This document shows positions 1 through 64,000 of a stretch of DNA of 64,000 nt, one piece after another. A program made the position numbers and the translations under genes. Each line of letters opens with the position of its first letter. Positions within the stretch are counted from its first letter, which is position 1. The notes beneath the pieces were generated by a model. The model was not told the DNA's origin. It saw nothing but the letters and a program-made list of their open reading frames with translations, and did no database searches. Source of the DNA: Macrotrachela quadricornifera (lineage: Eukaryota > Rotifera > Eurotatoria > Philodinida > Philodinidae); the NCBI GenBank assembly GCA_022393335.1, contig JAJEKB010021601.1:2419713-2483712 (forward strand), read 5' to 3'.

Positions 1-192
1 GATAAATGAAAATCTATATTTACTGATTAATTGGTTGAAACTTTTGTTGTTTGAGCTTTTGTTGTTGACAAAAAACATCTTTTCGTTTTTTTTATTAATT
101 TTAATTAAATCTTCAGTTATTATTGTCAGTTGTTCACTAATCGATTTGTTCTTCATATCACCACCGTCAATTAATATACAAGCTCTATCTAC

Positions 193-1069
193 TTAGGGCA
201 TACAAAAGTAGTGGTAGTAACACTTTAAGAATGCTCTATCTTTCTATGCTATTTGATCATACTTCAGCTAATATGATGATAATAAATTTTCGATAAGACT
301 TTTTTCCTTAGCATTCGTGCTTGTTCTACTAGATCAGAGCGTGTGAGACAACTTAGTTTTCAATCCAGTAGGATATTGTATGACCAACTAAAATATACCA
401 CAAGATGCAGCATGAAAAGCTCTACAATTTACATAACACTACTTATTTTATAGCTGCGTTTCTTATTTTTAAAATTGACAAAATTTTGAGCAATCAAGCT
501 TCGGGCTTGGAAAAGATGATATTTTCTATACACAGCGAATTCATTTTTGGTTATTTCATTGTTTCATCACTGGATATACTTTATCAAAAGGAAAACAAAA
601 TATACCACAAGATGCAGCGTGAAGAGTCCTACAACCTATACAGTGAAGCTTATTGTAATAATTTCCAGAAAAAGGAAAATTCTATGCGGTCAATTTTCGC
701 AATGCCAGAAATTTGATCCCTCAAAACTTTGTCCATCTTGAAAACAAAAAGTGTCGCTATAAAATAAGTAGTGTTATGTAAATTGTAGAGCTTTTTACGC
801 TGCTTCTTATGGTATATTTTAGATGGTCATACAATATCTTAATGGATTGAAAACTAAGTTGTCTCACACGTTGTGACTTAGTAGAATAAGCACGAATGCT
901 AAGGAAAAAAGTCTTATCGAAAATTTATTATCATATTAGTTGAAGTATAATCAAACAGCATAGAAAGATAGAGCATTCTTTTCTCTTGAAGACTATATAG
1001 AAAGAAAGTTTCTTTAAGCCTATTATACAGTATTAAAGTGTCACTGTCACTACTTTTGGTATGCCCTAA
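193..1069. mobile_element. Foldback (long inverted repeat) element
   Basis: Two arms read as imperfect reverse complements: about 193-453 and about 756-1069, with a spacer near 300 bp. The outer ends are TTAGGGCAT and ATGCCCTAA. Examples of paired stretches are the GAGCGTGTGAGACAACTTAG region near 337 with its complement near 860, and the arm ends ACTACTTATTTTATAGC and GCTATAAAATAAGTAGT. No transposase is visible. Short reading frames inside (405-716, 547-741) are read as chance. Likely a non-autonomous DNA element. Confidence 0.7.
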
Positions 1070-1262
1070 TACATTCATTAATCAAATTCTTGAAGACAAT
1101 TTAACGTCATCGTTTTCAGGAAAATATGACTTTTCTAAGAGAAATGTTCCTTTTTTTCCAAAAATATAGGAATATAGGAAAATTTAGAGAAAAATAGGAT
1201 ATTATAGGACTGATTTCAAAAATATAGGAATTATAGGAATCATAGGACGACTGCGAGGCCAG
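1070..1262 (-). mobile_element. End fragment of the CTGGCC-terminal element family
   Basis: This stretch is the reverse complement of the left end of the 59111-61424 element. Both share an ending of the GAGGCCAG/CTGGCC type, followed inward by TCCTAT-rich short repeats, AAGAGAAATGTTCCTTTTTT and a TTAACGTCATCG-like segment. Similarity stops at the edge of the foldback at 1069, so the foldback probably inserted into, or truncated, this copy. Confidence 0.55.
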
Positions 1263-1704
1263 AGTAAGATGTTGTATGGAAAAACGTAAATCACAAAGTG
1301 TGTGAGTTTGAGAATGGAATGAAGGAATAGAGACAGACTAGAAAGTCAAAAATATGCGAAAATTGAAATTGCTATGACTTGGACTTATTATATTTTAAGA
1401 AATTTTTTTTCCTTAGTCATTATGGCTATAATGGGCATATATGCTTTATATGTAGAGGCCTGCGAGACAAACTTTTTTGTGTCCCATTCCGAAAAATTTT
1501 CGGTATAATCCTGATTGTCCCGCGGGATGGCACAAACGGGAAACGGTACGGGTATTTCAAGAATCACATTGTCTACATATGGCAAAAGTTTCCGCTCAAA
1601 AGTCTTTCATTTTTAAGAGAAAATTAGTGTTGAATTTTCTGAATTTTTAAAAACTGAACACCCAAAAAAAATCGGAAAATCCCAAAACGGATCTTCCCCT
1701 TTGT

Positions 1705-2789
1705 CTAAAGGAGAAAAAAAATACTTGTAGAAGTGGTAGTCGTTGTGGTTGTAGCTGTTGTTTCAGTTGTGGTAGTCGATGCTTTTAAGTAATAAAAAAT
1801 AAAATATTGTCATATATATAGTTTTAAGAGATACTTGTGCTAGTGCTTGTGGTTGCCGTTGTGCTTGTAGTACTTGTTGTTGTTGGATTTTTAACTAAAA
1901 CACCGACTAACATAGCAGTAAGGCCAATGATAAGCAATGCACCAATGAGTATTGATGCGAGACAACAATATCTTGAAGGGATACAACACTTTTTTCGATT
2001 ACGATTAATATTCTTTTCCTTCGTTCCTGTCTGATTGAAATTAACTGTTTTTACTTTTGGTAAACGTCGATTCGAACAAGTTTGTTTAGTCTTATTAGCT
2101 TTTCTGGATCGTCGTGCTCTTGTTTGTGAAATATTGTTTAAATGAAAGATGCTATCTGATTTCATTGAATTAGTCGATGCTTCCATCTGACCAATTGAAT
2201 TAAATGATGTTGTGAATGCAGATAACTACGTGAAAGATATGAAGATCGACGAGAAATGTTGATGTTGTTAGTGAAATGAAATCTACCTTGGATAAATGTG
2301 TTTCTCTACCATTTATTGGTGCTGATGTCATTGAATGAATGCTAAGTGCTTCATTCACATTCGATGATTGTGGTTGATGATTGGTTGATACATTAAGTTG
2401 ATTAGGGACGGAAGAGTATAATCTTATTTCATTTCCATGAAAAGAATGTATTCGTGGTACTGTACCTTTGACAATGGCACTGTTTGTATTTAGCTAGACA
2501 CAAGATACAACATAATATGAGAGATGAGATTAAAAAAATTTAATTCGTTTGTTGAAAATATAATATCTGTTTAATATCTTACCTGTTTAATGATACTATT
2601 TTGTGGTGTAAAATATCTCATTCGAGATGAAATTCGTTTTACGCGTGTCACACTCACAGAACCCTCAAATATTAAAAAAAATGTAAAATTAAAGATATTT
2701 CTTTTTTATCATTCTACTTTTCTTTTATACATAGACTTGTGAAGTTTTTCCATCGATTCTTGTTCTATATCAGTCTTAAATTTATCCAT
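1705..2789 (-). CDS. Single-pass membrane protein with basic cytosolic part and Thr/Ser-rich stalk (5-exon model)
   Basis: Function not recognised. The model joins exons 2718-2789, 2583-2663, 2287-2493, 1835-2225 and 1705-1781 on the minus strand. The coding total is 828 nt (275 aa), every junction has GT..AG ends, and reading frame is kept throughout. Exon 1 starts MDKFKTDIEQ. Most of the protein is polar and basic, with RARRSRK and a cysteine pair motif KKCCIPSRYCC just before a strong transmembrane helix (LASILIGALLIIGLTAMLVG). A stalk made almost only of Thr and Ser follows, typical of heavily O-glycosylated segments. With a basic N-terminal side and a short Thr-rich tail it looks like a type II membrane protein. 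The stop used here follows TSIFFLL; a further downstream exon carrying an extracellular domain cannot be excluded, and the neighbouring transposon remnant may have cut the gene short. The exon 4 frame is the best supported. Confidence 0.55.
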
Positions 2790-4188
2790 TGAATTCTTTC
2801 TAATCAACACACAAGAACACTCTGAATGTATGTAATCCTTCGAAAGTATTTTGTTATTATGTTCGTATTGTAATGAAATTCAATTCGATGTTATCAGGCT
2901 TCACTTACTTATTATGCTTCAAGATTGTTGAATTGCATTGTATAGAACTTTATTTTCTATTTCTTTTTCAGTTTTATTGATTGTTCTCAAAATAAAGTTT
3001 GCACAAGTTTTATTTTAATAACACAATCGAATATATTCACAAAAAATAAATAAAAAAAATTACTTTTATTTCTTAATTAATAGTGTCTAGTAGAATCATA
3101 TTCAAATGAATTGAATGTATGTTTCATCTTATTATTTTTATTTAGTGTCATATTTTTGTCTAATTAGAAAAGAGAGGCATTGGGACATAAAACTATTAAC
3201 ATTTACCTGCAATCCAACTGCTTAGAAAGAATACGGCAGTCTTCATTTAACTCTTAAAATCTATTAATTTCTTCGTTCTGGACTCGCAACTATTACACAA
3301 ATTAATTTTATTCCCTTTTCTAAAAGAAAGAGTTATATCGAAGAAAATTAATAAAATTTGAACAAACGTCTTCGAAGTCAAATTTTAACTGCGGAAGGTT
3401 TTTTAAGAAAAAAGTGTGTCTATATGTTTGTATAATTTCGTTTTCTTAAAAGAAACAGTCATATAGAAATAGGTATCCTGCTTAAAAAGTCATAAATGTT
3501 TGTATCTCCGTCTTATTCAGGCAAGTTAGAGTTCAAAATAAGAAAATATGATATTCCAAACAATTGAATATGATCATCTATCTGTAATAAACTTGATCAG
3601 ATTTAATTAAGGATAAAGAATTGAAATTTGTAGTCTGCTTCTGATAATGGTACAATATTTAAATGTCTAGCGAATCATTTAAGGATGTCCACTCTAGCAA
3701 AATCTAGTGTTGAAAGACGGTTAATATTTTTCCTGACATCACTTTTTTGATTCTTCAACTATAAGAAAGGTTCCTTTACCCGGATTATTTTTAAAATGAC
3801 GGAATTCGAGAGTGTTCTGTATCACAGCTAGCTTAAACTTTGTAAATTCGTTTAGTTTTTTAAAAAGAATGAGTTATATAGTTGTGATTGATCATTTATT
3901 CATCAAGTTAAAAACTAGCCGCATTTGATTCGTTTCATATAATCAACAAGACTAAGATATGATATATTCAATAATAATCATACGAAACTTCCTTTCAGAA
4001 AAGGGTCAACGAATTGTTAGGATGAGCGCTGTTTATTATAGTATTTGGATTTAATTTGATTCTGAAAAAATATTTAAAAAATGTTTGTTGTATTGATACA
4101 CATTAAAATTTTTATGCATAAATATGACATTGATTAATATGTTAGTCTCATATATAATCTTTTCTTTTGTTTTCCAGTTGAATTTATG
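2790..4188. other. No gene seen
   Basis: AT-rich sequence without a convincing exon. It contains one copy (about 3998-4030) of a short motif, CAGAAAAGGGT...GGATGAGCGCT, that recurs inverted near 9860-9905 and near 14006-14030. Confidence 0.5.
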
Positions 4189-4880
4189 GGTGACAATTTT
4201 TCTGATCACCAAAAAAATATACTTTTGATCACCAGATAAGTTTAGATGCAAATGATCACCAAAAAAATGTACTTTTGATCACCAAATATTTTAAAATAGA
4301 AGACAGATAGAGAAGAGACGAAAAGAAGAAACACAACGTATAAGCGAAGGTAAGCACAATGTATATGACAGAAGAACGGAAGGGAAAACACATATGACAG
4401 AGGAACAAAAGGAAAATACGTATGATAGATAAGGGGAGAGTATTCATATAGTCTATAAATAGCTCAGGATTTTCTACGAAACAACAGAGTAATATCAATA
4501 GTTATAAAATGTCAAATTTAATCTCTATCAAGTTAGTGATCAAACACGTATTCAACCGTTAGATAAACGAAAACCACGAGGGCGTCCGAAGAAAATCGGC
4601 ACAGCTTTAATGTACACATAGACATTAATGAACCAGTTAAAATGTTGTCAATCGAATTTCACAAATAATCGCATTTTTTATTCTATATAATTTTTGGAAA
4701 ATAAAATAGTTATACAGCATCAGAAAAAAATGGTGATCAAAAGTACATTTTTTTGGTGATCATTTGTATCTAAACTTATCTAGTGATCAAAAGTATATTT
4801 TTTTGGTGATCATTTGTACCTAAATTTATCTGGTGATCAAAAGTGTATTTTTTTCGTGATCAAAAGTATATTTACTCTGA
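4189..4880. repeat. GATCACC-motif inverted repeat cluster with AT-hook coding remnant
   Basis: The unit TTTTGATCACCAAAAAAAT is repeated at about 4201-4287 and occurs in reverse complement several times at 4731-4870, so the cluster is an inverted repeat around a 440-bp core. In the core, about 4518-4617 reads on the plus strand as a short open frame with RKPRGRPKKIG, an AT-hook. It ends at a stop and has no start or continuation. This looks like a non-autonomous element that carries or captured a fragment of a DNA-binding protein. Confidence 0.5.
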
Positions 4881-4892
4881 ATTTATTATTCA

Positions 4893-5804
4893 TTACCCAT
4901 GTAAAAAAAAATGGAGAACGGATCAAATTTAGATCAGTATAAAATCAAAAAATAGTCTTTTATCCATTTTTTACATGGATTTCACTGCAGCTGTGACTTC
5001 TTAATCGATTATTAGTAGGTGACTGATTTTACTAGATTAATAATGGATAATCACTTTTAATTGATTATTTTTAGAGAATTGATTTTAACCAAACATATGA
5101 AAGGTAGGCGGTTTTATTGAGATTCAAAGATAAAATCATCAATTTTCCATGTTTTTTTTGACTTCTTGTCAGCAGAAACTATGGAATTACCATTGTACTA
5201 AACTCTTATATAAATTATATCAATTTGAGATGGTGTAATTATATAATCGGTTGAAATCAATTTTAATCATTTATAAATAAAATCTGTTGAAGTCACTTGC
5301 TACCCTGTATAACACAGTAATTCATTAAAACCTCAATTGGCTTCGATTGATTTCAAGAGAAACCGTCGAGACCGACTTGGATTTATGACATAAACGCTAT
5401 GTCCGTAGCAGATATGTTAATTTATGAATTCTAATTGAACATAATCGGATTCTATCAGACTATTGATATATCATCGAAAACCTTGTGAACAAAACTGATT
5501 TTGCTTGATCATCTGTTAAATTGATGAAATAAATTAAAATGAAGTAAATTACCCATCAATTATCGAGGCTTATAAAGAAAAATCTGTTCTAGGTGGTTGC
5601 TGATAGAATCAACTGGAATGGATTCGATTTTTAATGAGTTAATATGATTTTCATTGAAATAATCCGTTTTAATCAACTTTTAGCGTATGAAATCCATCAA
5701 AATTAATTATTTCCTTAAATTTAATTGAAAACTGCTGTATCTAGTCGGTTTTTTCTCAAAAATCGATATTAATCACGTTTTGGTTGATTTTTTTATATGG
5801 GTAA
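4893..5804. mobile_element. Candidate MITE with TTACCCATRTAAAAAA termini
   Basis: The left end TTACCCATGTAAAAAAAA and right end TTTTTTATATGGGTAA are near-perfect reverse complements bounding about 910 bp. The interior has many degenerate copies of a TTGATTTTAATCA-like word and no coding potential. The superfamily is unclear. Confidence 0.4.
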
Positions 5805-6964
5805 CCATCGTGTATCTATTTTTGAAATATCAATTTAGGGATAAAATCATACTTTTACTTATTCATATAACTAGATTTTTTTGTTGAACATCTTTAGTTT
5901 TTCTTAAAATTAAACATTGAACAAATATTTTTACTAATGTAAATTGAAATAAAATAATTTTATTTCTTATAAGTTTTTTCATCTTTCAGATTTACTACTG
6001 AAAAATACAATACAGTTATGAATTTAAATATGTTGTCATTTCTTATTTCTGTATTTAAATGTAATCCATTTAACATCTATCATTGCTGTAAGATTAAACT
6101 AATCATTTTTGTCCTGTTATTTAACACAATAAATCAGTTGTGTATTTCGTAGAAAGTAAATGTAAAAAAATATTACACATCTTAAATGACGTATAACATC
6201 TACGAGATAAATTTTACAATAAACTTCGTCCATACAATTCCTTATGAAGAATACTATTTCCAATCAGATACAATTATATTGTTCCATGTTTTAAAAATAT
6301 ATATTTTTAAAGCAAATCTGAATGTTATGTATCCTATAACACATATATATTAAATAGCGACATAATTCTATTTTCGGCTTTCTACTCTGGATAACTAAAT
6401 CATATTAATTGTTTGTACTATCGAAAGACAAATATTCCAGGTTTAATTAATCATCTATTCAATTTAATATCAATACAATTGATATTTACAAATACGCAGG
6501 AGATTCAATCTGACCTGTAGATCCGATGGTTTGCTGTCGGATTTCATCGGAATCCGACATATTTCATCATCATTCAGGGCCCTATTCAAATATCAATAAC
6601 AATCGAGTCAAGTGGAGTGAATACAATTGAACGCAAGTTCTTTTGTTTATTTTTTTCCCATTTTTTCCCATTTTAGATTTGTTTTCAGAATATATGCTCA
6701 ACGACGATGTATGTTAGGTTTATATTCCAAGGTAATTATTACTATAATAATACAGAGAAACTTTTGTAATAAGGGAAATGCAAACATGTTCGTGAAGACC
6801 TGTTATACACGTACGTATGTACATGTATTGCGTTACCAGTCGCTCATGCCCATTGTGTTTCAATTATTAGAGAGAGTTTCTCTGTACGCGAGCGCGAGAA
6901 AGAGCAAAAAAAGGCAATTCAAGTAACTAAAAGCGATTTTCCTTTTATTCATCAAAAAAATAGG
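5805..6964. other. No gene seen; poly(A) signal for the ART-TPR gene at the right edge
   Basis: AT-rich, no credible exon. TTTATT at about 6945-6950 is AATAAA on the minus strand, about 15 bp past the stop of the ART-TPR gene. The 99-codon frame at 6627-6926 is low-complexity and is rejected. Confidence 0.4.
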
Positions 6965-9657
6965 TTACAATTTCTTTCGTACAAATTCTATGCTTTCTCG
7001 CACATCCTTAAGATCTGGATGGTTTGAAAGTAATGAATTTTGCCAAATGTTAAGAGCCGTTTCATACAATGAGAGTGCTGTCGAATAATTGCTCATACTT
7101 CTGTACACCCCAGCAATGTTCTTGTAAGAAGTAGCTAGTGAAGGATGATTTGCAGGAAGAGTTTTTTGATAGATTTCAAGTGCTTTTTCGTAAAACGAAA
7201 GTGCTTTCGAATAATCTCCCATGTTGTTATATACCAAACCGATGTTGTTGTAAGAAGTAGCCAATGAAGGATGATTTGCAGGTAGAGTTTTTTGAAAGAT
7301 TTCAAGGGCTTTTTCGTAAAATAAAAGTGCTTGCGAATACTCTCCCATGTTGTCATACACTAAACCGATGTTGTTGTAGGGAGTAGCCAGTGAAGGATGA
7401 TTTGCAGGAAGAGTTTTTTGATAGATTTCAAGTGCTTTCTCGTAAAACGAAAGTGCTTTCGAATACTCTCCCATGTTATCATACAGCCCAGCGATGTTGT
7501 TGTAGGAAGTAGCTAAATCAGGATGATTTGCAGGTAGAGTTTTTTGACAGATTTCAAGGTCTTTTTCGGATAACGAAAGTGCTTTAGAATACTCTCCCAT
7601 GTTCTTATACACTGAAGCGATGTTATTGTAGGACCGAGCCAAATCAGGATGATTTGGAGGAAGAGTTTTTTGATGAATTTCAAGCGCTTTTTCGTAAAAC
7701 GAAAGTGCTTTCGAATACTCTCCCATGTTGTCATACAGCCCAGCGATGTTGTTGTAGGAAGTAGCTAAATCAGGATGATTTGCAAGAAGAGCTTTTTGAT
7801 CGATTTCAAGTGCTTTCTGGTAAAACGAAAGTGCTTTAGAATAATCTCCCAGATTGTCATACACCAAACCGATGTTATTGTAGGAAGTAGCCAAATCAGG
7901 ATGATTTGCAGGAAGAGTTTTTTGAAAGATTTCAAGTGCTTTTCGGAAAACGAACGTGCTTTAGAATACTCCCCCATGTTCTTATACACTGAAGCGATGT
8001 TATTGTAGGACTGAGCCAAATCTGGATGATTCGCAGGAAGAGTTTTCTGACAGATTTCAAATGCTTTTTCGGAAAATGAAACTGCTGTAGAATACTCTCC
8101 CATGTGTTTATACACCAAACCGATGTTATTGTAGGAATTAGCCAATGAAGGATGATTTGCAGGAAGAGTGTTTTGATCAATTTCAAGTCTTCTTTCATAG
8201 AACCAGATGGCCTTTTCATAATCACCTTGACCATCTTTAATATATCCAAGTTGATTATAATAAAGTGCTTTATCACTGTCGTTGGATGTCTGTTCGAGTA
8301 ATAACGTGTAGAGTTCTTCCGCTTTATCCAACTGATTTATGTCAAGTAACAAACTACCTATTCGTTGGCATCCTGTCCCACGAGCACTTTCTTGTATATG
8401 TTTGGTGAGTGTTCGAAGTTGGCGATCATCATCTGATGTTAGTGTAAGTTCCACTTGATAGAGTGGATTATTTTTATCCATTTGTATAATTTCGGCAATA
8501 CGAAAGACGGTGTGCATAGAGAAGAGAATTTCTTCTTCCGTCTTGAAATAACTAAGTTTTTGGATGGCAGCGAAAGGAGCGGACGAAACTGAAGGATCAA
8601 TAGACATTCGAAAGAGAGTGCCGACCATATCAGTTCTTGTTAAAGTACCATTTGCAAAGCCGAGAGATACTTCTCGTTTTGTACTGGTAGACAAGAAGTT
8701 GTTAAAAGACATTAGACCACCTTTTGTTTTAGAAAGTGTTTGAAAATCTTTAATCGATAGACCTTGTCCTCGATACACTGTAAATGGCTCTCCTTTGTAA
8801 GAACTAATCTGTTGTTGATGTAATTGTTCAATTTGTTGATGAAGATCACGTATAAAGAAGCCCATATTAATAATGGTGTCAGCTTCTAATGTTCGAAGTG
8901 CTCGATTTAACATTTTATACGTGAAACATTCACGTGTATACCACCAGACTGCCAATTGTGGGCGATATTGATGTTCAAATTCATAAATAATATCTATCTC
9001 ATTCATATTACTATTGTGAAGTTTACGGCAGTAGTTTGCTAAATCTTTCATTGATTGTTCGTTATATTCCATTTCAAGAAGGATATCCTTGAATATTTGT
9101 GTGTACATAAAGTTGGGCTCCAGTTGATTTAAATCTTCACTGGAAGTTTCTTCATTCACGGTAATAAAACTTACTGGAATGGAATCTTGTTCACATTGTT
9201 TTACCGCCATTTGCAATTCTTCACAAATGGGTGTAAGTGATGTATATACACCCTTAATTTTCTTCCATTGTTTCACCCACTCTTCATGAAGAGATTTATT
9301 GCCACAGAAAATATAAATAGCATCTAGTTGTGATATTCCATGAATATCAGGGACTAAATGTTGACCTAATGAACCCGATGTAATGACGAATACTTTCTCT
9401 TTATCAATATTGTTGAGAAATTGGATACATTGTTCTTGATCAGTAAAAATATTAATATGATTAACAATACTTCGCAATTGTGCCCATGTGTTTTGTGAAT
9501 CTTTATTTGATTCATGTATATTGGCATCGACCCAAATTAACAAATAATTCTGGACGATCCGTTCAGTTCTATTGATAGCGTCAACGGCTGTTGTTGTAGT
9601 TGTAACAGCAGTCGTTGATAATGTGGAAATATTATGTCTTGATTCTTCTGCGTCCAT
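6965..9657 (-). CDS. Arginine ADP-ribosyltransferase with kinesin-light-chain-type TPR array, frameshifted
   Basis: The N-terminal part (residues about 35-190) resembles the conserved region that precedes ART domains in bdelloid proteins. The ART domain, about residues 225-400, shows the R-S-ExE triad: R296 in VYRGQG, S323 in FLSTST and E374-E376 in KTEEEILF. This predicts transfer of ADP-ribose from NAD+ to protein arginines. TPRs of 42 residues follow (NNIGLVYDNMGEYSKALSFY type), about three before the break and seven after, probably for partner binding. The frame from 9657 loses the TPR pattern near 7942 and the pattern resumes in another frame to the stop at 6965. At the break the paralogous repeats have one more T in a T-run (GCTTTTTCGG against GCTTTTCGG). 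The gene is therefore frameshifted by a 1-nt loss, or the assembly has a homopolymer error. If the frameshift is real, the product has about 573 sensible residues, including the whole ART domain. No signal peptide is seen; a cytosolic location is inferred. Confidence 0.85.
6975..8180 (-). repeat. 126-bp tandem repeats encoding TPR units
   Basis: The DNA is a tandem array of 126-bp units, each carrying GAAGAGTTTTTTGA, TTTTTCG and ATACTCTCCCATG words on the plus strand. Units are so alike that unequal exchange is expected, and copy number may vary between alleles. Confidence 0.85.
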
Positions 9658-11744
9658 GTAATTCTAAATTATCACTTCGTTACAAATGTAATATTTTGTG
9701 TAACTAGTTGTGTCTTTAGGCTGAAAGAGAAATCACATAATCTATTTATATAGCTAATAACTACTGTTTGATTATTTTCACTACGCACATTATCTTTTTT
9801 GATACTCAAGTGCAAACTTTACCTAGTTTCTATTGATAATACTGAGAAAAATATTACAAGTAGCGCTCATCTTACGGATTCACTGATCCTTTTCTGAAAG
9901 AAAATTTACTACAATTATTACTCAAAATAATTCCTATTCTGATTATATTGTATCTCATAGTCCTTGATCGGATGAAAAACAGAAAACAAACATCCATTCT
10001 TTAGCAACGATCGTTTTATAGAAATATTCCTATCTCTGATTCATATATAAATGATAATCGTCATTTTAACTCATTTCTTGATGGAATAAATCTTATTTCT
10101 TATATCCATATTAAAGACGATCACTACTTAAAAATTTGTACATGAAAAATTCAAGCTCTTATTCTCAAACTACTTTAGCTCAAGAACCGATTCATTTAAC
10201 AATTTCCGAAAGTATCTCAACTCCCGCTTATTATAATTACAATAAACCATGTAAACAAACGTCCAGTCACTCGGTCACTCATGGCTAGTCATTTTCATTT
10301 ACTGCGTATTTTTCTATGTATCATGTGTCGCATTATAATTCCAATGCATAGAGAAAGGAGTTCACTCATAACATACCGATTCATAACCGAATATTTCCAA
10401 TATTTAGAAAATATTATGTGCTTTTCATCATAGTTTTCTATTTTTTTTTCATTTTAACAAAATAATATATTATCGAATTTGTTCTTAAATCAGCATTAGT
10501 TATGTTCTTCGAAAAATCCATCTATACCACTTGAGATCCGTTTCAAAACTATCGTTTGAAATAATTTTTTAGCCACCTCCTAGTCATTCATCGGCCTCGC
10601 ACGGCTAGCCACTTCCATAATTTTTATCACTCTACCTTACAATATTAGTTCAATTTTCAAGCGAATAGATGCATCTCATTGGTACTCTTTTAAAAAAGTT
10701 CTATGCTATTGTTATTACGTTCACCAAGACGAAACTAATACAAGGAAAATTATTTAAAAGTTACTACAAATAGAGTGCATCACATCGTAGCCTGCGAAGA
10801 TCTTCGTTTACTTTGAATATTATTTTACGGTTGATAACTATGAAGACTCAACAACGGACTTTAAGTGGCCATTTTAGTTTTTTTACATATTTCTGTATAA
10901 GTCGTACCCAGAAATCTGCCGTGTAGTAATCAACAGAGAAAAATGTTTATGACAAAATCAATCTTGATCATAGTTTCACGACTCTTGACTGTCCTTCAGT
11001 CAAGCTTAAAATAACGAGGAACTCCTCAAAAAAAGCGAAGAATTGAAAACTTAATCTTAGTTTTGAGTTTCCCATAATCAATTCTTTTTGACGAAATGTA
11101 ACTGAAGACAATTCATATTATTTATTACGCATTATTTGGTAACATCAACTCAGTTTTAACTTATCGGTCTTCGGTTAATTTAGACCAATCTTTTTTGAAA
11201 AAAAGAATAAAACTAATTACTAATTATTTATTACCTCGTCACTATCCGCAAATTTGATTACAAATTTGAATTATTTACCATTGATTACCTTTTGTGGAAT
11301 TTTTTCGAGGATATCACAAGGTTTTATATTAATCTAGCCGACATCATTTTCTGCTTGAGTTGAGTACAAAACCATACAAACTAATTTTAGAAACAAGCAT
11401 ATACATAAACCTGCAAACTTATTTCATGATATATGATCTCTCTTCCATCTACAAAACTAATCATTATTTTCTTAGCGAGTGAGTGTCTGCAGTCAAAAAC
11501 TCATCTCAAAAACTTTTACAAAAACTAATGACACCAAGCGAATTCTGGGTGTCGAAAACCTTTGGTCAAACTTTGCAAGAAACTGATATTTACTTAAAAG
11601 AGTGCTTTGTTAAATGAAAAAAAAATTTTCAAAGGTTGATGGTATCAACCAATTCCTTAGCTTAAAAACCTATGGAAAATTTTCAAAATATATTACGCAC
11701 TAATCTTATCGATCTAGCCACTTCTGTTTTATGATTGGTTAGAA
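9658..11744. other. No gene seen
   Basis: AT-rich intergenic sequence with stops in all frames. It holds the inverted copy (about 9860-9905) of the AGCGCTCATC...CTTTTCTGAAAG motif also seen near 4000 and 14010. Confidence 0.45.
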
Positions 11745-12446
11745 CAGGCTCCTTAGCTATTGAAAATATTTTTTCAAAAGCTTGATTATTTGATTTTGAC
11801 CCGAATAAGTATTTCTTCTAGTATACAGATGATTGTCAATTTGATTAGTCTTTGTATATGCACTTTAGGGGTAAGTGTTGGATAAATTTCTACGTAAATC
11901 GTTCAAAAAAAAATATTGTTTCGTTCTCGAGATATTTAAATATTTCTGAGGGCACTATCGTTAAAATGAGACTATATTATATTTATGTGTCATTTGATTG
12001 AATGCGCTCAGAAATTTCTAGAAATGTATCATTACATGAAACACTTTTCGTTTAGTATAAATCAGCACATAGTTCTGTATTGAATGACATAAAAAATTCC
12101 TTTGAAAGTGACAAATTTTTTTTTTTGAAAAATCCCTGTATCTCTTTCTCCAGGAGTTTTTGGTGCAAAGGTTTTTTTTTTTAAATTAACGTACCCCTAC
12201 AGGGATTTCCATAAAAAAGTTTTTGTTATTTGCAAAGGATTGTTTATGACATTCAATACAGAACTATGTGCTGATTTATACTAGACGAAAAGTGTTTCAT
12301 GTAATTTATTCAACACCTATTCCTATAAAGCGCATGTATGAAGACTAATCAAATTGGTAATCATATGTATACTAGAAGAAATACTTATTCAGGTCAAAAT
12401 CAAATAATCAAGGTTTTGAATATTATTTCCAATAGTTAAGGAGCAG
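11745..12446. mobile_element. Foldback element, arms about 300 bp
   Basis: The left arm contains CTTAGCTATTGAAAATATT, AATAAGTATTTCTTCTAGTAT and GAAACACTTTTCGT. The right arm carries their complements in reverse order, near 12412-12440, 12365-12390 and 12285-12300. The turn is near 12100-12200 and includes runs of T. No coding capacity was seen. Confidence 0.65.
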
Positions 12447-14689
12447 TAGTACTTAGTTCCAGAGCAAAAGCTCACAAATCGTTCATCAGCAGTTAAAAAG
12501 CCTGATCATAAGACAGAGGGGTATTCTGGAACTTATGGAATTTCGCTATATCGATTAACAAGGGTTTTGAGTGTGTGGATGTGTAGAGTACCTATGGTAA
12601 TACATATCCACTAAATTTCAGCCCAGAAAACACTATTGTTACAACATGACAAAACAGACAATGAGTGGGTACCACATTGATGATGATCATTTTTTACCTG
12701 AGAATGCCTCTATTGTGGTTTTAATATCTCGGTAGGGCCAAGGATTGAAAAGGAAAAGTTTTAGACGTTTTCATGCCTCACTTGGAGCTACCTATAGACA
12801 AAATTTTATCGAAATCCGTGACATCAATTGAGTACGCTTGGCCTTATCTGCCGTACAATGGCTCCTATATTTCTATTGATGTTTTTTTGACCTTTGATCC
12901 TAGCACAATACGTTTAATTTTTTTGCCATTACACTTGGTGCAATCTAGGAAAGAGTTTCCGTTGCTGAGCAATAATGGGAGAGGTGTCCCATTTGCGCAA
13001 GTTTGACTAAGAAAGCACTATGTTCCGGTCGTATGAAGTGAACCAAACACGCCAACTAAAAAGACGTGGTTTATTTCATATAGAAAAGACAGACCAAGCA
13101 AAACTGAGCCAAAAGTTTACCAAGAGTTTTTTTCGTCTATTTTTCTTGTAATAAAAGTAAATCAGTCGTAGGAAATGAATCAAATGCACTGGCCAAGGCC
13201 TTGTAAGTTTTCGCAAGCTATTTAAGCATGGTACTTCCAACTTTTTAAGGATCATGTAGACATAGCATTTGTAATCTTTTGAAAACTATTTCAGCACGGC
13301 ACTCATAGTTTAGAAAACATTCAGATATACTGCTTCTAACCTTCCTAGGTTTAATTCCCAATGATATCTATAACCTTCTAAGCATGATCTAAACATAAGA
13401 CTTCCATGTTCTCAATAATATTTACATTAATCGCTGAGATCATTTAAGAGACATTTTTCCAGATATTGAAAATGACTTTGAAACAGTTTTGAACTTCGAA
13501 TTATAATTGATATTTGTAGCTAAGAAAATATGATTAGTTCCAATTTCATTTTTGTAGCTTTCTAACATATTATTAGGTTTGCATATTTTTCTTGACTCCT
13601 GCTACTGTTTTATATGTAAGTAGGAAGATAAGTATCGGAAAGACCCAGCCTGTATATAGCTAAAGGTTTAATCGCAGTTTGTGAATAGGTTTTAGTTGCA
13701 GTGTATCACAGTAATAATGATGAAATAAATAATTCAATAGCAGATAGGTAGGATTTATTAACAAAACAACTGATTTTCACTGAACAAAATTCACAACTAC
13801 CACTACAAAATTAGTGATACGACTAAACTGAATTTGAGGAAAAATATATGAAAGAGAAGGAAAGAACGAAAAAAGGAGAAACGGAATATAATAAACTATA
13901 TTGCGAGGGAATGAAAGACTGATGGTCAAAGAATAGAATTGATGAAGTTAATGGCAGCATAGTGCCATCTGTTGACTCTAGCACATATATGCTTTAATAA
14001 AACAAGTAGCGCTCACCCTTCTCTGAAAAAAATGACTGTACTAGTCTATCGTGAGGATATAATCATAATTTATTATTATTCATTTTCGAACGATATACAA
14101 AGAAATCTTACTTGTAGTTGCAGTTGTAGCAAATATTGAGCGTGATTGATTCAAATGCTTATCGACGTTTGCAAAAACGTATAAAAAATAAATTTATCTG
14201 TGTTTACCTTGCAGTGAAATATATGAGTCACTAACGTTTTTATCATTTTCTTTGTACAGCTATTACAGTTATATCTACCGATAGCACGCATCACTGATTT
14301 CTTTTGTGTTTTTTTTCTCATTAAAGGTGAATTGAAAAGATTTGCGATTTGTATCGATCATTATTACTTTTTTTAGCAGCTCATTATCGGTTCTCAATAT
14401 TAATTATTCAAGCATAGAAAGTTGAAAAAAACCCACATGAGTCAATGAAGAAAATAAATTCATCTTTCTTGAAAATTAGCGAACATGAACAGCAACGCAA
14501 CCAGAATTTTTAGACCAATGGGCGAACTTCTATTACGTAAAACAATGACAATGGACAAAATGAGCAAGCTTTTCGTTGATGAACTAGAACCTTTTGGCTT
14601 AACAATATGCTGAAAATGTAAAAAAACCCAGACATAATGGAATGGAATAAAGTTCTTTTATTAAAAAAACTGCACTAAACAGTAATATT
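12447..14689. other. No supported gene
   Basis: No exon could be supported. Frames at 12773-13006 and 14485-14613 are open but match nothing recognised. The word TTTTTTTGACCTTTGAYCCTAGCACAA near 12885 recurs inverted near 36640, which suggests dispersed repeat sequence. The third AGCGCTCA...CTCTGAAA motif lies at 14006-14030. Confidence 0.4.
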
Positions 14690-15765
14690 GAGCCTAACCA
14701 GGAAACTTCCCCAGGTATTCAAGCCCGCTAGTTACCATCTTATGGCGTTAGGTAGACCTCAATGAAGTATGAAAAACGTCAAGAGGATTCGTGCGCTTGC
14801 TCCTTGATTCCAGAGATATCGAATTCGCAAGATGTTTACGTAAAGGGATCAAAATAAAAATGATTGTTTTTGGAAAACAGTAGAGTTTTAGTATTCCGGT
14901 GAAAAGTTTTTTAAGCCTCACGCACTGATCGTGCAACTTGTTCAGAATTAAAAGTTAGATCATATCTTATCAATACTGCTTCTATTGGCTGTTCATCTAG
15001 TCATAAGACACCCAGAACTCTTCATTCCATACCTGATATCGTGATACGCTTGAAAAGTCTGCACTAGAGTAGATCAATGAAAACGATAGTTCAAAAAAAA
15101 GTGATTGAAACATAGTGACTTGTCACATCAGCTACAGCAGATAAAAGGAGCCACATCGCATGAAGGCATGGCACATATCGTCGCATCAAAGGAAAAATAC
15201 ACTTCGGCCGCAGTTTTGAGGATCTCAAGATGATTGTCCATGCAACCACTGGCGTACCAAGCGTGTTGATTCACTGGACAAAAAACTTCGAAAGAGAGTT
15301 GGTTATGCGTGAGAGATGTGTGACCTTCATCTGCCTGTTGAAAAAGACATCTAATGGCTGAATTTGATCCGTCGTTTTCTTCGGCATTTCAAGCCTTATG
15401 CATCCGGAGATATGATCGTATAATACCTTTCCATGTGTCTGTCTACCCCAACAGTCCAAGATGAGTAGGAACTTTTGATGCTTTCCTAGCGACGGGAGGA
15501 GTACATGATCGCACCAGTACTCAACCAAAGATGTTGTGAGCTTTCCAAAACTTCTGTAGGCTATCACCACATTCGAGGCCTTGAAAAGATACGAGCGAAC
15601 ATTCTCGCTCATGTGTGCTTTAGGCTCCTTGAAGCAGAGGTAAAACGGTGAAAGAAGATAGCCGTCGAGTGCGATTATTGACTGCACTGTATACCTGTGG
15701 ATGGTAGCGTTTATAGAGGGGATAGATCTAATTGTAACCTTCTCTCCTTTTGTGGCTTAAAGATG
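14690..15765 (-). mobile_element. Remnant of a pogo/Tc1-mariner-like transposon
   Basis: The left boundary at about 14690 carries GGAAACTTCCCCAGGTATTCAAGCCC and about 120 bp of further sequence. These match, with divergence, the terminal repeat of the foldback at 45444-46073 (GGGAACATCCCCAGGTGTTTAAGCCC). A DDE transposase fragment reads toward this end on the minus strand. No opposite terminus was found, so the copy is probably truncated. Confidence 0.65.
15271..15762 (-). pseudogene. DDE-superfamily transposase fragment
   Basis: A continuous minus-strand frame holds the middle of a DDE_1-type transposase (pogo/jerky group). VQSIIALDGYLLSPFYLC supplies the first catalytic Asp region. LLILDCWGRQTHG supplies the second Asp, and PKKTTDQIQPLDVFFNRQMK is the conserved block after it. 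The N-terminal DNA-binding helices and a start codon are absent, and the frame ends about 35 residues after the last block, well short of a full-length enzyme (normally 400-500 aa). The fragment is judged inactive. The apparent start at 15687 is a GTG, so the frame is given from the upstream coding similarity instead. Confidence 0.75.
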
Positions 15766-16279
15766 AAGTAGAGTATAACTCGAGCTGAATTGCACTTTGG
15801 TCTGATTTTCTTAGCATTGAAAGAATATAAAAATTCGAACAATTATATCGTTATTTAAAAGTACCGAACAGTACAACACGTAAAGTAGAATAACTAATGA
15901 TAAATCGACTTCGTACAAATGGAAAATATTGTTCAATAACTTACCGATCTCTATTAATATTTCGAAGAACATTTGTTCAAAATGAAAAATTTCGAAGAAA
16001 AATCATCTTCTGCTCAATGAATTTCATTTCTTGCTTGACTCAAATATGACTTGGATATGTATGCAATAGTTTTGAATAACGATACTATACTTTTACAAAT
16101 GTCAAGGTTTAATCTAAATGATACGTGTGATCTCTATGTCAATCGTAATTTTATTTTCGATCAGACCTTTTATTCATCAATATAATTCCAAGTCATCATT
16201 GAATAGTATTATCAACATATAATCGAACTTTATGAAAATTTTTAATACGTTTGGTATGTGTTAAATTTAAATTAAGTTC
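15766..16279. other. No gene seen
   Basis: AT-rich, frequent stops on both strands, no recognised repeat. Confidence 0.4.
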
Positions 16280-16605
16280 GAGTTGTCTGTTCCAAAAGAA
16301 ATGCTTGTCTAGGATGCTATCGTTGAATACATCGAGAGATCAAAGTAGTCTTCTCCTTGCTGAATTGTAAAATGAAATTGTTCATTATTTTCACAATACT
16401 ATCGAGGACGTTATTGATACAAAAACTAAACGAAAGCCTGTGCCACTTCAATCTATTCAACTGGAAAATCTTCTTTATCTTGATATTTCACTTCAATACT
16501 ATCTTGAAAGAACGGATTTATAGCGTGATCGTGTTATTTGTGATGATCTTACAACTTTTGCAGTCGATGAGAACATTTTCAACTGTGTGAAATTTTTTTT
16601 AGCTT
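16280..16605 (+). pseudogene. Decayed coding remnant, family not recognised
   Basis: One frame reads like real protein (VHYFHNTIEDVIDTKTKRKP, then QSIQLENLLYLDISLQYYL, then RDRVICDDLTTFAVDEN) but is interrupted by TAG after ERTDL. A second frame just upstream reads ELSVPKEMLV, stop, DAIVEYIERSK, stop. The sequence has the codon pattern of a former gene with several stops and at least one frame change. I do not recognise the family. The open frame at 16357-16590 overlaps it in another frame and is hydrophobic noise. Confidence 0.4.
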
Positions 16606-16613
16606 AACGCGTT

Positions 16614-17635
16614 TTAACCCTTTACAGCCGGATGTTGCCAATATCATCTTAGGATTTATCCCAAAGAGATGAAATATAGTTTCTGAAGCGATTTGTTAAT
16701 TAACTACACGCATTTTACGACAATTGTATGCCTTTTCGAGAAAGTGGAATGAATTATCCTGTCAACACCCAAAATAGCTCCAGAGTCAAAATGATCTATT
16801 TTTCATTTGGCCGAGCATTTGATCGATGAAATAACTAGTCGTTATTTTTCCTCTCTAGATCCATTATCTATTATACAAACAAGATGAATTCTTCAGTTTA
16901 CTTGAAGAACAGAGTACAAGAATGTTGCCTTTTGGCAACATCCGACCGTAACGGTACAAAAAGTTGGGAAAAGTGAATTATTTTTTCACGATGAAAGTCC
17001 AATAATTTGATGTTAGTTTTTATCCAGACTGTCAAACAAAAACATACTTTATTCATCTGCTAATCTCTTACAGCCTTAATGTGAAATATATTCCCATAAT
17101 ACTCAAAACTTTCCGAAATAGCGCAAATTTCACGTATTTTTCCTATATGAGCTAACAAATTCAGCGAGATTCTAACAAGATTTACAGGATTTATAGCACA
17201 TTATAGTATTCTTATTCGGACTGCTATAATACATTGCTAATCTTATTAAACCCATACTAAATTCATTAGCTTCCGTAAGGAAAACAGGTAAAATTTGCAC
17301 CATTTCGGAAAGTTTTGAAGAATTATGGGAATATATTTCACATTAAGATTGTAAGAGATTGGCAGATGAATAAAGTATGCTTTTGTTTGACAATTCGGAT
17401 AAAAACTAATAGCAAATTATTGGACTTCCATCGTGAAAAAATAATTCACTTTTCCCAACTTTTTGTATCCTTACGGACAGATGTTACCAAAAGGCAACAT
17501 GTCCGCATTCGACGCCGTACCAGTTCTTTAAAACTCAAGATAGAATCCGCTAACCTCCACATCTAAGAGACAAAGAATACATGGAAGAAGAATTTTTTGC
17601 TTGCTATCTTCTGGTAGCCGGTAGTAAAGGGTTAA
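16614..17635. mobile_element. piggyBac-like MITE (TTAA-flanked) with internal palindrome
   Basis: Ends are TTAA-CCCTTTACAGCCGGATG on the left and GGTAGTAAAGGG-TTAA on the right. TTAA target sites with CCCT-starting termini are the piggyBac signature. The interior, 16921-17508, is a second long inverted repeat that begins TTGCCTTTTGGCAACATC and has arms near 260 bp around a turn at about 17215. The same terminus (CCTTTACGACCGGAT / ATCCGACCGTAAAGG) bounds a mini-element at 60483-60571. Confidence 0.65.
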
Positions 17636-17785
17636 CTGATTTGCTTTCTAATCCACAATCAAATGTTTTATATTTTCCAGGTGAATATACAAAATTGTTG
17701 TGTGTGATTAATTTATAAAACAATCGAAAGTAATCACATGTATATTAGATATCAGTTTATTCAACGAAAGTTCAATCATATTTGT

Positions 17786-17992
17786 TTATTCCAATTGCAT
17801 TACAAACTTACCATTTCTAAATGATACATTTTGATGATTGATGAAAATATATAGGAAGAGAACAGCTTCTTTATGTGTCATAATAATAGTAAATAGATGA
17901 AAAAGTGTACCAGAAGTTTTTTCTATATTTTCTTCCACAACAATTTCTTCATTTTCTGATGGATTGTTTTTATATTGAATGAGATATAACAA
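17786..17992 (-). other. Possible exon of an unrecognised minus-strand gene
   Basis: An open frame with reasonable composition (FHLFTIIMTHKEAVLFLYIF) is followed by AATG|GTAAGT, a good donor, near 17810. Its 5' edge overlaps the start of the duplicated pirin block. There is no domain match by eye and no second exon found, so it may be chance. Confidence 0.2.
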
Positions 17993-17994
17993 AG

Positions 17995-18212
17995 ATATAT
18001 CAAAAATTTATTGATCATTAGTCTCCAATCGCTTGCTTATCTGGACAGCTATCGTATATACAAATCATCCTATGGTTTAACCGACTGATTATTGTTTTTA
18101 ATACTTTCATACGATGATAAACATACTGATTTACATAATCTGAGACTTTGCGTATGTGATGGAATAAAACTTATAAATATTTGCTGTAGTTTCGGAAGAT
18201 ATTCTCAGTAAT
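17995..18212 (+). pseudogene. F-box-like protein remnant (copy 1)
   Basis: The plus frame reads LAYLDSYRIYKSSYGLTD and then a TGA stop. This is the same segment that is still open in the second block (30544-30786). The AYLDSYxIYKAFYGL pattern resembles the F-box region of bdelloid F-box/LRR proteins. It has no intact start or C-terminal part. Confidence 0.45.
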
Positions 18213-18563
18213 CGATCGATCGATCGCATGTGATACTCTAATATTATCAATAGAAGACAATGATGAATAAATCAATAATTTATTCGATATTGAAACATTG
18301 TTCATTTAGTTTGATCACAAAGAGTTGTCTAAAAAAAACTAGATCATTACAACATTTGTGCTTTATCGTTGTTTGTATATATTCATTCGAAGCCGTTCTA
18401 TGTCGCTATGTGATATGAAGAAAAATAGAATGATTCATATTTATTACAGTCAAGCCTAGAGGAAGAAAAGAATGTCGACATTCATTTTTTGCCTCGTATC
18501 AACACTCGTCATGTTTTTTTTCTTTTTCTATTGACTCATTCTCTTTTTCTTTCTACTATGTAA

Positions 18564-18658
18564 TGACGTCATTCACATAACGTATGCTTGTAATGATAAC
18601 TTTTGCAGTGTCATCGTTCAACGTCATTATGCGTTTGCAACAATCTTTAGTATATAAG
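18564..18658 (+). promoter_or_regulatory. Pirin promoter: CRE palindrome and TATA box (copy 1)
   Basis: TGACGTCA at 18564-18571 is a perfect CRE/ATF site and TATATAAG at 18651-18658 is a good TATA box, 40 bp before the chosen ATG. Both are conserved in the second copy. The TATA box lies downstream of the first in-frame ATG (18584), which argues that translation starts at 18698. Confidence 0.6.
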
Positions 18659-18697
18659 TTCAACAGTATTTTCAATCAATTCAAAGTAACAAACATA

Positions 18698-19492
18698 ATG
18701 TCATCATCATTATCGAATATCATTGTACGAATACGTCCATCACTATCTCGTGGTCATGCTGAACATGGATGGTTGAATAGTTATCATACATTTTCATTTG
18801 CTAATTATTTTGATCCAAAATTCTCTTCATGGGGTGCTTTACGTGTGATCAATGAAGATCGAGTTACCGGTGGTCATGGTTTTGGTAAACATCCACATGA
18901 AAATTTTGAAATATTTTCTTACATTGTTAATGGTCGTATTCGACATGATGATAGTCTTGGTCATACTGAAATTCTTCAACGAGGTGATGTTCAATTTACA
19001 TCAGCTGGTACTGGATTAGAACATTCAGAATACAATGCTAGTAAAAAAGATCTTCTTCATTTCTTACAAATATGGGTTAAACCAAATGTTAATGGATTGA
19101 AACCTGCTTATCAAACAAAAAGTTTTACTGATGAAGAAAAAACAGGTAAACTTCGATTAGTTGTCAGTAATGATGGTCGAGATAATTCTGTTCAAATCAA
19201 TAATGAAGTAGATATGTATGCATCATTATTACGAAATGAAGATAATCAATTACATTTCACATTTCCACCTGGTCATATTGGTTATCTTCATGTCATTCAA
19301 GATGTTACAGATTATGATGAAGAAGCTAATGAAGTTGGACTCATTGTCAATGATCATCAAAAACTCAACAGTGGTGATGGTGCTTTTATTTCACTTGATG
19401 ATAAGACCAAACCTGGAGAAATTACCATTCGAGGTAATCACAAAAACAATGGAAAACCGACTGAATTTGTTCTTTTTGATATTGCGAAATAG
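18698..19492 (+). CDS. Pirin family protein (copy 1)
   Basis: 264-aa bicupin of the pirin family. Bacterial and human pirins bind a metal, usually iron; some have quercetin 2,3-dioxygenase activity and human pirin acts in nuclear transcription control. The N-terminal cupin has the expected metal-site pattern: GGHGFGKHPHENFEIFSY (HxHxxxE-like, with the second histidine and Glu present), followed by the second histidine block GTGLEHSEYN. The RGHAEHGWLNSYHTFSFANY opening is the pirin signature. The C-terminal cupin is present to LFDIAK at the end. The gene has a single exon. ATG 18698 is preferred over 18584 because the TATA box lies between them. An AATAAA-like signal lies near 19627. Location is probably cytosol or nucleus. 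The exact substrate cannot be told from sequence. Confidence 0.93.
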   Translation: MSSSLSNIIVRIRPSLSRGHAEHGWLNSYHTFSFANYFDPKFSSWGALRVINEDRVTGGHGFGKHPHENFEIFSYIVNGRIRHDDSLGHTEILQRGDVQFTSAGTGLEHSEYNASKKDLLHFLQIWVKPNVNGLKPAYQTKSFTDEEKTGKLRLVVSNDGRDNSVQINNEVDMYASLLRNEDNQLHFTFPPGHIGYLHVIQDVTDYDEEANEVGLIVNDHQKLNSGDGAFISLDDKTKPGEITIRGNHKNNGKPTEFVLFDIAK

Positions 19493-19640
19493 AAATTTAT
19501 TATTATTTCTTGTACAAATGCTCACATATTCTTCAAATCATTTTTTTTTATGTGGTCTTTTTTTTCTCATCTAACTGCTGCTTATAATGGAGTTTTCATG
19601 TATGGTTTTTCAATGAAACATTGAAGAATAAACTAATTCC

Positions 19641-21940
19641 CGCGACTGAAGGGAGGATCATATGAAATAAAAACTAAAATGCGCTTGACAGTCTGTTTGT
19701 CGGGGCCAAAAGAACATGGGATGAAGGTACCCTTGGGTTTTTTACAGATTATTATAGAGATCGATGGGCGTGTTCCAACATTGTCTGATGTAGATAGACA
19801 TTAATCGAGGATAGCCAACAACATACAATAGGAGATGAGTGCAGGTAATATCACAATAAGATAATATCGTAATATAGAAAACACACTCGACTGATCGTCG
19901 AAGTGAATTCGAAATTGGTTATAAAGCAAATGAGTTACAACAGAGACTAGAATAGTGAATAATTCAAACACTGTGACATATAATTAATAGAAGACAGATG
20001 AAAAATGATGCGTCTGTCAACTAGTGAATGTAATTATAGTACAAATACTATCAGTTGTACCAAAAATCAACGAGACAAAATCGATGTACAGTATAATCTT
20101 AAGAGAGACATGTATTAATTTTGTCGGATAGCTGCTGCTAGTCAACATAAATATATTTTGAATGTAATAAAAAAAAGTGTTGAGATAAATTGAAATTACT
20201 CTTTGCTTCTTTTTTTATTATGGACTAAGCTTTTTCCTGACATTTTCTCTATATATAAAATGTATTGTAGGAGTTTCGAAAAAATGCTCTAAAACTCGAC
20301 ATTTTCAATAGGAAGAGTTTGATTTTATTTTTCATCAAGTGTTTCCTAGACCATACCGGCATTTTGGAGCAGAAAAAATTTTTTTTTCAAAAAAGTGGTT
20401 GGATCTCCATGGAATTACCCAATATCAATTTAACGTCTCAAAAAACAATCTCCAGTTATAGTTGAAGTGTTCACCACATAGTTCAATATAAGATATCTTC
20501 TTTTAGTAGTTTTTCGAATATATATCAAGACTAGCTAAGATCTGTTCATGATTTTAATTGTATAATCGTATATGTAGAAATTTTTGCAATATCTGTTTGA
20601 AAGAATTTAGCTAGCAGTGTCCCAATCAAGTCTTAGTTATAGTTGGTTGACGGTAATAAGAAAGAGTAGATAAGTACTAAAAATGTATAACAAAATTTTA
20701 AGAGATCTGCTTTGTTTGTTTTCATTTTTTCATAGTTATATATTTATCCAAATGTTATAAAAGCTGAATACTCCGAACTGATATTGAAAATGATAACAGT
20801 ATTATTCAATTAGACATCGTTGCAAGCCAATCCGATCATTTAACTATTGATAACACGTCAACAAGTGATATTCAATCCATTGACAATAACTTAACTGTGT
20901 GCAAGACGTTCGACATTAATTAAGGACACAAATGAAAAACGTTCTTGCAAGCCATGGTATTCACAAAAATGAAATAGTCTTTCTTCCTCAACAAGCTGCA
21001 CGAAATACATGTCAGAGAGAATAAATGGAAATAAATATCTCCGTATTCTTGATACGTATCAAAGAAGAGTGCCGGGATCGAGCAAATGAATTCCTCTTCC
21101 TTCAAAAAATAATGAGACCTCGTCACACTGAGTTCAGCTCTATTGTTTGATCATTATCAATGGACGTGTTTTTCAAAATGCCTTGGTTTAATCAACATTA
21201 GAAAATTACAAGTAAATCTATGCGAATCTTTATTTCGTTCCCCGCTTTAGTTAAAACCTTATATTGAAAATATGATTCATTCTCGCCTTTGAATATCTCT
21301 TAATTTTACAACGATTGATAAGTTGATTACAATTTATATATCTAAAAAGACTTAAACAAGTCAAGCGTCGATTGTTAATGAAAAGATGATCTAACGGTGT
21401 AGCTGTGATTAAAACGAAATCTTGATGTTAGTTGAACAGTACATTTGAAAGAACTCAAGAATCTAATTTCAATCAAAACAAATAAGACAAGAATAGAAAT
21501 ATTTTGCTTCGAGTTTATTACAACCGACATAATCAAACTGAACAATATTCAATTGATATAATTAAATTCGATGCCGTTAGTGAGATATTAATCACAATAA
21601 TACGAGATGAAACTGATTGCCAATCTCGAGTAAAACTCAATATAGAAATTTTAACAATCAAAAGAACAATGATTAAATTTGTCCATTTTGATACACTAAT
21701 GAGCCAAAATTATTTTTATTTTCACATGTAATTGTTTATTTATTAGATTTATGATTTTAAGCAAGACCACAGAGTTCTCCTTGAATAAGACATATGCGAT
21801 AATACAAATCGAACTCCTATGCATTCAAATAAATTCCATTATATTGTTTGTAATTCTAGTATTATTCCAGTCTCATTGTATACAGAAATCTCTCTAGTCG
21901 CACACGCCCGTTAATATGAATCAAATAAAACAAAAGTATG
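19641..21940. other. No supported gene
   Basis: AT-rich. About 20790-20925 is open (IIQLDIVASQSDHLTIDNTS) and the next frame over reads TNEKRSCKPWYSQK, which could be a decayed transposase zinc-finger region, but support is weak. The frames at 20920-21126 and 21504-21731 match nothing recognised. Confidence 0.35.
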
Positions 21941-21951
21941 CCATTATTTTA

Positions 21952-24713
21952 TTAACAATCATAAATAATAAATGATTTCATTCTATGATCCTGTCCTTTC
22001 AACTGTTCTTCAACAGAGTCAGAAATTTTACTAAAATTAAAAATAGACAAAAACTTGAGTGTCTACGTGTAGAGCAAAAGATCAATATGAGAAAGATTAG
22101 CATAGGATGATACTAACCGAATTATGTCTTAATGCATTAGCGAAATGCTGTGCTCCAAAATCGCTGATATAATTATTAGTAAGTCCCAGTGTGATAAGTG
22201 TCTGTGTACACAGAAGAACGTGGATATCAGAGTAACAGAAAAAGGATAAGAATTACCTTATTATTTCGTAACGCACTAGCGAGCCGTTCTGCTCCAACAT
22301 TTCCGATTTTAGTGACATCAAGAATCAGTGTGGTGAGTGTCTATGTGTAGAGAAGAACATGCATGTCAGACAGATAATAAGAGGATGTGAATCACTGAGT
22401 TATTTCTTAAAGCATCAGCTAAATGGTCTGCTCCAATATCTCCCATGGGATTGCAATGAAGATTCAGTGTTGTGAGGCTCTATATGTGGAGACAGAGATC
22501 AATGAAAGAGAGATAAAAGTAGGATGAGCATCACCTTGTTATTTCGTAAAGCATCAGCTAGATGTTGTGCTCCAACACCTCCGATTTTATTTCTCTCAAG
22601 CTTCAGTGTAGTGAGTGTCTATCCATAGAGAAAAACATGCATATTAGACAGGTGAAAACAGAATGCGAATCACTGAGTTATTTCTTAAAGCATCAGCTAG
22701 ATGTTGTGCGCCAATGTCTCCTATTTCATTTTCTCGAAGTTTCAATGTGTTGAGTGTCTATGTGTAAAGAAGAACATGCATATCAGACAGATGAAAACAG
22801 GATGTGAATCACTGAGTTATTTCTTAAAGCATCAGCTAGATGTTGTGCTCCAATATCCCCCATTGAATTGTATTCAAGACTTAGTGTTGTGAGTGTCTAT
22901 GTATAGAGAAGGAAATCAATATAAGGGAGATAAAAGTCGACTAAGTATTACCTTGTTATTTCGTAACGCATCAGCTATATGTTGTACTCCAGCATGTCTG
23001 ATTTTATCACTATACCCATAAGTACCGTTTAGGCCCAGTGTGCTGAGTGTCTATATGTAGAAAAGTGGATGAATATGAAAGAGATGAAAACAGGACGAAA
23101 AGCACCGTGTTTTTTCTTAATGCATCAGCTAGATGTTGTGCCCCGACATACTCGATTACATTACTACCAAGATCCAGTGTGGTAAGTGCCTATGCATACA
23201 GAACAATATGAATACGTAATATAAGAAAATACGATGAGCATTACTGCATTATTTCTTAAGGCATCAGCAAGATATTTTGCTCCAATATGTTCAATTTGAT
23301 TGTACCGCAGCTTCAATGTGGTGAGTGTCTATGCACAAAGAGGAAGCTGGCTATGATAATAATGAACATCGAATAAAAATCACTGAGTTATTTCTTAAAC
23401 TATTAGCTAGATACTGTACTCCGATATCTCCGATTTTATTTTCTTCAAGGTTCAGGAAAGTGAGTGTCTGTGAACAGATAAAAGGATTAATACGAGTTAT
23501 ATAAAGATACGATGAAAATTACCGCGTTATCTCTTAAGACATTAGCTAGATGTTGAGCCCCAACATGTTTGATATTATTATTACGAAGCTTCAGTGTGGT
23601 GAGTGTCTATGTGTAAAGAATACAAACATTAGAAGGATGAAAATTGGATGAAAAACACCGAATTATTTCTCAAAGCAATAGTTAGATGTTGTACTCCAAC
23701 ATCTCCAATATCATTACAACCAAGATCCAGTGTCGTAAGTGCCTATGTATACAGAACAATATAAATACGTGATATATGAAAATACGATAAGCATTACCGT
23801 ATTATTTCTTAAAGCATCCGCGAGATGTTCTACTCCAATAACTCCAATTTTATTGTTCCAAAGGTTTAATATGGTCAGTGTCTATGCATAGAGAGGTAGC
23901 TGTCTGTGAGAAGAATGAACATCGAATGAAAATTACCGAGTTATTTCTTAAAGCATCAGCCAAATATTGTGCTCCGACACTTCCGATTTCATTGCTTTCA
24001 TGGTTCAGCCAAGTGAGTGTCTGTGAACAGATAAAAAGATTAATAGGAGATATATGAAGATACGATGAAAATTACCGTGTTATTTCTTAATGCATTAGCT
24101 AGATATTGTACCCCAACATGTCCAATTTTAGCACAACCAAGCCGCAGTGTGGTGAGTGCCTGTGTGTACAGAACAAGATAAACATAAGATATTGAAGAAA
24201 ATACGATGAGCATTACTGTATTATTTTGTAAGGCATCAGCAAGATGTTGTGCTCCAATATCTCCAATTTTATTGTCCCAAAACAGCAATGTAGTGAGCGT
24301 CTATGTGTAGAGAAGATGACTATGAGAAGAATGAAATGTGATGAAAATGACTGTATTATTTCTTAAAGCACTAGCGATATATTGTGTCCCAACATCTCGA
24401 AATTCATTGCTCTGAAGGTTCATTGTGGTGAGTGTCTATGTGTACAAAAGAAGATGGATATAAAAGAGATGAAAATAAGATGAAAATCACCGTGTTATTT
24501 CTTAAGACATCAGCTAGATATTGTGCTCCAACATCTCCGATCAAATTGCAACGAAGATCCAGTGTAGTGAATGCCTATGTACATAGAACAGAATGAATAT
24601 GAGATTTAAGAAAATAGAATGGGCATTACCGTATAATTTCTCAAGGCTTCAGCGAGATATTTTGTCCCAATATCTCCGATTTTCTTGTCATAAAGGTCTA
24701 GTGTAGTGGTTAT
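21952..24713 (-). CDS. NLR/ribonuclease-inhibitor-type LRR protein, one repeat per exon (5' end missing)
   Basis: Nineteen consecutive LRR exons plus a terminal exon lie on the minus strand, separated by introns of about 55-60 bp with GT..AG ends. Eighteen exons are exactly 84 bp and encode one 28-residue RI-type repeat each (pattern LTTLxLxxNxIGDVGAQHLA plus DALRNN). The exon at 22952-23050 is 99 bp and carries five extra residues. Exon spans include 22118-22201, 22257-22340, 22396-22479, 22535-22618, 22674-22757, 22813-22896, 23106-23189, 24076-24159, 24217-24300 and 24630-24713. All junctions are phase 0, and no stop occurs in any of the 19. The last exon, 21952-22062, ends FIIYDC and stop, with AATAAA overlapping it. 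No start codon, NACHT or other N-terminal domain was found. Upstream lies only a decayed repeat, so the gene is probably 5'-truncated. This repeat type occurs in NLRC3-like receptors and serves protein recognition; the ligand is unknown. Confidence 0.8.
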
Positions 24714-24754
24714 CTATGTGTAAAAGAGAAAATAAAAATAAGATGAGTATCACC

Positions 24755-24837
24755 GTTTAGTTTCGTAATATATAAGTAGGATGTTTTGTATCAACATCTT
24801 GAACATGTTTGTAATGGCTGTCTCTATTTTCTCAATA
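24755..24837 (-). pseudogene. Decayed 20th LRR exon
   Basis: In the register of the other exons this reads VQDVDTKHPTYILRN and then a TAA stop where Asn is expected, directly before a donor-like GTGAT. The first half of the repeat is not recognisable. It marks the point where the 5' part of the LRR gene decays. Confidence 0.5.
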
Positions 24838-24839
24838 TT

Positions 24840-26070
24840 CTAGTAATCTACAAATGGTTAAGATAATATCATTACCAAAGTTATTCTAACTGAATCATAA
24901 GAACCCTAGGTTCTAGAATATTTTGTAGGGTTTTTTTGTAGTTCTCTGAAAGTGCGAAGATTGTACAAAATTTTTTTTTTCGATTTTTTGAAACATTGCT
25001 TGTAGAAATAAACCATTTCAACTTAAGTTAAGGATAGGTGAAAAACAGTTAGTTAACTTTAAAGATTAACAAAACAAAGATGAGGAGTGAAAACATTATT
25101 TCTTGGTATTAATGTGAAGTATTTTTGTTTAACGAAAATATTTTTCTTCTCATAATACACGCTCAACATGACATTATCCGAGTGGTTTACCAAAAGAAAT
25201 CCATGATCTAGATTATTCCACCGATGTACGAAGCGGAGCGTAGTTTATCAGATATTTGTCATTTATAATGATGCTACAAACGTCGATCTTTGTAATAACG
25301 CAAATAAGTCAATCTAGCTGACATCCACACCAAGATTTATGTTCACAAACGAAGGAATCTTGAATCTACTGTCGTAAAGAAAAATAATAAGAAAGGCTTT
25401 ATTTTGATAAAAAGCTAAAAAAACTAATCATCGTTTATTGATTGAGGTAAGTGATTTTCTTTCTAAATTAAACAACTTCTTAATGAAATACATGTTTTAT
25501 ACTAGATGCAACGAATCGGATATTAAAGGTTTTTGGTACCAATTTTTATAGGTTTTTACCAAACCTTTGAAAAACGAATCATACTAATGAGATGTTTACA
25601 GTAAATTCTTAATTGTCACTTCTCTATTCAAATCGCTAATGGCAGAACTGCAAAACTGCACAAGATTCAGGTGTCATAGGTATTCTAGTGAAAGCTCTAA
25701 ATAATTTTCTGCAAATTTCTCATCAAACATTAAATATCTATTTTTTCCTACATTTAAAAAATTGATTTCAAGAATTTCAAACGATTCGATGCGTTTATCT
25801 TCTCGTTTCAGAAGTGAAAAATGCGGCTTGCTACGTTATTTCTATCGAAAGTTATTCGAAGAATAGAGTAGGGATAAACTAATCGCTCAGACATAATGCT
25901 ATTAATTAGTTTTAGATCTTTCGAAAACTTTACTCTTCAAGCAACTATCTATCTAAAAAAAAAGACTGCATATTCAGAAAAATGTTACGGAATATTAATA
26001 ATATCAAACTACGACTCGTTTGATATTAAATGAATCTTCAGGATGCAAAGAATGCTGATAATATCTTTTG
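24840..26070. other. No gene seen
   Basis: AT-rich, stops in all frames, no repeat recognised. Any N-terminal exon of the LRR gene would be expected here, but none could be supported. Confidence 0.45.
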
Positions 26071-27222
26071 TCAAAGAGTTATTTCTATAAGTACCTCATC
26101 TGTTGTGTTATAATTTTCTATTGATATAACAAAACGATTGATATCATTTTTTGCCAATACTTCAAATCTTAATAAACTATTATTAACACTATTGTCTAGT
26201 GTTGTATAAAGCCAAAATTCATGTAGTTTTGGAACGTAGGCACACCTAACCAACCATTGCTTTTGTTCCATCCAGAATTGTGACTGAAACGGAGCAATCA
26301 ATAGATTAATGTCATCTACTTTAGTAATACTTTTATCACCGGAGAAAAAGAATTCGAATTTTTTCAACGAAGGTAATTCAGTTGAAATGTAATTTTCCCA
26401 ATATGACCCATCAAAGATATAATCAATGGTTCGTCGGTTGTGTGAAACCAATTTGAGGTAGACAAGTTTAGGTGTTATTGAGACGAGCAATTGAAATTGA
26501 TTTTTAGATAGAGAATACTCTGTTATGGTTAGTGATGTCAATAGCGAACACAATGTAGATTTTGAGTTGCATGCAATTGTATCAATATTATCCTGTATAG
26601 TACAATTTTCGATTGAAATTGTTCGTAAATAGGGTAAACTATTGAGTATTGTAATGTATTGGTCAAAGCGGCACGTACCGATTCCCAAGTGTTCTAGTCT
26701 AAAACCAATTGTCCACGATATGAAGTTATTCGTTGGATTGAAACCATGCAAAAATAGCTTTCGAGGTTTGAATTTCGTGATCATTGATGAAATAATTGTC
26801 CAAACTTCAATACGATAGCTCTCGCTAGAGGTGATCGAAAGTGAGACCAGAGAATCAATAACTAAGTTCAAGAAAAATCGTCTAAGTCCTTTGTAACTAA
26901 CATGATGAAGATTTAATGAACGAAGTCGAGTAAATTGATGAACTTTAAAATGTCGTTGAAAAGTTCTGAACTCACTCAGATTGCCGCTAATGATGTTCAA
27001 AGAAGTAATACTGTTCGTTGGAATACTCTGACAGATTCTCCAAAAATCAGATGTTAACTTTGGATCAAAACTGAGTTCAAATCGATCATAGGCATTGACA
27101 CTAGCATAGAGATGTCTGCAGATGGGACGAATTTGACCGACAATTGTATCAGCATCGCAAAAATCAAAAATACGATGGACTAATTCAACAGGTAACGTAT
27201 CAAGAGACGTATTCGTTATCAT
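26071..27222 (-). CDS. F-box protein with degenerate leucine-rich region
   Basis: 383 aa, one exon. The F-box is at about residues 8-50 (LDTLPVELVHRIFDFCDADT...IRPICRHLYASV), the module that binds Skp1 in SCF ubiquitin ligases. The rest is a long run of irregular leucine-rich strands (TSLNIISGN, LRSLNLHHVSYKGLRRF, SLVSLSITSS, YLRTISIENC, SLTSLTITEYSL), which would select the substrate. It has the architecture of the large bdelloid F-box family, whose remnants also occur in this window near 18.0, 30.6 and 53.3 kb. The chosen ATG sits just before the F-box and leaves the usual short leader. The frame is intact with no odd codons. The substrate is unknown. Confidence 0.8.
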   Translation of the reverse strand: MITNTSLDTLPVELVHRIFDFCDADTIVGQIRPICRHLYASVNAYDRFELSFDPKLTSDFWRICQSIPTNSITSLNIISGNLSEFRTFQRHFKVHQFTRLRSLNLHHVSYKGLRRFFLNLVIDSLVSLSITSSESYRIEVWTIISSMITKFKPRKLFLHGFNPTNNFISWTIGFRLEHLGIGTCRFDQYITILNSLPYLRTISIENCTIQDNIDTIACNSKSTLCSLLTSLTITEYSLSKNQFQLLVSITPKLVYLKLVSHNRRTIDYIFDGSYWENYISTELPSLKKFEFFFSGDKSITKVDDINLLIAPFQSQFWMEQKQWLVRCAYVPKLHEFWLYTTLDNSVNNSLLRFEVLAKNDINRFVISIENYNTTDEVLIEITL

Positions 27223-28112
27223 TGTACTTTGTTGAACTGAATCGACTAAAATATCAATAGGATTTATTTCGATTGAGAAGTATTTTATGTAAAATAATTC
27301 AGTTCAATTGTAATATCTATTTTCTCATCTATGATACCAAATCTCTCTTAAAAATCGTAAACCACTGAAAGAGTTAGGTTTTATAGTGAAATTATAGTAT
27401 CATAGAGAGAATATACCCTATTCCGCGATACTACACCTTGTGGAATGAGTTCCATCGAATTCCGCTACGGTCCAGTTTCTGAAGTTCCATGTCGGGATTA
27501 CTAATCTTCCTCACCCTCATCCTCACACCCACAAGATAGCTTTCCTACCTTGAGTGGAAGAACATTGTTTTAGTTGGTCGTCAATTTTTGTTTCCATAAT
27601 CATTTGATCATTTGATGTCATTCCAAATCAACAAAAATCTTCAATAAAAAAAACAGTGCGCAAGTTTTTGTGAAATAATATCCGTCGTGAGTGTTGAAAG
27701 ATAAAGAGAGAAAGTTAGAACTCCTCTCCCCTTTGCTCCACAGACATGTCGTAAAATCTCTATAAACCATCACGATATCTGATGGTCTAGTGGGATTTTT
27801 CAACATTTCTATTTTCGGATCCGATAGGAATCACAGTGAAAAGATTGTTTTTCACAGACACCGCATCAGTTATATTGCTGTATATTTTTACATGAATAAT
27901 TGTTAAAATACTTATATTCAACCCTGTTTTAAAGCAACTGAAATTCTTCTCATCTTATTTTATCTAGACAAACATATTTATCTATCTGCAGCCATAAGCA
28001 ACAGTATCCACTCATAAAAAACATACCTTTTATTTGCACAGTGGTCACAACGCATTCATTCGGTTTTGAATAAAACTTGAAGTCATTGATATTCTTACAC
28101 ATTTATGACCTA
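27223..28112. other. No gene seen
   Basis: AT-rich upstream flank of the F-box gene; no supported exon or repeat. The frame at 27618-27806 is considered chance. Confidence 0.4.
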
Positions 28113-29369
28113 CTAGCGGAGGTACTTGATGAAAAGAGAATATAGTTTAAGTTTTGTATCATCCCCCCGACTTATTCTGCTGTACATAACACGTCTTCTA
28201 CAGGACTGTCCCCCATTGTGGGTGAGTTACCTGCAACAGAAAATTTCCCGTCACATCTGAAACCCTTGAACAGAACTTTTATCAGCATGCGCCAGGCATC
28301 TTTAATAGGATTGTTCCTGTTATGCGTTAGTGTTCGCCTTTGGACTCTTCTCGCCTTGCGTGGGATATCTTTTAGAGCATTTCCCGCCGTGCGTGGGGTA
28401 TGTTTCACAGAACTTTTCCCGCCATGCATCAGTCATCTTCAACAGGATTCTTCTCGACGGGCTAAAGCTGAATCCTCACTCGCATCCACTCTGGACACGA
28501 TCACTCTCAAATTTGCATTGAACTGCGTTATTTGGTTAGACAGTGAATAAAATCACGATCTCTCACGACTTGGATGAAGTTTCACGCACACCTCCCTTTC
28601 TAACCCCCAATCACTCTGCCGACTTTCCTCAGCACTCAAGGAACTGATGCGGATAGTTCTGTGACGTTATCTCTCACAATGACGAAATACATAGTGAACA
28701 GACTCATCAGAATCTCGAGCTGTATCGATCGCGATGAAATTTCATTCAACCCCTTCCGCGCACCCCGTTTAGTGGTTACAACCTCAAGTCGACTTTCCTC
28801 AGGAGCTAAGAAAGTAGCGTGGAAAGTTTCGTGACGCTAGCTATCACAGAGACCGAATGCATAGCGAACAGACAAAGGTTCTTCTTTAAATATATAGATG
28901 CGTCATCGATGTGAATCAAGGAAACGCTTGTATACATTTTTTTCTCTCATAACCTGTTAGAAGCATTCGATTTTCATATTTAAACCAAAGAACCATCGAT
29001 ACAAAATGATTCATCTTAGCATCATAACAAATTCGCTAAATTTCTGAAAATTCATGCGAATTTCCTTACCATATGGCATGGGTGAAATTTCACCCAAACA
29101 CCCCCATCCTACCCCCTATTCATGGTAACAGCACGTTATAAAGCTACCGCTTCACTCAGCAAAGCACTGTGGAAAGTTTGGTACTGTTTGCTAAGACACT
29201 ACTATCTGGGTGAGATTTCACCCACACCCTCGGTGGGTGACCGCGCTAAGACCTTCCTCCGGACCTGGGGATGCACCATGCTAAGTTTGGTGATCGAAGC
29301 TTTTACAGGGACGGAATGCATAGCGAACAGACAGACAAACAGACAGACATTCTTCTTTATATATATAGA
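28113..29369 (-). mobile_element. Non-autonomous Helitron-like element, copy A
   Basis: Read on the minus strand it begins TCTATATATATAAAGAAG at 29369 and ends CTCCGCTAG at 28113, i.e. TC...CTAG, with an A before the 5' end and a T after the 3' end, as expected for Helitrons. Copy B at 44025-45260 aligns over its whole length, and similarity stops at the same TC and CTAG in both. A second TCTATATATTTAAAGAAG-like 5' end lies inside (near 28908), so the outer part looks like an extra 5' end joined to a shorter element. The CTAG-proximal half has degenerate 50-bp-scale repeats of an AAGATGCCTGACGCACGGCG type. No Rep/helicase gene is present. Confidence 0.65.
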
Positions 29370-30004
29370 TTAGGTTTTTTTTGAAAAATGTCTTTTATAA
29401 ATATAGCAACTATCGATGATTGAGAAAAACAGTTCTATCCGTTATAGATCTCTTTGCATTGAGTAGGAGGCTCAGATTTATGCATAAAAATAAACTAGAA
29501 TATATTGTAATGAATTTGAATCTATAAAAAAAAATAATAATAGAAATATTGGAACAACCTAGAATAAGGATAAATCTCACTTCTATACTCGCTTTAAGTT
29601 TAGAATCTTCAATTATTTCAATAATTTTGAGGATTGTGAACCAAGTTGATTGTTCAGTTCAAAATAATCCCATCGACTAGGTCTTCGCTAACGAGTCACT
29701 GAAAATCGAAGTGACACCAAGAGCTCGACATGCTTAAAATCTTCAAAAACGAAAATTCATTATGAGTATATTTTCTTCAGGAATGTGAAAATATTCTTAT
29801 AATCCCTGCTATAATTGATAAATAATCTTGTCAAAATCATAGAGTTATTTGAAGCGAACTACCAAACAAAAATTCTCTGATGAGATTAGATTAAAAATGA
29901 AAGACTACTCACAAATTGGAGTTTGAAGATTTTAGCGTCCAGAATTAAAATGAATGATCGAAACTATTTTACTGAGAAGTTTCCTCTCATCTTTGCACTC
30001 CATA
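29370..30004. other. No gene seen
   Basis: AT-rich sequence leading into a TCGA-rich tandem repeat; no exon supported. Confidence 0.4.
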
Positions 30005-30375
30005 TTCCGATAAACTTCAACTAATCGATATCGTATCGAGCAATCAAAAGTATCTTGTCGAAGGGTCTCGTCTCTTCAAGTAGTCACAATTTCGATAGGC
30101 TTTGAGCGATCGAAAAAGTGTTCGAAGAATCGAAAATGAGTGCACGATGGAGCAATGTTTTCAACCACCCGATATGTCGTTAGAATTCGACTGATCGAAA
30201 TCATATCGAGTGATCGAAAGTCTATTTCCAATAAGTTCCCTTTCTTCGGGTAGAGTTAGAATTTCGATGGCTTTTGAGTAGTTGAAGTGCGTCTGAGGAG
30301 TCGAAAATGAGTATGCGATGAGACAAAATTTCCAAGGGTTCGTAATTCGATGGTATTCGAAGAGCTCGAAATTGG
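30005..30375. repeat. Two-copy tandem repeat, period about 174 bp
   Basis: ATCGAGCAATCAAAAG near 30034 and ATCGAGTGATCGAAAG near 30208 start matching segments. These share TTTCGATRGSTTTTGAG and GAATCGAAAATGAGT / GAGTCGAAAATGAGT words at the same spacing. It is rich in TCGA and ATCGA words and is non-coding. Confidence 0.6.
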
Positions 30376-30543
30376 AACAGAACGGGGAAAAAAATGTATT
30401 TTCAAGATTCGACCCCTCATTGCACTCATCGTTAGCTTTTTAAAGTCTACTTGGAAACATTTTCTTCATTTTCTGATGATTTTTTTTATATTGAATGAGA
30501 TATAAGAGAGATATTCATCGGAATTAATAAAATTAAGAATATT

Positions 30544-30786
30544 ATGTTTTATTTAGCAATATGTTTCAGATATCTCAAAAACTTATTAATCACTGATCTC
30601 GAATTGTTTGCTTATCTGGATAGCTATCGTATATACAAAGCATTCTATGGTTTAACCGGTCGATTATTGTTTTTAGCACTCTCATATGATGATAAACATA
30701 TTGATTTACATGAACTGGGACTTTACATATGTAATGGAATAAAACTTATAAATATTTGGTGTAGTTTCGGAAGATATTCTCAGTGA
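30544..30786 (+). pseudogene. F-box-like protein remnant (copy 2, open frame)
   Basis: An 80-codon frame contains LELFAYLDSYRIYKAFYGLT, resembling the F-box region of bdelloid F-box proteins (DYLDGYQLYxSFxxLN type), then HIDLHELGLYICNGIKLINI. It lacks the usual LPxE start of an F-box and ends at a stop far short of a full protein. The other copy of the block has an in-frame stop here. It is therefore more likely a remnant than a gene. Confidence 0.4.
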
Positions 30787-31138
30787 TCGATCGATCGATC
30801 GCATGTGATACTCTAATATTATCAATAGAAGACAACGATGAATAAATCAATAATTTATTCGATATTGAAACATTGTTCATTTAATTTGATCACAAAGAGT
30901 TGTCTAAAAAAAACTAGATCATTACAACATTTGTGCTTTATCGTTGTTTGCATATATGCATTCGAAGCCGTTCTATGTCGCTATGTGATATGAAGAAAAA
31001 TAGAATGATTCATATTTATTACAGTCAAGCCTAGAGGAAGAAAAGAATGTCGATATTCATTTTTTGCCTCGTATCAACACTCGTCATGTTTTTTTTCTTT
31101 TTCTATTGACTCATTCTCTTTTTCTTTCTACTATGTAA

Positions 31139-31233
31139 TGACGTCATTCACATAACGTATGCTTGTAATGATAACTTTTGCAGTGTCATCGTTCAACGTC
31201 ATTATGCGTTTGCAACAATCTTTAGTATATAAG
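31139..31233 (+). promoter_or_regulatory. Pirin promoter: CRE palindrome and TATA box (copy 2)
   Basis: TGACGTCA at 31139-31146 and TATATAAG at 31226-31233, with the same spacing to the ATG as in copy 1. Confidence 0.6.
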
Positions 31234-31272
31234 TTCAACAGTATTTTCAATCAATTCAAAGTAACAAACATA

Positions 31273-32067
31273 ATGTCATCATCATTATCGAATATCATTG
31301 TACGAATACGTCCATCACTATCTCGTGGTCATGCTGAACATGGATGGTTGAATAGTTATCATACATTTTCATTTGCTAATTATTTTGATCCAAAATTCTC
31401 TTCATGGGGTGCTTTACGTGTGATCAATGAAGATCGAGTTACCGGTGGTCATGGTTTTGGTAAACATCCACATGAAAATTTTGAAATATTTTCTTACATT
31501 GTTAATGGTCGTATTCGACATGATGATAGTCTTGGTCATACTGAAATTCTTCAACGAGGTGATGTTCAATTTACATCAGCTGGTACTGGATTAGAACATT
31601 CAGAATACAATGCTAGTAAAAAAGATCTTCTTCATTTCTTACAAATATGGGTTAAACCAAATGTTAATGGATTGAAACCTGCTTATCAAACAAAAAGTTT
31701 TACTGATGAAGAAAAAACAGGTAAACTTCGATTAGTTGTCAGTAATGATGGACGAGATAATTCTGTTCAAATCAATAATGAAGTAGATATGTATGCATCA
31801 TTATTACGAAATGAAGATAATCAATTACATTTCACATTTCCACCTGGTCATATTGGTTATCTTCATGTCATTCAAGATGTTACAGATTATGATGAAGAAG
31901 CTAATGAAGTTGGACTCATTGTCAATGATCATCAAAAACTCAACAGTGGTGATGGTGCTTTTATTTCACTTGATGATAAGACCAAACCTGGAGAAATTAC
32001 CATTCGAGGTAATCACAAGAACAATGGAAAACCGACTGAATTTGTTCTTTTTGATATTGCGAACTAG
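31273..32067 (+). CDS. Pirin family protein (copy 2)
   Basis: 264 aa, identical to copy 1 except the last residue (Asn for Lys), so the same bicupin fold, HPHENFE and GLEHSEYN metal-site blocks and single-exon structure apply. Both copies keep promoter elements and an intact frame, so both may be expressed. Near identity of coding and promoter sequence beside more diverged flanks suggests recent duplication, gene conversion or selection. An AATAAA signal lies near 32149, in a 3' end that has diverged from copy 1. Confidence 0.93.
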   Translation: MSSSLSNIIVRIRPSLSRGHAEHGWLNSYHTFSFANYFDPKFSSWGALRVINEDRVTGGHGFGKHPHENFEIFSYIVNGRIRHDDSLGHTEILQRGDVQFTSAGTGLEHSEYNASKKDLLHFLQIWVKPNVNGLKPAYQTKSFTDEEKTGKLRLVVSNDGRDNSVQINNEVDMYASLLRNEDNQLHFTFPPGHIGYLHVIQDVTDYDEEANEVGLIVNDHQKLNSGDGAFISLDDKTKPGEITIRGNHKNNGKPTEFVLFDIAN

Positions 32068-32175
32068 AAATTTATTATTATTTTTTGTTTTTTTGTTATC
32101 GTACAAACTAACTATGCTCATAATGGAGTTTGAATATATGATTTTTCAATAAAATATTAAAGAATAACCCAATTG

Positions 32176-32660
32176 TTGATTGTAGTGAAGAGCTTCTATA
32201 CTTAGTTTTTTGTTCTGCCATATTTGATATTGATTATCGAAACATCGTCGAGAAAACTTTAGTCTGCAAGCTTTGTTGAATTGTATTAATGATAAAATCA
32301 AAAATGGCATTTGTACGAGAATAATTCTTTTGATTTTCATATTCTATGTTATTCTCATAGAGAACGATCAATTTTCAGTTTTTTTAAAAACGTCCTATAG
32401 TAAATCTCTGTAGAGCTCGGCGAAGATAAAAATAGATTTTAAGAAGAGGAAATTCTAAGGAAGAAAAAGCATATTGTGGTCATTCGTATAGTTCGGAGTA
32501 CCTGAAAATGCATTATCCGAATAGTTTTTTCATTACGCATTATGCCTTATTTTAAAAGACAATTTATTCGTACTCATTGTAAATACATAGTTTTATAGTT
32601 TCAGTTTACCTTCTTGATAGGATCGGTCATATACTAATTGATTAGAATCATCATTGACTC
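32176..32660. other. No gene seen
   Basis: AT-rich spacer; no exon or repeat supported. Confidence 0.4.
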
Positions 32661-32661
32661 T

Positions 32662-33327
32662 TACCTCAAGGAATAATTCAAGATTTTGCGGCAGCAGAAA
32701 AAGATAAGATTGAAATAAAAAAAAGCCGAAAACATCACTCTTCTATCACCAGCTCCTACTCCAGTTAATGTACCACAACCAGCCAAATGTATTATCATTA
32801 ATGTTGATTCCATAAGTTTTAGTTCATCAATAAATCCTATTAGTAAGAAAGCATGTGTTGTTATTCTCGATGATATCTCAGGTTCAATGAGTTCAAGAAC
32901 GAAAGTGAATATTTTAAGATGAACATTTCAAGAAATTTTCGACAAATGTCAAAATAATGATTGGAGCATATCACTCGCATCATGGGATACACAGATAGAA
33001 TGGTATACCAAAACGTGGATTCAGCCAAACCAGATCAGTGTTGTTCAGATATGGATCAAAAGTCAGCAAGCTCATAATGGAAATAATATGAAAACTGCTA
33101 TTGAGGATTGTATGAATCGGTATCCGGATGCTTCTGATGTCTATGTAATATGCGATGGTGATATAACTCCATTCGTTATTCACCAGGAACAGCCTAATTG
33201 GGGACGTTTTCGTAATCAATCTCTACAGACGACATTTCATTTTATAGCTCTTGGAGTTGGTGCTTCGTGCGAATCAATAGAAACCATGGCTACAACTGGT
33301 GGTAATACACTCACTCATAATACTTGA
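32662..33327 (+). pseudogene. VWA-domain protein pseudogene
   Basis: Starts LPQGIIQDFAAAEKDKIEIK. A frame change in an A-run near 32720 leads to ENITLLSPAPTPVNVPQPAK and then a von Willebrand factor A domain. VVILDDISGSMSSRTKV carries the DxSGSMSS metal-binding (MIDAS) motif and DVYVICDGDI fits a later VWA strand. A TGA at 32920-32922 interrupts the domain after VNILR; the frame then stays open to ITPFVIHQEQ...NTLTHNT at 33327. One frameshift plus one nonsense codon make it a pseudogene. There is no signal peptide, so it resembles the intracellular VWA proteins common in bdelloids and protists. Confidence 0.65.
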
Positions 33328-33436
33328 GTCCGAACAGTAAACTCATTCCATTCGGAAATAATCAAAATATAGAGAATAAACTAACTATTCTCATATTTTC
33401 AAAATTCAAAAATAAACTACTCTATCGCATTCGCAC

Positions 33437-33737
33437 CTTCGTCTTCACCCTTAACAATACACCACGCATGTTCACTACAAATTCCTGCACTCGCGACAAC
33501 TACCTGCAAAATGAATTATGAAGAAAAATAAGGTGAAGGTTTACTCACAGACACATCATCCAAAATGGCAATTAATTTTTGTCCAATTTGTTCGATTTAT
33601 TTTCGGACATTTTTGAGTTAACCAGAGTTAGTTTTAAAGTCAACAACTGCCACATTCAGACTATCGTTGATAAGACGAAGAGCAATAACACGTCCAATTC
33701 CTCGTACAGCACCATTTACTAAACTACTACGAATCAT
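33437..33737 (-). pseudogene. Short-chain dehydrogenase/reductase pseudogene
   Basis: From an ATG at 33735-33737 the frame reads SSLVNGAVRGIGRVIALRL. This is the SDR cofactor motif TGxxxGIG with Thr replaced by Asn. NVAVVDFKTNSG, a stop, EQIGQKLIAILDDVSV and a GTGAGT donor near 33547 follow. After an intron ending TTTTGCAG, a second exon from 33503 reads VVVASAGICSEHAW, corresponding to the SDR NNAGI strand. At least two stops (TAA) lie in exon 1, and nothing beyond the NAGI region was found, so the catalytic YxxxK part is lost. Confidence 0.6.
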
Positions 33738-34313
33738 TATACTTTTAATCGATAGATACAAACGTAGATATTGTTTCGATTCAAATACTACTCTCTATAT
33801 TCGAAACACGTGTTTAAATATAGTATAACAGCGATGATAAATGAGGAAATTTACTACTGATCGTTTATGCACACAATTTCAGAAATTAATTTCGATGCCA
33901 TACTTTCACTCTCATACGTAAGTTGGAAATATCCACTATGACCGTCAATTTTATGAAAACGGTGATGTACTCATACTGATTAACGTCATTATTATGTTTT
34001 GTCGTTCTTCTCTTTTGTTCTCTCTTCCTATATATTGTTTTATCACATGTATCTTTCTTTCGTTCTCTTGTATTTACTAGGAATATCCCCTATGATTGAG
34101 AGAAATATTCCTTCATCTAGGAATGTTTCATGATATATATATAGACGTGTGTGTTCTATTTAAAAAATAAATATCATTTCACGCTTTCACTTCAAGATGT
34201 GATGAAAACAAAAAAAAACAGCAGGGAAAAAGTCTTATCTTTATGTTGGTTTTTTTTTCAGGTAGATAAAAAAGTGACATTATTACTCATCATAAACACA
34301 ATCATATTACATT

Positions 34314-34448
34314 ATGAAACAACTACGAACAATTAGTGTATTAACATTCCAATTGTTGATAACGATTTTATTAGAGACATGGTTATATCCGTATTTACAA
34401 CCTCCTGTCGAGATGACATTATTCGAACGTTTTCAATCATCAGAATAG
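34314..34448 (+). other. In-frame upstream ORF of the RBR gene
   Basis: 44 codons from ATG 34314 (MKQLRTISVLTFQLLITILL...FERFQSSE) end at TAG 34446-34448. This is exactly in frame with the RBR start at 34455 and only six bases before it. The sequence is hydrophobic and reads like a natural extension of the membrane-rich N-terminus. It may be the former N-terminus cut off by a nonsense mutation, an upstream ORF, or coincidence. Confidence 0.45.
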
Positions 34449-34454
34449 CTAAGA

Positions 34455-35891
34455 ATGTGGGGCAAAATAATTCTGTTAGGAATAATTGTTTTAGTCATGG
34501 TATCTCTGTCAAGATCATTAATTATTTATATAATATGGTTGAAATTCCTCGAAATAATTCCAGTTATAATCGATATAATTGATTTAGGTTTTATTTACTA
34601 TACTTATCAAGAAAATTCATTGATACGTTCATCTAATCGTTTTATTATCACTTTTACTTTAGCTTTTATTTGTTTATTATTCAATACTGAATTGATACGT
34701 CAAAAATGTGATTGTCAATGGAAAAGACAAATAATTTCCATTTTGAATTTTTCACTTTTTATCTTGATTAATGTTAGTCTTATGCGATATATGAAGACAA
34801 TCAATCCAATTCGTCTCGTACGACAGATAATCTTAGGCTTATTAATATTTCATCTAAAAAATCTTTCCTCTCATGAAATATTCTGGAATGAATTAATTCC
34901 TTCGAATGAAAATCCAAGACGTTATTTCAATTCAATGATAAAATTCAAAATTCTTCATTTGATGCTTTACATTCAATGTTTGATATCATTAGGTATTATT
35001 TGTCTATTCATATTAATGATCTGTAGTAGTGAAAAATTTTCTCTTATAAACCATTTTTCATCATTTGGATTGATTCTTTTAATGTGTATGATCATTATTT
35101 ACTTTATATGTCGAGATACTTTACAGAATCAAGAAGTTCTTTACCAATATGAAAACTTATATCGTCGTATTAGAACTGATACTTCTCAAAATCTAGGATT
35201 GCAGCCGCAAATACAAACAAAAGAACGAACATGTTCAGTTTGTTTTGCTGTTCAATATTGCGATGAATTTGAGTTTAATTTTTCAAATAATTGTCATCAT
35301 GCAATACGATCTGTATGTAAATCGTGTTTGTTACAACATATTCAACATACATTTGAAATAACATTTACCGATGATATTTCTTGTCCTGAACCAAATTGTT
35401 CTAGTAAATTCGATTATGATGCAGTAAGAAACATTCTATCTCTTAATCATGATAGAAAACTTCTTGAAAGATATGATCAATATATCACGCATCGACAATT
35501 AGAACAAATGAATGAATTTATTTGGTGTTCAAATCCTGTGTGTAATGTTGGACAATTGAATGAAGGTGGAAAAGAAAATATCATCGTAACTTGTTATCAT
35601 TGTCATCAAAAAACATGTTTTATTCATAAAATCAAATGGCATAAAGGATTAACTTGTGAAGAATATGATCAAGAAATGGATCCAAAGTTTGAAGCTAGTC
35701 AACGATGGATAATTGAAAATTCAAAAAAATGTCCCAATTGTCCTTATCAAATCGAGAAAAATATGGGATGTGATCATATGACTTGTATTAAATGTCGTTA
35801 TCAATTTTGTTGGTCATGTTTAGCTGATTTTAAACCTATACGACAAGATGGAAATCATCGACATAAACCTACTTGTAAACATTATGCTTGA
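34455..35891 (+). CDS. Membrane-anchored RBR (RING-IBR-RING) E3 ubiquitin ligase
   Basis: 478 aa, one exon. Residues 1-230 hold several hydrophobic helices (first MWGKIILLGIIVLVMVSLS), so the protein is predicted to sit in an internal membrane. The TRIAD is C-terminal. RING1 spans about 260-315 (CSVCF...CKSCL...CPEPNC). The IBR spans about 335-400 (FIWCSNPVC...CYHCHQKTCF...C). RING2 spans 426-455 (KKCPNCPYQIEKNMGCDHMT and CIKCRYQFCWSC). C439 in NMGCDHM is the expected catalytic cysteine that takes ubiquitin from the E2 before transfer. All zinc ligands expected by eye are present, so it looks active. The ATG at 34455 is the first start of the open frame, but an in-frame segment upstream is separated only by a TAG. 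A TATA-like ATATATATATAG lies near 34132 and AATAAA near 35930. Confidence 0.9.
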   Translation: MWGKIILLGIIVLVMVSLSRSLIIYIIWLKFLEIIPVIIDIIDLGFIYYTYQENSLIRSSNRFIITFTLAFICLLFNTELIRQKCDCQWKRQIISILNFSLFILINVSLMRYMKTINPIRLVRQIILGLLIFHLKNLSSHEIFWNELIPSNENPRRYFNSMIKFKILHLMLYIQCLISLGIICLFILMICSSEKFSLINHFSSFGLILLMCMIIIYFICRDTLQNQEVLYQYENLYRRIRTDTSQNLGLQPQIQTKERTCSVCFAVQYCDEFEFNFSNNCHHAIRSVCKSCLLQHIQHTFEITFTDDISCPEPNCSSKFDYDAVRNILSLNHDRKLLERYDQYITHRQLEQMNEFIWCSNPVCNVGQLNEGGKENIIVTCYHCHQKTCFIHKIKWHKGLTCEEYDQEMDPKFEASQRWIIENSKKCPNCPYQIEKNMGCDHMTCIKCRYQFCWSCLADFKPIRQDGNHRHKPTCKHYA

Positions 35892-35939
35892 TACGATCAT
35901 GAACAGAATTGTACATTGTTCGAAATTGAATAAAAAAAG

Positions 35940-37359
35940 GATCTTTTAAAAGATTTTCTAAGAAAAATAGTTGTATTTCAAATATATTTCTAAACGGTTT
36001 TGAAGTCTACCTTTCTTGCATTCAACAGACACGTACGAATACACACATAGAATAATAAAATGAGTATCAAAGTATTAATTCAGAAGTTTTTAAATGGTTA
36101 ATCAAGTCTAATATTCGAAGGTTGATTTTTTTATTGCATTTAGCCTGTAACTATATCAGTACTAGTGTCGGATACGAGTGTCATATTGCTTCTTACCGAC
36201 TTTGTTTGATTGATAGAATAAATCAAAATGAGCCCAGTAGAAGATTCTATCATGCAAGTTACAGACACCAGTTTTCATTTTTCGAATGGGCGAATCAAAA
36301 TTTCAAGTAGGTGGTGCCCATCCAGTGCACCTATCAGATAAATCGATGCTACATACAGGTGTTTGCAGAAAAACTTGCACAACTTCTTCTGAAGACATCA
36401 TTTTCTATATGAGTGCTTTTGGAATTTTTTTATAGTTTGGTAGATAGCCCACGACGAATGCTACACAACATTATAATTCAATATTCGATTTATTTACTTA
36501 TAGGAAAAAAAACAAGTCAAACATCTCTTTTTCTCGGACACATGAAAAACACTTATAATCGAAATTTCAACATTTTTCCTTCAATTGTAGAGAGAGTCAT
36601 ATAAAAAAAAATAGTTTGTATGTATATTTGCGTATTTGTGTTAGGGTCAAAGGTCAAAAAAAACACTAACACTAGAACTTCTTGAAACGTTGCCAAATTT
36701 TCCGTTACACTCCGATAGCGCCTATAGATCCTCAACTCCTAAACCAGAGGCATCTCCATGAATCTTCAACTGGTATACCATAGGGATGCGCTTGAGTCCT
36801 CATCTACTATAGCATGAGAGTACCCGTAGATCCTCAACTTAGGGATGCCACCATATATTTATTTTACTAGTAACTAATATCTATTGTAGAATGCTGGTCG
36901 CTGCGTCCGCTTTTCTATTAGTCGAGAAACGGCCCAATCAGATGCCAGAAAATTGGAGCTCGCTTCTTTAACGCACAACCATCGGCGATTCTATGAGGAC
37001 TTTTATGGAGCACTATTGATAACCTTAAATTGGCCTGAATAACTCTAGAATGCATTCTTATCTTAATGGAGAAAAAACACGTCGAAATCTGATTTGCTGA
37101 TACAAAAGAGTCTCAGCCAATCAGATTTGTCAAACATCTACATCAAATATTGTACAGAAAAATATAGAAAGAATCATGTATTTTACTCCGGTCGAGAAGC
37201 AACAGTAGGGAAAAAACCCTATCGGTTTCACCAAAATGACATGACTATTTCTTTTATTCTCGCGCAAGTCGAACAGATATTAACATTTATTATTAATTGT
37301 TTAAGATTGTGTATCATGATTAACGTATGATTTGTTCTTCCATAAGATATAATATTTGT
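35940..37359. other. No supported gene; short repeated words
   Basis: No exon is supported. The word TAGATCCTCAACT occurs at about 36725 and 36826 inside a degenerate repeat. TTAGGGTCAAAGGTCAAAAAAA near 36640 recurs inverted near 12885. Open frames at 36122-36310, 36413-36604 and 37094-37330 lack protein-like signals. Confidence 0.35.
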
Positions 37360-38310
37360 ATGTAAGTCGATAAATGAGTTCGCCAAATTCAATATCCTCA
37401 GAGCAATCCACCTAGACAAATGATTTTAAGATTATAGACGCGAAGAAAGAAAAATGTTAATTTACAGGCCGATTTGTCCTCCAATGGTAGCGAAGATGTC
37501 GATTATTGTCAGTTGAGCTTCTTACTTATAAACATAAACTTATTTACTGGCACATGTCACAAATACTTTCAAATAGTTTCAATCAAAATAACAATCAAAA
37601 CGTTGTGAAAAATAATTTGGTAGATGAATGGTTGTGTTACTCCCGTTCATTAATGTTGCCGACCAAAAAAATTTTTGTATATCGGTTGGATCTCATTGTG
37701 AACTAACGTGAGTTGTAAATGTTGTGCATGTACATTGAGAAGTATAATGAGAACACCATAATCCTTTTAGTTGGTTATTAGCAATGAATTATTGTTTGGC
37801 TCTGAACCCAATAAAGAAGGGTAACGTTTGAATACATGAACACTGTGAAAAGACAGACTTGTGTGCAAAGATCATAACAAATAGATTCCGAATAAACAGT
37901 ATATGTTGATGCAGTTGGATTGGCGAACATAGTTTGATAAAGTGCACGTAAATCGGAATCGATTTTGGATATATATTCAGTATAAGGAGATGAAAGAAAT
38001 GTCGTTTCACTTTTCTGATAAGTTATAATATAAAATATACCTGATCGAAGACCAATATCATTCTTATTAACTAATGGAAGTTCATCATTATCATGCACTA
38101 ACAACATGACACCATCATAGACAACTTCAACATTTGTCTTTGTTGAATAAACAAATTATTGACGAGTACTTTATATAAAAAAATAAAGCATGAGTTCGAA
38201 GACAACCGAAAATATAATGATCTGGAATACACGATTTGCGGTGTAATAAGCACGACCCACACTGCGAAGATCATGTGTGGAAGTAACAAGAAAATAATCG
38301 ACTATTATTG
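37360..38310 (-). pseudogene. DEG/ENaC (amiloride-sensitive-type) channel pseudogene
   Basis: On the minus strand, about 38310-38180 reads DYFLVTSTHDLRSVGRAYYT and then IIIFSVVFELMLYFF, as in the cytosolic start and TM1 of these sodium channels. Two TAA stops follow near 38155-38175. Then VEVVYDGVMLLVHDNDELPL, GLRSGIFYIITYQK and TVYSESICYDLCTQ match the extracellular part. At 37466-37515 LTIIDIFATIGGQIGL, spliced with phase kept to WIALRILNLANSFIDL (from 37411), matches the TM2 segment with its GGQxGL signature. The region between is decayed and the cysteine-rich finger domain is incomplete. The order TM1, loop, TM2 on one strand makes the family call good; the stops make it a pseudogene. Confidence 0.6.
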
Positions 38311-38994
38311 ATTATTGATGATGATGTACAAATGAATCCGGTTGTATTTCACCTATCATGCTTTCCATTGTTGAAGAATTGATTTTCTTAAAACAATTAC
38401 AATGAGTCATATTCATATTTCGCTTGGTGACTACAAAATATCCATCAAGCAAAACGAGAATATGGCTTGTTGCTAAAGTAGGATGTCACATATACACAAA
38501 TTTCGAAGTTTATACTTGACGTATTCAAACACTTTCTAAAAATCAACTACAACTAAAAAAGATGATTTCTAAGTAGATGGCTTTTGTCATTCATTTATAG
38601 AAAGTGATTTATATGGGAGTAAGTATCCTGATGAATCCTGTTCTTTCCTGATGTATATGATACTTCACTCAAAGTATTTATGTAACTACTCAATAATTTT
38701 TATAATTCTTTAAATTGTTGTAAGGCAAACGCTTGGACATCGTTACTGTTGCACTGTTTACATAAAAACGTTTCGCTCCTCAAATGGTAATCATTTGAGA
38801 TGTATCATTGCTAAAAATGTGTCCTACAATCGTCCACACAGGTTTTGCTGATTTAATTTCTATTCAATAATATTACAATAATTGTTTTTCTTTACATTTA
38901 CTCGTTGCCTTCTTCTTAATTTTTATTCCATGAAGAGCTTGCCGATCCAAAGATTTCGAAGAGGACAATGGGTTTTCTTATAGGAGGTCGCGGG
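38311..38994. other. No gene seen
   Basis: AT-rich spacer, nothing supported. Confidence 0.4.
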
Positions 38995-39420
38995 CACATC
39001 GCTAGCGATATCATCTTGAATGATAAGCAATATCCCATTAAATAACCAACGATAGTCCATTAGACGGTAAGCGATATCCCCTGAGTGGTAAACGATATCC
39101 TATTGAATAACAAGCGATGTCTCATAGGATGACAGCAATATCCCATATGGTAAATAAAGCGATATCCTGTGTGAAATAATGATGTCCCGTTGAATATGAG
39201 AGATCTTTATGATGTGCATCATTACGTTATTAGATACCCAGGTACTATACCACATGTAGCGATGTTCCATATAGTCGAAGGCAATGTCCTATGATAAGTA
39301 ACGATCTCCTATATCGCTTCGATATCCTATAGAAAAAGACGATATGCCATTGCAGTTATGTCATACCATGTTAGTAATTCAATATCATATATCCACGAAC
39401 GATATCACAAAAGTTGGTAA
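38995..39420. repeat. Degenerate minisatellite of GCGATATCCCATTGAATGATAA type
   Basis: About a dozen imperfect copies at roughly 25-35 bp spacing, each centred on CGATATCC or a one-base variant, followed by a TTGAATRAYAAG-like tail. One more pair lies at about 40030-40065 (GCGATATCCCATGGG, ACGATATC), past an intervening stretch with repeated TTCGGCGAT words (39420-40000). Confidence 0.6.
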
Positions 39421-39549
39421 GTATGCTCTTCGCCGAAATAAAGATCGTCGAAATTCGATAATCTGCATTTCGGCGATGTTACTATCGATGATGTGTATAT
39501 TGGCGATACCATTTATTGATGAATTTTATTATGATCACAAAAACTAAAA

Positions 39550-39690
39550 CTATTAACTGAGTTGGGTTAGGAGTCAACTTCATAATTAAATTGAATTAGC
39601 ATCTAAGTTAAGTTAGTAGCTGAGTCAAGTCAGTAAATAAATCAAGTCAATAACTAAGTCAAGTCAGTAACTGAGTTGAAATATATGAAA
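39550..39690. repeat. Short tandem repeat, AGTCAAGTCAGTAACT type
   Basis: About seven imperfect copies, 15-20 bp each, of AGTTAAGTTAGTAGCTG / AGTCAAGTCAGTAACTA in a row. It lies between the two halves of the CGATATCC/CGGCGAT repeat region and is non-coding. Confidence 0.55.
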
Positions 39691-40089
39691 TAATAGGGTA
39701 AGTATGCTCTCCGTCGAAATTAATATCACGGATACTTTTTTCAATGCTTCTTTTACCACCGCCGTCTAGATAATCCAAGCTGTCATCAATGTTTATAAGA
39801 CAATACCTAAATAGATTTCAAGTCTATAATAAATATTTAAAAAGCAAGCGCAAGAGATGATCGCCAAAAATTAGATCTTTGAAGTAAATATTGGTGGTAA
39901 TAAATGATCGAAAAAATTCGGCGATCTTGTTTTTCGATAATGTTCTTTTCGGCGCGAGTTTCGGCGATCTCACTTTTCGACGATATACTATTCGGCGACG
40001 AGCATTACATTCCAAAAGTTGACAGGGGTAGCGATATCCCATGGGAAATGGTACGATATCTACTTTTCAGGGACATCGTCAACTGCTGT

Positions 40090-40772
40090 TGGTTTTGGGT
40101 TTTCATCTTTCTATTGAATTAGGATAGGTGTTATTTAGTATTGTAAGAAGAAAACATACTATTGTTCGGATCATATGAGAGAGAATTAGATAATACATGG
40201 ATTGGTCCGAATAACATTATGTCGTATCCTTACGATAGTGAAGAAAAGCATTATTAGATGATTGAACTGTGAGTTCACAGTTTTCTCCACTATTGTCAGG
40301 ACAAAACATAGTATTGTTCGAGCCAATCTAGAGGTTTATAGGGGTCCTCTTTCATATGACCTGAACAACATCATGCTTTACCCTTACAAGAGTATTTTTC
40401 ATCCTTACAATATTAGAGAAAAATACTACTAAGTCAACCAATTATGAGCTCATGACTTTTCTCTATCATTATAAAGATAAAGCATAGTGTTGTTAGGGTT
40501 ATATGAAAGCGAACCCCTACAAACCCCTAGATCGGCTCGAATAATATCATGTCTTGTCCTGACAATAGTGGCGAAAACTGTGAACTCACAGTTCAATCAT
40601 CTAATAATGCTTTTCTTCATTATCGTAAGGATACGACATAATGTTATTCGGACCAATCCATGTATTATCTAATTCTCTCTCATATGATCCAAACAATAGT
40701 ATGTTTTGTCCTTAAAATAGTAAAGAATACCTATTCTAACTCAATAGAAAGACGAAAATCCAAAACCAAAAC
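40090..40772. mobile_element. Foldback element, arms about 340 bp with almost no spacer
   Basis: A nearly complete palindrome centred near 40430. The left arm starts GGTTTTGGGTTTTCATCTTT and the right arm ends AAAGACGAAAATCCAAAACC. ACATACTATTGTTCGGATCA, GAATAACATTATGTCGTATC and TGTGAGTTCACAGTTTTC all have complements in reverse order. No coding capacity; likely a MITE/foldback. Confidence 0.75.
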
Positions 40773-41527
40773 CTAGAACATCCCTATTTGGCATCATTTG
40801 CTTATTTGTGTATGTGTCATATTTCTACAGAGGTCGCATTCTTGCAACAAAAGACAAAACACAAAGAAAAGGTGAATACTTTTAACTTGGGAATAATTTT
40901 ATTTTTAAAGCCCCTTTGAAAAATTTTAATATCGTTTCATAATCAAGACTAATGAATTCTCAGTAAAGTGTTGGTTGCATTAGTTTTTTGAAACTATGAT
41001 CAATGATTCATACAACTGTTACCTTTCATAATAAATTTAATTTTTATTAATAAAAGGAAAAAAACCCAGAGAAATGTTTTTTCATTCTATATAATCAAGA
41101 TTTACTCGTTCTGTACGCGTCTCTATCAGTGCTCCTTTTGTTTTCGATTACAACACGCAGACGGTAGAAGCAGTTAGAGATCTAAATTTTTTATCAGAAT
41201 GTACTCATAATTAGTAAACATCTCATAGTATAAAAATTTCAATTTAGCTCGAGCTATAAGATTTCTAAAAACGATTTTAGAATTTTACATTGCAATTTGA
41301 AAAGAGTAGGAAAATTTTTAATTCAATATTTGATATTTTTCACTTTTCTACAAAAATTTTTGAGCTTTACTTTTTGCATTTCCAGTACAATGTGATCATA
41401 GATTATTATATCTAATATTCTCGTTTAGATCAATTTATTTTGCATTTTATTTTTCATACTAATCATATAAAACCAACGGCTATCATCAAAGTGTATTTGA
41501 GTATATAAAAATAAATAAATTATTAAA
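40773..41527. promoter_or_regulatory. Upstream region of the RdRP gene
   Basis: AT-rich and without coding signals. A TATA-like TATATAAAAATAAATAAAT run lies at about 41501-41520, directly before the start codon at 41528; it may be too close to be the true TATA box. No other element was recognised. Confidence 0.3.
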
Positions 41528-44500
41528 ATGTCTTCATCAGAATATGAATCCGAGCAGAATTTTTACGATGATAACTCGGAGGAAGACATGATCAATAGTG
41601 ACACGGAGGAAGACATATTCAACAATGACGATTACGACGATGCTTGTAACTTTGACGATACATCGCATTTTGCATCACTATTGGATTCACTTTTGGAGAA
41701 AGCTGTACCCGATCTCTCAACAAATTCTTCTGTTCATTCGGCCATGGATCTTAATTCCGATTGTTCAACTAATTTAAATTTATCAACACCATATCTTAGT
41801 GACTCACTTCGTACATATTTGACAGTTTCACCACTCATCCGAAAACCATCAAACTCATTCAAACCTTACTTATCAATTGATCCTACAGTTGATAGTTTAG
41901 GATCCAGTTCGTTATCATCATCTGAACTCTATATTGGAAATCTTCCTTCTAACACTAACTTATCTGCATTGAAAGAATGGTTTATTGGTTGTGGCTATGG
42001 TGTTAGTCGTATCGATGCACCAAATAAAGTGAGCAAAGCTTTATATCTTTATTTAATCGAATATTAAATTTTACATGTTATTTCTAGAGACGTGCTTGTT
42101 ATACGTTTGTACGCTTTGATTCGATTTCTATTGCTACAAAAGTTCTATATCAAAGTGAAAGAAGACGATCAAACTTCATTTTTAATGGCCGTGAATTGGA
42201 TATCAAACGTCCTACTCGATCTTCTACACAACCTACTAATATCACACCCATGACAACAGCAATCGATATGACGCCTAAAACTTTTAATTTTAATATTACA
42301 GATGTTCAGTATGGAACACTTATTATAGGTGCAGCTATGGAAAACATTCAGAAAATAAATAGTAATATTTCTAATCAAGATGAATTCGGGATTATCGTGC
42401 AAGGTTTGATGAATGAAGAATGCAAGATTTCTTTTCGTCTTAATATAGATTCTGAAAAGAAAAAACTATCTATTATTGGTGAAATTGATTTAAATATCTC
42501 GACGTTTTCTAATGCGAATATTACACTAGGATTTGAATGGAATTTTCAAGAGTAAGTTTAATTAATTTATACACTTTTCTATAAGATAAAACTATTTTAT
42601 ATATTTCAGTTTAAAAGGTAGAAAGATAACTCCAGTATTAGTCAATCATAATGATATCTTTCTCCTGATCGAATTTAAACGACCTCCAATTGTATTGAAA
42701 GTACGAAATATTACTCAGGAAGATTTTGATACATCCGATGATGTTCGACTTCCAGGCCCAGGATTTACTGGTCATGCTAATACATGGCTTTTTAAATTAT
42801 CATCAGAAAAACTTGCAAATTCTTACGTAGAGTTATTTACAATTCTACGACGTTATAATTTATCACCAAAACAATTTACCGAACACAATATCATCAGTTT
42901 AACTAGTTCACTAGAAGCAGCTGAAAAGAATCTCGAATGTGTCCAAGTATTGCAAAATGATTCATGGGTAAAACAAAATCAAATTAAAGTAGATAATTTT
43001 CTTTATCATCAATGGTCAGTATATCCATTTGAAACTAAATTTGAAATCATGAAACTTATATCAAAACATATAATCACAGTCTATGATTTAATTGTTGATG
43101 AACAAGCAGAATATATTTTAAAAAAATGTACTATTAATACAGTTATTGCTTGTACAGGTAAATACAGATATTTGATTTCATTAAGAAAAACTACATCTAT
43201 ATTTTAATAGACAGAATTGTTGAATTTGCTCCTAGATGGTTTTCTACTACCTGTGATAATGCAGATGAAGATTGGAGCGTGAAAACTGAAGCACAAGTAG
43301 AATATGAATCCACGATCGTTAATAATTCACTAACTTCTTCACATATTCGTTTAAGTACCACTGGCGCATCGATTGACATAGGACACACTAAAACAGAATC
43401 GATGATAACAGACATGAATCACCATTCGTCCGGAACACAACAGCGTCATATTGGAACATTTAGTCGTCTTCTTCTTTTTGCTCTTGATCAATTATGCAAA
43501 AGAAAAGAACTTCGTCAAATAACAGGAATGTATGTAACTAAACTTGAATTACGTACTGCTAATGCTAATCCATTTTTAATACGAAAAATATACATCACAC
43601 CATCGACTATTCTTTATGAAGGACCATATTGGGAAGAAAAATGCGCAGTTACACGGGAATTTGTAAAATATCAAGATAGATTTCTTCGAGTGACTTTTCG
43701 TGATGAAGGTAAGATAATTTATTTATGAAATGATGTTTATATTATTATTTCAAATAGATTATCGTGAATTACATAATTATAATAATAATATGACAAAAAT
43801 GTATGAACGTATTAAAAAGATTTTAATACACGGTATTAATATATGTGGACGAAATTATCAATTTTTAGCTTTTTCAAATTCACAATTACGTGAACATTCT
43901 TGTTGGATGTTTGCATCAATTAAAAATGGTACAACAGTCGATACTATTCGTTCATGGATGGGTGACTTTAGAAATATTCGTCCGGTAGCGAAATTAGCCG
44001 CACGTGTGAGTATAATTATGTATATCTATATATATAAAGAAAAATGTTTGTCTATGTATCTGGGTGTGGGTGAAATCTCACCCAGATGGTGCTGTAATAG
44101 CTAACATTAACAAAGTTTCCACAATGCTTTCCTGAGTTGAGATGTAGTTTTAAAGAGTGTTGTCAGTACTTATAGGAGTAGAGAGAGGCGTCTAGGTGAA
44201 ATTTCACTCAGGACCTGTTGCAAAGAAATTTGCGTCAATTTTACAGAAATTTAGCGAATTTGTTATAATTCTGAGCTTAATCATTTCGTATCGATGGTTC
44301 TTTGATCTAAATGTGAGAATCGAAGGTTTCTAATAGATTATAAGGGAAAAAAATGTATACAAGTGTTTCCTTGATTCACAACTATGGTATATCCATTTAT
44401 TTTCTATGACTCACAGAAACAACGTATTTGTTCTTTTTCTTGACTCACAACGATGACGCATCTATATATATAAAGAAGCATGTTTGTCTGTTCGCTATGC

Positions 44501-47500
44501 ATTCATTCTCAGCGATAGTTAGCATCACAAAACTTTCCACACTACTTCCTTAGCTCCTGAGGAAAGTCGACGTGGATTTGGGATCACCAAACGGGGTGCG
44601 CAGAAGGGGCTGGCTGAAATTTTATCCCGATCAAAACAGATCGAGATTCTAATGAAGCTGTTCGTTATGTATTTAGTCATCGTGAGAGATAGCGTCATGG
44701 AACTATCCGCATCAGTTCCTTGAATGCTAAGGAAAGTCGGGAGAGTGATTGGAGGTGAGAAAGGGACGCGTGCATGAAACTTCATCCAACCCATAAGAGA
44801 CCGTGATCTTACTCACTGTTTAATCAAATGACGCAGTTCAATGCAAATTTGAGAGTGATCGTGTCCAGAGTGCATGCAACTGAGGATGTCAACTTGAGCT
44901 CGATGAGAAGAGTCCTGTTGAAGATGCCTGATATACGGCGGGAAAAGCTCTGTGAAAAATACTCCACACACAACGGGGTAAGGTCTGTAGCAGAAGTTTC
45001 AGGTACGATGAAAAAAGTCCTGTGAAAGAGGTATCACGCACGGCGAGAAGAGTCCTATGGCGAACACTTAACGTATAGCAGGAGCGATCCTGTTAAATGT
45101 GCCTGACGCATACCGGTAAAAGTCCTGTCCAAGATGTTTCAGATAGCTCACCCACAGGGGGGAACAGTTCTGTAGAAGACGTGTTATGTACAGCAGAAAA
45201 AGTCGAATGGAAGATGCAAAACTTAAACCATATTCTCTTTCCATCGGGTACCTCCGCTAGGAGTTCTATAAAACTTATGTTGCACAATCCCTAATGGGAT
45301 TAAAAATGTGAAACACGATGTATCCATTCTTACTAATTACTTCAAAGCCGTATTTGATGTATATTCGTATATACTTGGACATTATTCCTTATTTTGTAGC
45401 GTCGAACTTCAACAAGGAAATACTGCAAAGATATTTTAACTAGACTTACGAGGGAACATCCCCAGGTGTTTAAGCCCTTTAGGTCCGACCTTTTGGCGAT
45501 AGATAGACCCCAATGAGGTATCAAAACCCTAAAGAGGATTCATCCCCTCGCGCCTGTGTTCCCGACTTATGATCATTTTACCCTATTTTTCGCTTCCTGC
45601 AAGGTATTTTGAAAAAATTTCCAATGACGCATTTTAGGCCTGAAATTTTGCCTATAGATAGATCTCATCGGCACTAGATTGTTCTACAAGTATCAGTCCG
45701 AGCGGATGTTTCTTTCACGAGATAATAAGTTTCTAAGGCAGATCAGTTTTTTTCGAATGATTAGTAAAATACAGGATTTTTTAAATTTCGATTATCTCGA
45801 GAAGAAGACATCCACTCGGACTGATACATGTAGAACAATCTAGCGCCGATGAGATCTATCTATAGGCAAAATTTCAGGCCTAAAATGCGTCATTGGAAAT
45901 TTTTTCGAAATACCTTGCAGGAAGCGAAAAATAGAGTGAAACGATCATAACTCGGGAACACAGGCGCGAGGAGATGAATCCTCTGTAGGGTTTTGATACC
46001 TCATTGGGGTCTACCTATCGCCAAAAGATCGGACCTAAAGGGCTTAAACACCTGGGGATGTTCCCTCGTTAGTTTATACATGACCTCTGATAGTTCTTGA
46101 AGACAAATATCAACATATGTGACAGGCTCCAAACTGTATCTCTCATATTGTATAATATCCTGAAAAGGCCATCTTGCCTGTCGGTCACAGTAAATTATTT
46201 TTATAGTTAGGACAATCATTTTCGACCAGTATCAAAGGAATCAAACTTGAAAATGATCAATTCACAGAAATACCAGATGTTACAACAAATGATATCTATT
46301 CACCGAAAGTATTCACAGATGGTATTGGTATTATTACGGCAAAATTTGCTAAAAAATTAGCCGAAGAAATGAAATTACCTTGTAAAACATCATTTCCATC
46401 GGCATTTCAAATTCGTTGTGGAGGTTATAAAGGTATTCTTTTATCTTAGTAGTAATTTCGTAAATAAAAACATTATTTTTCTATAGGTATGGTCTGCATA
46501 GATGTTACAAATCGCATTACTAATCCCAATATAAATGTGTTTTTTCGTCCATCAATGAGTAAATTCTCTGCCAACAATTTTTCTATTGACGTTGTACGTA
46601 CATCATTAAATCCTTCAACTGCTTATCTCAATCGACAAATTATTGTTCTTTTATCATCTCTTGGGATTTCAAATGATGTCTTCATTTCTTTAGAAAACTG
46701 TATGCTTCAACAAATAAAAACATTAACAGGAGAACCAAAAAAAGCATGTGAATCATTAAAAGCTTTAAATGAATTTGGTGGTAATGGATATCATACATTT
46801 TTAATTGAATATTTAAAAGTTCTAAATAAACAAAAAGAACCATTTACTCGACGAATTCTTCTTGCATTTCAAGCATTTCTTGTTAAAGAATTACGAACAA
46901 AAGCAAAAATTCGTGTACCAAATTCATGGAATCTATTAGGAGTAATAGATGAAACTCGAACACTTAAATATGGTCAAGTTTTCGTACAAATAGATAATAG
47001 CAATCAACAACAAGAAGGTATAACAAAACAAATTTTACAAGGTCCTATTATAGTAACCAGAAATCCATGTTTTCATCCGGGTATATATTGCAATCATTCG
47101 TTATCAAATAATTTTTCTTACTTATTTTGTTAACAGGTGATATTCGACGACTTGAAGCAATTGATGTACCTGCTTTACATGAATTAAAAAATGTAATTGT
47201 ATTTCCTATGGATGGATCTTGTCCTCATCCAATGGAAATGTCAGGTGGTGATCTCGATGGAGATACATTTTGGATATGTCATTATTCAGATTTAATATTT
47301 CAAACAAATGAAGAACCATTTAATTATCATGATCAAGAAATTCAAGCTCAAAAAGAAGCACAATCACTTGCAAATGTACAACATACAATCGATGATGTTT
47401 GCAATTTTTTTGGTGAATATATTGCAGCAGATAAGTAAGATTTATAAAGTACTTGTGAGAATCCGTGCATACTTCACGACTGTTTTTTCTCTAACATATA

Positions 47501-48740
47501 ACATCAAACATATAATCTCTGGTCTGACACAGACACTGAACATTATATATATAGCTTCGTGATATTTTAATTATTGATTTTTTATTTCAGTCTTGGTATA
47601 ATTGCTAATAGCCATTTAGCTTTTGCTGATCGATTACCTGACGGAGTTAAAAATGATAAATGTCTCAAATTAGCTCGAATGCACAGGTACATGAAAAATA
47701 AAATAAAATAACGTTTTTGTTTCTTTATAAAAATTATTCATTATTTTTCATAGTATCGCTGTAGATTTTGCTAAAAATGGTATAAATGCACCACGTCTTA
47801 CACGTGATCTTCGACCACAAGAATATCCACATTATATGGAAAAAAAAGATAAAACAACATGTACTTCAGATACAATTCTTGGTAAACTCTATAATAAAAT
47901 TGAATGTTATAAAATTGATTTAAATATTAATGAACAAGAAGAAATCGATAGTACATTATCATTTCCTTATACATCTTTTTTCATTAATGGACATTATTAT
48001 TATATAAAAGAGGCTCGGGTTATGAAAAGTGCATATGATCGAGAATTAAAACGAATAATGCGACAATATGGTATTTTACATGAAGCTGAACTTGTTACAG
48101 GTTATATTCTTAAATTTACTTCAAAACAATATGCAAAACAAACAAAAATTTTCGAATTAAGAAATGAAATGATGCATGCATATAGAGTTTTACGAGATAA
48201 GTAAATATAAAAATCTTTTTCTTTTGAATTAAATCTTCATAAAACTTATTGTTTTTGATTTTCATCAGATATTTACATCTATTTTGGGAAGAATTCTATC
48301 AATCAACAGATAAACAAGAAGAACAACAAAATGTCAAATGGTCAGAAGTATCAAAAAAATTAACATGTAAAAATCAATTGAATTTACTTGATTTTTATGA
48401 TCGAGCAACATTATACAAGGAAAAAGTAAAGAAAAAAGCATCTGCTTGGTTTAAAGTTACTTATGATCCATGGATAACATATATCAAGACAAATAAGATG
48501 AATAAACGGAAAAAACAAAATACGCTTGTGGATAATCAACTGTCCATGGCAGAGCAACGATTCAAGGGATTTTTTAGCTTTGCATGGATTCTATATCCTA
48601 TTCTATTAGAAATATTCTCTGAGAAACAAAATGATTCAATGAAAAATACAGAATTAAAAAAGAAGAGAAAAAGGAAGAGAAACACAAATAAGAAGACAAA
48701 TTCAACCGTTCGTTCAACTGCCAATAAGAAGAAGATATAA
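41528..48740 (+). CDS. Cell-encoded RNA-dependent RNA polymerase with N-terminal RRM (11 exons)
   Basis: Copies RNA into double-stranded RNA for small-RNA silencing. Exons: 41528-42028, 42088-42551, 42610-43157, 43211-43708, 43758-44005, 46207-46432, 46487-47080, 47137-47434, 47591-47686, 47754-48200, 48269-48740. The coding total is 4392 nt (1463 aa), all introns have GT..AG ends and phase is kept at every junction. Residues 1-50 are acidic. An RRM spans about 134-210 (RNP2 LYIGNL, RNP1 RACYTFVRF across the exon 1/2 join). The RdRP core has FLAFSNSQLREHSCWMFA, SWMGDFRNIRPVAKLAAR, RNPCFHPGDIRRLEAIDVPA and the catalytic SGGDLDGDTFW with D1065, D1067 and D1069, the DxDGD signature of eukaryotic RDR/QDE-1 enzymes. 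A basic C-terminal tail (KKKRKRKRNTNKK) suggests nuclear import. Where many RdRPs have MGQ after LAAR this reads LGQSFS, from the exon after the 2.2 kb intron 5. That intron carries two transposable elements; the others are about 50-160 bp. AATAAA lies near 48797. Confidence 0.93.
44025..45260 (+). mobile_element. Non-autonomous Helitron-like element, copy B (RdRP intron 5)
   Basis: Starts TCTATATATATAAAGAAA at 44025 with A before it and ends CTCCGCTAG at 45260. It is homologous over its whole length to copy A (28113-29369, opposite strand). A second 5'-like end, TCTATATATATAAAGAAG followed by TTTGTCTGTTCGCTATGCAT, occurs at about 44465. Its sense matches that of the host gene. No Rep/helicase gene is present. 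Confidence 0.65.
45444..46073. mobile_element. Mariner-family foldback MITE (RdRP intron 5)
   Basis: Left end ACTTACGAGGGAACATCCCC and right end GGGGATGTTCCCTCGTTAGT. The arms, about 45444-45710 and 45800-46073, are close reverse complements, e.g. CTATAGATAGATCTCATCGG against CCGATGAGATCTATCTATAG. The arm sequence matches the end of the pogo/mariner remnant at 14690, which suggests a non-autonomous relative of that transposon. It would form a long RNA hairpin in the RdRP pre-mRNA. Confidence 0.75.
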
Positions 48741-48799
48741 CTTTAAAATATTATTTTCATTAATTAAATTTTTAGTCAAGATATTAGAAAATATCAATA

Positions 48800-51138
48800 A
48801 AAAATTCTTATTTTTTTCTTGTTTGAATATAATAAATGAAAACTGAGAAACAAATAATAATGAATGTTTTTTCTAACACTGAAAATGTTCAATATCTGGT
48901 TTGGGTAAGGGTGATTCATCACGGTTGAGAATCTGCCGCTGTCGCGACGCGACATTAAAAAGCTGACCGGTGCCGCGTCACTACCGCAATGGTATTTTTA
49001 AAAATTTCCACCACGTCGCGATGAACATCTCTGTTTGGTAATTTTACATGACTATAGCATCTTCAATATAAAATATGGTTAAACAAAAAGTTTTCTAGAA
49101 AATTTTTGGTTATAATTACAATAAAAATTTGATAATTATCCAGATAATCAGAAGTCTCAATAATGGCTTAGCACATGAATATTCAGCAATATGTACATAT
49201 ACGTATAAGTTTATCGAGTGAATCGCTGATATATCAGTTGTCAATTGATAGAAAACTCACACCTTCCCAATATGATTTAGATATTCAACCGCAACTTATC
49301 GTTATTTTATTTTTCATGTTTATAAAACTATTGTCGAAAATAATCGAAAATTAACAATAAGACTTTTGCTAGTATGCTGCTCTTGCATGCTCGCCATTTT
49401 TAAACTTAAAAAAAACAAAGATCCGTGGAAAAAAATATTTATTTCTCTTGCTGATTTTGTTAATAAACTTCTCTATAGCAAAAGTAAAGAAAGTTGAGTT
49501 ACTTTTAATGGTTTTTTTTTATCTGTAATCTACGTTGGATCATCAAAAAGTACTTTCTATGTACGAAAATAACTATGTCAATAATTTTAATACAGAATGC
49601 TTTCAGCATGATAAAAAAAAGAGATTTAATGCGTGGACAAGAACAAAAATAATATGATATAATTTGTTGGATTCGGATATTGATTGATCTTTGGCACACA
49701 AGACAATACGACATTAAAATAAGATTCAACTCATGAAGATTTTTAATGTTATTTTCACTAGTGCAAACCGTGTTTGATTATAACTAGATGAAAAGAGATT
49801 TTATTAACAAGAGCTATCAATCACAATTTTGAAAATAGTTGTCACGTATTGTGTTATTTCTACATAAAATTGCAATTGATCAAGCTCATTGGCGTATTGT
49901 TATACAGAAAACAAAAAAAAATACTAAAAATCCTTTTATCACTACTACCACTTTCAAAGTAAAACATTTGTGTGATTATGTTTATATTGGTATAATAGTC
50001 AAGTTGAGATTAACTATTACTTCACAACAGTACCAGACAAGGAATAAATATGCAAATATTCGTAAAAAAAACCTATAAAGTGCTTGATACCGACACTGTT
50101 CTCACACTGAAACGTCAAGTAAGAGAGGAAACTAAAACTCCTCTATGTAAAACGAGCTTAACCCTTTGAGACCGAGATTATTTTTACATAGCAAAAGTTT
50201 GTGTAATTAGAAATTAACGTTTTTTTTTGCAAGAATATTACGAGATACATGATTCCGATCACTTTTAAAGTGTAATAGTCCTCAAAACAGTCTAAAAAGA
50301 CACAACTCAACATCATATTGAATACATTCGTACGAAGTTTCTCTTTTTGCCTTCTCTAATCAAACTACTCGTCAAGAGACAGAGATGTCCATTCGCGACG
50401 GCAGCTTTTCTATGTTTGTGTAGCAAAACATTTATGCATTAATTCTTCTAAAATATATTGAAGGTGTGATATACAGAAAATTAATATAATTAAATATTTA
50501 AATGACTAATATGTATGTTTCGCAATGTTTTTCGTAATGATCAATTCGTCTATTTCAACGATTGATCACTTAATAACGAAACACGAAACATTTTTGTATT
50601 AATTCTTTCGAACTTTTGTCAGATAGTCGATGATAATTAATGAATGACAATCGACCGATATATTTAACTTTTGAAATAAAAATTTTATTTTATATGAAAT
50701 ATTTCGATTTACTCATTTGTTAATCTCTATGAAAAAATATTCTATATATTAATCGACATCCTGAATCTATGTGTTATCGATTTATGTTTATCATAGAAGT
50801 TGGCGCGTATACCTTCTACCTCTTGATTTCTTTTCTTTTAATTATTTTTTTTCTTGAAACTGGTGTGAGGATACAAAAACACAGAGCCATTTCATCGACA
50901 TTTTTAGTTTTATCAAAAAAATCGATAGTTTAGGATGAAGATCATTATCAACGAAGATTTTCTTCGTTATTGTATTAACGACTATATCTGCTTGAAGGAA
51001 CAGGATTTATAAAGCAAAACATCTAATAAAACAGCTAGTTTATCAAGATTTTCATTGTCAACAATTGATTTTTATGAAAAATGAATATCATATTCACAAT
51101 CAGCGCTTTGAAATACATCAAAAACATTAGTTTTCATC
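48800..51138. other. No gene seen
   Basis: AT-rich. A short GC-richer patch (48935-49025) has GTCGCGACGCGAC and CACGTCGCGATG words that are loosely inverted. TTAACCCTTTGAGACCGAG near 50159 resembles the piggyBac-like terminus but has no partner end. No supported exon. Confidence 0.4.
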
Positions 51139-51248
51139 GTGAAACATTTTCCATCAAAATTTGTCCCGTAGGGAGGCACATGGATAAATTAAAAAGAAAA
51201 GAAGCCGACGGGGGAGTACGGGGAAAAATTTTGATGGAAATATTTCAC
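51139..51248. repeat. Small inverted-repeat element, about 110 bp
   Basis: GTGAAACATTTTCCATCAAAATTTGTCCC on the left and GGGGAAAAATTTTGATGGAAATATTTCAC on the right are near-complementary arms of about 29 bp around a 50-bp core. A mini-MITE or a hairpin; no clear target duplication. Confidence 0.5.
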
Positions 51249-52167
51249 ACTAACAAAATAGAATTTGTGCTAGATTTTGGCATACTGATTCTGAATATCA
51301 TGTTTATTTTTCACCGAAAGCAATTTTGAATAACAAAAACCTGAAGATATTGACTATTTTAATGGTATTTTATATTAGAATGTTCATTTTTTCGTGGAAA
51401 CTAAAAAAGTCTATCGAATGATTTTGTCATCTTGTATTCTCACATCAGTCCCAATAATAAAATAAATAGAAGGAAAAAAATCGAGGGGTGAGGTATAGCC
51501 CATGGAAACAGCGTCAACTACTTTCCTAATTTTTTTAAATAACCAGTATTTATTTCTTTTTTTTCTCCTTGTTGACATATATGTCAATCTCTATTTACTC
51601 TTGTATTCGAAGTGAACCCTCACTTGGGGGTGCAATGCTCCCTCTATAAACGGTATTGCTCCCCCCCCTCCTCTGTAAAATTTTATTTCGGTGACTTACT
51701 CTCTCTGTGAAAGTTTTCTGATTATGCCACTAAATGAGCTTCCAACACAATCTCAAACAAAAACAAACCTGTACTCATAATTCTAGTAATATACTACAAT
51801 ATAAACAACGCTAATAATTCTGAACTACTTCATTAAAACACACAAATTACTTAACTAAAACAATTAAATACCTTCCTCAATAATTTCAAAACTTTATTTA
51901 GCTTGATTATCTTAGAATTGTTAGTACTAAAACTAGTGTATGACAAATGATGGATCTAGGAATCGATACAATCAAAGAAAAAATTTCAATACGAATCATA
52001 TATGAAAGAAAAACAATTAGAAAAAGAAGAAAAGATTAAATAAGTTTGTTTTTCGATAATGTTTGATAAAGGATGAAGGCAATTTCAGTTTCTTATGCTT
52101 TCTAAAAAGAATAGGATATTTTATAAATTTTATAATCATAAAATAATATTTTTTTCGACTTGCCAAT
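51249..52167. other. No gene seen
   Basis: AT-rich with a short C-run (CTCCCCCCCCTCC near 51660); nothing supported. Confidence 0.4.
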
Positions 52168-52473
52168 TTAATAGTTAAAAGCACGACGGCGATGTATATT
52201 GCAATTACATTCATGAGAACCACAGTCATTACGACAATTAATATTTTCAGCTTTACGAGCCGGAATAGGATAACGAGTGTTGCAAACCATAATACACTTG
52301 CTACAAAGACCTACATCACATTCTCGTTTACCCATCATTTTTTCGTAGAGTATTTGAAGAATATCAGCTCGTCGTTGAAATTGTTTTGAATCTTCTTCAA
52401 AAAATTCGTCTAAAGTTGCATGGGCTACCATAAAAATGGCTAATACAACGAAAAGTACACTTGTGAATTTCAT
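52168..52473 (-). CDS. Small secreted cysteine-rich peptide
   Basis: 101 aa, one exon. A clear signal peptide (MKFTSVLFVVLAIFMVAHA, cut after about residue 19) is followed by an acidic segment (LDEFFEEDSKQF) that could be a pro-region ending near the dibasic QRR. The mature part has eight cysteines, in order C-x4-C-x2-C-x3-C, a 15-20 residue linker, then C-x3-C-x4-C-x-C, and ends in a basic tail (NIHRRRAFNY). Eight cysteines suggest four disulfides. I do not recognise the family; secreted defence peptides, toxins and hormone-like peptides can all look like this, and no function is claimed. A TATA-like ATATATATTA lies about 30 bp before the ATG (52502-52511). Confidence 0.7.
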   Translation of the reverse strand: MKFTSVLFVVLAIFMVAHATLDEFFEEDSKQFQRRADILQILYEKMMGKRECDVGLCSKCIMVCNTRYPIPARKAENINCRNDCGSHECNCNIHRRRAFNY

Positions 52474-52519
52474 AATTTGTATTTTAATGAAAATGAAAGT
52501 TAATATATATTATCGAATA

Positions 52520-53256
52520 ACTAATAACGTTTGTGTAGTGCGTTTACTCTCTTATTTTCTACGGTTGAATTACTACGATTTTATTTTTCATAGGTAAGGT
52601 TTGACGAAAAAAAAAACAGTACAAACAGTCCCTTTAATTAGTGATATTTTTTTTCTCCTTGAAAATAATATATGTATTTTGCTAGGTAGATAGGCTTTTT
52701 CTCTTCTCTTCTTTCCTTCCTCTCCCATGTGAATACATATGAAAAAGAAAAGAAAATAATATATACACTATTCTCATACATAATAAAATGTATCTATTGA
52801 AGATAAATGTTGAACGTATTGCCAATCATCGCAACGTCCTTTGTTGAACGAAATTTTTGCTACAATCAGTATATTACTCCTACTAATGATAAATTGACAC
52901 TCAAACGGGTGAAAAAAAAGAGAGAGAGAGAGTAGGCATGACTTTGTACTATCTTATCATGCAAAATAGGGCATATGCATATTTGATGTTAATATTCAAT
53001 TCAATAAGGATGAATCCATGGTTTCACTTGAAGCCTAATTTCAGACCAAAAACAGATGATGTTTATTGAATAGTGAAATGTTATCACAGCTGGTTGTAAT
53101 TTTAAATTTCGCTTATTATAAAATATTTTCATTCTGTTCATTATTTTTCTCTCCAACTGAATCATGCTTCTTTTTTTTGCGTTTCTCAATACACAACAGT
53201 AACTACTAGTGACGGAAAGAAAAGAAAAAAAAATTGTATAAATATTCAATTTCAAC
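52520..53256. other. No gene seen
   Basis: AT-rich, with a GA-rich simple repeat near 52918-52933; no exon supported. Confidence 0.4.
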
Positions 53257-54258
53257 ATGTGCAGAAGATCGACATTGAAGATTTATCGAATGAATTTTGA
53301 GGGTGATATATTCTATTATCTTGATGGATATCAATTTTATGGATCATTTATGAATTTTCATATGCGCATTCAAAAACTTCTTCTTGACTCATGTGTATAC
53401 CTACGAATTAATCTTTATTCAAAACATGTTTTAGTTCTTGAGAATATTATCAATCGAAATAAAATCTTAAATTGATATATTAAAATTTTTTTAGAAATTA
53501 GTCATGATTGATTCCATATTTTCTCGTTTATAATCATTAGTTATTAATGATGTTTTCGAAAATAAACTTCTTCGATTATGTCATTTGACTTAACATCATT
53601 TATACAATCAGAATATGATCATTTAAATAAAACAAAAATATTTAGTTTGTAGTTATGAGTCTTACGTGTGAAAATATCTGAGAATATTGCATTGCTCGAT
53701 GGTGATCTCTGAAAAAAACTTATTTTACAATATATATCTGATTTAAAGAAGTTTCATAGCGAATATGAAGAGAAAATACCATCTAGTTTTCAATTGGAAT
53801 CTCGTCATCAACAAATTAATCGATTTACATCTTCGTTTTGGATTCAATGACAATAGTATTTGTAACTAGAATCGAATTCAACCATGCAAGTGTATACATG
53901 AAAAACAATTCCTCAGTATTTTTTGTAGACGAGCAAATCGTTATTTTCCTTAATATCAATTACTTGTTTGAATATGTATTTATCTTGTTTATTTACTCAG
54001 CCATTGATGGATTTTATTTCTCATTTATTCTATCTCTATTCATTGAGTTTATCAAGTTTAGGTCCGTCGGAATTGACCAATTCTGTCGTCAATCAGAATA
54101 ATAGAATTACGAAAGTACATCTAAAAAAACAGTTGGCGCAAGTTCAAAAACTTCATTTTCTCATTCATTTCTATCTATATATGGAATATCTCCAAATAGA
54201 GTGTACTGGCGCTATTGATATAATATCCGTTCTACAAATCACTTCTTTATCTTCGTAG
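53257..54258 (+). pseudogene. F-box/LRR protein pseudogene
   Basis: Begins as an open frame with FEGDIFYYLDGYQFYGSFMN and LLLDSCVYLRINLYSKHVLV, the F-box region layout of bdelloid F-box proteins (DYLDGYQLYxSFxNLNxRFQxLL), to a stop at 53473-53475. VIDSIFSRL-like and FENKLLRLCHLT-like pieces continue in broken frames. From about 53970 a second open frame carries the typical distal part (NNRITKVHLKKQLAQVQKLH, FYLYMEYLQIECTGAIDIIS) to 54258. The two ends in order on one strand with several stops between indicate one decayed gene of about 1 kb. Confidence 0.55.
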
Positions 54259-56775
54259 ACTATGTTAGCATGTTTCCGTCATCGGTGAGACGATAACTGA
54301 TATATTACAAAGTATCATTGATTTAGAAAAACTGTTCTTTGATTAAATATATACTTCTTTTATCTTAAATATTTGTAAAATTTCAAATAAATCTAATTAA
54401 TCAATTATTCAATATCTGGCAATGTTTTATAAAATCGATTGAATTCGTATAAATTAATCATTATTATGGTTACATCAAGTCGTTATGTGAAGTACCTCAA
54501 ACGGATTCCCCTATATAGGCTGACATGTTTACAACAAAACAGTAAGTAGGTAGTTGAACTAAAGTCTCAATGAAACATTTGTATAGTACAAAGCATTTTG
54601 TTTGGAGAAATTCTTGTTCGTTAATATCAGTTGTAGGAGATAATATGTTATCGCACTCTTGATTTCGACTATTTTGCAAGAGGAAGTCAGATTGCTTTTC
54701 AGTAGTCATCAACGTCTGAGATGCGGAGGTGACATGAATGTTTTTTGCATGGATGAAAGCCTTTGTGCAGTCTCATAATTCGTTTCATTAGTTGTGCTAA
54801 AATTGAAGTTATGCTTTTTAAGAGTTTTTTGGTAGATCATTGTGTGGCAGATCAAAAAAATAGCTGAAAAGATGTCAGGCGAGTGTAGTAAAGTAATTGA
54901 CATAAATTTCCTAATCATATACTGATGTAAAACGGATTGTTTTTATAACTTTCTAATTAAAAGAAGCACCTAATCGATTTAAGCCGCCCAATTTTGATCA
55001 ATTTATAGTATAATTTCAATTTCTAATGTTACTTTTGGATGTTGATTTTTGGTCAAATCCTTTTATACCAATCAATCGTCGGAAAATGCTGAAAAAGAAA
55101 TACTATTTTTTAATAAGAGAATGATTTATAAATCAAAAGATCGTATGGCTCAACATAGAGCTTGAGATTCCTATTTTTAGTTGGGACCTGCCACATATGA
55201 TTAATACATATATGAGTATCATTTTCGAATATAGAAATCAGTGGGAGCAATACGCCAAATGGTGATTATGGAGCCGGGCATATAGGGCAAGCTCCAAAAG
55301 TACGGGTTCGAGCGAAAAGTCACTAGATTTTTTCCAACAGCTTCCCCCAACCGTTTTTACGCGGATGTGGCAACAAAGTGAGAGGAAAATTTCAGCCCGT
55401 ACGCTTCGATCTGACAATTATTATTCTTCAAGATTTACATGAACACTTTCAATCAGAATGTCATGTATAAATTCAAAGATAATAATTATAAAAAGTTATG
55501 TATCAAATACTTTTATTGATAAGCTAAACGTTTCGAGTTAGCATTATTAAAATGCTAACCTATGGATTATATAGCAAATGGTAAATACACATCTTTCGAA
55601 AATTTCGACATGGGTGGATTTTCGTTCTTATATATCACCCCTTCTCCATTTTTTTTACTTTTCTGTTTATTGATTTACAACGGTGCTGGCATCATAAAAG
55701 CAAACTGGAAAAAATCTTGTTGACAGCAAAGTCAACGTGTTTGATGCACGATAAATATTAACGTGTAGAAGCGCAAGAGAATTTATCTTTGGTTGCGAAC
55801 GCAACATTTTCTTGTTAAAGTTTTGATTCTATATAAGAAACGTGAAAAGGTAAGATTGTTTTTAATTTTAAACTACATTTTACTTTTATTTGACAAAGTT
55901 ATCTAAGATTCAAAATGATTTTTTTCAAAGAATCTTGCATACATGACAGAATCTTTTAATAATTCTCAGAGTTATCTAATGACGAGTTCGATGTTAAATT
56001 GAATTTCATTTTAGATCAGTTATTTTAGAGAAGAAGATGACTGATGATACAAATACCCTTATAGCTAAATACATGGATTCATGGACAATGCAACATATGA
56101 AAGATGAAATGAAAGCTACAGATGAAGAATTGATATACCTCGCGAAATTACGGCAGCTTCGACTCCAGAAAGTGCAACCAACGCGGAATGATTATGATAG
56201 TAGTAATCCATCAATAGTAATTGACGACTTTCTTTATCATGGCGACATAGATCATGCTAACAACATGAACTTACTTATGAATCTGGGTATTCGACATATC
56301 GTGAATACATGTGATGAACCATTGAATAATACAATCATAGAAAATTTCAATGTGTTATGGATTAATCTAAGTGATGATCTTTCTACTGATATCAATCAAC
56401 ATTTTCAAAAAACGAATGAATTTTTGCTTTCATGTAAAGAGAAGAACGAAAAAGTGTTAGTTCATTGTCACATGGGAATATCTCGATCATCTTCCATTGT
56501 TCTCGCCTATCTAATGAAGTAAAACTTATTTTTGTATTCGAAAACCGACTAAATTCTTCATTTTAGATATCATCATGATACTTTGCTAAAAGCTTACGAT
56601 TATTTGCTCGATCGTCGTGGTGTATCTTCACCAAATTCTGGTTTTCTTATGCAATTGATTCGATATGAGAAAAGCTTACGCAATAGTGGAGAGATTAATG
56701 AACAAAAAAATAATGATGATAAACAGAATCCTATTATACAAGTGGATATATCGAGTAATTCCGATATCAAATAGT
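54215..56775 (+). repeat. Tandem duplication, unit 1 (phosphatase block)
   Basis: Begins at ATATCCGTTCTACAAATCACTTC and runs through the phosphatase gene. Unit 2 begins at about 58136 with the same words. Unit 1 contains about 600 bp (roughly 54640-55280) that unit 2 lacks. Confidence 0.85.
56037..56774 (+). CDS. Dual-specificity protein phosphatase (copy 1, intact)
   Basis: Two exons, 56037-56518 and 56567-56774, joined across a 48-bp GT..AG intron; 690 nt, 229 aa. The N-terminal region (about 1-50) is a helical leader (YMDSWTMQHMKDEMKATDEE). The catalytic domain spans about 57-205, starting SIVIDDFLYHGDIDHANNMN. Key residues are visible: general acid Asp in NLSDDLSTDI (D113/D114) and the P-loop HCHMGISR with nucleophile C144 and R150, followed by SSSIVLAYLMKYHHDT. 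The protein should remove phosphate from Tyr and Ser/Thr of proteins in the cytosol or nucleus, like atypical DUSPs; the substrate is unknown. The C-terminal tail (NNDDKQNP...SSNSDIK) is polar. A TATA-like CTATATAAG lies at about 55829. A GTAAGA (55850) and a TTTTAG (56014) may bound a 5'-UTR intron. Confidence 0.9.
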
Positions 56776-56934
56776 CGTTGGCTTAGAAAAGAGAATAGAT
56801 ATTTATTTAATTTTTTATTTTCTAAAATATTAGATAAATCATTCATTATGTTAACCATCGCAATTATAAAAAATAAATCCTTTATTATAATCATGATCCA
56901 AGAAGATAAAAAATGAATTGTTTTATTCAAAAAT

Positions 56935-58135
56935 AAAAATCAAAAGACTACACAATGTGTTGAATATTTTATTTGGATGAACGTATATATTAAGAGTATA
57001 ATTGTATCATCTTTTCGCTTTCTTTTATTGATAAGGTTCTTGTTTTTGTTTAATTAAACAGAAATATTTATTAATTTTAATTTTTTTAATTGACTAGAAA
57101 AATTTGTAAATGATCTCGACCATGTGAAAAGGCTAACATAACATCCAAATAGATTTATAATCATATTAAAAATAAATATCGTTTTATTGGAATTTTAACA
57201 AACTTTTGAGTGTTATTTTAATCAGCATCCTCATAATATAGTCTGTCTCATATGTGGAAAGCGCTCAAATGACCTACTCTTCAAGAAAATCATCAGTCTC
57301 TTTTTAAATAGATGATACACAACGTCATCCAAATTCCATATAAGGACAAATAACTTTGTTTCATTTACTTATTATTTTTTATTTCCATTCTTTTTTTCTG
57401 TTTTGTATTAGACAATAAAAGTAAAATTAGAATTTGTTTATTATTTAAAGTAAACAATTGAATCAGGAATGTCATACGTAAGTACTTTTATTTTTGAGAA
57501 ATAAGTCAAGCTCACTTCCTCATGATGTTTCCTGGGTAATGTTAACAGGTCTTTGTACATGGATCAAAAGCTTCTACGATGCGATATCATATAGACAATC
57601 TTGTGCATATAAACCATTAATCATATTTATCACAAACAACAATGCATCATATATATTGTGAATCTACAAACACTTGATGTATAACATTTCTATCTGACCA
57701 GCATTATCGACGAAGTTTTCTCTCTAGTCTCCATGAACCAAATGCCAGGAGATATACTGACTTATATATTCCCAAATCATTGTTTCATACATATAAATGA
57801 AGTTTTCATTTGGATCAAGCATGATTCAAAATATACGAATGTTGATTGTTTTTACACATATCTTGATTAAAATTTTCCTAAAAAAACTCCGATTAATACA
57901 CAAACAAATAGCTCCTTCAAATATATATGAAAACGCACTACACCTTCATCGCAAACTTCCTAATAAACATTTATTGTGTTGGACTTCAAACAATCACACT
58001 TTAATCTCCTACGGAAATCCAATAATTCAAACAGCCAGAGTGATACTTTATCTCTCAACTTACACAGAAAAGAATGGACAACCTTCAGCTTCGTAACTTG
58101 ACATCATCCCTTCCTGTACACATTAATTAATTGAT
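56935..58135. other. No supported gene
   Basis: Spacer between the two phosphatase units, AT-rich. The frame at 57797-58096 has a protein-like second half (HLHRKLPNKHLLCWTSNNHT, NPIIQTARVILYLST) but is not recognised; it may be a remnant. Confidence 0.35.
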
Positions 58136-59478
58136 ATGATATCTGTTCTACAAATCACTTCTTTATCTTCGTAGACTATGTTAGCATGTTTCCGTCTTCG
58201 GTGAGAAGATAAGTGAGATATTACAAAGTATCATCGATTTAGAAAAACTATTTGATAATTATTCAATCATACGTATTCTAGAAAAAAAATCTTGTTATGT
58301 TGAAAAGAAAAATGATTTATTTTCGAAAGACATTTATTTATTGAAAAAAAAAATTCAATTTAAGCAAGTTGTTTTCAAATAAAAAAATAGTTTAATCGGT
58401 TTAATTAAATATATTCTTCTTTTATCTTAAATATTTATAAATTTTCAAATAAATCTAATTAATCAATTATTCAATATCTGACAATGTGTTATAAAATCGA
58501 TTGAATTCGTATAAATTAATCATTATTATGGTTAAATCAAGTCGTTATGTGAAGTACCTCTAACGGATTTCCTTATATAGGCTGACATGTTCAGAAAAAA
58601 CGGGTGAGTGGCTAGTCGAACTGAAGTCTGAATGAAACATTTGTATAGCGCAATGGATCTTTTGGAGAAATTATTGTTCATTAATATTATACGGCAAGCT
58701 CCAAAAATACGGATCCGAGCTGAAAATCACTAGATTTTTTTCAACAGCCCGTACGATTCGATCTGACAATTATTATTCTTCAAAATTTACATGAACACTT
58801 TCAATCAGAATGTCATATATAAATTTAAAGATAATAATTATAAAACGTTATGTATCAAATACTTTTCTTGATAAGCTAAATGTTTCGAGTTAGCAATTGT
58901 TAAAATGTTAACCTATGGATTAGATAGAAAGTGGTAAATACATATCTTTCGAAAATTTCGACACAGGTGGACTTCCATTCTTATACATCACCCCTTCTCC
59001 ATCCTTTTTACTGTTCTGTTTGTTGATTTACAACGGTACTTGGATCATAAAAGCAAACTGGAAGAAATCTTTTAGACAGCAAAGTCAATGTGTTTGATGC
59101 ACGATAAATACTGGCCACGTAGTCATCCTATAATTCCTATATTTTTCGAAAAAAGGAACATTTCTCTTAGAAAAATCATATTTTCCTAAAAAGGGTAACG
59201 TTAAACTGTCTTCCAGAATTCGATTAATGAATGTAAAATTTATGTGAATGATAGCGCCACGTGTACATGCACAACCTGCCTCTTTCTTTGCATTTGTTGT
59301 TTGAATGATTCATCTCTTATATATGTAATCGTCTATTTCTTTTTGCCTGGTCAGAAATTTTTTATTAAAACAGTATTTTCTCGGAAAATGTATGTGAAAT
59401 ATAATCACATGAAATATTAACAATTATAATTAAATTTTAAATAATATTATTTAAGATGATTTTTGACTACAGATGATC

Positions 59479-60870
59479 CGGAGCTGCCAATTGTGCCCCA
59501 TTTTGAGATAGAACACATTTTTTTTGGGATTTTGTATCCCACAGTGTTCTGTACCGCTGAGGTCACATTCTGCACCCCATATGAGGTTCTGAGTCGATAC
59601 TACAATATACTATGGTCTCGAACTGGAAGTTTTTGAAAATATAGGACTTCGTATAGAATCCAGTCATTGTAAATAAGAAAGATTTCCTTTGAAAAGTGAC
59701 GAAAATACAAGATTTTTCAGTTTTGGATGTTTATGAAAATTTTAATTAAAATAACTATCACTTAAGGGTTTGTTATCTTAAAATTGTAGCTAGAATAATG
59801 TGCAGTTTATAAACGCTAAAACAGTGTGATTATTGTACTGATTCATACATAAAAGTCATTCTTCCAAACATACCATAAAATGCCTTTTATCAGCCGTCAA
59901 GAAAGTAGAAGAGAAATGTTGATGACTCCCAATAAAAAATATAAAAATAATGTTTTACTGCTCTCGAAATTATATCTAAACTGCATCGATAACGCACAAA
60001 TATCTGTTGACTATAAACGACTTCAAAGTGAATTTACGAGAGTAATCATTTAGAATTTATTGACTATTATGTTGATTATATTATATTTCCTTCATATTTA
60101 GAGTTTCTATATTCTATAGCCCTTTTAAAATATCTGTCGTTTGACTTTTTTCACATCGAAGATGTTATGAAATATAGGACGAATCTTACTCCCGTAAATC
60201 GATCTTCTAATAAGACTAAGTTACGTTCTATGATAGATTTTGTCATTTTTATAGAGGCTTTTACAGTGAAATATGTTCTCAAAGAACTGGCTAATGAACC
60301 ATTCTACCTGCTGATTTAAGGCTGCTGAATTACAAATAAGATTGAACTGTAAGTTCCAATGTAATGGATGTTTTTTTACGTTTTTTCAGAATGAGCTTGA
60401 ATTAATCCATTGTGTCCGACATTCAGTAAAGTATAGTGGTATTAAAAAACCTTGTGTTCGCTGATCCCATATTTAACATACTTTAATCCTTTACGACCGG
60501 ATATTCGCAAAACACCGTATCCCCTTCGAGAAAATATCACCTTTAGAGCACATCCGACCGTAAAGGGTTAATATAAAATTTTCTATTTTTGTTTGTTGAT
60601 TAAATTGTTTTCAAAATTATAATTTACCTGTAAAAGTGCTTTTCTTTGTAAAAAGATGAACAATAAAGTGATTCTATCAGAATGTTAAATAGAATATTGT
60701 TTTTTATAAAGAAGGTGCTCTTCCATAAGATTTTCCAATAAAAACCTTCCATTTCAGAAAGTGAACTATGTACCATAGTGATGTACCCCATCATAAAAAG
60801 ATTGTGCCCTAATTTTGCCTCATTTCAGTTCTAGTAAACCCCATTTCAAAATTAACAGTTGGCACCCCTG
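59479..60870. mobile_element. hAT-like element with perfect 8-bp target duplication
   Basis: The 8-bp direct repeat AGATGATC flanks it (59471-59478 and 60871-60878). The termini CGGAGCTGCCAATTGTG and ACAGTTGGCACCCCTG are inverted repeats of the hAT type (CAGGGGTGCCAA). No transposase frame is intact, so it is non-autonomous. It is nested inside the 59111-61424 element. Confidence 0.85.
60483..60571. mobile_element. piggyBac-like mini-MITE, 89 bp
   Basis: TTAA-TCCTTTACGACCGGAT on the left and ATCCGACCGTAAAGGG-TTAA on the right, with TTAA on both sides. The same terminus bounds the larger element at 16614-17635. It lies inside the hAT element, giving a three-level nest. Confidence 0.65.
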
Positions 60871-62087
60871 AGATGATCAGTTCTATTTTTCGAATTATAT
60901 TGTATCTCTTATAGGAATTTCAATTATTTATGTGCTACACAAAACTTAGAATTGTGCCAAAACTCCTGTTATAAAATTTTTCTTCATTTGAGACAGTTTT
61001 TGTTCAAAACCACATTTAATTGATATACTTTATATTTTAAGTAATAATGCCTTGAGATTCAACATTTTATCAAAGCTGGTTAAGTCGAACAGATGCCAAT
61101 GGAATTAAATTGAATAAATGCTTACAACACGGAAAGCCAACAAAAACATTTTAATGTCTTCTTTGTGAATCGAATGATCTTGATTGTTTCAATAGAGGAT
61201 GGGAAGCAATCTAACAACACTGTTATTTTATTAGTTTTACCGGTTTAATACTATGTTCTTACTAGAGTGACCTGATAAGGTATTGAAGAGGGAGTGCACC
61301 TTTCAGTTCTATCACTGCTTTAACTAAAGTTTCTACCAAAAAGACTCGAAACTAATTCAAAATAGATATCCTATAAATGTCCTATATAATCCTATATTTT
61401 TATAAAGTGTCGCTACGAGGCCAGTAAATATTAACGTGTAGAAACGCAAGAGAATTTATCTTTGATTGCGAACACAACATTTTCTTATTAAAGTTTTGAT
61501 TCTATATAAGAAACGTGAAAAGGTAAGATTGTTTTTAATATAAATTACATTCTACTTTTGTTTGACAAAGTTATCTAAGATTCAAAATGATTTTTTTCAA
61601 AGAGTCTTGCATACATGACACAATCTTTTAATAATTCTCAGAGTTATCTAATGACGAAACTTTCATCTCAATGACGAGCTTGATGTTATTTCGCAATATT
61701 TTTGATTTTCAGTGAGCAAAAATTCAAGTTCAATTAAACGTGTATTTATAAATTTTTCTGCCATCTCGAACTATGGACCTATGATGATTGATTGTTTATT
61801 TCTTTCTTTCTAGTGAAGGAGATATTAATGATATATTCAGAATGATGATGGTTTTTGAGAATTGATCAAGAAGTGTAAAAATTCATTGTTTTGAATTAAA
61901 TCTGTTTGTGTGGCTATTATATCGAAAATAGTAATTTAAAAGTATGCCATTGACTAGTCAGAAGATATTTTGTATATCTCTGACATATGGAATTCTTTTT
62001 GTGAGATGTAACGCATGATTATTCATATTAGGAAGTGTATATACAAAAACTGAATTTCATTTTAGATCATTTATTTTAGAGAAGAAG

Positions 62088-63994
62088 ATGACCGATGATA
62101 TAAATACCTTTATTAAGGGTATTTGTCAGAGTTGCCACCTCTTCTGCTTTTTTAAATATTGTATTGTTTACATTTTTAACCAACATTTTTCTTTCATAAT
62201 TATAACAAAAATTTTGACCGTACTTACCGAAGATGTATTGAGAATAAATAATGCCCAATAAGGATAAGAACTTTTCTTTTACAAAAATCCACAAAATCGA
62301 AGACAATTTTATGGAGAATTACTTAAGTTGATTTCATTTAGCCATGCATACAACCAAACAGACTAGCCGATAGTCAGGGGTGTACCTTGGTCTCAGAGGC
62401 AGGAAGGCGCAAAGTCTTCATTCGTGTAGATTCAGCATCAAAACATTCCTGAAAACACAATTTTTCGACCAAAGCAAAAATAATATTTTCAGAAGCAGGA
62501 GTGCAGCGCCCCACACCATCCCTCCTAGTTACTCCCGTGCCGAAACTGAACCTTTCACTTTCATCGTTGGTCTGTTCGATTCTATACAGTACTAGACGAA
62601 TTTAAGTCGAACGATTCTCAAAAAAAATCTTATAAAATTTCGGCAATTCTGAGAAAAGAAAATCTTTCATCTCTGTTACGAAATCTTCAGAATATTCAAC
62701 CGGTTATGAATGTTTATATTTTCTCTCACTTCAATCATCAAATTTTAAAAAGTTCATATGCTTCTTATATGTCTTTACCATCCTATAGCAATGTTTATGT
62801 TGACTCAGCATTCTCAGAATTGAAACATTTATCATATAATAAATGGAATTGTACGAGAAGAAAACTTATATCGCGGAAGTAAAAATACATTTAATTTTCT
62901 CCTTATCATAACTAAGATGCGTAAATATCTATCAGATAATTAAGATTTATTAAAAGCTATTAAATCAAATTGAAAATATGTAGTCAAAAGAAAATGTGCC
63001 CAATAATCCTATTCGCCAATTTAGTAGGTCTATTTCTTGATCTTGTATAACTCTATTTTTTATCGATTCACTATTTTTTTGATTTTGTACAATAATGATG
63101 AGAATTTAATATAAAATTTCTTAATTAATACACTGGAACAAGTTTTAAAATCGTTTATGTCACAAAAAATAGGCTTTCTGTTTTCTTTCTGCTTTTCGAT
63201 GATGAAATTTCTGCCATTTTCTGCTATTTATAAATTGTTTTCTGCTTTTTAGACTTCAGAAGGTGGCAACACTGACCCTTATAGCTAAATACATGAATTC
63301 ATGGACAATGCAAGATATGAGAGATCAAATGAAAGCTACAGATGAAGAATTGATATACCTCGCGAAATTACGACAACTTCGACTAGAGAAAATACAAACG
63401 ACGCGGAATAATTATAATAATAGTAATCCATCAATAGTAATTGATGGTTTTCTCTATCATGGCGACATAGATCATGCTAACAATATGAACTTACTTACGA
63501 ATCTGGGTATTCGACATATCGTGAATACATGTGATGAACCGTTGAATAATACAATCATAGAAAATTTCAATGTGTTATGGATTAATGTAAGCGATGATCT
63601 TTCTGCTGATATCAATCAACATTTTCAAAAAACGAATGAATTTTTGCTTTCATGTAAAGAGAAGAACGAAAAAGTGTTAGTTCATTGTCACATGGGTGTA
63701 TCTCGATCATCTTCCATTGTTCTCGCCTATCTAATGAAGTAAAACTTATTTTTGTATTCGAAAACCGACTAAATTCTTCATTGTAGATATCATCATGATA
63801 CTTTGCTAAAAGCTTACGAATATTTACTCGATCGCCGTCGTGTATCTTCACCAAATCCTGGTTTTCTTATCCAATTGATTCGATATGAGAAAAGCTTGCG
63901 TAATAGTGGAGAGATTAACGAACAAAAAAATAATGATGATAAACAGAATCCTATTAAACAAGTGGATATATCGAGTAATTCCGATATCAAATAG
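62088..63994 (+). pseudogene. Dual-specificity protein phosphatase (copy 2, interrupted)
   Basis: The original ATG (62088) and the first codons (MTDDINTF) are followed after about 40 bp by a 1.15 kb insertion. The reading resumes at 63275 with LIAKYMNSWTMQDMRDQMKA and continues to 63738, then after a 48-bp intron from 63787 to 63994. The catalytic domain is complete, with HCHMGVSR and the DDLS acid loop, and is very close to copy 1. The first ATG after the insertion in this frame is at 63293; the GTG at 63263 is inside the element. A protein could still be made from 63293, lacking the first 10-12 residues, or by splicing out the element (CTTTTTAG at 63244-63251 is a usable acceptor). Without transcript data it is called disrupted. 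Confidence 0.75.
62127..63274. mobile_element. hAT-like insertion in phosphatase copy 2
   Basis: The ends CAGAGTTGCCACCT and AGGTGGCAACACTG are inverted repeats of the hAT type. ACCCTTAT follows on the right, and ACCTTTAT lies 13 bp before the left end. The 13-bp gap is an inverted copy of the target (TAAGGGTATTTGT). About 62640-62880 reads PSYSNVYVDSAFSELKHLSY and then NKWNCTRRKLI, which loosely resembles the C-terminal dimerisation region of hAT transposases, so the element may be a decayed autonomous copy. The frame at 62380-62595 is not recognised. Confidence 0.65.
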
Positions 63995-64000
63995 TCGTTG

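What the first reader, a model, noticed from the sequence alone, without database searches (positions are those of the whole stretch)
44006..46206. An RNA-silencing polymerase gene carries a long dsRNA-forming inverted repeat in its own intron
Intron 5 of the RdRP gene is about 2.2 kb while its other introns are about 50-160 bp. It contains a Helitron-like element and a foldback whose two arms of about 270 bp pair closely (45444-46073). Transcription of the gene would put a long hairpin into the nuclear pre-mRNA. Since the product makes dsRNA, this could be a source of small RNAs that tune RdRP itself or silence the mariner family represented at 14690. Presence of the hairpin is seen; the regulatory role is inference.
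Basis: partly seen in the sequence, partly recalled or inferred. Interest (0 to 1): 0.75.

Follow-up and report, generated by a model that had tools for sequence, protein, structure and literature searches.

The report
Tc4-type foldback transposon in RdRP intron
An intron of an RNA-silencing gene in what is most likely a bdelloid rotifer has been swollen by several jumping genes, among them a Tc4-type foldback element whose RNA would form a long hairpin; nothing found shows that the hairpin regulates anything.

Summary
RdRP intron 5 is 44006-46206 (2201 bp; the other nine introns are 49-156 bp) in a gene with an intact 1463-aa frame. It holds a Helitron-like element and a 620-bp foldback (45449-46068) that split a further repeat. 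The foldback is a non-autonomous transposon of the Tc4/Tc5 group: TNA duplication in 20 of 33 full copies, five of five fetched paralogous empty sites with CTNAG, and Tc5-type domains in both of the two longer same-ended elements scanned. Its end pattern has 1185 hits against 0 for the control. The three closest RdRP paralogues have this intron at 51-64 bp. The predicted hairpin is strong (282 pairs), but no RNA data exist here, and passive transposon accretion explains what is seen. One lead: gaps over 1 kb between domain matches are commoner in RdRP genes (10/56) than in Piwi (2/65) or TCP1 (0/77), and two other RdRP loci also have inverted repeats in intron-like gaps.

The parts
41528..48740 (+). 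RdRP gene: 11 exons, intact 1463-aa product with an N-terminal RRM and an RdRP domain containing the GGDLDGD stretch
   Evidence: Spliced ORF; Pfam PF05183 E=1.3e-182 and PF00076 E=4.9e-08; 14 of 14 listed homologues are Rotaria or Adineta proteins
44006..46206 (+). Intron 5, 2201 bp, GTGAGT...TATAG
   Evidence: Frame test of two acceptors; same intron position in three paralogues at 54, 51 and 64 bp
44025..45260 (+). Helitron-like non-autonomous element (5' TC, 3' CTAG), with a second 5'-end-like stretch from 44461
   Evidence: Second copy at about 28102-29370 minus strand; copy in the RdRP gene on C3715 with a near-empty site on C3515
45270..46174 (+). Third repeat of about 230-280 bp split by the foldback (left half up to 45448, right half from 46072); alignments to other copies begin at 45270-45283 and end at 46122-46174
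   Evidence: 486 candidate copies, 40 scored; five fetched copies run across the junction at 83-90% identity
45446..45448 (+). Left copy of the target-site duplication TTA, within target CTTAG
45449..46068 (+). Tc4-type foldback transposon, 620 bp, ends CGAGGGAACATCCCC
   Evidence: predicted fold
45449..45726 (+). Left arm of the foldback
45791..46068 (+). Right arm of the foldback (reverse complement of the left arm; 94% over the 286-nt aligned stretch)
46069..46071 (+). Right copy of the target-site duplication TTA
14694..15805 (-).
   Evidence: tblastn and blastn to L057-L059; end alignment

Best explanation
Intron 5 of this RdRP gene was an ordinary intron of about 50-60 bp that collected transposons: a Helitron-like element, a short dispersed repeat and, after that repeat, a 620-bp non-autonomous foldback of the Tc4/Tc5 group that inserted into a CTTAG inside it and duplicated TTA. 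A Tc5-type transposase supplied in trans by longer relatives with the same ends would have moved it (inferred). The gene stayed intact because the insertions fall inside an intron with both splice sites kept. When the gene is transcribed the arms should pair in the nuclear pre-mRNA and then be removed with the intron (inferred). Any small RNAs cut from it would match other copies of the same foldback family, not RdRP mRNA. Most likely it is a passenger with no selected regulatory role.
For: Exact intron and intact frame. dN/dS against three paralogues is 0.43, 0.25 and 0.30. The three closest paralogues have this intron at 51-64 bp. Five of five fetched copies of the surrounding repeat (of 40 listed) run straight across the insertion point, four with CTTAG and one with CTAAG. 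20 of 33 full-length foldback copies have an identical TNA duplication, against a chance 3-mer match of 2.4%; 26 of 33 left flanks are CTNA and 29 of 33 right flanks TNAG. The end pattern has 592+593 hits against 0+0 for the reversed control. Elements with the same ends 2.8-4.2 kb apart were fetched (L057-L059); of these, L058 and L059 were scanned and match Transp_Tc5_C (E 5e-11 and 2.1e-10), and the one N-terminal frame scanned, from L059, matches HTH_Tnp_Tc5 (E 4.7e-06). Literature: Tc4 targets CTNAG and duplicates TNA (PMC11071193, passages).
Against: 13 of 33 full copies do not show an identical duplication, and 7 of the 40 loci were not counted as full length. The DDE_1 matches are below Pfam's cut-off (18.6 and 14.7 against 22). 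Long gaps recur in other RdRP genes more than in two control families, and some hold inverted repeats, which pure chance accretion does not by itself predict. No RNA data were available, so lack of function is inferred, not shown.
Confidence: 0.8

Rival explanations
1. The intronic hairpin is a natural RNAi trigger against its own transposon family: read-through transcription from the RdRP promoter makes dsRNA from the arms, which is diced and silences other foldback copies and their transposase source, as described for Tc1 inverted repeats in C. elegans.
For: A long, near-perfect hairpin is predicted. The hairpin shares exact 21-mers with 30 of 39 other fetched foldback loci and exact 25-mers with 18 of 39. 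Read-through of Tc1 inverted repeats making dsRNA is described in a review (PMC3878927, passages). C. [quoted passage not shown]
Against: No 18-mer is shared with the three longer relatives examined or with the 14694 fragment, so the transposase sources seen here are not directly matched. Other copies of the family could do the same, so the RdRP site is not special. No small-RNA data.
Confidence: 0.13
2. The hairpin feeds back on RdRP itself: when RdRP is active it copies or processes its own intron, and the resulting small RNAs or altered splicing lower RdRP output.
For: The host gene makes the enzyme that amplifies small RNAs. Long gaps with inverted repeats occur at two other RdRP loci of this genome.
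Against: No 18-mer of the hairpin is shared with RdRP exons. The insertion is absent from the same intron of the three closest paralogues. In eight fetched gap regions of other RdRP genes, the only match to intron 5 is the Helitron-like part, in L065.
Confidence: 0.04
3. The foldback is another kind of element (a PIF/Harbinger or plain TA-targeting mariner MITE), or a local inverted duplication rather than a transposon.
For: A 3-bp TTA duplication alone would also fit PIF/Harbinger (recalled).
Against: Target CTNAG with any central base, and Tc5 domains inside elements with the same ends; paralogous empty sites.
Confidence: 0.03

Closest known systems
Tc4 (Caenorhabditis elegans foldback transposon; also arthropods and tardigrades)
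   Same: Foldback of long inverted repeats; target CTNAG with duplication of TNA only; same-ended relatives encode proteins with HTH_Tnp_Tc5 and Transp_Tc5_C domains.
   Different: Different host lineage (most likely a bdelloid rotifer); 620 bp with 278-bp arms; inserted in a gene intron. Tc4 consensus sequences were reported as deposited only for nematodes and arthropods, to which that study adds tardigrades (PMC11071193, passages).
Tc1 natural RNAi in C. elegans (Sijen and Plasterk 2003, seen here only through passages of the review PMC3878927)
   Same: Inverted repeats inside read-through transcripts could fold into dsRNA and feed RNAi.
   Different: The review reports processing and silencing there; here only the sequence is available.
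Helitron (rolling-circle transposon)
   Same: 5' TC, 3' CTAG, A|T target in 2 of 3 copies examined, near-empty site on a presumed haplotype.
   Different: No replication-helicase gene was looked for in relatives; the 3' flank of the intron copy starts with G, not T; the 3' hairpin is short and weak (by eye).
Expanded bdelloid RdRP family
   Same: RdRP domain with RRM; closest proteins are from Rotaria and Adineta. Bdelloid 'haploid' assemblies average 38.9 RdRP copies (PMC7943196, passages).
   Different: This copy carries a 2.2-kb transposon-filled intron 5 where its three closest paralogues have 51-64 bp.

Membership tests
Tc4/Tc5 group DNA transposon | Target CTNAG with duplication of TNA | tested here: met
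   20 of 33 full copies with an identical 3-bp duplication; CTNA in 26 and TNAG in 29 of 33; five of five fetched empty sites are CTTAG or CTAAG
Tc4/Tc5 group DNA transposon | Fold-back structure of long, nearly perfect inverted repeats | tested here: met
   286-nt arms, 94% complementary, 64-nt spacer
Tc4/Tc5 group DNA transposon | Source elements with the same ends encode a Tc5-type transposase | tested here: met
   Transp_Tc5_C above cut-off in L058 and L059, HTH_Tnp_Tc5 above cut-off in L059; L057 not scanned; shared ends at 76-85% over 93-122 bp
Tc4/Tc5 group DNA transposon | Catalytic DDD core | tested here: inconclusive
   DDE_1 matched only below its cut-off; acidic residues were seen by eye only, and no transposase tree was built
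Helitron | TC...CTRR ends, A|T insertion without target duplication | tested here: inconclusive
   TC and CTAG in three of three copies; A|T flanks in two of three, not in the intron copy; site filled on C3715 and nearly empty on C3515 with a 3-bp difference
Helitron | Rep/helicase gene in an autonomous relative | not tested
   The genome search with the element did not complete
   The duplication is TNA with a variable central base
Tc1-like natural RNAi trigger | Small RNAs from the inverted repeats of read-through transcripts | not testable with these tools
   No RNA reads are held
Tc1-like natural RNAi trigger | Sequence match between hairpin and potential target transcripts | tested here: inconclusive
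   21-mers shared with 30 of 39 other foldback loci, none with L057-L059 or the 14694 fragment

The most novel reading that the evidence does not exclude
Introns of the expanded RdRP genes in this bdelloid act as preferred landing or holding sites for inverted-repeat transposons, so that every burst of RdRP transcription also makes hairpin dsRNA, giving the silencing machinery a built-in supply of transposon triggers and a brake on itself. In favour: 10 of 56 gaps between successive RdRP domain matches exceed 1 kb, against 2 of 65 for Piwi and 0 of 77 for TCP1. Three RdRP loci (the window gene; C3515/C3715; C4409) carry inverted repeats in gaps whose splice sites look canonical, while the two presumed haplotypes of the one long Piwi gap carry none of 40 nt or more.
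Probability: 0.05. Interest if true: 0.8.

Novelty: new member of a known kind. Interest (0 to 1): 0.38.

Why it matters
It gives a well dissected case of transposon accretion in an intron of an RNA-silencing gene, with target duplication and empty sites. It places Tc4-type foldbacks, reported as deposited only for nematodes and arthropods plus tardigrades and with a suggested origin in Ecdysozoa (PMC11071193, passages), in what is most likely a rotifer, which would argue against that origin unless they came by horizontal transfer. If the excess of long, inverted-repeat-bearing gaps in RdRP genes held up in other bdelloids, it would be a testable link between the RdRP expansion and dsRNA supply.

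Tried and rejected
Mariner with TA duplication: rejected, since the duplication is TNA. PIF/Harbinger: entertained while only the TNA duplication was known (note), dropped when Tc5 domains were found inside elements with the same ends. The 14690 element as a direct target: no shared 18-mer. Arms matching RdRP exons: none. Alternative acceptor at 46210: breaks the frame. A second allele of this gene: the DNA searches with exons 6-7 and exons 4-5 found nothing closer than 76% over a long stretch, so alleles could not be compared. Phage collection: no match, as expected. Limits of the gap comparison: presumed haplotype pairs are counted separately (merged by eye, about 6 RdRP loci against 1 and 0); gaps are inferred from domain matches; some may lie in pseudogenes; the C4601 gap contains RdRP-like coding stretches (L071), so it is not one intron. 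Of the nine RdRP gaps over 1 kb outside the window I fetched seven, not C534 or C535, plus the 698-bp-excess gap of C4467. Of the 119 Piwi rows 115 were entered; the four left out are isolated matches. All 102 RdRP rows and all 108 TCP1 rows were entered.
Full report
What is there. The window lies in a 450-Mb, 5695-contig assembly (G000:C4804:2419713-2483712). All 14 listed homologues of the RdRP protein are from Rotaria or Adineta, the best-scoring at 62% identity (only the 7987 candidates sharing most words were scored), so the host is most likely a bdelloid rotifer of another genus (inference). The RdRP gene runs from 41528 to 48740 in 11 exons and encodes an intact 1463-aa protein with RdRP (E 1.3e-182) and RRM domains. 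Intron 5 is 44006-46206, 2201 bp, with GTGAGT and TATAG at its ends; the other nine introns are 49-156 bp. Against three paralogues dN/dS is 0.43, 0.25 and 0.30, which speaks for constraint, although the alignments are distant and dS is high (0.74-1.31).

How the intron grew. The paralogues on C1823, C4351 and C4660 have an intron at exactly this place, of 54, 51 and 64 bp. The extra length here is largely transposons. First, 44025-45260 is a Helitron-like element with TC and CTAG ends; a second copy lies at about 28102-29370 on the minus strand (pieces at 80-86%). A third copy sits in the RdRP gene on C3715 and is absent from C3515, presumed to be the other haplotype (outer flanks 93-94% identical); there the sequence runs CTAA, element, TAACTTG against a near-empty CTAATTATAACTTG. 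The intron copy is followed by G rather than T, and no helicase gene was looked for, so 'Helitron-like' is the fair name. Second, a dispersed repeat with 486 candidate copies is split in two: its left half ends at 45448 and its right half starts at 46072. Third, the foldback 45449-46068 sits inside that repeat.

The foldback is a transposon of the Tc4/Tc5 group. Five copies of the surrounding repeat were fetched, of 40 listed; all five run across the insertion point without a break there, four with CTTAG and one with CTAAG, so the insertion duplicated TTA. Forty family loci were examined, the window copy and 39 fetched ones taken; 33 are full length, and 20 of these show an identical 3-bp duplication of the form TNA, against a chance 3-mer match of 2.4%. 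Thirteen do not; in several of these both flanks still fit CTNA and TNAG but with different central bases. Some loci look like one insertion seen twice (L030/L031, L020/L022, L027/L034), so the 33 are not all independent. The end sequence CTNACGAGGGAACATCCCCAGGTG with up to three mismatches occurs 592 times forward and 593 reverse, against 0 and 0 for the reversed pattern.

Transposase-bearing relatives. Pairs of such ends 2.8-4.2 kb apart were seen on C1045, C1870, C3192 and C5317 among the listed hits, and three were fetched (L057-L059). They share 93-122 bp with the foldback ends at 76-85%. Reading frames of L058 and L059 match Transp_Tc5_C above cut-off, that of L059 also HTH_Tnp_Tc5, and DDE_1 only below cut-off; L057 was not scanned but matches the window's transposase fragment by DNA (77% over 485 bp). 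In the passages read, PMC11071193 states that Tc4 recognises CTNAG, duplicates only TNA, and that consensus sequences are deposited only for nematodes and arthropods, to which it adds tardigrades; it cites Yuan et al. 1991 for the fold-back structure (that paper is not held). A search for Tc4, rotifer and transposon together found no paper in the held library, and five papers hold the term TcMar-Tc4, none with rotifer in its title. That is not proof that it is unreported.

The fragment at 14694-15805 is a decayed relative of the same transposase, 73% identical over 143 residues, with one recognisable end. But the end and the hairpin match at 92 positions over about 121 bp and share no 18-mer. 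The hairpin shares exact 21-mers with 30 of 39 other fetched foldback loci and exact 25-mers with 18 of 39, and shares no 18-mer with L057-L059 or with the window outside intron 5. Small RNAs from it, if made, would find other foldbacks, not RdRP mRNA and not these transposase genes. Other, closer transposase sources may exist that I did not fetch.

What the hairpin would do. Folded alone, the 620 nt give 282 pairs, -485.6 kcal/mol and one run of 90 uninterrupted pairs, a plausible Dicer or ADAR substrate (established knowledge, not tested). No transcript or small-RNA data could be consulted. Since the window alone holds nine inverted-repeat pairs of 60 nt or more, some overlapping and this one included, and this family has over a thousand end matches in the genome, one in an intron needs no special reason. 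Passive accretion is the best explanation.

A lead beyond the finding. With RdRP domain matches across the genome (102 matches on 46 contig strands), 10 of 56 gaps between successive matches exceed 1 kb after allowing for missing profile positions. The same count is 2 of 65 for Piwi and 0 of 77 for TCP1; Fisher p is 0.012 against Piwi and 0.0001 against TCP1. Presumed haplotype pairs inflate these numbers, and the loci reduce by eye to about six against one and none. Eight RdRP gap regions were fetched, seven of the nine over 1 kb outside the window plus C4467: three hold inverted repeats of 40 nt or more (L065, L066, L069) and five none (L067, L068, L070-L072). The C4601 region (L071) contains RdRP-like coding stretches. 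Both presumed haplotypes of the long Piwi gap hold no such repeat. Splice sites at the C3515/C3715 and C4409/C4153 gaps read as canonical by eye. None of these eight regions matches the foldback; only the Helitron-like element recurs, in L065. Relaxed constraint, location or pseudogenes could explain the excess; it is reported as a lead only.

Noticed in passing
L012-L050 and window 45449-46068: The two arms of a foldback copy resemble each other (mean 87.5%) more than arms of different copies do (79.4%, same or opposite arm alike), and in 9 of 33 copies the two arms are sisters in a tree (shuffled mean 0.38): the arms seem to be renewed together.
   Followed up: partly
L065, L066, L069 (C3715, C3515, C4409): Other RdRP genes carry long intron-like gaps with inverted repeats, and presumed haplotypes differ in their insertions.
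   Followed up: partly
window 40089-40769: A second strong foldback (301-nt arms, 90% complementary) lies about 0.76 kb upstream of the RdRP start codon; its ends differ from those of the intron foldback.
   Followed up: no
window 227-980, 4181-4884, 11748-12444, 16922-17500: Further long inverted repeats, without blastn similarity to intron 5.
   Followed up: no
window 17993-19513 and 30568-32088: A 1.5-kb direct duplication at 97.6% identity, 12.6 kb apart, each copy with a 303-aa frame that looks pirin-like (recalled).
   Followed up: no
window 56055-56780 and 63275-64000: A direct duplication at 94.8% identity carrying a frame that resembles a dual-specificity phosphatase (recalled).
   Followed up: no
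L027 and L034 (C4163:144032 and C4163:312704): What looks by its flanks like the same foldback insertion appears twice on one contig in opposite orientation, 168 kb apart, suggesting an inverted duplication or an assembly palindrome.
   Followed up: no
L050 (C4261:887704-889370): A 1667-bp family member with 278-bp arms at 97.5%, intermediate in length between foldback and transposase-bearing elements.
   Followed up: no
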